Part shown: one piece after another, positions 1 through 39,340 of the stretch
Layout of the letters: each line of letters begins with the position of its first letter
How positions within the stretch are numbered: position 1 is the first letter of the stretch
Source of the DNA: Candidatus Aerophobetes bacterium Ae_b3b
Lineage (GTDB): Bacteria; Aerophobota; Aerophobia; Aerophobales; AE-B3A
Assembly: GCA_005223085.1 (NCBI GenBank)
Contig: NJBP01000013.1
Location: 1 to 39,340, forward strand
Direction: 5' to 3'
DNA length: 39,340 nucleotides
Translations under genes and position numbers: made by a program
The notes under the pieces: model-generated
Seen by the model: only the letters and a program-made list of their open reading frames with translations
Databases searched by the model: none
What the model was told of the DNA's origin: nothing

Positions 1-2
1 TC

Positions 3-587
3 ACAGGATTAGGTAGAAAATTAGAAAGAAAAGAAATACCTCCATATTTATCGGAAAGATCATTAGTAGAGGAAGAAGTATTTAGACATATTATTCCATT
101 TAATAATTTTGACCTTATAATTCAAGGGAGATCTGAGGGGGAAGGATGCTATTGTTCTATTAACAATATATTAAAACATTTGATAAAGATTTTAGCTGAA
201 AATTATAAAATTACTATTATTGACTCACCAGCTGGTTTAGAATTTTTCGCGAGAAAAACTTCTTTAAATGTAGATGATTTGATTTTAGTTACTGACCCAA
301 GTAAAATGAGTTTTCACACTTTACAGAGAATTCTTGAAGTGAAAGATGAAGTTAGTTTAGACTTTAAAAATATATGGGTCTTGGGTAATCGATTTAATGG
401 AAAAATCAAAAACCTATTCATAGAAAGTTTTAAAAAAAATTTAGGGAATCACATGAAATTGCTTGGATTCCTTAGCTATGATGGTGAAATTCAAAAGTTC
501 AATTTAAGCGGTAAATCATTACTTGAATTACCATCAAATAATGTTGTGTATCAACAAGCTAATAAAATTTTCTCTCAAATTGTTTAA
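3..587 (+). CDS. cooC: CooC-type CO dehydrogenase maturation ATPase (C-terminal part, runs off the left edge)
   Basis: Open from base 3 in the frame that stops at 587, so the N-terminus with the P-loop lies outside the window. The visible part has the pattern of CooC/MinD-like ATPases that help insert nickel into carbon monoxide dehydrogenase: an EGEGCYCSINN segment (residues about 48-58 of the visible part), then IIDSPAGLE in the position of the switch II/Walker B strand (CooC typically has IDNEAGMEH), then LVTDPS, and an N-R pair (LGNRFN) for base recognition. The gene converges on hdrB with an 18-bp gap. Extremely AT-rich codon use matches the genes to its right up to 9180. CooC beside Hdr subunits fits an anaerobe with CODH or CODH/ACS. 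Another MinD-family maturation ATPase is possible because the N-terminal half is not visible. Confidence 0.75.
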   Translation, partial: TGLGRKLERKEIPPYLSERSLVEEEVFRHIIPFNNFDLIIQGRSEGEGCYCSINNILKHLIKILAENYKITIIDSPAGLEFFARKTSLNVDDLILVTDPSKMSFHTLQRILEVKDEVSLDFKNIWVLGNRFNGKIKNLFIESFKKNLGNHMKLLGFLSYDGEIQKFNLSGKSLLELPSNNVVYQQANKIFSQIV

Positions 588-604
588 ATAAATGGGAAAA
601 GAAG

Positions 605-1567
605 TTATATTTTTAATTCTTCAATAAGGGGTGATATTCTCTCAATACAATATTTATCACACTCATATTCCATAAGAACTCCAATTAACTCATTTATATG
701 AACCGCTGGTATTTGTGGAGACTCACCGAAAAGATCTTTCATATCATCCCTGAATTTATTAAGAGAATAAAGACAAGTTGGGCAATTAGTAACTAATAAT
801 TCAGCTCCAGCACTTTCTGCACTTTTTAATTTATTAAAAGTAATTTGAAGTGCTTCGTCTCGATGTATTACGTTTTGAGATGCCCCCCAACCGCAGCATG
901 AATCTCGTTCTTGATACTCTATAATAGAACCACCCAAAATAGTTAAAATATCTTCTAATTTATTTTTGGGGGCAATAAAACTATGGATATCTTTTTTATC
1001 TAATAATAAATTAAGATAATGACATCCATAATGTACAGCACATTTTAACCCATTTAATGAATATTTTAATCTTTCTCCAATCTGTTCTCTAATTAAATGT
1101 AGGAAATCTATGACATGAACTATTTTCAATTTTGGAGAGAATAAGATATCTTTTTTAAATTCTTTTAAAATTTTAGTTGTTTTTTCCCTTATATCTTTCG
1201 AATTTAAAAATTTACGTCCTCTTAATAACGAAAGGTAACAACCATTACAAGAAACAATCAATATATCTGCTATTTCATTTATAGATACAATATTCCTCTC
1301 ATTAATTGCGGCGAACTGAGCTCTAGTTATTAAATTTCTCTGGAGAAAAGTTCCAGAACAGCAAGATTGCTCCAAAGATGTAGAAACTTGTAAATCAAAG
1401 TCTTCTAACATCGATTTTAAACAAGTTCTTATCCCGGGATAATAATATTCTAAACATGCTTTAAATAAACATATTTTCTTATCTTTAAAAAAATCTAAAG
1501 GATTATCATTATAAGTTTGTAAAATCTCATCTGTATCCAAAACAACTGATTTAATATAACCCTCCAT
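605..1567 (-). CDS. hdrB: Heterodisulfide reductase subunit B-like protein (two CCG domains)
   Basis: A 320-residue protein with two cysteine-rich CCG domains, the HdrB signature that binds the non-cubane [4Fe-4S] clusters reducing CoM-S-S-CoB-type disulfides. Domain 1 has Cys38, CC at 69-70 and CNGC at 107-110. Domain 2 has Cys182 (GCHYL), CC at 224-225 (SCCGWG) and CPTC at 262-265. No membrane segment is visible, so it should be cytosolic. It follows hdrC on the same strand with a 23-bp gap, so the two probably form one transcript and complex. Whether the substrate is CoM-S-S-CoB cannot be told, since HdrB-like subunits are widespread in archaea and bacteria that lack methanogenesis. Confidence 0.88.
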   Translation of the reverse strand: MEGYIKSVVLDTDEILQTYNDNPLDFFKDKKICLFKACLEYYYPGIRTCLKSMLEDFDLQVSTSLEQSCCSGTFLQRNLITRAQFAAINERNIVSINEIADILIVSCNGCYLSLLRGRKFLNSKDIREKTTKILKEFKKDILFSPKLKIVHVIDFLHLIREQIGERLKYSLNGLKCAVHYGCHYLNLLLDKKDIHSFIAPKNKLEDILTILGGSIIEYQERDSCCGWGASQNVIHRDEALQITFNKLKSAESAGAELLVTNCPTCLYSLNKFRDDMKDLFGESPQIPAVHINELIGVLMEYECDKYCIERISPLIEELKI

Positions 1568-1590
1568 CTTTTTGATCGAAACTCCAATAT

Positions 1591-2091
1591 TTACTCTTCA
1601 ATTCCAATATTTTTTTTGCTTGCTTTATGAAGATATTTGATTCTCGCAAATTCACAGATCTTTTTTATCTCTTCAATTCTTTCAGAAGGTAAATCAGATT
1701 CTTTCATTACAGTACCATTTTCTAAAAACCTTTTACACATTTTAACATATTTCTTCAATTGAGGAATATTATATCCTTTTTTAAAAGCTTCATTTCTAAG
1801 TGATAAGATAAATAAAGGTATATTAATACCCTCTTTGGGACAAATTTTTGAACACTTGTTACATAAAAAGCAATACCATATGTCTTCTTCTTTTAAAATT
1901 GACTCATCTCCAATCAAAACTTTTTCAACTATTTTCCGAATATTAAAATCCGAGATTTTACTCGCTGGACAATCACCGACACACTTCCCACAACTAATAC
2001 ATTGGATAATATTCCAGTTTTCATCAACATCTGTAATTATTCGATTGAAAAAATCCCAATTATATTTTGATTCGTTTTTGGTAGCCATCAT
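1591..2091 (-). CDS. hdrC: Heterodisulfide reductase subunit C-like ferredoxin protein
   Basis: 166 residues with two classic 4Fe-4S binding motifs: C31-x2-C34-x2-C37-x3-C41 (CISCGKCVGDC) and C74-x2-C77-x2-C80-x3-C84 (CFLCNKCSKIC), followed by a helical C-terminal segment. This is the HdrC layout; the protein passes electrons from a partner flavoprotein to the CCG clusters of HdrB. It is the first gene of a minus-strand hdrC-hdrB pair. No hdrA is in the window. The start ATG at 2091 is directly followed by a second ATG, and either could serve. The same layout occurs in GlpC-like and succinate dehydrogenase-like iron-sulfur proteins, but the neighbouring hdrB settles the family. Confidence 0.87.
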   Translation of the reverse strand: MMATKNESKYNWDFFNRIITDVDENWNIIQCISCGKCVGDCPASKISDFNIRKIVEKVLIGDESILKEEDIWYCFLCNKCSKICPKEGINIPLFILSLRNEAFKKGYNIPQLKKYVKMCKRFLENGTVMKESDLPSERIEEIKKICEFARIKYLHKASKKNIGIEE

Positions 2092-2137
2092 TAATAATTT
2101 CTTCCAAATTTTCTATATCTTAAATTATCTCAAATCT

Positions 2138-2150
2138 CTATATATAAAAA
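2138..2150 (-). promoter_or_regulatory. TATA-like box upstream of hdrC
   Basis: Read on the minus strand this is TTTTATATATAGA, an archaeal TATA-box-like stretch about 50 bases before the hdrC start. Its position would give a short leader. The whole region is AT-rich, so chance matches are common and the call is tentative. Confidence 0.3.
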
Positions 2151-2258
2151 TCAATAAAAAAGTTAATTGATTTTAATTTATAAAATATTTTCACAAATTT
2201 TTTATTTTGATTTAATTAAAGTCCTTATTTCAACTCATTCAAAAAAAAGAAAAACGAA

Positions 2259-3305
2259 TTATTTTTCTAATTCTTTAAAATATGGAATAATTTTATCTCT
2301 AAAAATTTCATAGACTTTATTTACATCCGGCCCTCTGTTCATTATTGTTAAATGTGTTGCTCCAGCTTCTTTATATTTCTCTATGCTTGCTATAACATCA
2401 TCTATTGTTCCCAAACAATTGAAATCTTGAAGAATAGTTTTGGGTAGTTGGTCTACATATTTTAATAACTCCATTGCACCCTCACTGCTCATATCAAAAT
2501 TATGAATTGTTAAATCACTGGATAAATTTATATTTGGATAAGCTTCATTGAGTATTGAAGTATTGAGTAAGTAAGATATCTTAAAGAATTCGCATCTTTT
2601 AATTGCATTTTCCGGATTTTTATCATCGATTGCTACAAAACAATCATATACATAATCAATCTCCGAAGGATCCCGACCAGCTTTCTTTGCAGCATCAGCC
2701 ACTCTCTCTTGATTTTTTTTATATACCCAAGGAGGTTGATAAAGTGGATACCATCCATCTCCTAATTCTCCAGTCAATTGGCGAGTTTTTGGACCATTTC
2801 CAGCAATGTAAATTGGTGGGCTTTTTTGAATCGGTTTTATTTGAATATAAGCCTTTTTCATCTCTCCCCAGAATTCACTTTTTGCATTAACTTTTCTTTT
2901 AGTCCAAAAATCTCTCATTAGAATTATATATTCTTTTAATTTAGTTAATGATCTTTTCCGATTCATTCCATACATGTCAATATTCATCGCCTCACCAGCT
3001 CCAATACCAAACATAGCTCTACCATTGCTAATATGGTCTAAGGTAGCCACTTTATGAGCCATTAGAGCAGGATGGAAACGATGACAATCAGAAACTCCGG
3101 TACATAAAGAAACCTTATTCGTTATCACTGCCAATGCCGATAAAAAACTAAAAGCATCAAAGCAAATACCTGGTCCTGGCGGTAACATAGCTGTGTGATC
3201 TGCATAAAAAACAGAATTAAATCCACATTCTTCAGCTTTTTTAGTTCCCTCAAACATAAAGGAGATTCTAGGCGTTGGTACGGGAATATGAAATCCAAAC
3301 TTCAT
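2259..3305 (-). CDS. LLM-class (F420-dependent) oxidoreductase
   Basis: 348 residues of the luciferase-like monooxygenase TIM-barrel family (PF00296). Visible marks are the N-terminal strand MKFGFHIPVPTP, EECGFNSVFYADH, the conserved central block ISNGRAMFGIGAGE (about residues 91-104) and IYIAGNGPKT with GDGWYP near residue 180. In archaea this subgroup generally uses coenzyme F420, as in methylene-tetrahydromethanopterin reductase (Mer) and F420-dependent alcohol or sugar-phosphate dehydrogenases. The sequence alone does not separate these, so no symbol is given. It is a single gene in a minus-strand row, with a 167-bp AT-rich gap to hdrC. F420 use is inferred from family and context. Confidence 0.8.
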   Translation of the reverse strand: MKFGFHIPVPTPRISFMFEGTKKAEECGFNSVFYADHTAMLPPGPGICFDAFSFLSALAVITNKVSLCTGVSDCHRFHPALMAHKVATLDHISNGRAMFGIGAGEAMNIDMYGMNRKRSLTKLKEYIILMRDFWTKRKVNAKSEFWGEMKKAYIQIKPIQKSPPIYIAGNGPKTRQLTGELGDGWYPLYQPPWVYKKNQERVADAAKKAGRDPSEIDYVYDCFVAIDDKNPENAIKRCEFFKISYLLNTSILNEAYPNINLSSDLTIHNFDMSSEGAMELLKYVDQLPKTILQDFNCLGTIDDVIASIEKYKEAGATHLTIMNRGPDVNKVYEIFRDKIIPYFKELEK

Positions 3306-3356
3306 ATTTTTAAAAATTATCTAAACCTATTAAAAATTTAGTATTAAAAATAAAAA

Positions 3357-6242
3357 TTATAGGTAAATTTCTTTTTTTCGAGCGTAATACTTTACTAGTT
3401 CAAAACCAACAATTGTAATTGATGAGATTAAGAAACAAATTAGCCAATCTAATGCAGTTAGATACATAAACATGAAATTAATCACTATATGTGCTAAGCC
3501 TACTTGGACTCCGGGAACATACATTATTAATAGAAACACAGCAAATAGAAAGCCTAGAATTAAATACATTCTTTTATTACTTTCTTCTTTTATGCTTTTT
3601 ATCAAAGATTTATTAGGGCGTCTTATTTGTAGAACTAAAATTGTTTCAGAGAAAAACAATGTAGTCATTAGCATAGTAAGTGTCTTAGCAACGTTTAAAT
3701 CAATCCCTGGAGTCAAATACATTGTTTCAGTTGTGAAAAGATAACCAATATTTAGAATATTAAATTCATAATTCAATGGAAAAGCGGGATATATTCCTGT
3801 AATACAAATAGAATAAACAACTCCCATACTGATCGCAAGTAATCCACCAAATACTAGAAGTAGTATAATGATATTTTTAGATAAAATTTCTTCGGAATCA
3901 CGAGGTTTCTCTTTCATTATGTCTTTAGATGTAGTATCGAAAGTTAAAACTAGACCTGGGAAAGCATGAAGAGTAATTGACAAGAAAATCCATTGTAAGT
4001 AATATTCTTCCGTTAGGAAATATGGCATTCCTAAAATGGCAAATAAAATAAATTGAAAAATCCCTTCAAATAAATTTATACTTATGTAAAAAAATACTAC
4101 TGTTCGAATTCTTGTAAAAATTCCTCGGCCTTCTTGAATTCCTTCAACAATAGAAATAAATGAATCATCAGAAATTACCATATCAGAAGCTTCTTTCGCA
4201 ACATCAGTTCCTTGTATTCCCATGGCGATACCCGCATCCGCCATATTTAAAGCTAAAGCGTCATTAACTCCATCTCCTGTCATCGCAACAACTTTCTTCT
4301 GATCTTGATATTTTTCAACGATATCTTGTTTGTGTTCAGGAGATACTCTGGCGAAAACTCTTATTTTATTCAATTCTTCAAATGATTCAATAGACTTTAT
4401 TTGACTACCTTCGATTACTACTTCTCCTTCAGATAAGATTGCTATTTGAGATGCAATTGCTTCTGCGGTATTTAGGGAATCTCCAGTTATCATTATAACT
4501 TCTACTCCAGCATTGTTGCATAATTCAACGGATTCTTTTACACCTTCTCTTGGAGGATCTAAAATTGTAACAAATCCAATATAAATCATATCTTTTTCGC
4601 AATTTTCTCTACTTTCCTCGAGATTTTCAGGTAGGATGTCTATTTTTTTATAACATAGACTCAATATCCTGTATCCCATGTTTGCATATTTATTAACATT
4701 ATTCAGAATCTCCTGTTTCAAGTCTTCAGATAGATCAACTTCTTTATTATGATATAAAACTCGTTTACATTGCGGAATCAAAACTTCGGTTGCCCCTTTC
4801 GTAAATGAGTAAAATTCTTTTTCTTTTTTATATATTTTAGTCATTCTTTTTATTGAAGAATCAAATGGGTATTCTCTTACGAATTTAAACTCTTCATCAA
4901 CATTATAATCTTGTATGGATTTTTGATATAATACATTAAGGGCTCCTTCAGTTGGCGAGCCAATTATATCATATTTATTAATAAATTTTTGACCTTTTGT
5001 GGCAGTTTTAATCTCTTTTTTAACTAAAGCTGAATTATTATTAAGAAACCCTGAAATCAGCAATAGTTTCAACTGAGGATATTTTTCTACATTTTTAATA
5101 ATTTTAGGATTCTTTATATCGTCCATCAAAATGATGTCTCCTTCTGGATTATAGCCACTTCCAGAAATTTTAAATATTGAACCATTTACCCAAATATATT
5201 GCACACACATTTGGTTTTTAGTTAAAGTCCCAGTCTTATCTGAACATACAACGCTTACTCTCCCTAAGCTATCAACTGAGGCAAGATTTCGAATTACAAC
5301 TCCTTTTTGAGCCATAAATAAAACTCCAGTTAATAATACAATCGTTGTAAGTAGAGGTATGTTAATAGGCATTATGTCCATTGCCGAGTTTAAACTATCT
5401 ACTATTTCAAAAGTTGTAAATCCACTCGCAATCAATTTAATCATAAACGTTCCGAACCAGAATATCAAAACTGCTAATCCTAGCCATTTTCCAAAGTTAT
5501 TCATCTTTTCTCTTATAGGAATTTCACTTGTTCCTGCTTCTTCCATTAAATGTGAGATTTTACCAATTTCAGTATTGCCACCAGTCCTAACTGTTATTGC
5601 TTTACCATTTCCTGTTGCAATAAATGTTCCGTAGAACATCATATTTTTCCGTTCTGAAATAGGAATTTTTTCCTCACTAAGAACTGTTCCTTTCTCTAAT
5701 TTTTTTACTGGCTCACTCTCCCCCGTTAGACTAGATTCATTAACCAATAAATTTGAGGATTCAATAATCCTAGCATCTGCCGGAATTCTATCTCCTTGAT
5801 TTAAAACTAATAAATCGCCTGGAACAACATTATTTGTGGGTATTTGTTTCTTTTCACTATCTCTCATAACAACAGTGGTAGGTGCAGATAATTGTCTTAA
5901 TGCTTCAAGCTTCTTTGTAGCACGATATTGCTGAACAATTGCTACGACACAATTCATTCCGACAATTCCTAAAGTTAAATAAACTATTCCTAGATTTCCT
6001 TCTTCTAAAAATACAACAGCTAAAAATAGGATTAAAGCACCTACTAAATATATTACTATAAGCCAATTGAAAAGAGGTGCTAAATATACTTTAAAAATAG
6101 ATTTCTTAACTTTAGGAATCTCATTTAATCCATATAATTCGAGCCTTTTCTTAGCCTCAATCTCAGTTAATCCAGCATTTTCAATAGTTTGAAAAACTTC
6201 ACGAATTTCTTGAATAGATTTGTTATAATAAATATCGTTCAT
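3357..6242 (-). CDS. P-type cation-transporting ATPase (type II-like), copy 1
   Basis: A complete 961-residue P-type ATPase. In order: N-terminal cation-ATPase domain (residues 1-70), two membrane helices, the actuator domain with TGES at 173-176, helix M4, the phosphorylation motif SDKTGT with the acceptor Asp335, the nucleotide domain with KGAT, the hinge TGDGVNDA, and a C-terminal six-helix bundle. Overall plan is that of SERCA/PMCA pumps. The M4 motif is PINIP (292-296) instead of PEGLP, and the M6 position of SERCA Asp800 appears to be His (LHAFPG). The usual calcium ligands are therefore partly gone and the transported ion is uncertain. M5 still shows an N-x2-E pattern (NLFE). A paralog lies upstream with a 59-bp gap on the same strand. 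Confidence 0.92.
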   Translation of the reverse strand: MNDIYYNKSIQEIREVFQTIENAGLTEIEAKKRLELYGLNEIPKVKKSIFKVYLAPLFNWLIVIYLVGALILFLAVVFLEEGNLGIVYLTLGIVGMNCVVAIVQQYRATKKLEALRQLSAPTTVVMRDSEKKQIPTNNVVPGDLLVLNQGDRIPADARIIESSNLLVNESSLTGESEPVKKLEKGTVLSEEKIPISERKNMMFYGTFIATGNGKAITVRTGGNTEIGKISHLMEEAGTSEIPIREKMNNFGKWLGLAVLIFWFGTFMIKLIASGFTTFEIVDSLNSAMDIMPINIPLLTTIVLLTGVLFMAQKGVVIRNLASVDSLGRVSVVCSDKTGTLTKNQMCVQYIWVNGSIFKISGSGYNPEGDIILMDDIKNPKIIKNVEKYPQLKLLLISGFLNNNSALVKKEIKTATKGQKFINKYDIIGSPTEGALNVLYQKSIQDYNVDEEFKFVREYPFDSSIKRMTKIYKKEKEFYSFTKGATEVLIPQCKRVLYHNKEVDLSEDLKQEILNNVNKYANMGYRILSLCYKKIDILPENLEESRENCEKDMIYIGFVTILDPPREGVKESVELCNNAGVEVIMITGDSLNTAEAIASQIAILSEGEVVIEGSQIKSIESFEELNKIRVFARVSPEHKQDIVEKYQDQKKVVAMTGDGVNDALALNMADAGIAMGIQGTDVAKEASDMVISDDSFISIVEGIQEGRGIFTRIRTVVFFYISINLFEGIFQFILFAILGMPYFLTEEYYLQWIFLSITLHAFPGLVLTFDTTSKDIMKEKPRDSEEILSKNIIILLLVFGGLLAISMGVVYSICITGIYPAFPLNYEFNILNIGYLFTTETMYLTPGIDLNVAKTLTMLMTTLFFSETILVLQIRRPNKSLIKSIKEESNKRMYLILGFLFAVFLLIMYVPGVQVGLAHIVINFMFMYLTALDWLICFLISSITIVGFELVKYYARKKEIYL

Positions 6243-6301
6243 TAAAATTTCACTTTTTTTATCTTACTACCAACATAATAAATAAACTTTAAAAATTTTG
6301 A

Positions 6302-9220
6302 TTAGAAAAATATTTTTCGTTTTCTTGCAAAATATTTAAAAAGTTCAACACCGATAACGCCTTGAGCAACAAAAACAAGCACCCAAATCCAATCTGTTGG
6401 ACTTAAAAACATATAATTAAATTGAAAGTTTAAACCTAGAACATCATTTATCGCATAATTGACAGGATATGAAAATATTATAAATAAAACGTGTATTAAA
6501 ACACAAAACATACTCATACCCATTAAATATTTGTCGAATTCATTGATAAAACTTTGTTTGAATGAATTATTTGGACGTCGTATGCTCCAAATAAAAATTG
6601 TTTCAGACAAAAATAATACCGTCATACACATAGTTCTAGCTTTTTGGTGTGCTAAATTCATTGGCATAACTAACCTATCTGAACCATATAGTTCGGGCGC
6701 CAAAATATAACTCAGATTTGGATCCAAATTAAACTCATTTATCGGTATTACACCAAAAAACGTAAAATAATATGATAAAGCAAATCCCAAGCCCATTAAA
6801 ACAGCTTGAACAATTAATAACACAATTAATTGCCTATTTAATATTTCTTCCTCATTTCTTGGAGGTTCTTTCATAATATCTTTTGGAACTGTATCTACTA
6901 CTAAAGCAAGTGATGGGAAAGAATGGACAATTGCAAACACATATATATGCTGCCAATTATTAAACAACTTAAATCCTTCAATAGGAAGAAATTCTGCAGT
7001 AAAAAAGAAAACCGCTACCACAATATTTATGCAAATGAAGAAAAATATTATTACTCTAATTCTAGAAAAAATTCCACGACCAATTCTCACTCCTTTTTCT
7101 ATTGATACAAAATTATCATCAGAGATTACCATATCAGATACTTCTTTTGCAACATCAGTCCCAGTTATACCCATTGCAATCCCAGTATTAGCTAATTTAA
7201 GTGCAAGAGAATCATTAATTCCATCTCCAGTCATTGCTACGATACGATCTTGTTCTTGGTATCTACTAATAATTTTTTCTTTATCAGATGGAACCACTCT
7301 CGCAAAAACAGATACTTTATTGAAATCTTCTATTTGTAAAAGCTCTATATCTTTTCCCTCAACAACGAAATCCCCCTCATCAAAAAGGTCAATATTTTTT
7401 GCTATTGCTTCGGCCGTTGCTGGATGATCACCTGTGATCATGACCACGTCGATTCCTGCAGATTTACAATTTTTAACTGCCTCAATTACTCCTTCACGAG
7501 GTGGATCTAAAATTACTACAAATCCTAAGAACACTAAATTAATTTCAATTTCATCTCGATTAAATTTTTCATTTTTCGCTATAGGTTTATCTATTTCTTT
7601 ATAGGCAATACTTAATGTTCGATATCCACTCTCTGCATATTTCTTAATTGAATCCAAAATTTCTGATTGCTTGTCATCATTTAATAATTTAATTTTTTTA
7701 TTAAATACAATTTGATTGCATCTTTTCACAATTATTTCAGAAGCACCCTTTACAAATGCATAATATGTTTTTTGTTTCTTACTTTTAGGTTTATATATTG
7801 TGCTCATTCTCTTAACGGAAGAGTCGAATGAAAATTCTTGAATATATTCAAATTCATCTTTTAATTTGTTAAGATCAAAACCAGCTTTTTCAGCCAATAC
7901 TAATAATGCAGCTTCCGTCGGGCTTCCTAAAGCACGTCTAATTCTTTTGGTTTTTATTTTTTTTGCTTTAATTTTTACCTCTTCTTCAATTAACGAAGAA
8001 ATATTATTCAAAACCATAGATGTAATAAAAAAATCAAAATGATTTTTCTTATTAAAATTAGCTCGTTGACCATCTATTTTAATTTCTCCCTCTTTATCAT
8101 ACCCAACACCCGAAACTTCATAGATTTTATCGTCAAACCAAAATTTAATGACAGTCATCTCATTCTTTGTGATTGTTCCAGTTTTATCTGTACAAATAAC
8201 TGAGATCCTGCCCATAGATTCTATTGCTGATAAGTTTCGAATTATTACACCAGTTTTTGCTAAATTAAGCACTCCTGTGAGCATAACTAGTGTGGTCAAA
8301 ATAGGGAGATTTATAGGGATAACATTCATAGATCTAATTATTGCAGCAATTAATTCTCCTTTGATATTTTCAGAAGTAAAAATATCAAGTAGTGCTAATA
8401 CGCTTAATTTATATATCACCAAAATTGAGAGATTTATAAATACGATAATAACTAACCATTTAGCAAAATTATTCATTTTCCTTGTTAATGGAATATCTTC
8501 TATACTTCCCATCTCATTTAAGGTTTGAGAGATTTTTCCAATTTCTGTTCTTATTCCGGTCCTGGCAACTATTGCTTTCCCTCTTCCTGTAGCAACATAA
8601 GTTCCCATAAATGCCATGTTAAGCTGTTTTTGTAAGGGAAGCTCCTTTTTTTCGATAATATTTTCATTCTTTTCAATTGAAACACTTTCTCCAGTTAATG
8701 GTGCTTCATTGATTGATAAATTTATACTTTCTATTAATCTTGAATCCGCTGGAATTTTATCTCCTTGATTGATAACTATTATATCACCCGGAACAAGTTC
8801 TCGAGTTTCTATTTCTATTTGTATCCCATCTCGAATTACAGTTGTAGTTAATGCCGAGATTTTTTTCAAAGACTCTAACGCCTTTTGGGCTCTATACTGC
8901 TGAATGATTGCAGTTAATGAATTTGCTATAATTACGCCCCAAGTTATATATGTAGAAGCTGGGTCTCCCAAAATCAAAATAATTATTCCAGAAATAATCA
9001 AAATAACAATTAAAAAATTAAAAATAGGCGCTAAATATACCTTCCAAATCGATTTTCTTATTTTTTGAAGCTCATTAAAACCATATTCTTTAGTTCTTTC
9101 TTCAATTTCGTCCTGTTTTAATCCCATCTCAACATTTGTATTTAAATCCATTGAAATTTTTTCAGTTGAATAGTTGTAAATTGGTTTGGAAGGTATTGCT
9201 TTTATCCTTTCTGGAGGCAT
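6302..9220 (-). CDS. P-type cation-transporting ATPase (type II-like), copy 2; native start lost at the junction
   Basis: 972 residues as read, parallel to its downstream paralog: LTGES at 175-179, PINLP at 302-306, phosphorylated Asp345 in TDKTGT, KGAS, TGDGIND and a C-terminal membrane bundle with VHSFPS at the SERCA Asp800 position. Alignment by eye puts IYNYST (residues 14-19) opposite IYYNKS near the start of copy 1, where only three residues precede it. The first ten or so residues here (MPPERIKAIP) are the antisense of the sugar-permease reading frame that begins at about 9183. The annotated start is therefore an artefact of the join, and the true start codon is missing from this window. 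The rest of the protein looks intact. Confidence 0.9.
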   Translation of the reverse strand: MPPERIKAIPSKPIYNYSTEKISMDLNTNVEMGLKQDEIEERTKEYGFNELQKIRKSIWKVYLAPIFNFLIVILIISGIIILILGDPASTYITWGVIIANSLTAIIQQYRAQKALESLKKISALTTTVIRDGIQIEIETRELVPGDIIVINQGDKIPADSRLIESINLSINEAPLTGESVSIEKNENIIEKKELPLQKQLNMAFMGTYVATGRGKAIVARTGIRTEIGKISQTLNEMGSIEDIPLTRKMNNFAKWLVIIVFINLSILVIYKLSVLALLDIFTSENIKGELIAAIIRSMNVIPINLPILTTLVMLTGVLNLAKTGVIIRNLSAIESMGRISVICTDKTGTITKNEMTVIKFWFDDKIYEVSGVGYDKEGEIKIDGQRANFNKKNHFDFFITSMVLNNISSLIEEEVKIKAKKIKTKRIRRALGSPTEAALLVLAEKAGFDLNKLKDEFEYIQEFSFDSSVKRMSTIYKPKSKKQKTYYAFVKGASEIIVKRCNQIVFNKKIKLLNDDKQSEILDSIKKYAESGYRTLSIAYKEIDKPIAKNEKFNRDEIEINLVFLGFVVILDPPREGVIEAVKNCKSAGIDVVMITGDHPATAEAIAKNIDLFDEGDFVVEGKDIELLQIEDFNKVSVFARVVPSDKEKIISRYQEQDRIVAMTGDGINDSLALKLANTGIAMGITGTDVAKEVSDMVISDDNFVSIEKGVRIGRGIFSRIRVIIFFFICINIVVAVFFFTAEFLPIEGFKLFNNWQHIYVFAIVHSFPSLALVVDTVPKDIMKEPPRNEEEILNRQLIVLLIVQAVLMGLGFALSYYFTFFGVIPINEFNLDPNLSYILAPELYGSDRLVMPMNLAHQKARTMCMTVLFLSETIFIWSIRRPNNSFKQSFINEFDKYLMGMSMFCVLIHVLFIIFSYPVNYAINDVLGLNFQFNYMFLSPTDWIWVLVFVAQGVIGVELFKYFARKRKIFF
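9175..9195. other. Breakpoint between archaeal-like and bacterial-like DNA
   Basis: Homology to the P-type ATPase (minus strand) ends within a few codons of where homology to an RbsC-type permease (plus strand) begins. The permease frame has a TAA at 9177-9179 immediately before its conserved GIAFILSGG block. Left of this point the DNA is strongly AT-rich and archaeal in content; right of it the composition rises and genes are bacterial. Both genes are cut and neither has a promoter here. An assembly chimera is the simplest reading. Confidence 0.75.
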
Positions 9221-9761
9221 GCCGATAGCTTTATATAAACCTTCTTTTTTTTATGTTTTATTAGGACAGGGAAGATTATTTGGACTTATTCCTGTTCCAG
9301 CTATCTGGTTAGTTGTGGTATGTCTAATTGGTTATTTTTTCTTACACCACACTAAATATGGATTTGAAGTTTATGCTACAGGGGGAAATAGAGAAGCAGC
9401 AAGACTCTGTGGGATAAATACCAGTAAGATTAAGTTAATTAGTTTTATCATTACAGGCATGGCTGCAGCCTTTGCTGGTCTCGTATCAGTTGCTTATTTA
9501 GGATCGGTTACGCCTAGACAGGGGATGGGAATTGAACTTGAAGCTATCGCGGCATCGGTTATTGGAGGAGCCTCCCTATTGGGAGGTGAGGGAAGTATTT
9601 TAGGAGCCTTTCTCGGGGCATTCATTATGGCGGAAATACGGAATGGGTTGGTCATAAAAGGCGTAGGTGCGTATTGGCAAGATGCTCTGTTAGGTTTGGT
9701 AATAGTCATAGCGGTAGTTCTTACAGCTCAAATCCAGAGAGGGCGAGCTACGCAAAGCTAG
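9183..9761 (+). CDS. RbsC-type sugar ABC transporter permease, C-terminal part only
   Basis: About 190 residues matching the second half of ribose/xylose/galactose ABC permeases (BPD_transp_2 family): GIAFILSGGMPI, GQGRLFGLIPVP, the helix LHHTKYGFEVYATGG, the hallmark NREAARLCGI (E. coli RbsC has NEAATRLSGI), then ELEAIAASVIGGASLLGGEGS and a last transmembrane pair. A full RbsC has about 320 residues, so roughly the first 130 are missing, ending exactly at the breakpoint. A TTG at 9186 can be read as a start, but no promoter or ribosome site serves it. No ATPase or binding-protein gene follows. A terminator-like hairpin lies about 100 bp downstream, suggesting this was the last gene of its operon. 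Confidence 0.88.
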   Translation, partial: GLEGIAFILSGGMPIALYKPSFFYVLLGQGRLFGLIPVPAIWLVVVCLIGYFFLHHTKYGFEVYATGGNREAARLCGINTSKIKLISFIITGMAAAFAGLVSVAYLGSVTPRQGMGIELEAIAASVIGGASLLGGEGSILGAFLGAFIMAEIRNGLVIKGVGAYWQDALLGLVIVIAVVLTAQIQRGRATQS

Positions 9762-9859
9762 ACTCAGTCTATCGCCAGAATTTTTTCTTTAACTTTACGG
9801 CTATTTAGGTAGTTCCAGAACTTAGCCAAAGCCGTCCGTACGTAGCTCTCGTAGATTTC

Positions 9860-9905
9860 CTCTCTCTTTCTCTTCTTAGAAAGTGAGAGAAGGAGAGAGT
9901 TTTTT
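9860..9905 (+). terminator. Probable Rho-independent terminator after the permease gene
   Basis: A pyrimidine-rich arm at 9860-9874 (CTCTCTCTTTCTCTT) pairs with 9885-9899 (GAGAGAAGGAGAGAG) over about 15 positions including G-T pairs. The loop is 10 bases and six T follow at 9900-9905. Orientation fits the end of the permease transcript. Confidence 0.6.
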
Positions 9906-10207
9906 CTCCCAACATACTTTCTGTTTTGATGAGTGTTTTTTAAGTACTCATCTAGTCTGCGTGATTTTTTGGAACGGGCAGGTTATAAAGAATAATAAAA
10001 AAGAATAATAAGAACTCTCTAAGTAGCTATAAAGCCTGAAAAGAAAACATTCCGAAGTTACCCACCTTTGCAATTCGCCTCAACTACAGAGAACATAATT
10101 TTTCCGAGTACTACACCAAATAGCAGTTTGATACAGGTCTTCTTCCCTCTTGTGCTGAATACAGACTTACTGCAAGCTGTTCTTTGCATTAAATATCAAT
10201 TTAAGAT

Positions 10208-10237
10208 CTGGAGACAGGTTGGGCAACCTGTGTCCAG
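10208..10237. repeat. Inverted repeat / hairpin
   Basis: CTGGAGACAGGTT pairs with AACCTGTGTCCAG across a four-base loop: a 13-position stem with one mismatch. No T-run follows on the plus strand, so a simple terminator is not supported. It may be a remnant of a mobile-element end or an RNA element. Confidence 0.5.
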
Positions 10238-10344
10238 GTACTCCCCCCAAAAAATGTCGAATTGGGCATATTTGGATTGGTCAGTCCCTTATTTTAAAGG
10301 AATCTTGGTCAATCTTTCCCTGTCTATCCAAACTGGGATAGGAG

Positions 10345-10504
10345 TCAGTCGATGACCCTGTCTCTCTGCTTTCTCCCCTTTTTCTCCTCCTTGATATCGT
10401 TGCAGACGGTAGATTTACTCACTCCTAATCGGGGAGCAAAAGGAACTGGTTCTCTGCGCCTAGCCAAACCGGTCTTCTCCGGTACTATTCAAAACTTCCT
10501 CCAT
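10345..10504 (-). pseudogene. Remnant of a small helix-turn-helix gene
   Basis: On the minus strand one frame ending at 10345 reads RLGVSKSTVCNDIKEEKKG and then a basic tail KQRDRVID. This is a good recognition-helix pattern (LGVSKSTV-x-DI). Going upstream, that frame meets a stop soon after its TTG codon at 10467. A neighbouring frame starts with ATG at 10504 and reads MEEVLNSTGEDRFG before stopping. The two pieces look like one short DNA-binding protein broken by a frameshift. It lies directly beside the repeat array. The match is short, so a chance resemblance is possible. Confidence 0.3.
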
Positions 10505-10540
10505 AATGGTGAAAATTCTATTTTTTCTTCAGAAATTCAT

Positions 10541-11320
10541 TCCTCCTGAAGGACAACCATTCCCGAAGGAATGTTGCTTATTCCCTTCAGAAGATACGGG
10601 ATTTCCTGAAGGAAATTACTTTTCCTCAGGGGCTCTGTGTTTCCTGAAGGAAATCCTGCAATGTCCCGAACTGCTATTGGCGTTATACCCTTTGCTTCCT
10701 TCAGGAACTTTGCTACTTCCTTCAGGAGATTTTTATTTTTCTTTGAGGACTTCCCACTTCGTTCAGGAAATTTTCACTTTCCTTCAGGAAATTTCTTTAA
10801 CCTCCTTCAGAACCTCTGAGAAATGAAACTCCCTTCAGGAGTCTTCGGGGGTCCTGAAGGAAAAACCGCCGTTGCTGAAAAGAAGACTGGTTCCTTCAGG
10901 GAAAATAAAGTTCCTGCAGGGAAAAGAGATGCCTTCAGGGAAGAAAAAGTTCCTTCAGGAGAATTAGAATTCCTTCAGGAAAACGGTGATTCTTTTATAA
11001 TAGTAAGAATTCCTTCAGGAAAGATAAAGTTCCTTCAGGAAAAACAAAGAGGAAGTGATCATGACCAAAATGGACGGAGTAAAGACGGTAAGGGTATAAA
11101 TTCCTTCAGGAGAATTAGGGCTCCTTCAGGAAAAACCCTCTTTATTTTGAGGAAAACGAATTCCTTCAGGAAATACTATCGCTCCTTGAGGAATAACTCC
11201 TGGTATTTTCAGGAGAAACTGCTGTTGGGAAAGAAGCTCTTTTCCTTCAGGAGTCCTGAAGGAAAAATTACCGTTGAGAATTTAAATGACAACTGATTTA
11301 AATTGAAAGCTCCCTGAGGA
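10541..11320. repeat. Array of a 10-bp near-palindrome (TCCTTCAGGA / TCCTGAAGGA) at about 20-bp spacing
   Basis: Sixteen exact copies of one 10-mer, counting both orientations. As TCCTTCAGGA: 10697, 10718, 10780, 10951, 10971, 11011, 11031, 11102, 11122, 11162, 11243. As TCCTGAAGGA: 10544, 10614, 10652, 10852, 11254. About ten near copies fill many gaps (for example 10561, 10759, 10803, 10831, 10892, 10912, 10931, 11183, 11311). Starts fall 20 or 21 bp apart, or at multiples of that: 10892, 10912, 10931, 10951, 10971, 11011, 11031. Spacers are AT-rich and mostly differ. Because 20 is not a multiple of 3, the repeat changes frame from unit to unit, so open frames across it are not selected as protein. 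The element should therefore act as DNA or RNA. Spacers of about 10 bp and the near-palindromic unit rule out an ordinary CRISPR array. Confidence 0.9.
11240..11266. repeat. 27-bp perfect palindrome at the right end of the array
   Basis: TTTTCCTTCAGGA (11240-11252), one central G, then its exact complement TCCTGAAGGAAAA (11254-11266). It is made of two array units placed head to head. A looser version with an 11-base loop lies at 10831-10861. It could extrude as a cruciform, fold as an RNA hairpin or serve as a double operator. Confidence 0.75.
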
Positions 11321-11848
11321 AATTCAAGAAATATGAATGGATAGTTTTTGATTTTTCTTGATATTCCTTGAAGATTGCCCCCACGGAAAATGGGCAAATA
11401 AGCAAAGTCACCCTGTTACCTAATTGAGATTGTCGCTAACGAGCTTGACTTCCAAATTGACTTCAGGAGGATTTGGTGGTAAAATAGGCATAAACGGTTC
11501 ACCGAGCAACGAGATTGTGATGAAACATCTAGCATTTGAAGGCCCCGATAGTGGCACCAAAAGACTCCATGTTGCAAGCTGCCCACTCTGCCCCCGGTCT
11601 CACGAGCTATATAAGACGGGAGGGTTTGTGACCAAAAGGAGGAGCGTATGGGCAAAGCCAGGAGTCGGTTTAGGTTTGATAGGGGCAAGAGGGATCTGGA
11701 GACTTACCTTTGTTGGCGTTAGAGATACATCATCTTCCTCGTGCACAAAGGGCTATCCACAGCGTGTACAGTTTAAAGTCTCCGACCCTGTTTTTTAAGA
11801 GAAAATTAAAGTAACGAGTTTAAAAAGTGATCATTACCGAAAAACCCA
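11321..11848. other. Stretch without a convincing gene
   Basis: Only degenerate echoes of the array unit (about 11365 and 11461) and short open frames are seen. The best small candidate is 11648-11722 (+). It has AGGAGG just upstream and 24 codons (MGKARSRFRFDRGKRDLETY and four more) before a TAG, with no known relative that I recognise. The 124-codon frame over 11424-11798 has no protein-like features. Confidence 0.4.
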
Positions 11849-12793
11849 ATGTTACAAAACTTCTCATGCAATGTTAGATCATTTTGTGATAAAGTCATAT
11901 CCTCCCTCCCTCAATTCTATGATGTGGATCAGGCTTTTTTTGTAGATGGTGAGCCAATTGAACCACGCAAAGAATTTGATTACACAATCAGGATGGTTAC
12001 AAACAGCTACTACCACCTCCACATCCCACTGCACGTAGCAAATAAGGATTTCACATTTCTTGAGTGTCTTCTCTTAAAACAAGCAGTTGAAGCAGGGGAG
12101 GTTGAAACCCACTGTCCGTTTGTTGTCAGTGTGCAATTTAACTTAAGAGCACGGAAAAAAGCTGAAAAAAAACTTGTTCGCAACTCTCTTGAGCTTCTCA
12201 CATCAAAAGATGAACGTTTCATGGAAAATCTCCTACGAAATCTCAACCTTGTGAGTCGGTATTCCCCATTTGCTGACATCCAACCATTCGGTATATCACT
12301 GACCACACTCCCTGTTTATCTCACGACTCTGCTTGAGGAGAGAACGTTAAATGAGTCATCGGTTGACTTCCTGAACGAGATCGTATTAAAGCTCATAAAA
12401 GACATAGGACTCGGGAAGCTGCTCACAATTCCCGAGCTGGCCTCACGATCAAAGAGTAAACAACTTCCTCTTACCAGAAAAAACACATCCTGGATAAGCC
12501 TTTTGCAAGACCTCATAAAGCCTCCCTATAACATACGACCCCAGATCAAAGCGGATTTTAGCACAATAAGGTGGTCTCACATACCTGCCCGCCTCGTTAT
12601 CTTAGGGCCTATTTTAGACCTGGTGAACGTACTCCGAGAGAGAAAAATTTTCAAGGTGTGTGAGAACTGCGGAAAGTTCTTCCTCCCCTACCGACCGCAA
12701 GAAGAAAAACACGTTTATTGTTGCAAGAAATGCCGAAAAAGGGCTGGGGAAAAAAGGCGCTACCAAGAAAGAAAAAAACAAAGCACACCTTAA
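11849..12793 (+). CDS. Uncharacterised protein with C-terminal CGNR-like zinc finger
   Basis: 314 residues. The body (1-265) is mixed helix and strand with no motif I recognise. The C-terminus has C-x2-C (CENCGKFF, about residue 270), then about 15 residues later a CCKKC cluster followed by RKRAGEKRRYQERKK. This arrangement, two cysteine pairs and a very basic helix, resembles the CGNR/DUF6076-type zinc fingers that bind nucleic acid. The start is uncertain because no clear ribosome site precedes 11849. It is the first intact gene after the repeat array and reads in the same direction as the recombinase module. A role in binding the array or regulating the element is inference only. Confidence 0.65.
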   Translation: MLQNFSCNVRSFCDKVISSLPQFYDVDQAFFVDGEPIEPRKEFDYTIRMVTNSYYHLHIPLHVANKDFTFLECLLLKQAVEAGEVETHCPFVVSVQFNLRARKKAEKKLVRNSLELLTSKDERFMENLLRNLNLVSRYSPFADIQPFGISLTTLPVYLTTLLEERTLNESSVDFLNEIVLKLIKDIGLGKLLTIPELASRSKSKQLPLTRKNTSWISLLQDLIKPPYNIRPQIKADFSTIRWSHIPARLVILGPILDLVNVLRERKIFKVCENCGKFFLPYRPQEEKHVYCCKKCRKRAGEKRRYQERKKQSTP

Positions 12794-13043
12794 GACACCA
12801 TACCTTTATTCCACGTCATATCAAACCTAGGAGTCTTTGCTCTCCCAGAAAATCTATTTTTTGTCCTTAGTCTCTGGAACTCCCAGAAAAGCAAATCGTC
12901 TGAACCCCTTTTCTGTGGCTATTCAGAGGCCTTTTTTTCACTATAATAAAGATGGAGCGATAACGTCACAAAAATATGCAGTCTCAACTAGTGATTATTG
13001 GGGAAATTACCGGAATTATCTGAGAGGAGGACGTAGCAGTAAA

Positions 13044-13478
13044 ATGCAACATAAATGCAACTTGTACGAAAAATGCAGTGCACCTTTTTGTCCCCTCGAT
13101 GCACGAATCAACAAGCGACTGTGGTTTTCTGACGAGCAGATCTGTGGTGCAAGGTGGACTCAGGCTCTTTCCTGGATCCAAGCCCAGAAGAAGATCAAAA
13201 AGAGAGCTCGTGACACATCGCGATATTTCACGCTGACAATGCTATCTCAAAACTGCCGCTTGAAGAAAGGTATTACAGGACTAAACCCGGACATGCCTGT
13301 TGAAACCGAGAGGAAAAGAATAGAAAAATGGTGCTTAAAACATCCACCAAAAAAAGAAGTGTCCCACGAGGAAAAGCAAGAATTCATAGAGAGAATGAAA
13401 AAGGCAAAAAGGGGAGATGTAAACCCCACGAAAAATATGCATCTTGGGCAAAAAAGTGCCCATACTCGACGCTTTTAG
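13044..13478 (+). CDS. Cys-rich conserved-type hypothetical protein of the recombinase module
   Basis: 144 residues from the ATG at 13044. I prefer this start because AGGAGG lies at 13025-13030 and the protein-like sequence begins here; the open frame upstream to 12837 looks like noise. The N-terminus has a compact cysteine set, KCNLYEKCSAPFCPLD, then WFSDEQIC about 20 residues later, which could bind zinc. After that come a basic helical middle (WIQAQKKIKKRARD), YFTLTMLSQNCRLKKGITGLNPD, and a charged tail. I recall similar small proteins next to serine recombinases in anaerobe genomes but know no function for them. The preceding 250 bp (12794-13043) shows no gene. Confidence 0.6.
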   Translation: MQHKCNLYEKCSAPFCPLDARINKRLWFSDEQICGARWTQALSWIQAQKKIKKRARDTSRYFTLTMLSQNCRLKKGITGLNPDMPVETERKRIEKWCLKHPPKKEVSHEEKQEFIERMKKAKRGDVNPTKNMHLGQKSAHTRRF

Positions 13479-13566
13479 CATATCAGTCTTGAAAGAGACA
13501 TAAAACATCGAGAACGGTACTCTAGGTGTTTAAACTCCCGATTATAGGAGGGTAAGATCCGCAAAA

Positions 13567-13580
13567 CACGTAATTACGTG
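13567..13580. repeat. 14-bp perfect palindrome CACGTAATTACGTG
   Basis: Fully self-complementary sequence in the otherwise empty stretch 13479-13681, upstream of the excisionase-like ORF and the recombinase. It could be an operator for a dimeric regulator of the element, or a part of an attachment site. Confidence 0.55.
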
Positions 13581-13681
13581 AGGGGGAGTGCCGCTTTTAG
13601 GGAAGAATCACGTGAAAAGTCCAGGGCAAAGGGATGATTCTCACATTGAAGCGTACAAAATGGCCAGGCGGGAAGGTTACA

Positions 13682-13798
13682 ATGGAGAAACTGCTCCCGA
13701 TAGATGAGTCGGCAGAGATTTTATCGGTGAAAAGTCAACCCTCTCGGCTAGTCGTGAAACCTGACTTTCCCTACCCAAGAATAAGATGCAAGAGATGA
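13682..13798 (+). CDS. Short excisionase-like HTH ORF, possibly truncated
   Basis: 38 codons from ATG 13682, with a GGGAAGG stretch at the right distance upstream. The start MEKLLPIDESAEILSVK is typical of the first helices of AlpA/excisionase (MerR-like) HTH proteins, which usually continue into a recognition helix (S-T-L-x-x-W). Here the frame instead gives SQPSRLVVKPDFPYPRIR and stops. A one-base shift after SVKS would give TLSASRET before a stop, so a frameshift is likely. It overlaps the next gene by 13 bp. Its place directly before a serine recombinase is where a directionality factor is often found, but it may be inactive. Confidence 0.35.
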   Translation: MEKLLPIDESAEILSVKSQPSRLVVKPDFPYPRIRCKR

Positions 13799-13989
13799 GA
13801 GTTCTTAAAGAGGGAATAGAAGAGTATAGGCAACTGGTTAAGAGAAAATACTCTATTGAGATAACTCAGGCTCAAGCAGAGCAACAATTTAAAGAATTGT
13901 TGGCTCTTTTTCGAGTAATTTACAAGCCAATAAAAAGATTTGACAGGAATAATTTTTCCAAATATAATGCCAAAAATGAAAAGAAATAG
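13786..13989 (+). CDS. Small helical hypothetical protein upstream of recombinase
   Basis: 67 residues, very rich in charged helix formers: LKEGIEEYRQLVKRKYSIEITQAQAEQQFKELLALFRVIYKPIKR. The pattern (EGIEEY, later L-x-x-L-F-R-x-I-Y-K-P-I) resembles short proteins I have seen encoded directly before serine recombinases and phage genes; no function is known to me. Its end overlaps the recombinase start by 23 bp, which suggests translational coupling. Confidence 0.55.
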   Translation: MQEMRVLKEGIEEYRQLVKRKYSIEITQAQAEQQFKELLALFRVIYKPIKRFDRNNFSKYNAKNEKK

Positions 13990-15667
13990 GTACTTTATTT
14001 ACTGCCGTAAGTCCTCTGAAGCTGAGGACCGACAAGTCTTGAGCATAGAATCCCAAATAAGGGAACTAACCAACCTAGCAAAAAAATTGGACCTTCCTAT
14101 TATTGACGTTCTCACCGAATCAAAATCAGCAAAGGCTCCGGGTAGAAAAACTTTCAATGAAATGGTGCAGAGAATTTACAGGCGGGAGGCTAGTGGAATA
14201 ATTTGCTGGAAACTGGATAGGCTCGCAAGAAATCCTATAGATGGAGGGCAAATATCCTGGATGCTTCAGCAAGGAGTCATTAAGCACATCATAACAGCAG
14301 AGAGAAGCTATCTCCCTGAAGACAACGTTCTCCTTATGAACGTTGAGTTCGGCATGGCTAACCAGTTTCTCAGGGACCTCAGCATAAACACGAAGAGGGG
14401 CATGAAGGCAAAAGTTGAAAAAGGTTGGCTTCCTGGTGTTGCGCCTCTGGGTTACCTCAATAATAAATACAGAGACAAAGGAGAAAAAGACATCATAAGG
14501 GATCCTGAAAGATTTCCTCTCATTCGAAAGATGTGGGACTTGATGCTAACTGGGAATTATAGCCCTCCCAAAATTGCCGAGATAGCGAACAAAGAATGGG
14601 GCTTTAGGACCAGAAAGTTCAGAAAGCAGGGTGGAAAGCCTCTTTCAAGAAGCACGATCTACAAGATATTCACCGACCCCTTTTACTGTGGAATGATACG
14701 GTACAATGGTCAGCTTTATCCGGGAAAACATGACCCCATGGTTACAGTAGAGGAATTCGACAGGGTTCAGTTTTTGCTCGGAAAGAAAGGGAAGCCCAGG
14801 CCTAAGACCCACGAGTTTCCTTTCAGAGGAATGATAAGATGTGGGGAATGCGGCTGCCACATAACCGCTGAGGAAAAACACAAGCTTACAAAGTTAGGGA
14901 TCCACCACTACGTATATTACCACTGTACTAAGAGGAAGCAAGGTATCGAATGCTCTCAGCCTTCCATAAGACAGGAAGAGCTGGAAAGGCAGATCAAAGA
15001 AGAACTCTCAAAGATCTCGATTGATGAGGATTTTAAAAATCTAGCCCTGAAATATCTCGGAAAGGTTCACGATGAAGAAGCTAAAGACAGAGCTTCTATT
15101 GAGAAATCACTGCATAAAACTTATGAGGATACTCAAAAACAACTTGATAACTTAACTGATTTGCGCGTCAAAGAAATGATAACTGACAAAGAATACCTGG
15201 ACCACAAAAACCGACTTCTCATAAAAAAGGAGCGGCTTAAAGAAAAAATAGATGATACTGAACACAGAGCAGATAAGTGGCTCGAACTCAGTGAGAGAAC
15301 CTTTACTTTTGCCTGCTATGCAAGATACTGGTTTGAAAATGGAAGTCTTGAGGAGAAAAATACAATTCTACAGGCGATAGGTTCGAACTTTATCCTGAAA
15401 GACAGGAAACTCTTTATAGACCTTAAGAACCCGTGGCTGATCATCAAGAAGGGATTGGAAGAAGTGGGATCGGAAAAAAGCAGGTTAGAACTTTCACAAA
15501 GGCTTGCCTCTTCTGAGGTTGAACCTGCTCTCGCTTCCGTTAGTTCTGCTTGGCTCCCCGGACTGGACTCGAACCAAGAGGATAGTACGTCAAAATGTAG
15601 ACAAACAAATTGGTGGGTGTATTTCTTGGTTGAAGATCCGTCGGAAAGAATAGATTATGCGGGGTAA
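13967..15667 (+). CDS. Large serine recombinase (site-specific integrase)
   Basis: 566 residues from ATG 13967 (ATG 13976 is also possible; the TTG at 13940 is unlikely). The N-terminal resolvase domain has YCRKSS, with the likely nucleophile Ser16, then LSIESQ, and W-K-L-D-R-L-A-R-N-P. The recombinase domain follows at about 160-270 (GWLPGVAPLGYLNN, SRSTIYKIFTDPFYCG). A zinc ribbon (CGECGC, then C-x9-C around a YHCTKRKQGIEC segment) and a coiled coil at roughly 360-430 complete it. It cuts and rejoins DNA with a 5' phosphoserine link to integrate or excise a mobile element. The last codons (LPGLDSNQE) read antisense through a tRNA 3' end, so the element's attachment site lies inside the gene's 3' end. 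It is the last gene of the plus-strand module 11849-15667. Confidence 0.93.
   Translation: MPKMKRNRYFIYCRKSSEAEDRQVLSIESQIRELTNLAKKLDLPIIDVLTESKSAKAPGRKTFNEMVQRIYRREASGIICWKLDRLARNPIDGGQISWMLQQGVIKHIITAERSYLPEDNVLLMNVEFGMANQFLRDLSINTKRGMKAKVEKGWLPGVAPLGYLNNKYRDKGEKDIIRDPERFPLIRKMWDLMLTGNYSPPKIAEIANKEWGFRTRKFRKQGGKPLSRSTIYKIFTDPFYCGMIRYNGQLYPGKHDPMVTVEEFDRVQFLLGKKGKPRPKTHEFPFRGMIRCGECGCHITAEEKHKLTKLGIHHYVYYHCTKRKQGIECSQPSIRQEELERQIKEELSKISIDEDFKNLALKYLGKVHDEEAKDRASIEKSLHKTYEDTQKQLDNLTDLRVKEMITDKEYLDHKNRLLIKKERLKEKIDDTEHRADKWLELSERTFTFACYARYWFENGSLEEKNTILQAIGSNFILKDRKLFIDLKNPWLIIKKGLEEVGSEKSRLELSQRLASSEVEPALASVSSAWLPGLDSNQEDSTSKCRQTNWWVYFLVEDPSERIDYAG
15551..15578 (-). other. tRNA 3'-end fragment inside the recombinase gene: putative attachment site
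   Basis: On the minus strand: a weakened T-stem (CTTGG), T-loop TTCGAGT, CCAGT, then the acceptor strand CCGGGGA, discriminator G and CCA. This resembles the 3' end of bacterial tRNA-Asn genes with a TCCCCGG-type acceptor. No D-arm or anticodon arm follows at 15579-15660, so it is a fragment, not a gene. tRNA 3' ends are classic integration targets. T-stem pairing is imperfect (C-T mismatch, T-G pair), so the copy has drifted. Confidence 0.6.
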
Positions 15668-15717
15668 TCGAGAGTGTTTAAAGAATAGAGTGAATTGTTA
15701 TTGATTTTGCCAATTTT

Positions 15718-16794
15718 TTACGGGAATACCAGACCCTTAATAGCATTGTCCTTTCGGTCTCTAATGGTTTTCAATCCAGCCAGAACATTATCCAGAGAAA
15801 ATCTGTGGGTAATTAAAGAGCTAACATCGACAAGTTTCGTATCGATAGCCTGAAGAGCAGTAGCCCAGGTAAAAGGTGCCAGCCAGGAGAATCGGATGGT
15901 CTTATCCCATAAAAGTGAGTCAAGAGCGGGAACTTTGAGAACATCATTGGGGCCGGGAAGGCCAAAGTAAACTACTACAGCCTTTCTTCCAGAAATCGTG
16001 AGGGCATCCTGCATTGGCTTTAAAGCTCCGGTGGCACAGATAACTCTATCAGCCATCCTTCCTTCAGTTAGCTCCTTAATTTTTTCTGGTAAATCATCAA
16101 TGTAATAGGGGGAATTTTTTTCTTTAATATTTAAAATGAAGTCTGCTCCTAGCTTCTTTCCCAGTCTGAGTCGATAGTCCCTCGTGCCGACCAGTACTAC
16201 AGTTCCTGCTCCTCTTGATTTGGCCATTTGAGTCATCATCAGCCCTATGGGACCGGGCCCAAAAATTACGCAGAAATCACCCAAAGAAATGTTCAGATTA
16301 TTAATCCCATAGGTGGCGCAGGATAATGGCTCGGTAAAGGCTGCCTGCTCAAAGCTAACCCTTGAGGGAAGTTTATGGATACCGGTATATTTAGATTTAA
16401 CATATTCGGCAAAGGCACCATTGGTAGATACTCCAATCACACTTTTATTTTCACAGAGATTAACCATTCCTCTGGCACAAACTCCGCAGGCGCTGCAGTA
16501 CTGAACCGGATCTACGGTGACTCGGTCCCCAGCCTTGAATAATCCTTTTTCCTGAGGAATTCTTCCCACTTCGGCCACCTCTCCAGAAAATTCGTGGCCT
16601 AGAATCAAGGGTCCCTTACCGGTGGGTGTTTCCAGAGGGCTTAACCCCCAATAATAGGCAATATCTGATCCACAGATGCCACAGGCTTTGACCTTGACCA
16701 GAACTTCATCTTCTAAAGGAGAAGGAAGGGGGACCTGTTCCAATCTCATCTCTTCTGGCTCATAAAAAACCTGCGCTTTCATCATTTTAGGCAT
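15718..16794 (-). CDS. Zinc-dependent medium-chain alcohol/polyol dehydrogenase
   Basis: 358 residues of the MDR family (sorbitol/threonine dehydrogenase type). The catalytic zinc site is visible as CGICGSD (Cys38) and GHEF with Glu following, the structural zinc site as C-x2-C-x2-C-x7-C (CSACGVCARGMVNLC, about 99-113), and the Rossmann motif as GPGPIG (about 180-185). These enzymes oxidise a secondary alcohol of a sugar or polyol with NAD(P). It follows the isomerase gene on the same strand (22-bp gap), so both probably act on one sugar, perhaps the substrate of the permease whose fragment sits at 9183. That link is inference. The exact substrate is not predictable. Confidence 0.88.
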   Translation of the reverse strand: MPKMMKAQVFYEPEEMRLEQVPLPSPLEDEVLVKVKACGICGSDIAYYWGLSPLETPTGKGPLILGHEFSGEVAEVGRIPQEKGLFKAGDRVTVDPVQYCSACGVCARGMVNLCENKSVIGVSTNGAFAEYVKSKYTGIHKLPSRVSFEQAAFTEPLSCATYGINNLNISLGDFCVIFGPGPIGLMMTQMAKSRGAGTVVLVGTRDYRLRLGKKLGADFILNIKEKNSPYYIDDLPEKIKELTEGRMADRVICATGALKPMQDALTISGRKAVVVYFGLPGPNDVLKVPALDSLLWDKTIRFSWLAPFTWATALQAIDTKLVDVSSLITHRFSLDNVLAGLKTIRDRKDNAIKGLVFP

Positions 16795-16816
16795 GAGGTC
16801 TCACCTCTTAAAGGAT

Positions 16817-17731
16817 TTATTTCCATTTGAGCTTTATAAAAAGGTTATCCAGGTATCTTTTGCAGTGGGCCGTAATCTCCCAGGCGTTTGGCCAAAAGCA
16901 AAGATCAATAGACCACCATCCGGAATTATAGCCAGCCTCAATCAGGGCTGTCAGAAGAGCCTCAAAGTTCAGTAACCCTTTACCAAAAGGTACATGCGTA
17001 CTGGTCTCGTTGTCGTGAAGGGTATTGTCAGAGTCAATTAAGTGGACATGTCCGATTTTACCCTTTAGTAGACGGACAAACTCCATTTCACCACCGCAGA
17101 GCTTATCTAATGGAGGTTCCTGTTTAGCTGCTACTGCCGAGCACATATGAGCATGACAGCTATCAAAGAGAAACTTAAAATTCGGCCGATCAACTTCATT
17201 TAATAGTCTCATGATCTCATGGGGCTTATTGAAGATAAAACCTGGTTCAAATTCCCAGACCACCAGAGTATCTACCTTGGCAGCCTTATCGGCACAGCTT
17301 CTGAACATGTTAACTACTCTATCCCAGGCAACCTGGTAATCAAGCCATTCCGGGAAAGGAGTGTGAGTGACAGTATCTACCCGAATAGCTTTGATGCTGC
17401 AATCCACACAGAACTCCAGGCTTCGATCAAACATCTCCTCGTACTGCTTGACCACTTTGGGATCACCCTCGGCAAATGGAAGCGACCAAAGATCAGCGGC
17501 ATAGGCGGGAACTTCCAGTCCCTTTGATTTTAACATCTCCATTAGCCCTTGTCTCTTCTTTTTGTTGGGATATAGATCAGGATGAGCATGGGGTTTGAAT
17601 CCGCCTAATTCAACTCCATCAAATTTAAGAGCCTCCAACTGGCGAGCCACCTCTTCAAGTTCTACTGGATGATCAGCATAGGGCCCGATGGCATAAGCCC
17701 AGCTACCAATAGAGATTTTTGGAAAGATCAT
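16817..17731 (-). CDS. Sugar phosphate isomerase/epimerase (AP endonuclease 2-type TIM barrel)
   Basis: 304 residues of the xylose isomerase-like TIM-barrel family (PF01261). Metal-ligand style positions are visible: ELGGFKPHAHPD (about 40-52), VWEFEPGFIF (about 155-165, Glu), FDSCHAHM (about 190, Asp/His), IGHVHLIDSDN (His/Asp) and a late Glu/Asp segment (WWSIDLCFW). Family members isomerise or epimerise keto-sugars with a divalent metal. It is the first gene of a two-gene minus-strand operon with the MDR dehydrogenase and has its own promoter at 17796-17824. The ribosome site AGGAGG lies a few bases upstream of the ATG. Confidence 0.85.
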   Translation of the reverse strand: MIFPKISIGSWAYAIGPYADHPVELEEVARQLEALKFDGVELGGFKPHAHPDLYPNKKKRQGLMEMLKSKGLEVPAYAADLWSLPFAEGDPKVVKQYEEMFDRSLEFCVDCSIKAIRVDTVTHTPFPEWLDYQVAWDRVVNMFRSCADKAAKVDTLVVWEFEPGFIFNKPHEIMRLLNEVDRPNFKFLFDSCHAHMCSAVAAKQEPPLDKLCGGEMEFVRLLKGKIGHVHLIDSDNTLHDNETSTHVPFGKGLLNFEALLTALIEAGYNSGWWSIDLCFWPNAWEITAHCKRYLDNLFIKLKWK

Positions 17732-17795
17732 ATCTTTTTACCTCCTTAAAGCTAATTAAACCACTGCAACTAATCCCGAAACTGTGCCTCAAACC

Positions 17796-17824
17796 ATCTT
17801 AGCATATCTTTCACTCTACGTCAA
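17796..17824 (-). promoter_or_regulatory. Sigma70-type promoter of the isomerase-dehydrogenase operon
   Basis: On the minus strand: -35 TTGACG (17824-17819), a 17-bp spacer, -10 TAAGAT (17801-17796), about 65 bases before the isomerase start. Good agreement with the bacterial consensus. Confidence 0.65.
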
Positions 17825-17864
17825 TTTTCCATAAAAATTCCTTTGCTCCAGGGCAATATGGTAG

Positions 17865-17893
17865 TTGAAAATTAATTTAACAAGCTTTAATCT
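17865..17893 (+). promoter_or_regulatory. Possible weaker upstream promoter
   Basis: TTGAAA (17865-17870), a 17-bp spacer and TAATCT (17888-17893), pointing toward the thiamine operon. It lies 107 bp before the stronger promoter at 17972, in a short AT-rich region, so it may be chance. Confidence 0.3.
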
Positions 17894-17971
17894 AAAAGAG
17901 TGAATATGTTAGACCAAGGGAATCTTTTAGGTTTTCGAGAAAAGTTCTCCAGGTCCATCCATCGCGCAGAA

Positions 17972-18000
17972 TTGACTTTCCTCCTTCTATACGCTATGAT
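17972..18000 (+). promoter_or_regulatory. Near-consensus sigma70 promoter of thiD2E-tsaE-tsaB-rimI
   Basis: TTGACT (17972-17977), an exact 17-bp spacer and TATGAT (17995-18000). The transcript would carry a leader of about 135 bases that includes the REP-like palindrome. No TPP riboswitch core (CUGAGA with the partner loops) was found in the leader. Confidence 0.7.
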
Positions 18001-18031
18001 TTTGATTGGTAAATACTTAGTGAACCCCGTC

Positions 18032-18117
18032 ATTGCGCGCGAAGCAATCTCGGTAGTCGCAGGCTTTAGCCTGCGTTTATACGCACCCTAAAGGGTGCGG
18101 CTACTCGCTCTGATTGC
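18032..18117. repeat. REP-like composite palindrome, copy 1
   Basis: Hairpin ATTGC...GCAAT (18033-18048), then GTAG (18053), hairpin GCAGGCT/AGCCTGC, hairpin CACCCT/AGGGTG, and closing CTAC (18101-18104). Outer GCAATC (18044) also pairs with GATTGC (18112-18117). The core recurs at 28937-28982. Copy 1 has six extra bases (TTATAC-like) between the two inner hairpins. This is the layout of extragenic REP-type repeats. Confidence 0.8.
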
Positions 18118-18141
18118 AAAGATTATCCCCTGGAGTCTATA

Positions 18142-19194
18142 GTGAATGGGAAGAGAGAAATTTATCGAATAATGGATGTCAATCTTGATCGGGCAAGCGA
18201 AGGTTTGAGAGTAATAGAAGATGCAGTTCGATTTGGCTTGAACGATTATCATCTTACCCAAAAGGTGCGGCAGTTACGTCACTTTTTAATAAAGGTAGCT
18301 GAAGAGATTCCTCACTTTAGATGGAAGCAGCGCATGAGCTGCCGAGAGGTGGAAAAAGACGTAGGAGCAAGACTGGGGAAAGAAGAAAAAAGAGAAGGGT
18401 TTGAGAATCTGGTGAAAGCTAACTTTAGAAGAGTCCAAGAGGCTGAAAGGAGTCTAGAGGAGTTTGTTAAGCTGCTTTCTTCAGAATTAGGGCAAAGATT
18501 TAAGAAGCTTCGTTTTCAAACCTATTCTTTGGAAAAAAAGGTGGCTATGAGACTGGAAAAAAGATATGATTTCAGCCTCTATGTAATCACCGACTCTAGC
18601 CTGGTCGAAGAGGAAGAGTTCGAAGAAAAATTAAAAGAGGTGGTATCCAATGGAGCCACTATTGTTCAGTTAAGAGAAAAGACCCTGTCTTTGTCGGCCT
18701 TTTTTAAAAAAGCTCTTTTAGTAAGAAAAATGATTCCGGAGGATCTCCTTTTCATTGTAAACGATAGGGTAGATATCGCCGTAGCCTCAGGGGCAGATGG
18801 AGTGCATCTAGGACAGGATGACCTGCCCATCTCGGCTGCTCGCAAGGTCTTGGGAGATCATAAAATCATTGGTGCATCTACCCACTCGGTAGAGCAAGCC
18901 CAGCAGGCAGAAAGAGAAGGTGCCGATTACGTAGCTATAGGGCCTGTTTTTTCCACTGCTACTAAGCCAGGCGTCGGACCTGCTAAGGGGATAGAAATAA
19001 TAGCTAAGACCAAAGAAAAAGTGAATATCCCCGTAATAGCGATAGGGGGGATAAACTCGAACAATGTGGAGAAAACTCTAAAGGCAGGAGCAGACGGGGT
19101 GGCAGTTATAAGTGCTGTATTTAAGGAGGCTAACACTGGTCTAGCCACTAGAAGACTTTCCAAAAAGATCGGGGCTATAAAAAAAAGGAAATAA
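18142..19194 (+). CDS. thiE: ThiD2-ThiE fusion: HMP-P kinase and thiamine-phosphate synthase
   Basis: 350 residues. The N-terminal part (1-140) begins YRIMDVNLDRASEGLRVIED, the signature of ThiD2, a small domain shown in other bacteria to be a strict HMP-phosphate kinase and often fused to ThiE. The C-terminal part (about 145-345) is the ThiE TIM barrel: VIQ-type strand ATIVQLREK, VNDRVDIAVASGADGVHLGQDDLP, IIGASTHS, GADYVAIGPVFSTATKPG, and the phosphate loop IPVIAIGGI. Together they phosphorylate HMP-P and join it to the thiazole phosphate to make thiamine phosphate. The GTG start at 18142 is set by TGGAG six bases upstream. It is the first gene of a plus-strand operon. No other thiamine gene is near. 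Confidence 0.93.
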   Translation: MNGKREIYRIMDVNLDRASEGLRVIEDAVRFGLNDYHLTQKVRQLRHFLIKVAEEIPHFRWKQRMSCREVEKDVGARLGKEEKREGFENLVKANFRRVQEAERSLEEFVKLLSSELGQRFKKLRFQTYSLEKKVAMRLEKRYDFSLYVITDSSLVEEEEFEEKLKEVVSNGATIVQLREKTLSLSAFFKKALLVRKMIPEDLLFIVNDRVDIAVASGADGVHLGQDDLPISAARKVLGDHKIIGASTHSVEQAQQAEREGADYVAIGPVFSTATKPGVGPAKGIEIIAKTKEKVNIPVIAIGGINSNNVEKTLKAGADGVAVISAVFKEANTGLATRRLSKKIGAIKKRK

Positions 19195-19195
19195 G

Positions 19196-19747
19196 TTGGT
19201 CACAGCCTTATCTATAGTGACAAAAAAATATGAAGAAACCCAAAAATTGGGTGAAGAACTGGGCTGCAGGCTCTCTCCTGGTTCGATTTTAGCTTTAACC
19301 GGAGAGTTAGGGAGCGGAAAGACTACCTTAGTTCAAGGAATAGGTAAAGGCTTAGGGATTCAGTCTTTGATTAAAAGTCCTTCCTTTGTTATCATCCACG
19401 AGTACTCGGGTTCCGTGCCCTTATATCATTTTGATCTTTACCGAATAGCTCACCCAGAAGAAATTATTTCCCTGGGCTACCAGGACTATTTTTACCAGAA
19501 AAAGGGTATTGTCGTAATAGAATGGGCCGAAAAGATGGAAGACCTTTTGCCTGCAGAATATCTTAAGATTGAGTTAGAAATAGTGGACTTATTTAAAAGG
19601 AGAATTGCCTTGCGGGCCTATGGTTCTTTCTATAGGAGAGTAATAGAGAAGATGAAAAAAGGGGGTTATTTTGTTGCTTCTGGGTATAGATACCTCGGCA
19701 AAAAAAGGGATTTTGTGCCTGGGAACCAAAGAAAAAGTCCTGGCTAG
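19196..19747 (+). CDS. tsaE: TsaE, ATPase of tRNA t6A modification
   Basis: 183 residues from a TTG start one base after the thiE stop. The P-loop GELGSGKTT is at about 36-44, SPSFVIIHEY at about 62-71 is the TsaE switch region, and HFDLYRI plus IEWAEKM are further family hallmarks. TsaE, TsaB and TsaD make the N6-threonylcarbamoyladenosine of tRNAs reading ANN codons. The family is usually about 150 residues; here the last 30 codons overlap the start of tsaB in another frame by 77 bp and look non-homologous. Confidence 0.93.
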   Translation: MVTALSIVTKKYEETQKLGEELGCRLSPGSILALTGELGSGKTTLVQGIGKGLGIQSLIKSPSFVIIHEYSGSVPLYHFDLYRIAHPEEIISLGYQDYFYQKKGIVVIEWAEKMEDLLPAEYLKIELEIVDLFKRRIALRAYGSFYRRVIEKMKKGGYFVASGYRYLGKKRDFVPGNQRKSPG

Positions 19748-20393
19748 AAAAACGATATCCCCTGGCCAATCCTCTGGAGAGCTCATTCCTTCTCTGGAGA
19801 CTTTAATGAAGAGGGAAAAAATAAAAAATAAGGATCTTCAAGCTGTGGTGGTTAGTTTAGGTCCAGGCTCTTTCACGGGTCTGCGAGTTGGATTGAGTCT
19901 GGCTAAGTCTTTGGCTTTTGCCTTGAAGATTCCTTTGGTAGGGGTTGCTACTCTGGACAGTTGGGTTTTCTTTCTCCTCCGTGAAGGAATTTTTTGTGCG
20001 CTTCGCAGAGCCTATGGGGGTAAGTGTTATGTGGGATTTTACGAAAAAAATCAAGGTAAAACAACAAAGATAGATAGATGTCGATTTCTTTCCTTTAGCC
20101 AGATTAAAGGGTCTTTGGAAAAATTTTCTCCTCAGAAGGTGACTTTTCTTATCCCCACGCAAGAAAGAGAACTTACTAAAGAGCTAAAAAAAATAAAGAA
20201 CACATCATTTCTGCTTCTGGACGAAATATTCCTCATCAAGGCCCTTCTTACACTAGGCGCAGAAAGACTCAAGATAGGAAAAATTGACAATGTTTTTAGC
20301 TTAAGTCCGCTCTATGTCTCATCACCGGAGGTAAGGATTGGACGAGGCAATAAAGATTCGCGCCATGAGAAAAGAGGACATCCCGGAAGTTAG
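19671..20393 (+). CDS. tsaB: TsaB, t6A biosynthesis protein
   Basis: 240 residues from TTG 19671 (GGGGG just upstream). The ASKHA-type N-terminus MLLLGIDTSAKKG and the diagnostic SLGPGSFTGLRVGLSLAKSL (about 63-82) identify TsaB, the non-catalytic partner that dimerises with TsaD. It overlaps tsaE by 77 bp and rimI by 56 bp, a compact operon. Its C-terminal half is divergent, as is usual in this family. Confidence 0.93.
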   Translation: MLLLGIDTSAKKGILCLGTKEKVLARKTISPGQSSGELIPSLETLMKREKIKNKDLQAVVVSLGPGSFTGLRVGLSLAKSLAFALKIPLVGVATLDSWVFFLLREGIFCALRRAYGGKCYVGFYEKNQGKTTKIDRCRFLSFSQIKGSLEKFSPQKVTFLIPTQERELTKELKKIKNTSFLLLDEIFLIKALLTLGAERLKIGKIDNVFSLSPLYVSSPEVRIGRGNKDSRHEKRGHPGS

Positions 20394-20787
20394 CGAGATT
20401 GAGAACCTTTCCTTTCCCAGCCCCTGGTCTTCGAATATCTTTTTCTCGGAACTCGAGAAAGAAAGTTTTGCTTTCTATGATGTTTTAGAATACCGGGATC
20501 GGCTGGTAGGATACGGGGGATATTGGAAAATAAAGAATGAGGCTCATCTGGTTACTTTTGCTATCCATCCAAGTTTCAGAAGGATGGATCTCGGAACAAA
20601 ATTATTAGAGCATCTCCTTAAAAACGCTCAAGACCAATCACTGGATACAATTACCCTGGAAGTCCGAGATTCTAATCTGGCTGCTCAAAGGTTCTACGAA
20701 AGATTTGGCTTTAAGAAGATAGCCGTCCGTGCCTACTATTATTCCGATACCGAGGAGGATGCTATTGTTTATTGGAAGAAGTTGTAA
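20338..20787 (+). CDS. rimI: RimI-type ribosomal protein S18 alanine N-acetyltransferase (GNAT)
   Basis: 149 residues. The TTG start at 20338 is set by GGAGG six bases before it. GNAT features: IRAMRKEDIPEVSEIE at the N-terminus, FPSPWS (typical of RimI), LVTFAIHPSFRRMDLGTKLLEHLL carrying the acetyl-CoA loop, and LEVRDSNLAAQRFYERFGF near the end. RimI sits with tsaB in many bacteria. The usual partner tsaD is not in this operon. The last 26 bp overlap bioY, which converges from the other strand. Confidence 0.9.
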   Translation: MDEAIKIRAMRKEDIPEVSEIENLSFPSPWSSNIFFSELEKESFAFYDVLEYRDRLVGYGGYWKIKNEAHLVTFAIHPSFRRMDLGTKLLEHLLKNAQDQSLDTITLEVRDSNLAAQRFYERFGFKKIAVRAYYYSDTEEDAIVYWKKL

Positions 20788-21370
20788 GTTTTGATTGCAT
20801 GCCGTAACACACTGAAGCTGCCGCTGCGAGTTTAACCATATCACCCGGCAAAAAAGGAATTAATCCTAGATAAAGACCCTGTCCTATTCCAATTCTTAGT
20901 ACACAAGCTAACCAGAGGGTTCCTAAAAAAAGGATAATCCCTTCTCCCACTCCCATAATCAACATTAGGGACCAGAGATTAGCTTTTTTCTTTTTGGCCA
21001 TCCTTCCAACCAGATAAGCAGCTAAAACAAAACCAATGAGATAACCACCTGTGGGTCCAACCAGACGAGACAGTCCCCCCCCGCTAACTCCGGCAAAAAT
21101 AGGTAGGCCCAGCCCTCCTAACCCCAGGTACAACAATTGTGATGAAGCTCCTAACCTTCTACCCAAAATTGCTCCCCCCAGTAGAACAAAGAAGGTCTGT
21201 AGAGTTATGGGGACAGGGGTAAAGGGAAGTGGGATCCATACAAAGGCACCCAGAGCCGTAAGCGCGGTAAAGGAAGCTACTCCTAAGAGATTATAGCTTG
21301 TGCGAGAGAGAGGGATCTCTCGGGCTAATGTGAGTTTTAAACTTTGCGTTATGAGCACCAGCAGCCTCAA
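20762..21370 (-). CDS. bioY: BioY, biotin-binding S component of an ECF transporter
   Basis: 202 residues with about six hydrophobic helices. BioY hallmarks: IPLPFTPVPITLQTFFVLLGGAILG (about 46-70), LYLGLGGLGLPIFAGVSGG (about 80-98) and GPTGGYLIGF (about 105-114). It captures biotin at the membrane; energy comes from a shared EcfT/EcfA module, none of which is encoded here. It is the last gene of the minus-strand fatty-acid cluster, six bases after the EF-G-like gene, consistent with biotin serving acetyl-CoA carboxylase. The extreme N-terminus before ARE (residues 1-15) may be longer than native. Confidence 0.92.
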   Translation of the reverse strand: MRLLVLITQSLKLTLAREIPLSRTSYNLLGVASFTALTALGAFVWIPLPFTPVPITLQTFFVLLGGAILGRRLGASSQLLYLGLGGLGLPIFAGVSGGGLSRLVGPTGGYLIGFVLAAYLVGRMAKKKKANLWSLMLIMGVGEGIILFLGTLWLACVLRIGIGQGLYLGLIPFLPGDMVKLAAAASVCYGMQSKLTTSSNKQ

Positions 21371-21375
21371 CTTAT

Positions 21376-23394
21376 CTAATTTGATTTCTTAGTTTGAGCA
21401 ATTATTCTTTGAGCTGTCTCATCAGGTAATCTCTCGTAATGAGAAAACTTCTTGGCAAAAGCTCCTCTCCCCTGAGTTATGCTGCGAAGGGAGGTTGAAT
21501 AATTGTGAAGCTCCGCCAGAGGGACAGTTGCCCTAATCGTCTGTCTTTCCTGAGAGGGCTCTACTTCTAGAATTTTCCCTCTCCGTGAGCTTAGGTCTCC
21601 GTTGGTATCCCCGAGGAACTCATCAGGTACCTCAACTTCAAGCTCTACAATAGGCTCTAAAAGGATTGGTTTAGCCTGTCCTAGCGCCTTTTTCAGCCCC
21701 ATAGAGCCAGCAATATGAAAGGCTAAGTCCGAGGAATCCACGGGATGGTAGGTACCGTCAAATAGGGTGACCTCCAGGTCTACCATGGGATAAGAGGCTA
21801 AAATTCCTTTTGTTAAGGCCTCTTTGACTCCTTTCTCTACCGAAGGAATATAGCGAGAAGGAATCGCTCCCCCTTTGATTTTGTTTACAAATATAAACCC
21901 TTTCCCTCGAGGTAGGGGCCGAACCCGTAGCCAAACATCCCCATATTGCCCGTGACCCCCCGTCTGACGTTTATACCTTCCCTGTGCTTCTGTGGATAAC
22001 GTAATGGTTTCTCGGTAAGGGACCTTTGGCTGTTCGGTCTGGACCTCAACATTAAATTCGGTCTTTAAGCGGTCAATCATAATCTCCAGGTGTACTTCTC
22101 CTGTTCCAGAGAGGATGGTTTGTCCCGATTCCTTGTCCATCTCTATTTTAAGGAGAGGGTCTACTTTGACTAATTTAGCCAGAGCCATGCCCATCTTTTT
22201 TTCGTCCTTTTCTCCTTTTGGTTTAAGAGCTATGGAAGTGTTGGGTTCAGGAAACTGCAAAGGAGGAAGGGTAATCGGATTCTCTCTGGTACACAAAACA
22301 TCCCCTGTGCCAGTGTTTTTTAGCTTAGCTACCGCTCCTATGTCACCAGCCACTATGCGGGGAGTTTCTTCTCTTGAGTTACCCTGCATTAGGTAAATCT
22401 GGCCTATTTTTTCCTCTGTTCTTTTGGTAGAGTTGTACACAGTGGTGCCTGAGGAAAGGGCACCTGAAAAAACCTTAAAAAGGTTTAGCTCGCCCAAATG
22501 TGCTTCAAGAAGAGTCTGGAAGACAAAGGCAGAAGGGGATTCCTTCTCAGCTGATTCTTTCAGTTGGGGAGAAGGTAAAAAATCTACTACGGTGTCTAAA
22601 AGAAGATCAATTCCTACATTTTTGGTGGCAGAGCCAAAAAGAAGAGGGGTAAATGTATGGCTGCTAATACCGTCTCTCAGACCCTTTTTTATTTCAGCTT
22701 CGGTTAGTTCTTCTGTTTCTAAATATTTTTCAATGAGAGTATCATCCGTTTCGGCAACTGCTTCCAGCAATTTCTTTCTAAACTTTTTTACCTCTTCCTC
22801 CAAGTCCTTAGGAATCTTTACTTCTTTAGCTTTTCCTTCTTCATACACCTTTCCCCTCACGCCTATCAGGTCAACGACTCCCAGGAAGGACTTATCGGAA
22901 GTTATGGGAATCTGTAAAGGAAGACACGTGGTTGAAAATTCTTTTTCTATTCTGGAGGTTAGTTCAGAAAAATCTACGGTTTCTTCGTCCATTTTGTTCA
23001 AGAATATCAAAGGGAAGGCTTTTTCCTCCCGCGCATATTGCCAAGCCTTTCTGGTTTCACTGCCTGTAAGGGTCGAGGGAGTGACAACCATCAGGGCTGT
23101 CTCTGCCACTCTCAGCAATGCTCGAATCCTGGGAATAAAATCTGTAAAACCAGGCCCATCCAAGAGATTAATCTTATGATCCCGCCATGGTAGATGAAAA
23201 AGGGAAGGATTTATACTGAATCCTCGTTTTTTCTCTATCTGATCATAGTCAGAGAGAGTATTTCCCTGGGTTACACTTCCCATTTTATTTATGAGCTTAG
23301 CTTGATAAAGAAAAGCTTCAACCAGGGATGTCTTTCCTGTTCCCTGACCTCCAATTATGGCTAAATTTCTTAGCTTTTCACTAGAAGTTGGCAT
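21376..23394 (-). CDS. EF-G-like translational GTPase (EF-G2 / FusA2 type)
   Basis: 672 residues with the full EF-G domain order. The G domain is noncanonical: P-loop GGQGTGKTS (14-22) instead of AHIDAGKTT, switch I EKKRGFSI instead of ERERGITI, and DGPGFTDF instead of DTPGHVDF, so the catalytic His is replaced by Phe. NKMD and GSA (G4, G5) are kept. Domain IV has GGHGQYGDVWL and GGAIPSRYIPSVEKGV; domain V ends near QGRGAFAKKFSHYERLP. These marks fit the EF-G2 paralog group rather than the housekeeping EF-G. It lies between the DUF4139 gene (22-bp gap) and bioY (5-bp gap). Confidence 0.92.
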   Translation of the reverse strand: MPTSSEKLRNLAIIGGQGTGKTSLVEAFLYQAKLINKMGSVTQGNTLSDYDQIEKKRGFSINPSLFHLPWRDHKINLLDGPGFTDFIPRIRALLRVAETALMVVTPSTLTGSETRKAWQYAREEKAFPLIFLNKMDEETVDFSELTSRIEKEFSTTCLPLQIPITSDKSFLGVVDLIGVRGKVYEEGKAKEVKIPKDLEEEVKKFRKKLLEAVAETDDTLIEKYLETEELTEAEIKKGLRDGISSHTFTPLLFGSATKNVGIDLLLDTVVDFLPSPQLKESAEKESPSAFVFQTLLEAHLGELNLFKVFSGALSSGTTVYNSTKRTEEKIGQIYLMQGNSREETPRIVAGDIGAVAKLKNTGTGDVLCTRENPITLPPLQFPEPNTSIALKPKGEKDEKKMGMALAKLVKVDPLLKIEMDKESGQTILSGTGEVHLEIMIDRLKTEFNVEVQTEQPKVPYRETITLSTEAQGRYKRQTGGHGQYGDVWLRVRPLPRGKGFIFVNKIKGGAIPSRYIPSVEKGVKEALTKGILASYPMVDLEVTLFDGTYHPVDSSDLAFHIAGSMGLKKALGQAKPILLEPIVELEVEVPDEFLGDTNGDLSSRRGKILEVEPSQERQTIRATVPLAELHNYSTSLRSITQGRGAFAKKFSHYERLPDETAQRIIAQTKKSN

Positions 23395-23416
23395 ACTTGT
23401 CCTCCGGTAACTTTAA

Positions 23417-24541
23417 CTATTTGGCTCTTACCTTATATTGAATTTCTTGCGTTTGTCCAGCAGGAACCTCAACTTCATAGACAACGAAATTTTCTTCTTT
23501 TATATAGTTTTCCGGTTTACTTTCCAAAATAGTCCATTCTCCATAAAAATGTTCCACCACTTCCACCGTCATAGGTAGATCAGCTGAGTTGTAAAGAATT
23601 AATTTATAGCTAAATTCCTTCTCAGAACTTGGTAGTTGTTGATAAGAAGTCTGAATTCTCTCCCCTTCCAAGTCCTTTGCTTCTCCTAAAAAAATTCTCA
23701 CCTCTTTCTCGGGAGGAGTCTCGGGAAGAATATCCTGACCAATAAAGTTTATCCTATCTGCGAGGCCCATCTTATAAACATAGACCGGACCCTGGGGAAG
23801 AGGCATACCTAATCCAAGATCCAGTGAATTTTTTAATAAAATTTCCTCTCTTACCTCCTCCCCATATTTTGCTCCATCAAAAAGATAAACCTTTTTTATG
23901 GGGATGTGGCTACTAGTAAAGAGCGGAATTCTTTTTTTTTCACCTGATCTAAGAGTGATGGGATAGCGAGGAGAATAAGAAAAATTTTTTGAGTCGGAAA
24001 GATAAGATTCTGACAGATTTCCTCTTGAGACTTCTTCTTCCTCCTGCTTGGTCTGCCGAGGCAGTTGCTTTGTTAAAGTTAGATAAACCTGAGAGAAGTC
24101 CATCCCACTTTTGTTTTCTACTGTTGCCCAGGCCGATAGATTCATAAATCTATCTTCTTTTCCTACCGCAACCTGATAACTCACTTTCCAAGTCAGTCCA
24201 GTGGTTAGATAAACAACTCTTAGAGTGGTCTCTTCTTCCTTTTCTGACCTTACTTTCCACGAAAGCAATGAATTAGAGCTATATTCCTGTTCTAGAAACT
24301 CACATCCTTCTGCCTGAGGGTAAATTGAATCCAGAATTACTCCTTTTTCCACCGGACCGAGAGTTATTTCATTAATCCCGACTTTTAGCTTTATTCTTCT
24401 TACTTTTTCTACTAAATTTAGATTGTTAGGGAAAATGGTCAATCTGGTTATTGATGGTTGGGCCATCACCAGAAGAGGTAAGTAAAGCCAAAGAATCCCG
24501 ACCTCTGCTAACAGAGAAATAATCTTTATTTTTCTACTCAC
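23417..24541 (-). CDS. Exported DUF4139 domain protein
   Basis: 374 residues. The N-terminus (MSRKIKIISLLAEVGILWLYLPLLVMAQP) is a typical signal peptide ending near residue 28. The rest is beta-rich. YLTTGLTWKVSYQV (about 110-123) and MNLSAWATVENKSGMDFSQVYLTL (about 133-156) are the DUF4139 signature, and the C-terminus shows ...EFSYKLILYNSADLPMTVEVVEHFYG, a pattern of beta-sandwich repeats. The function is unknown to me; these proteins are usually periplasmic or surface exposed. It is 16 bp after fabH in a run of cytosolic genes, so its place in the operon is odd. Confidence 0.8.
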   Translation of the reverse strand: MSRKIKIISLLAEVGILWLYLPLLVMAQPSITRLTIFPNNLNLVEKVRRIKLKVGINEITLGPVEKGVILDSIYPQAEGCEFLEQEYSSNSLLSWKVRSEKEEETTLRVVYLTTGLTWKVSYQVAVGKEDRFMNLSAWATVENKSGMDFSQVYLTLTKQLPRQTKQEEEEVSRGNLSESYLSDSKNFSYSPRYPITLRSGEKKRIPLFTSSHIPIKKVYLFDGAKYGEEVREEILLKNSLDLGLGMPLPQGPVYVYKMGLADRINFIGQDILPETPPEKEVRIFLGEAKDLEGERIQTSYQQLPSSEKEFSYKLILYNSADLPMTVEVVEHFYGEWTILESKPENYIKEENFVVYEVEVPAGQTQEIQYKVRAK

Positions 24542-24557
24542 TGAGAATCCCTTTTCT

Positions 24558-25538
24558 TCACCATTCTATGACTAAGGAGGCCCAGGTGAGCCCACCTCCG
24601 AATGAGGTGAGAACTACCTTGTCTCCTTTTTTTATCTTGTGCTGGCGTACCGCCTGATCTAAGGATACAGCACAAGAAGCGGCCGACATATTCCCACATT
24701 GATCCAGATTTACCCATACTTTATCCATACCCAGGCCTATCCTTTTGGCAACTGCTTTAATGATACGAATATTAGCCTGGTGTGGGATGAAAAAATCTAC
24801 ATCTTCATAGGTAAGACCTCCCTTCTCTAAAGAGACATCTACTGCTCGAACCATTATCTTCACGGCTTTTTTGAACAGCTCATTCCCCCGCATTTTCATG
24901 TAATGTTGTCTATTTTTTACTGTCTCCAAGCTAGTCGGTAGCCTCGAACCACCTGCCGGGACTCCTACTAAATTCGCCCCTTCTCCATCTGCTCCCAGAT
25001 AACTAGAGATTATTCCACTATTATCATCAGATGGTCTCAAGATAGCCGCTCCAGCTCCGTCAGCAAAGATAATACAGGTGTTTCGGTCCTCGTAGTCGAT
25101 GATCTTGGAGAGAGTCTCCGCGGCTACAACCAGGATGGTATTATAAGTTCGGGTGGCAATAAACTGGCTTCCTATACTAAGCCCATAAAGAAAACCGGAA
25201 CAGGCAGCCTCCAGATCAAAGGAAGCGACCTTGTCCATCCCTAATCTTTCCTGAAGAATGCAGGCAGTAGCAGGGAAGATCATGTCCGGGGTGATGGTTG
25301 CTACTATAATCATATCCAGGTCCTGAGGTTCAATTTTAGCGGCCTCTATTGCCATCTTAGAAGCCTTGTAAGCTAAATCCGATGCTGCCTCATTTTTATC
25401 AGCAATTCGTCTTTCTTTAATTCCAGTTCTTGTTGAAATCCATTCGTCGGAGGTATCTACCATCTTCTCCAAATCGGCATTGGTCAAAACTTTATCGGGA
25501 ATGTAGGATCCCGTTCCGGCTATCTTAGTTTTCCTCAT
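24558..25538 (-). CDS. fabH: Beta-ketoacyl-ACP synthase III
   Basis: 326 residues, normal for FabH. The catalytic triad is readable: Cys in EAACSGFLYGL (about 112), His in FIPHQANIRI (about 252) and Asn in QCGNMSAAS (about 282). TRTGIKERRI near residue 37 and the final FGGGLTWAS are further hallmarks. It condenses acetyl-CoA with malonyl-ACP to start fatty acid synthesis. Its start overlaps the plsX stop by four bases, which points to translational coupling. The order rpmF-plsX-fabH is the classic bacterial arrangement. Confidence 0.96.
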   Translation of the reverse strand: MRKTKIAGTGSYIPDKVLTNADLEKMVDTSDEWISTRTGIKERRIADKNEAASDLAYKASKMAIEAAKIEPQDLDMIIVATITPDMIFPATACILQERLGMDKVASFDLEAACSGFLYGLSIGSQFIATRTYNTILVVAAETLSKIIDYEDRNTCIIFADGAGAAILRPSDDNSGIISSYLGADGEGANLVGVPAGGSRLPTSLETVKNRQHYMKMRGNELFKKAVKIMVRAVDVSLEKGGLTYEDVDFFIPHQANIRIIKAVAKRIGLGMDKVWVNLDQCGNMSAASCAVSLDQAVRQHKIKKGDKVVLTSFGGGLTWASLVIEW

Positions 25539-26548
25539 TTTTGGCTCTCCATCTCTCTATTTCTCGCCAAAACTTTCTCTATATGATGATTCATCTTTTC
25601 CTTGGCAAATTGGAAACTTTCAAGAACAGCGTTTTTAATGGCCTTGCTTGAAGAAGCACCATGGGCAATTACGCAGATTCCATTCACCCCTAAAAGGGGA
25701 ACTCCACCATACTCAGCATAATCGAGGTTTTTGTTTATCTGGGTGAGCCACCTACGAGAAAGAATTCCTCCTAGGCCGGGCAGACTACTCCTTGCCCTCT
25801 CATTTAATACGGAAAGTACAGTTTTTGCAAATCCCTCGGCGAACTTCAGGATTATGTTTCCTATGAATCCATCACATACAACTACCTGCACTTTCCCGCT
25901 GGTAATATCCCTGCCTTCTATGTTCCCCACAAAATTTAAAGAAGATTCCTTCATAAGTTTAAAGGCTTGAAGGACCAGATCGTTTCCTTTGTTCTCCTCC
26001 TCCCCAATGCTAAGCAGTCCAACTCGAGGACTTCTTATACGGAGTACCTTATAGGCATATGTACTCCCCATCATAGCAAATTGAAATAGGTAATAAGGCC
26101 GACAATCAACATTTGCCCCCACATCCAAAAGAACCACTTTTTTTCCATTTAAAGTAGGGAAAACCGCGGCCAAACAAGGGCGCTTCACCCCCTTCAATTT
26201 CCCCAGCTTAAATAGACTCGCTGTCATCACTGCTCCGGTATTGCCTGCGCTGACTAATGCTTCTGCTTTTTTCTGGTTAAGTAAGTTCAAAGCTACCGCT
26301 ATGGAAGAATTCTTCTTTTCTTTTAAGGAGACTGTAGCCGAATCGGTCATCTCAACTATTTGAGGGGCATGAACCATGGAAAAGGGAATCTCTTTAAGGT
26401 GAGAGAGCCTGATCTCTTCCTCAATCTTATCTTTGTCGCCTACCAGAATTATTTCTATCTCGGGCGCCTCTTGTATTGCTCTAATAGCTCCCTCTACTAC
26501 GATACCGATGCCTCTTTCGGCACCCATAGCGTCAACGGCTATACGCAT
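25535..26548 (-). CDS. plsX: Phosphate acyltransferase PlsX
   Basis: 337 residues. The N-terminus IAVDAMGAERG and the blocks VSAGNTGAVMTASLFKLG (about 100-117), LLDVGANVDCRP and VVCDGFIGNIILKFAEG mark PlsX, which makes acyl-phosphate from acyl-ACP for phospholipid synthesis. It starts two bases after the rpmF stop. Confidence 0.96.
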   Translation of the reverse strand: MRIAVDAMGAERGIGIVVEGAIRAIQEAPEIEIILVGDKDKIEEEIRLSHLKEIPFSMVHAPQIVEMTDSATVSLKEKKNSSIAVALNLLNQKKAEALVSAGNTGAVMTASLFKLGKLKGVKRPCLAAVFPTLNGKKVVLLDVGANVDCRPYYLFQFAMMGSTYAYKVLRIRSPRVGLLSIGEEENKGNDLVLQAFKLMKESSLNFVGNIEGRDITSGKVQVVVCDGFIGNIILKFAEGFAKTVLSVLNERARSSLPGLGGILSRRWLTQINKNLDYAEYGGVPLLGVNGICVIAHGASSSKAIKNAVLESFQFAKEKMNHHIEKVLARNREMESQK

Positions 26549-26550
26549 GA

Positions 26551-26760
26551 CTAGCCGGTCTCCTTCTTTTTCTTCTTTTCCTTTTCTTTCACGATGACCA
26601 CCTGTTTACCCTTATAGTAACCACATTTTGGGCAAGCAAAGTGAGGCATTATGGGAGCCTTGCACTGAGGACAAGCCGCAAGAATTGGGGATACGAGCTT
26701 GTCTTGCGAGACTCGGCTTTTTTTTCGTGATTTAGAACGTCTTTTTTTAGGAACACCCAT
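26551..26760 (-). CDS. rpmF: 50S ribosomal protein L32 (bL32)
   Basis: 69 residues: MGVPKKRRSKSRKKSR start, then a zinc ribbon with CPQC (about 35-38) and CPKC (about 48-51), and a lysine-rich tail. This is bL32 of the zinc-binding form. Its start overlaps the end of the acyl-CoA synthetase gene by 14 bp, so the ribosomal gene is read from a transcript led by a metabolic gene. Confidence 0.95.
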   Translation of the reverse strand: MGVPKKRRSKSRKKSRVSQDKLVSPILAACPQCKAPIMPHFACPKCGYYKGKQVVIVKEKEKKKKKETG

Positions 26761-28897
26761 TTTTCAACCTCAATCGGGCATCAACAACCATGGCCCCTTT
26801 TTTCCAAACTACTAGAGGATTAGCTTCTATCTCTAAAATTCTAGGGAAATCACACACCAGTTGTGAAAATCTTAACAGCGCTTCTTTGACTTCGGGTACA
26901 TCAGAGGGGGATTCTTCCCTTACTCCTTTTAGTAATCTGGAGATTACCTTGGTTTCCCCAATCATCTCCTCAGTCATGGAAGGGGTAAGAGGGACGAGTT
27001 TGGTGGAAACATCTCTATAAATCTCTACGTATTTTCCTCCCAGCCCAAATTTAATGAGATGCCCAAAAACATCATCCCAGGAAACTCCTATGAGAACTTC
27101 TTTCCCTTCTTTAACCATGGGCTGGATAGAAATTCCTCTTATTCTGTTGGCTTGCACTATTCTTTTTGCCCTTTCCATTAGCTGGTAAAATGATGTTTCC
27201 ACATCGGCTAATTTTAGGTTTAGCAGAACTCCTCCGGTATCAGACTTATGCAGTATAGCCGGGGATTCGATCTTCATAGCCAGGGATGAATGTAAGCTTT
27301 CTGCTACGTCAAGGGCTTCGTGTAGCTCTCTTACCAGATAATTCTCCACAGTGGGAATACCGTAGGCTTTCATTATCTGGAGTGCTCTTTCCCCTCCAAT
27401 TTCTAGATATCCCTCTTTTATCGATTCATTCAGAATGTGGTCAACTCGGGATTTGCTCACCGGGAAGGTCTTTACTGCCTCCTTCGGTCTTTTTAGCCAC
27501 TCACCATATCTAAACATGGCCTCAAAGACTCTGACAGCGTCTTCTGGATCTGCGTAATTGGGAATTCCATGATTTTGTAAAATTTTAATAGCACCTTTTA
27601 CCTTCTTCTGACCCATAAAGCAGGTAAGGATGGTTTTTTTAGTTCCTGGAGAAATTTTTATTATTAATCTGGCGGTTTCATCCTCATCAGAACCGCTTTG
27701 AGGCGTCAACAAAACTATGACTCCATCCACATTTGGATCAGTGAGAATTGCCTCCAGAGCAATCTCATAACGATCGGACTTAGCATCTCCCAGAATATCT
27801 ATAGGATTAGCCACGGAACTGTCGTGGGGTAGTTTTTCCTTCAGTCTTTCCTTAGTCTCGTCCTCCAGGTTAGCCAGCTCCAGAGAAAACTGCTCACAAG
27901 CATCGGTGGCCATAATGCCCGCTCCACCTCCATTGGTTAGTAGAAGAACTCTCTTTCCTTGAGGAATTGGCTGGGAGGAAAACCCCCGAGCAAGATCAAT
28001 TGCTTCCCGCAGAGAGTTAGCTCTAATTATTCCCGAAGCCTGGAAAGCTACATCATAAGCCTCATCCTGTCCGGCTAAAGATCCTGTATGGGAGGAAGCA
28101 GCTCTTTTCCCTTGATCTGATCGACCAGCCTTTATCATTACCACAGGCTTTTGGGAGGTAACCTCCTTGGCCACTGAGATAAAATCTCCTCCTCTTTTAA
28201 TCCCTTCCAGATACCCCAGGATGACATCTGTCTGGGCATCGTCCTTAAGCATGGCTAAAAAATCTACCTCATCTAAATCGACCTTGTTACCAAGACTGAT
28301 AAACTTGGAAAGACCTATTCCTTCCCCTTCAGCCTTATCGAGAATAACACAGCCCAGGGCACCTGATTGAGAGAGAAAGGCAATATTTCCCGGTGAAGGA
28401 CTGGCAGGGGCAAAGGAAGCGTTAAGCCTATGATGAGCATCAATTATGCCTAAAACATTGGGTCCAAGGATATGAATTCCCAGGTTCTTCGAGAGCCTAA
28501 GCAGCTCTGATTCAAGCGTAGCTCCCTCTTCGCCCACTTCCTTAAAGCCAGCGCTGATTATAACTACCGAATCGATCCCCTTAGCCCCACAATCTTGAAT
28601 TACCGAGAGAACCCCTCGGCTCGGGACAACTACGATAGCTAAATCAATAGGTTGGGGAACCTCAACCAGGCTGGGGTAAGCCTTGATTCCCATTATCCGG
28701 GTAGTGGAATCAGCCTTAGCATTTATAGGAAAAATTCTTCCCGGAAATCCATCTTTCAAAAGATTTTCCAGGATCTGATTTCCCAATTTCATGTGCTTGA
28801 TGGAAGCGCCTACCACGGCTACCGCATCAGGCTTAAAAAAATTTTCTAGCAATTTTTCCCTTCTTAAAAACTTACCATACCTTCTCTCTTTGGTCAA
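26747..28897 (-). CDS. NDP-forming acyl-CoA (acetate-CoA) synthetase, fused alpha-beta
   Basis: 716 residues in the order of single-chain ADP-forming acetyl-CoA synthetases. CoA-binding Rossmann domain (AVVGASIKHMKLGNQI, about 32-47); two flavodoxin-like ligase domains with GPNVLGIID, SQSGALG and the phospho-histidine loop SHTGSLAG (about 268-275); then ATP-grasp domain 5 (AMKIESPAILHKSDTGGVLLNL, about 545-566; FGLGGKYVEIYRD). It makes ATP from acyl-CoA in peptide or sugar fermentation, or runs in reverse. In archaea and anaerobic bacteria it is an energy-conserving enzyme. The gene heads the rpmF-plsX-fabH run. The start at 28897 could be a few codons too long. Confidence 0.92.
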   Translation of the reverse strand: MTKERRYGKFLRREKLLENFFKPDAVAVVGASIKHMKLGNQILENLLKDGFPGRIFPINAKADSTTRIMGIKAYPSLVEVPQPIDLAIVVVPSRGVLSVIQDCGAKGIDSVVIISAGFKEVGEEGATLESELLRLSKNLGIHILGPNVLGIIDAHHRLNASFAPASPSPGNIAFLSQSGALGCVILDKAEGEGIGLSKFISLGNKVDLDEVDFLAMLKDDAQTDVILGYLEGIKRGGDFISVAKEVTSQKPVVMIKAGRSDQGKRAASSHTGSLAGQDEAYDVAFQASGIIRANSLREAIDLARGFSSQPIPQGKRVLLLTNGGGAGIMATDACEQFSLELANLEDETKERLKEKLPHDSSVANPIDILGDAKSDRYEIALEAILTDPNVDGVIVLLTPQSGSDEDETARLIIKISPGTKKTILTCFMGQKKVKGAIKILQNHGIPNYADPEDAVRVFEAMFRYGEWLKRPKEAVKTFPVSKSRVDHILNESIKEGYLEIGGERALQIMKAYGIPTVENYLVRELHEALDVAESLHSSLAMKIESPAILHKSDTGGVLLNLKLADVETSFYQLMERAKRIVQANRIRGISIQPMVKEGKEVLIGVSWDDVFGHLIKFGLGGKYVEIYRDVSTKLVPLTPSMTEEMIGETKVISRLLKGVREESPSDVPEVKEALLRFSQLVCDFPRILEIEANPLVVWKKGAMVVDARLRLKNGCS

Positions 28898-28936
28898 GAG
28901 AATCTCGGGACTCTTCCCCTTCGTCGCTGTATATCA

Positions 28937-28982
28937 GGTAGTCGCAGGCTTTAGCCTGCGCACCCTAAAGGGTGCGGCTACC
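28937..28982. repeat. REP-like composite palindrome, copy 2
   Basis: GGTAGTCG (28937) pairs with CGGCTACC (ending 28982) around two inner hairpins, GCAGGCT/AGCCTGC and CACCCT/AGGGTG. The core is the same as at 18053-18104, without the extra bases. It sits in the 158-bp gap between coaD and the acyl-CoA synthetase gene, where it may act as a transcript-stabilising or attenuating structure. Confidence 0.8.
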
Positions 28983-29055
28983 CTGAAAATTCAATGTGAC
29001 ACGGCGTTTACTGAGCATTTACGAATCTCATTTCTCTATCCGAGGTGAGGTTCTT

Positions 29056-29556
29056 TTAGACTTTAAGTTTTTCCAAAAGCTTTTCTCTTACCAAATCGGG
29101 GATTAAATCCTGGGTACTTCCACCTAATTTGGTGATCTCCTTGATTATGCTGGAGGAAAGGTAGGAGTAACGCTGGTTAGTCATAAAGTAGACAGTTTCA
29201 ATCTTAGAGTTTAGTTTTCTATTCATCAGGTCCATTTGGAACTCATGCTCAAAATCCGAAAGAGCCCGCAGGCCCCTGATGATGAAACCAGCCCCTTTTT
29301 TCTCAGCGTAATGAACAAGTAAACCTTGAAAACTCTCAACCTCTATTCCAGGACAATCTTTAAGAACCTTACGGATCAATTTGACCCTCTCTTTTACTGT
29401 GAATAGAAATTCCTTTGAAGGATTGTCGTTAACGGCTATGATTATCTCGTCAAATAAATATTTACTCCTTTTCAAGATATCCAGGTGCCCATTGGTAATG
29501 GGATCAAAGCTTCCTGGATAAACGGCAATCCTGGGTTTAGTAGAAGATTGATCCAT
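29056..29556 (-). CDS. coaD: Phosphopantetheine adenylyltransferase
   Basis: 166 residues, the usual CoaD length. The nucleotidyltransferase motif YPGSFDPITNGH (13-24) carries the TxGH-type site, IIRGLRALSDFEHEFQM (about 92-108) is the substrate loop, and RYSYLSSSIIKE (about 128-139) matches the ISSS-x-I-KE motif. It makes dephospho-CoA, the next-to-last step of CoA synthesis. It is the last gene of the radical SAM operon, four bases after the Nudix gene. Confidence 0.96.
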   Translation of the reverse strand: MDQSSTKPRIAVYPGSFDPITNGHLDILKRSKYLFDEIIIAVNDNPSKEFLFTVKERVKLIRKVLKDCPGIEVESFQGLLVHYAEKKGAGFIIRGLRALSDFEHEFQMDLMNRKLNSKIETVYFMTNQRYSYLSSSIIKEITKLGGSTQDLIPDLVREKLLEKLKV

Positions 29557-29559
29557 CCC

Positions 29560-30432
29560 TTACTCTTTTGAAGTAAAATAGTCTTGTAAAATCTGCCAGT
29601 GATCAAAGGCTAAGTCTTGAGGCAGTTCTTCTCTTCTGAAAACTTTTATTTTTTTGGCATCATCTCTAGCTTTCAGTTTTCCTTGAGATCTGGCAGTAAA
29701 AACAGTGGTAATGGTGTGACAACGTGGGTCTCTTTTAGGACTGGAATAAGCACGAAACTGCCGCAGCTCCTTTATGTCTAGGTTTGTCTCTTCCTTGGTT
29801 TCTCGCCGGGCAGCTTCTTCTAAAGATTCTCCATAATTTACAAATCCCCCAGGTAAAGCCCACCCAAAGGGTGGATTCTTTCTATTTATCAAGACAATTC
29901 CTTTGTCCTTCTCCACTATCGTATCTACCGTAGGAAGAGGATTACGGTAAGTTCGAAAGGAATCGGTTATAATTTCTTTATGAGAAGAAAATGCAAGAGG
30001 AGGAAGGTCGCTCTTAGGAAAAGACTTAACCTCGCTTACTTCCTTTCCCGGACAGTAACTCTGCGATTGAACCATTATCTTATATCCAATGATAATTATT
30101 GACCCATAGAGTTCTGATTTAGTTCTATATACCCCTATCAATCCGGCTAGTTCTCCTTTTATCCCTATCTCTTCCTCTATTTCTCTTAGGACCGCTTCTT
30201 CCGGTGATTCATCTTCTTCCATGAATCCTCCTGGTAAAGCCCATTTCCCTTTGCCAGGATCAATACCCCTCCGTATTAACAGTATCTCCCCATCCTCTCT
30301 AGATAAGACTCCTACGACTACGGGAAGGGGATTTCGATAGTGAATGCTGCCACACTGCCGGCAAATCAACCTCCTGCGACTGTCGATTTCTTTAGTCTCC
30401 AGCACTCCTCCACAATCAATACAGTATTGCAT
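29560..30432 (-). CDS. Tandem Nudix hydrolase with N-terminal zinc ribbon
   Basis: 290 residues. A zinc ribbon opens the protein (CIDC at 4-7, CRQC at 24-27, as in NudC-type enzymes). The first Nudix domain has a complete box, G-x5-E-x7-REIEEEIG (about 67-90). A second complete domain follows with [24 protein letters not shown] (about 196-219); there the Gly of the box end is Asn. Nudix enzymes hydrolyse nucleoside diphosphates linked to another group. A duplicated domain in one chain is unusual and suggests two substrates or an internal dimer. It lies between a radical SAM gene and coaD with gaps of three bases. Confidence 0.88.
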
Positions 30433-30435
30433 AAT

Positions 30436-31845
30436 TTATCTCGTCCTCAGACTTTCTTTTAGTTGAAGGTAGGCCTCTTCATTATTTATGCAGCCCGGAT
30501 CAGGTGCCTTGTAGTCGCCAAAATAGGCATAGGCTCTGGCCCGGCAGCCTCCACAGGCCGATCTAGATTCACACTCTCCACAGTGGTCCTTTAAATCATC
30601 CCTTACCCTAATTTCTGCCAGAATAGGTGAGTGGTTCCAGATGTCGATAAATTTCTCCTTCTTAAGATCTCCCACTGGAAGGGGCATAAAGACACAAGGA
30701 GTTACTATCCCGTCAGGCTGAATGGCACAATAGGCTCTGCCAACCCCACAGCCTCCGATAAATTCGGCTAACGTTTTTGCCTTTTTCCCTTTCAGGGCAG
30801 TATAGTGGGAAGTGGGGATCAGTTGACCCTCACTATTCATCATACAGACACGAGCATATTGAGGAGAGGTGGTCATACAGACTATATCTCCCCTCAGATA
30901 ATGTTGATAAAGAACGTTTAGCATCTGTTCCCGTTGCTGCGGGGTCAAATCCAGATCCATCATTTTTTTTCCTCTTCCCGTGGGAATGAAGTTAAAAGCA
31001 TAGAATTTATTTACTCCCAGATTCTTGGCCAACTGGATCAAATCCTCTATCTCCTCAATATTTATCTGAGTTATAGTGGAGGCAATCCCCACTTCCAAGC
31101 CTTCTTGAGCCACAGCATTTTCGATCCCCTTTACAGCCTTTTCCCAGAATCCGGGGACCCCCCTGAACTCGTCATGTACCTTTGGTTTGGTGCTATCCAG
31201 GCTGATCTCCACGTAATTGACCCCACAATCAGCCATTCTTTGCACCACCTCTTTAGTAATCAAAGTTCCATTGGTAGCAATGGATGCATAAAGGTTTCTT
31301 CCGTGAGTGTGTTCCAGTACCTTCCATAGATCCCTATCCATCAGAGGTTCTCCACCAGAGAAAGCAATAGAGAAAACATCTTCGTCGGCTAGCTGATCCA
31401 CTATATCCAGACGTGCAGCAAGGTCTAGTTCTTCCTTTAACTTGGTACCTGCCTCCTGATAGCAGTGTTTACATTTTAGGTTACAGGCGTTAGTGAGGTT
31501 CCAGACCACTACCGGAGGAGCAGCAAAAATTTGAGGATGACGAAACCCATATTGGGCTACCGATCTCATAGTGAGGGCTATGCCGTGTTGGAAAAGAGGA
31601 TCGGAAAGTTCCTCTTTTACCTTCTCCCGGGTCTGCCCAAAGACTGACCTTCCCAGCTCAAAGAAAAGATAAAAGGGGAGGATCTCAAATCTCCTTCCCC
31701 ATCCCAAGGATTGGCTATTGGTATAAATAGAAAAGATATCCTCCAGTATGCTTTTTCCTTGGTGGTCTTTTTTGGAGAGAAGAGAAAAAATCTCTCGATT
31801 GACCCGGTTCTTCAAAAAGAATTCTATTAAGTAGCTTAGATCCAT
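30436..31845 (-). CDS. Radical SAM/SPASM domain protein
   Basis: 469 residues. After about 110 residues of helical N-terminal region comes the radical SAM core with CNLKCKHC (C-x3-C-x2-C, about 119-126) and SGGEPL (about 163). The C-terminal SPASM region has about eight cysteines: CGVGRAYC, PCVF, and CGECESRSACGGCRARAYAYFG, then C near the end. Two auxiliary 4Fe-4S clusters are expected. Relatives act in peptide modification (PqqE, anSME) or heme side-chain chemistry (NirJ, AhbC/AhbD). No precursor peptide is visible nearby, so the substrate is unknown. Confidence 0.88.
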   Translation of the reverse strand: MDLSYLIEFFLKNRVNREIFSLLSKKDHQGKSILEDIFSIYTNSQSLGWGRRFEILPFYLFFELGRSVFGQTREKVKEELSDPLFQHGIALTMRSVAQYGFRHPQIFAAPPVVVWNLTNACNLKCKHCYQEAGTKLKEELDLAARLDIVDQLADEDVFSIAFSGGEPLMDRDLWKVLEHTHGRNLYASIATNGTLITKEVVQRMADCGVNYVEISLDSTKPKVHDEFRGVPGFWEKAVKGIENAVAQEGLEVGIASTITQINIEEIEDLIQLAKNLGVNKFYAFNFIPTGRGKKMMDLDLTPQQREQMLNVLYQHYLRGDIVCMTTSPQYARVCMMNSEGQLIPTSHYTALKGKKAKTLAEFIGGCGVGRAYCAIQPDGIVTPCVFMPLPVGDLKKEKFIDIWNHSPILAEIRVRDDLKDHCGECESRSACGGCRARAYAYFGDYKAPDPGCINNEEAYLQLKESLRTR

Positions 31846-31848
31846 GTC

Positions 31849-33195
31849 CTATCCTTTAGCTGGATCTTTTGCTCTTTTTACTCCCTTAAATATGCGTCTG
31901 TAGGCTAAGTTCAAGGTAAGCACAGGACCGAGATATCTCCATCTTCTCCCGGAGATCATACCGGACAGTCTCCTGAAAATACCGGGAAAGCTATAAACGT
32001 GTTGGTAGGCCCAGGTGAATCCCTCCTTTAATTCTTGGGGAGTCATCAGCTTAGGCTTGAAGACCACGTTAGCTATATCGTAGTTGGACCAGTCATGGTC
32101 GATGATCCTTCCCTCGCGGGAGAGTTTACTAGACAGCCGGGTACCTGGAAAAGGTGTAAGAATTCCAAATTGCACTGCATCTAGCTTCACTTTTTTTATA
32201 AAATTGACTGTTTTTTTAAAGATACTTTTATCATCATTATCAAACCCAAAGATAAAGGCCCCCTCTAGAAAGATGCCAAACCGATGAAATCTCTCAATGG
32301 CTTTTTTATAAAAACTTATCTTATTTTGTCGTTTATCTGCTTCTCTCAAGGAGGAAGGAGAAATAGATTCAAAGCCAACAAAAAGGGCCTTACAGCCGGA
32401 GTTCGCCGCAAGTTCTAACAGCTCTATGTCCTGAGCAACGTTAATGGAAGCTTGGCCCACCCAGAGTAACTTATACGGAATTAAGGCTCGAAATAGTTCC
32501 TTGGCATATTTCACATTTCCCATAATATTATCATCTAGAAAGGCAATAAAACGACTATAAAGAGACTTGCCTACTAAACTTTTAATCTCGGCAACTACGT
32601 CTTTTATGGGACGAAGACGATATTTTTTACCGAAGAACTTACTCACTGAACAAAAAGAGCAATCAAAGGGACAGCCTCGGCTTACCTGCAGTACCCGGGT
32701 GATGATGTATTTATTTCTCTTAAGGAGAGATCTTCGAGGAGGGCAAATTTGGGAAAGGTCGACTCGCCGTCCATCTCCATAGAATGGCTTAAGCGTTTCT
32801 TTTCCTCCTCTTTTAAAATCCTCAATTAGTCTGGGCCAGGTGGGCTCCGCCTCCCCTATTACTACTGCATCAGCGTACTGAATGGCTTCTTGAGGTAAAG
32901 CACTAGGATGCATCCCCCCTAATACCACCAAGATCCCCTTTTCTCTGAACCTATCTGCTATTTCATAGGCCCGGGGGGCAGTGGCAGTCATGGAAGTTAT
33001 TCCTACCAGATCCGCTTCTTTGTTAAAATCAATCTCTTCCACATTTTCATCAATTAGCTCTATCTCCACCTCAGGAGGAGTTACTGCTGCTACCGCCAAA
33101 AGAGATAGTTGAGGAAACTTAAAAACCTTTCCTCTGTCCATTCTCTTTTCTTTAGCTCGGATTTTCCAGGTAGGAGAAATTAAGATTATTTTCAT
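31849..33195 (-). CDS. B12-binding radical SAM protein
   Basis: 448 residues. N-terminal cobalamin-binding Rossmann domain (1-130: FPQLSLLAVAAVTP, ADLVGITSMTATAPRAYEIAD, VVLGGMHPSALP) without the base-on DxHxxG motif, as in many family members. The radical SAM core has SRGCPFDCSFCSV (about 171-183) giving C-x3-C-x2-C. The C-terminal helical part includes FLEGAFIFGFDNDD. Such proteins often methylate unactivated carbons or modify lipids and tetrapyrroles (HpnP/BchE-like). The gene lies between two other radical SAM genes, 3 and 22 bp apart, so a joint pathway is likely; its product cannot be predicted. Confidence 0.88.
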   Translation of the reverse strand: MKIILISPTWKIRAKEKRMDRGKVFKFPQLSLLAVAAVTPPEVEIELIDENVEEIDFNKEADLVGITSMTATAPRAYEIADRFREKGILVVLGGMHPSALPQEAIQYADAVVIGEAEPTWPRLIEDFKRGGKETLKPFYGDGRRVDLSQICPPRRSLLKRNKYIITRVLQVSRGCPFDCSFCSVSKFFGKKYRLRPIKDVVAEIKSLVGKSLYSRFIAFLDDNIMGNVKYAKELFRALIPYKLLWVGQASINVAQDIELLELAANSGCKALFVGFESISPSSLREADKRQNKISFYKKAIERFHRFGIFLEGAFIFGFDNDDKSIFKKTVNFIKKVKLDAVQFGILTPFPGTRLSSKLSREGRIIDHDWSNYDIANVVFKPKLMTPQELKEGFTWAYQHVYSFPGIFRRLSGMISGRRWRYLGPVLTLNLAYRRIFKGVKRAKDPAKG

Positions 33196-33217
33196 TTTCC
33201 TTCCTTATATCTTTTAT

Positions 33218-34720
33218 TCAAGGCAGGTTTTTTCCTTTACTCTGAATTTCGAATTCCTTTCTATTTTTCTTTTGGTTATTCTTTATGACCTCACTTAACT
33301 TTACTACAGAAGAATCGTATTCTCCGGCGAGCATCTTTTGAAACTCTGGTCTAGTGATTTCATCCAGATGTCTGGCGTAATTATCAAGGAATTCTGCGAT
33401 CTCACCATTGATAATGGTCTTCGCTCCATCGTGAGTTGGGTAGGCGCCAAATTCTTTAACTACCTCTCTCAGGATCTCGGGTTTGTCTATGATGGCGCAG
33501 GGGGTTAGCCAATTATCATTCTTCTTCAGTTGTTTCTTTCTTATGGAGAGAAAAAAGGGAGAAACAATCGCTTCCCGCAACCCCTTACCGTGGTTCCATA
33601 AATCAAAGATATTATCCACAGCAAAGTGAACAAAAACGCAGGGCTCAATATCTCCTTGGGAATTTATATGAAAGTATTTTCTTCCCCCGGCTATGCATCC
33701 GCCAGTCCAGGGTCCGTCGTTCCAGAAGTCTCCCACGAAAATAGGTTTCTTCGATCTCCACTCCCACACCTTCTGACGAAGTCTAGTTCTCTGTTCAGGA
33801 CTAGGCATGAGTTCGGTGGCTGGTTTTTTCCCTATGGGAATATAAATAAAATACCAACCAAAGGAGATATGTCGGTCAACAAGATCATCTATAAATTCAT
33901 CACTACTGACCATTTCTGCATTTTCTTTGGTTACAGTCACGGAAAATCCCTGCAGGACGCCCGCCCGATATAGATTCTCTCTTGCCTTATTTATTTTCTC
34001 CCAGACTCCCTTACCTCTTCTCTCATCAGTCTCCTTTTTAAATCCTTCCAGGCTAATAGCGGGAACTACATTGCCTAACCTGGCTAATTTTTCTATTCTC
34101 TCTTCATCTAACAATGTCCCATTAGTATAAACCTGGAAATACATATCATTGTGCTCTTTAGCTAAGTCCAACAGATCCTTCCCTGTCTCTTTATCCTTGT
34201 AATAGAAGGGTTCTCCACCCGAGATGGTCAAAAAACGGATACCCAGGCTTTTGGCTTCTCTTAAAATCCTATCTAAGCTGGCGTAAGATAGGCCCTGTCC
34301 TCGTGGATATTCATGAGCATAACAACCGTAGCAATTAAGATTGCAGGTGTTGGTGGGAGAGATGACAAAAAACCAGGGAGCTTTAAAGCTCTCCTCCTCC
34401 AGCTTTTCCCTTTTCTTAGCTTCCATGACCCAATCACAGAAAAAGTTCTTGGCTAGTTTTTCCCTGCTTACCTTAGACAACCTATCCTGAAGAATCAATC
34501 TGCTGAGCTCTGTCAAGGGATGTCGTTTCTGAAAAGCCTGGCGCACACTTTCCATGGCTGTTCTATTAGGACCGGCCAACTTGTACAATCCTGTTAATAT
34601 GAGGTCGAATTCCTCATAGTAATCTTTCTCATTCTCAGTCTTAGCCAGTCTGGTTAGATAGTGGTAGATTTCTCGTTCAAGGATTTTTTTCTTTAACCTC
34701 GTTGCCAGCGATTCAGCCAT
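33218..34720 (-). CDS. Radical SAM protein, first gene of the operon
   Basis: 500 residues. A helical N-terminal region (1-120) precedes SPTNTCNLNCYGCYAHEYP with C-x3-C-x2-C (about 130-137) and ISGGEPFYY (about 169). The C-terminal part has GGCIAGGRKYFHINSQGDIEPCVF, a short SPASM-like region with fewer cysteines than the gene at 30436. AAGGAGGGG lies five bases before the ATG, and a strong promoter at 34747-34775. The long N-terminal helical region without motif is shared in style with the SPASM paralog, so the two may be a partner pair. Substrate unknown. Confidence 0.88.
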   Translation of the reverse strand: MAESLATRLKKKILEREIYHYLTRLAKTENEKDYYEEFDLILTGLYKLAGPNRTAMESVRQAFQKRHPLTELSRLILQDRLSKVSREKLAKNFFCDWVMEAKKREKLEEESFKAPWFFVISPTNTCNLNCYGCYAHEYPRGQGLSYASLDRILREAKSLGIRFLTISGGEPFYYKDKETGKDLLDLAKEHNDMYFQVYTNGTLLDEERIEKLARLGNVVPAISLEGFKKETDERRGKGVWEKINKARENLYRAGVLQGFSVTVTKENAEMVSSDEFIDDLVDRHISFGWYFIYIPIGKKPATELMPSPEQRTRLRQKVWEWRSKKPIFVGDFWNDGPWTGGCIAGGRKYFHINSQGDIEPCVFVHFAVDNIFDLWNHGKGLREAIVSPFFLSIRKKQLKKNDNWLTPCAIIDKPEILREVVKEFGAYPTHDGAKTIINGEIAEFLDNYARHLDEITRPEFQKMLAGEYDSSVVKLSEVIKNNQKKNRKEFEIQSKGKNLP

Positions 34721-34746
34721 TTTCCCCTCCTTTATGGGTGAAATTC

Positions 34747-34775
34747 ATTTTAACAGACTAAAACGATAGAGTCAA
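34747..34775 (-). promoter_or_regulatory. Sigma70 promoter of the radical SAM operon
   Basis: Minus strand: -35 TTGACT (34775-34770), a 17-bp spacer, -10 TAAAAT (34752-34747), about 25 bases before the ATG at 34720. AGTCA (34770) and TGACT (34780-34784) form a partial dyad over the -35 box and the end of tetR. It resembles the tetR promoter, so shared control is possible. Confidence 0.65.
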
Positions 34776-34782
34776 ACAGTGA

Positions 34783-35403
34783 CTAAGCCTCTTTTTTAAT
34801 TCCTTCCCAGAATACCTGCCAGACTAGAGAGTCATCCTGGGAGAGTGAACCTTTTTCCTTGCGGGAAATCCAATAAATGGTGAGACTATGCATCATTCCC
34901 ACCAAGATCACGGCCAATTTCCTTGCATCCAGGGGCTTAATCTCCTGATTTCTAATTCCTTTTCGGATCAGTTGATCGAGAATCTCTACGTAGCGCGATT
35001 GCTTTTCTATCACTCTTCCCTTCAACCTCCTTTCCATCTCTTGCTTGAGCGACTCAGGAAGAGCCTGCATGATTTTAAAGAAATCCCTATTCTCTTCCAG
35101 GAACCTCAAGTGGATCCCTATGGCTAGTTTAATTCTCTGCGAGGGGAACTCATCGTTTCTCATCTCCTTTTCAATCTTCTCTAGAAGAATGTCTAGCTTT
35201 TTCTCTATAATAGAGAAAAATAGGTCCCTTTTGTCATCAAAGTGAAGATAGATCGTTCCCTTAGCTAACCCCGCCGCTCTAGCGACCTCCTCCATAGTGG
35301 TAGGATAAAACCCCTTCTTGGCGAAGAGTTTTTCCCCCGCTTCTAGAATCTGGGCGGCATGGTTTTTTTGTCTTAGCTTTCTCCTATTCATTACCTTAAG
35401 CAC
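34783..35403 (-). CDS. TetR/AcrR-family transcriptional regulator
   Basis: 206 residues from GTG 35403 (AAGGAG eight bases upstream; ATG 35391 is an alternative). The N-terminal HTH is complete: TTMEEVARAAGLAKGTIYLHFDDKRDLF (about 34-61). The C-terminal ligand domain is generic. It lies downstream of the RND pump gene on the same strand, with its own promoter and a perfect inverted-repeat operator, and is likely to repress itself and perhaps the efflux operon and the radical SAM operon. Confidence 0.92.
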   Translation of the reverse strand: MLKVMNRRKLRQKNHAAQILEAGEKLFAKKGFYPTTMEEVARAAGLAKGTIYLHFDDKRDLFFSIIEKKLDILLEKIEKEMRNDEFPSQRIKLAIGIHLRFLEENRDFFKIMQALPESLKQEMERRLKGRVIEKQSRYVEILDQLIRKGIRNQEIKPLDARKLAVILVGMMHSLTIYWISRKEKGSLSQDDSLVWQVFWEGIKKEA

Positions 35404-35452
35404 TATTAGTCTCCTTAACCTTCTAAACTTTGGAAAACCTTCAATTTCTGTC

Positions 35453-35466
35453 TGACTGTTCAGTCA
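35453..35466. promoter_or_regulatory. Putative TetR operator TGACTG-TT-CAGTCA
   Basis: Perfect inverted repeat of six-base arms around two bases, lying just downstream of the tetR -10 box, where the transcript should begin. This is the size and place of a TetR-family operator and implies autorepression. Confidence 0.7.
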
Positions 35467-35471
35467 AAATC

Positions 35472-35499
35472 ATTTTAACAGAAAATAAATTTAAGTCAA
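35472..35499 (-). promoter_or_regulatory. Sigma70 promoter of tetR
   Basis: Minus strand: -35 TTGACT (35499-35494), 16-bp spacer, -10 TAAAAT (35477-35472), followed by the operator. It shares the CTGTTAAAATGA block with the promoter of the radical SAM operon. Confidence 0.65.
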
Positions 35500-35552
35500 G
35501 ATAATCAAGGGAGGGTTCGGGGCGGATTTGACAAAAATCCTTACATATATTT

Positions 35553-38500
35553 CTATCCTTTCTTTCCGGCGAAAATGGTGTAGAGGGTGGGAACTAAGAC
35601 AAGGGTGAAGATGAATGAACTCAAAAGGCCGCCTATCACCGTCCTGGCCATAGGGGCCCACATCTCCGCTCCCGCACCAAGACCTAAGGCCATGGGCAGC
35701 AGGGCAAAAACAGTGGTAAAAGTGGTCATCAAAATAGGACGAAGTCTTCTCCTCGCCCCCAGCCTTACAGCTTCAGATAGCGTGAGACCCCTTTCCCTTA
35801 GAATGTTGATGTAACTTATCATAACAATACCGTTATTTACAACGATCCCCGCCAACATAATAAGCCCCATGTAGACGACGATTGTGAACACAGTCCCGCT
35901 CAAAAACAACACTAAGATAACCCCTATAGCGGCAAAGGGCAGGGCCAGCATAATCACAAAAGGATAGCGTAAAGACTCAAATTGAGAGGCCATAACCATG
36001 TAAACAAGCACAACGGCTAAGATGAGAGCAAAGAAAAGACTGCGAAAGGATTCCGCCATCTCCTGCTGTTCACCACCGAATTCCACCAAGAAGCCCTCAG
36101 GTATTCTGATGTCAGCCAGAGCCTCCTTTATGTCCCCGGTTATACTACCCAGATCTCTTCCCTTGATCCCTCCGGAAACGGTAATGACTCGCTGCTGTTC
36201 CTTCCTCTCAATTTGTGCCGGACCAAGTCCCTCTTCAATCCGGGCTACGCTATCAAGGGATATCTGTCTACCCAAGGGGGAGGCGATGAAGATTTTTCCG
36301 AGATCAGCTGGACTCTCCCGATCTTCAGCCTGCAGCCTCACCAGAATGTTGTACTCATCCCCACCCTCACGGAACCAGGAGGCTACAGTGCCGGCATTGG
36401 CAGTGCGGATTGTCTGAGCTATTTGGGAGAAGTTAAGACCCAGGGATGAGGCTTTATCTCTGTCAATCCTTACCTGAAGCTCTGGCTGTCCTTCCTCAAG
36501 GCTCATCCTTGGCTCCACCACTCCCTTCACCTTCCCTATTGAATCAAAGACCTCTTGAGCTAGTCTTTTCCCTTGGGTTAAGTCATAACCTTTTATGTCC
36601 AGAGCAATGGGACTTCCACCAAATAGCATCTGTTCGCCGGGATCCCCCCCGCCGAACCTCACCGTAGCCTCACCTACCTTGAGTTTCCCACGAAGACTGT
36701 CCACAATCTCCCTGGTAGAACGCTCTCTCTGGGATAGATCCACCAGCTTAACTGTCAGAGAAGATTTATGAGATCCGCCGCCGCCGAAACCCATCATTCC
36801 ACCAGCAGCACCTACCTGAGCCAGAAGACTCTCCAATTCTGGAGTATTTTCTCTGAGTTTCTCTTCGACCTCCCTGCTAATCTCATCAGTTAAGGCCAAT
36901 CTGGTACCTACGGGCATCTCCACATCTACAGAGAATCTTCCTTCGTCCGTCTCGGGGAAAAACCTTGTTCCTATGCGGGGTACCAGAAGAAGACTGGCGA
37001 CGAGGATTCCAACCGAACTGATGATGACTGTTTTTCGGTGTCCCAGAACCCAGCTTAGCACCATCTGGTACCGCTCCTCCGCATAGCTAAACCTTCCTCT
37101 GGAAGAACCTTTCTTTTCTTCACCTGTCCGATGCGACTTTATGGAAAGGTATTTGGAACATAGCACGGGAATGAGGGTCAAGGCCACAAAAAGGGAGGAT
37201 AAAAGAGCGAATGCCACCGTGTAGGCCAGGTGCTTAAAGAAAATACTGGCAATGCCCGTAGTGAAGAGCAGGGAAAGAAAAACTACCAGAGTGGTCAGGA
37301 TAGAGGCAGTGATAGCCATTCCTACCTCATCACTACCTACCACAGCCGCTTCCTCAATTGACTTTCCCTCCTCCCGGTGACGAAAAATATTCTCCAAAAC
37401 AACGATGGCACTGTCCACCAGCATCCCCACCCCCAGGGCTAATCCACCCAAGGTCATGATATTCAGGGTAAGGTGAGTGACATGCATAAGGATAAAGGCC
37501 ACCATGATGGAAAGGGGGATAGCGGTGAAGATGATGAGGCTGCTGGGGATATTGGCCAGGAAGAGGAAGATAATGATAATAGCTATTATAGCTCCGAGAA
37601 TAGCCACTTGCTCAAGCTGAAAGATAGAATCCTTGATAAACGACGAGGTATCAAAGACGGTCCCTACCTCTACATCCTGGGGCAAATCCTTTTCTATTTG
37701 AGTGAGTTTCTCATGAACCCCATCGGCAACTCTGACCGTGTTAGTTCCCGACTGCTTACGTACGACTAGGATGATACCCTGTTTCCCATTGATCCGGACC
37801 TCACTTCGCCGCTCCTTGAAGGTATCCTTAACCTGGGCCACGTCTCCGAGATATATAGGCACTCCCCCTTTGGTAGCTATGACTACCTTCTCTATTTGAG
37901 AAACCTGAGTGAACTCACCCATAGTCCTAACGAAGAACTCTTTCTCACCGCTCTCAAGGTAGCCTCCAGGAAGATTGAGGTTCTCAGCCCGAAGGGTACC
38001 GGCGAGTTGAGTCAAAGACAACCCTACCGAGGCCAGTCGACTGCGATCTACCTGGACCTGAATCTCCCTCTCTTTTCCTCCCGCAACCTCGACGGAAGCC
38101 ACCCCCTCCAGCTGCTCGAGCTCATATCTGATATCCTCATCGGCCAGGTGACGGAGCTGCACCAGATCCTGATCACCAGACAGGCTCAGTACCATAAGGG
38201 GCATCAGAGAGGGGTCAAACTTAAAGGTGAGCGGATCGTCCGCTCCCTCGGGCAACCCTCCCTTAACCAAGGAAATGTTTTCCCGCACATCGTTAGCTGC
38301 CTCATCCATATTAGTACCCCAGTCAAAGTTCATAATGATCACTGAGTTACCATCGGATGAGACCGAGCTTACCTCCTTGATGTTATTAACGGTGCTTACC
38401 ATCTTCTCCAGGGGCTCGGTGACCATCTTTTCCACCTCAAGAGGAGCTGCTCCCTCATAGTTCGTCATCACCATAATGACCGGGAACGTAATATCAGGGT

Positions 38501-38609
38501 AAAGGTCAATAGCTATTCTCGTTAGCGAGAATCCTCCCAGGACCAAAACGGCCAGGAAGACCATAAAAGTAGCTATAGGCCGTCTGATAGCTATGCGGGA
38601 AAGGCTCAT
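35553..38609 (-). CDS. RND family efflux pump (AcrB/HAE1 type)
   Basis: 1018 residues, the normal RND length. N-terminal IRRPIATFMVFLAVLVLGG is the first membrane helix; two large periplasmic loops follow. The proton-relay helix reads LGVGMLVDSAIVVLEN (about 390-405): one Asp where AcrB has two, as in SwrC-like pumps. The second half repeats the fold (ASQFESLRYPFVIMLALPFAAIG, AGIVVNNGIVMISY). It exports drugs, lipids or metabolites using the proton gradient, working with a membrane-fusion protein whose gene ends four bases inside this start. No outer membrane factor gene is visible in the window. The presence of an RND-MFP pair fits an organism with two membranes. Confidence 0.95.
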   Translation of the reverse strand: MSLSRIAIRRPIATFMVFLAVLVLGGFSLTRIAIDLYPDITFPVIMVMTNYEGAAPLEVEKMVTEPLEKMVSTVNNIKEVSSVSSDGNSVIIMNFDWGTNMDEAANDVRENISLVKGGLPEGADDPLTFKFDPSLMPLMVLSLSGDQDLVQLRHLADEDIRYELEQLEGVASVEVAGGKEREIQVQVDRSRLASVGLSLTQLAGTLRAENLNLPGGYLESGEKEFFVRTMGEFTQVSQIEKVVIATKGGVPIYLGDVAQVKDTFKERRSEVRINGKQGIILVVRKQSGTNTVRVADGVHEKLTQIEKDLPQDVEVGTVFDTSSFIKDSIFQLEQVAILGAIIAIIIIFLFLANIPSSLIIFTAIPLSIMVAFILMHVTHLTLNIMTLGGLALGVGMLVDSAIVVLENIFRHREEGKSIEEAAVVGSDEVGMAITASILTTLVVFLSLLFTTGIASIFFKHLAYTVAFALLSSLFVALTLIPVLCSKYLSIKSHRTGEEKKGSSRGRFSYAEERYQMVLSWVLGHRKTVIISSVGILVASLLLVPRIGTRFFPETDEGRFSVDVEMPVGTRLALTDEISREVEEKLRENTPELESLLAQVGAAGGMMGFGGGGSHKSSLTVKLVDLSQRERSTREIVDSLRGKLKVGEATVRFGGGDPGEQMLFGGSPIALDIKGYDLTQGKRLAQEVFDSIGKVKGVVEPRMSLEEGQPELQVRIDRDKASSLGLNFSQIAQTIRTANAGTVASWFREGGDEYNILVRLQAEDRESPADLGKIFIASPLGRQISLDSVARIEEGLGPAQIERKEQQRVITVSGGIKGRDLGSITGDIKEALADIRIPEGFLVEFGGEQQEMAESFRSLFFALILAVVLVYMVMASQFESLRYPFVIMLALPFAAIGVILVLFLSGTVFTIVVYMGLIMLAGIVVNNGIVMISYINILRERGLTLSEAVRLGARRRLRPILMTTFTTVFALLPMALGLGAGAEMWAPMARTVIGGLLSSFIFTLVLVPTLYTIFAGKKG

Positions 38610-39340
38610 TCTTCATCCCCTTCCTGAATTCGTACCTTATCCCCATCCTTGAGGTCCGAGGGGCCGGCAACGACCACTAGATCTCCCTCATCAAGCCCAC
38701 TCAGTACTTCTACCAAGTCGTCTGTTTCCAAACCAGCCCTGACCTTCCTAAGGTGAACCGTCCCGTTCCGAACCACGAAAACCTCTTTTTGCCCGTCCTT
38801 CTCCACTAGAGCACTCTGTGGAACAAGAAGGGCATTATCGCGCTGAACCAGTAGTCTCACTCTGGGGAACATCCCCGGTTTCATGAGATAGTCGGGATTG
38901 GAGACCTTTATTGCCACCTCTATTTTTCTGCTTAAGGGGTCCATAACCGGGCTAATGTTAATCTCCTTTACCTCGAAGACTTTATCCAAATAGGTGTCCA
39001 CTTTTACGCCTACCCTCTGAGTTAATTTCACCAGGTCAATGTCCTCATCACTCACATGGGTTAAGAGCTTTACGGTGTCTATATCTACAATACTCACCAG
39101 AGGCTGAGTAGGACCAACCATTGCTCCTACATCAACAAAGCGCTTGCTAATGATTCCAGAAATGGGAGCTTTTATAGTACAATCTTCCAGACGAATTTTA
39201 GCCAACCCCAGAGCAACTTCAGCCTGTTCAGCTTGCGCTTGGACGCCTTTTATTTTTGCCTCCCAGCTTTTTGCTTTCTTAAGACTTTCCAGGCTCTTTA
39301 GGCTGGCTTGAGTCTGTTCTACCTGTGCCTCTACCACCTT
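38606..39340 (-). CDS. RND periplasmic adaptor (membrane-fusion protein), N-terminus outside the window
   Basis: At least 243 residues, open to the right edge. From the visible N-terminal side: a coiled-coil hairpin end (VEAQVEQTQASLKSL...LGLAKIRLEDC), the lipoyl half-motif TIKAPISGIISKRFVDVGAMV, a beta-barrel (VKLLTHVSDEDIDLVKL, PGMFPRVRLLV) and a membrane-proximal domain (ALLVPQSALVEKDGQKEVFVV). This is the HlyD/AcrA adaptor fold. Its stop overlaps the pump start by four bases (ATGA), so the two are translationally coupled. Confidence 0.92.
   Translation of the reverse strand, partial: KVVEAQVEQTQASLKSLESLKKAKSWEAKIKGVQAQAEQAEVALGLAKIRLEDCTIKAPISGIISKRFVDVGAMVGPTQPLVSIVDIDTVKLLTHVSDEDIDLVKLTQRVGVKVDTYLDKVFEVKEINISPVMDPLSRKIEVAIKVSNPDYLMKPGMFPRVRLLVQRDNALLVPQSALVEKDGQKEVFVVRNGTVHLRKVRAGLETDDLVEVLSGLDEGDLVVVAGPSDLKDGDKVRIQEGDEE

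Follow-up and report, generated by a model that had tools for sequence, protein, structure and literature searches.

The 39,340-base window analysed here is an entire contig of a bacterial bin, and it begins with genes of archaeal type and continues with bacterial ones. This raises the question of whether the two sequences were joined in a living cell or during assembly. An initial annotation had placed an abrupt archaea-to-bacteria breakpoint at 9175-9195, cutting two genes at once, and had read it as the mark of a chimeric contig or, if real, of a fresh inter-domain recombination. We conclude with high confidence that the switch is a de novo assembly chimera, produced through a 21-base word common to both sequences, and not a real exchange of DNA.

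Composition and origin of the two parts of the contig

The bin, which comprises 86 contigs totalling 2.04 Mb and has a completeness of 88.6% and a contamination of 0.42%, is bacterial, and 19 other sampled contigs, which served as the reference for its composition, have a GC content of 41.5-44.4%. The initial 9,180 bases of the window have a GC content of 29.9% and lie at a tetranucleotide distance of 0.46 from the bin mean, against 0.07-0.13 for the other sampled contigs and 0.13-0.16 for the remainder of the window, a comparison that the initial annotation had proposed for the two halves. The composition of the left part is thus foreign to the bin. Across the junction the GC fraction shifts from 0.30 to 0.43, with a change point at 9374 (2-nat interval 9290-9461) that is probably displaced because the permease fragment described below begins with a locally AT-rich segment.

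The left part (1-9212) derives from Lokiarchaeota, as established by colinear nucleotide matches to four metagenome-assembled genomes (MAGs) and by Pfam. It encodes a P-loop/MinD-like ATPase, CCG-domain and 4Fe-4S proteins, a luciferase-like oxidoreductase and two P-type cation ATPases. With the ATPase protein as query, a search across 84,980 species genomes led to these four Lokiarchaeota MAGs (89-96% protein identity), and no close match was found in bacterial genomes of the same genus or family. CSMAG_2237 is colinear with positions 1-9212 at 97.6-97.8% nucleotide identity, 6H3_1 is colinear at 96.7% over the part of the window that it covers, 2R3_4 at 96.8-97.7% up to 8555, where its contig ends, and ABR01 at 80-89%. 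In CSMAG_2237, 6H3_1 and ABR01 the match ends at the base equivalent to 9212. A search of the bin for the next 4 kb of the Lokiarchaeota locus matched nothing but the 75 bases leading up to the join itself. The two P-type ATPases form a tandem pair (3357-9220) with about 45% identity to each other, and their order is the same in the four Lokiarchaeota assemblies.

The bacterial part extends from 9192 to 39340, as judged from its composition and from the colinearity of positions 15554-34576 with a contig of the nearest genome, the only one of the same genus that was compared (90-92% nucleotide identity). This colinearity establishes that positions 15554-34576 are native to the bin. To the left of the 15554 edge the contig of the related genome carries different genes, and the interval from 9.2 to 15.55 kb is attributed to the bacterium only on the basis of its composition and of the homology of its permease.

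The truncated genes and the 21-base word

The ATPase gene at the junction (6302-9220, minus strand) encodes 972 amino acids and has its N-terminus cut by the join. Its intact orthologues in CSMAG_2237, 6H3_1 and ABR01 have 1009-1010 amino acids, leaving the window protein short by about 40 residues, and its opening few residues are the antisense of the bacterial permease gene. These three assemblies run on past the junction with a normal N-terminus, each with one intact ATPase gene, and none of them carries the bacterial piece there. On the plus strand, the open reading frame at 9186-9761, bacterial from about 9192, corresponds only to the C-terminal part of an RbsC-type ABC permease (positions 135-269 of the 269 of profile PF02653). 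Its best intact relatives, from the same family and order, share about 35-47% identity with it, and the genomes compared contained no close relative of this permease locus. Read from stop to stop, it aligns from residue 132-164 or so of these relatives, so that roughly 130-155 residues are missing. A search of the bin for the missing N-terminal half returned ten matches, all ten of which belong to full-length permeases. The loss of the native ATPase start and of about 130 permease residues and the sharp change in composition and gene content, all put forward in the initial annotation, are therefore confirmed, and its suspicion of a chimeric contig is supported. The abruptness of the switch is likewise real, and only its position needs revision: instead of a single point within 9175-9195, the junction is an overlap spanning about 9192-9212, some 15 bases further right.

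This overlap of 21 bases arises because Lokiarchaeota identity ends at 9212 and homology to bacterial permeases starts at about 9192. The word that occupies it, GGTATTGCTTTTATCCTTTCT, is found exactly in two Lokiarchaeota assemblies, CSMAG_2237 and 6H3_1. In an alignment with 21 relatives, the part of the permease fragment that lies strictly past the Lokiarchaeota identity (9213 onwards, GGMPIALYK...) falls on the conserved GG that follows the permease motif RG(I/L)xLIx(S/T). The seven codons of 9192-9212 read GIAFILS and fit the columns of this motif without gaps, a score equalled or exceeded by only 6 of the 104,484 words of seven residues taken from Lokiarchaeota DNA translated in six frames (p 5.7e-5). 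The codon immediately before encodes E where the permease family has R, and does not fit. Together, this fit and the misfit that precedes it suggest that bases 9192-9212 are native to both parents, the bacterial copy of the word being deduced from conservation of the permease protein. Allowing up to one mismatch, no second copy of GGTATTGCTTTTATCCTTTCT was found elsewhere in the bin.

Between a 2.04-Mb genome and a Lokiarchaeote genome assumed to be of 4 Mb, with the compositions considered here, chance alone is expected to yield about 12 shared 21-mers, 3 shared 22-mers and 0.004 shared 27-mers. The default smallest k of both metaSPAdes and MEGAHIT is 21, and a chance word of this length is thus commonplace for an assembler starting at that value. 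A join placed at random would have almost no overlap; the overlap observed here is what a chimeric join mediated by k-mers leaves.

Assembly chimera, recombination or library artefact

The proposed course of events is as follows. In the metagenome, the ATPase gene of a Lokiarchaeote and an rbsC-type permease gene of the bacterium would share the 21-base word by chance, and a multi-k de Bruijn assembler with a smallest k of 21 (the type of assembler is our inference) would make a node of it. The assembler would enter this node on the archaeal path and leave it on the bacterial one, probably as a result of poor coverage of the true exits. Since bacterial sequence makes up three quarters of the resulting 39-kb contig, binning would then have placed it with the bacterium. 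One point against this scenario is that later rounds with larger k normally break 21-base joins, so this join must have survived them. As in other inter-genome translocation misassemblies of short-read metagenomes, taxon, composition and reading frame all switch within one k-mer, the archaeal parent is intact elsewhere, and the event is invisible to the marker-gene estimate of contamination (0.42%). It differs from the usual case in that the parents belong to different domains and that the bacterial parent's own continuation is absent from the bin. De Bruijn assemblers are known to lose context and can link sequences through shared k-mers (PMC7299287), and on the CAMI sets inter-genome translocation was the commonest misassembly and occurred more often with MEGAHIT than with IDBA_UD (PMC9661791). 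Against a chimera, the authors of GUNC rate misassembly as relatively rare compared with mis-binning (PMC8201837).

A very recent uptake by the bacterium of 9 kb or more from the chromosome of a Lokiarchaeote, with recombination inside the rbsC-type gene at the 21-bp microhomology, appears very improbable and is without positive support. The deposited contig does link the two sequences and, as in horizontal transfer between domains, archaeal and bacterial genes stand on one contig; the microhomology could in principle guide such an event, and a serine recombinase (13940-15667) lies 4.7 kb from the join. That distance, however, is itself an objection, and integration by this recombinase was rejected, since the gene lies at another break in synteny (15554). 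A horizontally acquired segment would be recognised by two borders in host sequence or by the same insertion in relatives, and neither was found: there is a single border, the left side ending with the contig, and the archaeal ATPase lacks a close counterpart in genomes of the same genus or family. Unlike the product of an inter-domain transfer, the donor part has near-species-level identity (97-98%) to Lokiarchaeota MAGs of other assemblies, with unchanged gene order, and it retains the donor composition. One gene is cut on each side of the border, and recombination would moreover need an overlap that happens to coincide with k, the join falling on a 21-base word. No plasmid record containing the junction was found.

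A physical chimera formed during library preparation or amplification, whether two DNA molecules were ligated or template switching took place between them, would yield the same abrupt switch, and template switching can exploit short words that the templates have in common. A lone chimeric molecule would nevertheless seldom reach the depth needed for assembly into a 39-kb contig, and the overlap equals the usual k of assemblers; we regard this origin as extremely improbable. Returning to the assembly chimera, the evidence agrees with it wherever a test gave a clear result, and the junction is almost certainly an artefact of an ordinary kind and not a real biological feature.

Consequences for the bin and observations on its bacterial part

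A chimeric archaeal-bacterial contig thus sits in a bin reported as 0.42% contaminated. The archaeal 9.2 kb are contamination of the bacterial bin, to be flagged or removed, and we recommend splitting the contig at 9192-9212. Counted as bacterial, these 9.2 kb would lead to false claims of Asgard-to-bacteria gene transfer, the genes at risk being those for the CCG-domain and Fe-S proteins, the luciferase-like oxidoreductase and the two P-type ATPases.

Several features of the bacterial part were also noted. About 6 kb (9213-15554) are absent from the colinear contig in the genome of the same genus, and the recombinase gene mentioned above, encoding a large serine recombinase (PF00239, PF07508, PF13408), lies on the edge of this stretch, which may therefore belong to an integrated element. 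Within it, at positions 10544-11263, TCCTTCAGGA occurs 16 times without mismatch, in either orientation and often at a spacing of 20-21 bases, against 0.26 copies expected by chance in the whole window; the paired form was not found elsewhere in the bin. The open reading frames at 10506-10826 and 10823-11296, which cross these repeats, look like translated repeat and not like genes. Further along, the colinear same-genus contig lacks about 1.28 kb (30517-31797) that hold the greater part of a radical-SAM-like gene, the two end positions mapping 6 bases apart on that contig; this difference may reflect a gain, a loss or an assembly gap. Finally, the GC content rises to about 50% at 35553-39340, its neighbours being at 42-44%, over what we take, from the sequence alone, to be the genes of an RND-type efflux pump and its membrane-fusion partner.

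Follow-up and report, generated by a model that had tools for sequence, protein, structure and literature searches.

A phased array of about 28 short palindromes in lineage-specific DNA of a Candidatus Aerophobetes bacterium: a candidate protein-loading site

The parC unit of plasmid pSK41 is 20 bp long, and the iterons of sopC are longer, at 43 bp. Iterons of plasmid origins measure 17-22 bp, and their Rep proteins bind cooperatively, an effect abolished by a half-helical-turn shift between two iterons; a plasmid origin carries 2-7 of them (review PMC4980987). Centromere sites are repeats that each accept one dimer of an adaptor protein, and the dimers build filaments or bridges on them (PMC5016525). 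R1 parC comprises ten direct repeats, as stated in the title of a work cited by PMC5016525.

The locus described here lies in a 39,340-nucleotide stretch of contig NJBP01000013.1 from Candidatus Aerophobetes bacterium Ae_b3b (the window). Exact copies of the 10-mer TCCTTCAGGA or its complement TCCTGAAGGA occur 16 times, all within 10544-11263, with the window otherwise devoid of them. They start at positions 10544, 10604, 10642, 10697, 10718, 10780, 10852, 10951, 10971, 11011, 11031, 11102, 11122, 11162, 11243 and 11254, whereas window shuffles yielded 0.26 ± 0.44 copies in the whole window and never more than one. Read on the + strand, the centre is TC in 11 and GA in five copies. The extended consensus of the exact copies is TTCCTTCAGGAA, the preceding T and the following A or G each being present in 14/16. 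A preliminary description had listed the 16 exact copies, about ten near copies and a spacing of about 20 bp; our count reproduces this, with 12 further sites at up to two mismatches. Over the resulting 28 sites the core orientation is TC in 18, GA in six and other in four, and both arms are equally conserved. Successive sites are 19-22 bp apart in 15 of the 27 spacings, and 21 of the 27 fall into the classes of one, two or three pitches (20/40/60 bp), compared to a maximum of 16 in 100,000 trials of random placement. Hence, the array sites are phased at approximately two helical turns.

The array can be divided into blocks of differing orientation and spacer composition (Table 1). One unit pair, at 10951-10980, appears to be duplicated at 11102-11131, the spacers being GAATTAGAAT and GAATTAGGGC. 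Iteron origins have an A+T-rich region for unwinding beside their repeats. In the array, the A+T content over 11250-11349, which carries the inverted repeat of the right edge, is 68%, although other stretches reach 65-72% and this composition is hence not distinctive.

Table 1 Positions of the array, its blocks and the neighbouring features in the window
Feature	Positions	Strand	Remarks
ATPase (Zot-like domain) and HTH gene relic	10184..10488	-	HTH C-terminus and 3' end; outside the array, breaks off ~40 bp away
Phased palindrome array	10525..11320	.	28 sites with <=2 mismatches to TCCT(TC/GA)AGGA, 16 exact; pitch ~20 bp
First block	10544..10651	-	three exact GA units: 10544, 10604, 10642
First block, inexact members			near units 10561, 10583; weak one near 10623
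Second block	10697..10812	+	TC units 10697, 10718, (10740), (10759), 10780, (10803); spacers pyrimidine-rich
Third block	10892..11131	+	most regular portion; 20-bp pitch; spacers purine-rich
Abutting exact units, opposite orientation (11243+, 11254-)	11239..11267	.	perfect inverted repeat TTTTCCTTCAGGA-G-TCCTGAAGGAAAA
A+T-rich inverted repeat AATTTAAAT-GACAACTG-ATTTAAATT	11279..11304	.	right edge of array
314-aa ORF	11849..12793	+	treble-clef-like zinc finger (CxxC...CxxC) at C-terminus; candidate binder at most
213-aa ORF	12837..13478	+	no family match
67-aa small ORF	13786..13989	+	overlaps recombinase ORF start
Large serine recombinase	13940..15667	+	Resolvase, Recombinase and Zn_ribbon_recom domains; phrog_95 integrase, E 7.9e-81
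tRNA-Asn 3' end	15551..15575	-	within recombinase ORF end; 92% over 25 nt; likely attachment site

The 12-mer TTCCTTCAGGAA is found nine times in the 2.04-Mb assembly, with eight of these copies inside the array. This rules out a genome-wide junk repeat, and the concern that the 10-mer might be equally dense throughout the host genome is thereby dispelled. A collapsed or mis-repeated array in the assembly is unlikely because the flanks differ between units. The array is a real, non-random, single-locus feature. The two-unit pattern is absent from the other eight genomes of the family, and a two-unit sequence model, run on 17 genomes of the phylum, returned no second array cluster, its isolated matches being at chance level. 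Blastn searches with the array gave no match in the plasmid collection and three weak, chance-level matches in the phage collection, and a literature search with the 12-mer returned no relevant title.

A pattern scan of genome contigs gave, among the matches listed, none with the neighbouring genes of the array. Among these listed matches, the multi-copy loci L080, L087 and L121 were rejected as homologous arrays as they represent coding heptads, and L020, L026, L048, L070, L107 and L127 as they represent short tandem minisatellites. Pattern matches in viral sequences are mostly coding repeats. In one viral contig (L227:257-373), an ORF contains six TTCCTGTAGGAA repeats of 21 bp, which encode APLPVGN repeats and possibly correspond to origin iterons within an initiator gene.

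We compared core and spacer conservation across the array. Pairwise identity over the 28 sites is 0.88 for the core and 0.33 for the spacers (9-12 bp), with a shuffled-spacer null of 0.28; as the sites were chosen by their core this pairwise comparison is biased, while the count of exact copies is independent of that choice. The spacer similarity of 0.33 was reached by 2 of 500 shuffles. This residual likeness, together with the one apparently duplicated two-unit stretch, would be expected of a degenerate minisatellite, i.e. a 20-bp tandem repeat expanded by slippage that is now decaying and functionless. Simple intergenic TTCC...GGAA arrays also occur in unrelated genomes (L026, Verrucomicrobiales; L070, Deltaproteobacteria; L107, Spirochaetales; L127, Bacteroidetes). 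These palindromic minisatellites share a TTCC-N3/4-(A)GGA core and a 19-22-bp period with the array, but they came from a search selecting for that core and so provide no evidence of kinship. Furthermore, they are shorter, with ~5-11 mostly near-identical tandem units in one orientation, whereas the single phased array described here holds both orientations. The Bacteroidetes example (L127:2455-2650) consists of approximately nine intergenic 21-bp TTCC-N3-AGGA units with a varying centre.

Uniform decay of a 20-bp unit to the level of the spacers would leave at most ~0.6 exact cores in 38 slots, compared to the 16 seen, and 2.5 exact cores are expected if spacer identity is set at 60%. The difference between core (88%) and spacer (33%) identity means that uniform decay of a tandem repeat fails as an explanation, and we regard a functionless minisatellite as decidedly unlikely. 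Growth by local duplication did contribute to the array, as can be seen from the slight spacer likeness, the recurrence of the pair 10951-10980 at 11102-11131 and the conserved asymmetric TC/GA centre. The pattern of conservation suggests the cores are maintained by something that reads either orientation, the simplest candidate being a protein of two-fold symmetry that binds double-stranded DNA.

Two ORFs cross the array, at 10506-10826 (106 aa) and 10823-11296 (157 aa), and both stay open because the unit contains no stop in those frames. Neither has a Pfam, NCBIfam or PHROG family match; the one Pfam hit obtained (E 0.13) is far under the family cut-off. The unit translates as PSG, FLQE and SFR in the three frames, and the array spacings modulo 3 are distributed 7/10/10. 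With spacings spread over all three frames and ORFs lacking any family match, the array is likely noncoding. The original statement that the region encodes no protein can thus be kept as likely, short of proof. In principle the unit could be the relic of a coding heptad repeat, as TCCTGAAGGA could encode (V)LKE within 21-bp coiled-coil repeats, and pattern matches elsewhere (L080, L087, L121 and L012) are such repeats or can be read that way. In their DNA, coding repeats with LKE codons and a 21-bp period can resemble the array, but they keep a fixed 21-bp frame and a single orientation. In the present array, the predominant pitch is 20 bp with frames spread as above, both orientations are present and the spacers share no codons, making a heptad relic hardly credible.

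The AGGA motif is present in either orientation of the unit, and the + strand folds far better than its shuffles (z -7.2), as would suit an RNA element: once transcribed, the array would present numerous AGGA motifs or short hairpins and might act, for instance, as a CsrB-like protein sponge. However, the other strand folds equally well (z -7.5), as is the case for any palindromic array. Conservation of the TTCC arm equals that of the AGGA arm, which a loop motif would not show, and the flips in unit orientation make the loop alternate between UUCA and UGAA. No Rfam match was found. A CsrB-type sponge calls for the presence of CsrA, and no CsrA gene was detected in the 88.6%-complete genome by a search that was positive in control genomes. 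An RNA role, raised in the preliminary description as a less likely, Shine-Dalgarno-like alternative, is highly improbable on these grounds. The same description held the array not to be CRISPR-like, and we concur: CRISPR loci combine cas genes with repeats of ~23-47 bp that are separated by unique spacers, whereas the unit here is 10-12 bp with ~8-10-bp spacers and no cas family was found among the scanned ORFs.

The recombinase module reported next to the array is borne out by the large serine recombinase, which sits 2.6 kb to the right. Alignment with a sister species (~91% identical) begins at 15554 and runs for more than 15 kb rightwards, with none leftwards, and the array sits in DNA missing from this sister species. 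A relative of the recombinase in G008 ends in the same tRNA-Asn piece. The tRNA-Asn piece, the homology to the sister species from 15554 only and the like ending of the G008 relative indicate that an integrated element carrying the recombinase module ends on its right at the 15554 junction. The locus has both a large serine recombinase and a likely att site at the host junction, as expected of a serine-integrase element. The tRNA-Asn 3' fragment recurs at L184:4295-4315 and L183:417-441, at the edges of lineage-specific DNA in related genomes, and is possibly an integration site used repeatedly.

A second, directly repeated copy of the right att site, as might mark the left element end, was not found within the window, and the left flank of the sister species has no match to the left part of the window. 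The array lies in lineage-specific DNA and may itself belong to the recombinase element. A recombinase relative, G016:C191, has no such array with its upstream DNA included, hence the recombinase family does not need the array. By eye, a small ORF similar to that at 13786 is located upstream of the recombinase relative in G016. Weak distant relatives of ORF 12837 (33% over ~55 aa) are present at G001:C107 and G000:C76.

To the left of the array, the ATPase/HTH gene of which a relic remains is multi-copy (L185:5873-7102, L186:1494-2864 and L187 at about 1951-2062), with a P-loop and, in L186, a Zot-like match (PF05707, E 1.9e-5). Past this gene in L185, a conserved TTAAATATCAATTTAA adjoins a cluster of TGTCCAA/TTGGACA sites and resembles a mobile-element end. 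A truncated sugar ABC permease at 9222-9761, retaining only the second half of BPD_transp_2, lies next to a change in G+C at ~9.2 kb, from 0.28-0.34 at 8000-9250 to ~0.42 further right. It is preceded by a pair of adjacent cation P-type ATPases (3357-9220). Positions 600-9760 of the window have no counterpart in five family members. At 1-587, a fragment of a MinD/ParA-like ATPase runs off the contig start (MinD-like at 180-587; TIGR01969, E 7e-7), 10 kb from the array. The area looks like the landing site of several elements, partly decayed.

We favour, with moderate confidence, the array as a partition- or replication-type (centromere- or iteron-like) nucleoprotein site of an integrated, possibly decaying mobile element. 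A dimeric DNA-binding protein would occupy the ~28 two-fold symmetric sites (TTCC-TTCA-GGAA), one dimer per site, and the two-turn pitch would put the copies side by side on one face of the helix, where binding may be cooperative. The loaded array could then serve the resident element as a partition centromere or as an iteron replication/copy-control site. The view of the array as a protein-loading site is well supported at the level of anatomy. The preliminary description had proposed an iteron, partition site or multi-operator, and this stands as far as the symmetry, the use of both orientations, the two-turn phasing, the near-random spacers, the single locus and the mobile-element surroundings are concerned, while the three alternatives are not separated by these observations and the binder is putative. 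Against the partition- or replication-type site, conservation extends to the asymmetric TC/GA centre, for which a dimer site of pure two-fold symmetry has no need, and the array has 28 sites, far more than the 2-7 iterons of plasmids (PMC4980987).

Neighbouring genes bear on the same question. No ParA/ParB, ParM/ParR, TubZ/TubR or Rep genes were recognised near the array among the Pfam-scanned window ORFs and the element ORFs. The adjacent motor and adaptor genes of a partition centromere (parAB, parMR or tubZR) are therefore not seen, the sole ParA/MinD-like ORF being the distant fragment at the contig start. As in an iteron origin, several phased repeats are gathered at one locus (28 sites, 20-bp pitch), but a cognate Rep initiator gene was not found among the scanned ORFs. 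Candidate binders are the orphan ORFs 11849 and 12837, a host protein or a lost protein. The protein encoded at 11849, put forward earlier as a zinc-finger protein that might bind the array, does possess a treble-clef-like C-terminus, but no relative indicates DNA binding: none was found in the phylum, phages, plasmids or IMG/VR, nor in the PDB. A single-sequence structure model was unusable (mean pLDDT 40).

ORF 11849 is also the next sizeable ORF downstream, and as a putative regulator gene it invites an alternative in which the array is a multi-operator, a silencer or repressor sink for an autoregulator (the zinc-finger protein or a lost regulator) that controls excision or expression as opposed to partition or replication. 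The anatomical evidence applies equally to this possibility. However, the last unit is ~530 bp upstream of ORF 11849, with 11320-11849 lacking any site at up to one mismatch; 28 sites are many for an operator; and DNA binding by the zinc-finger protein finds no support in family, structure model or PDB searches. We thus consider a multi-operator unlikely, if a serious contender. A more specific and very unlikely version of the partition- or replication-type site is that the array acts in cis within a novel segregation or replication system that belongs to an integrative element in a poorly sampled phylum, with a binder of an undescribed family, possibly encoded at 11849 or 12837, placing ~28 dimers on one DNA face.

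If the array is a protein-loading site, it would constitute a large (~28 sites) phased single-palindrome array with no partner gene recognised, from a phylum for which few genomes are available. The array is a ready probe, and a binding protein found with it could belong to a centromere, iteron or regulator family of integrative elements that has yet to be described.

Iteron-type plasmids carry a Rep gene and, at their origins, 2-7 iterons in direct orientation, whereas the array consists of inverted repeats in either orientation with no recognised initiator. Shared with iteron origins (RK2, P1, F, R6K) and lambda-like phage origins is approximately one repeat per two turns, where phasing matters for cooperativity. 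The sopC, OB and omega-parS sites differ in that they come with ParA/ParB-type genes, none of which was recognised near the array; the likeness lies in short inverted repeats that dimers bind, whether at a single locus or at many (PMC5016525). Type II parC sites (ParM/ParR; R1, pSK41) are direct repeats beside a par operon, as opposed to ~28 symmetric sites in both orientations with no recognised parM/parR, but there, too, short repeats are packed into a compact non-coding stretch, on which dimers of the adaptor assemble into a helical nucleoprotein filament (PMC5016525).
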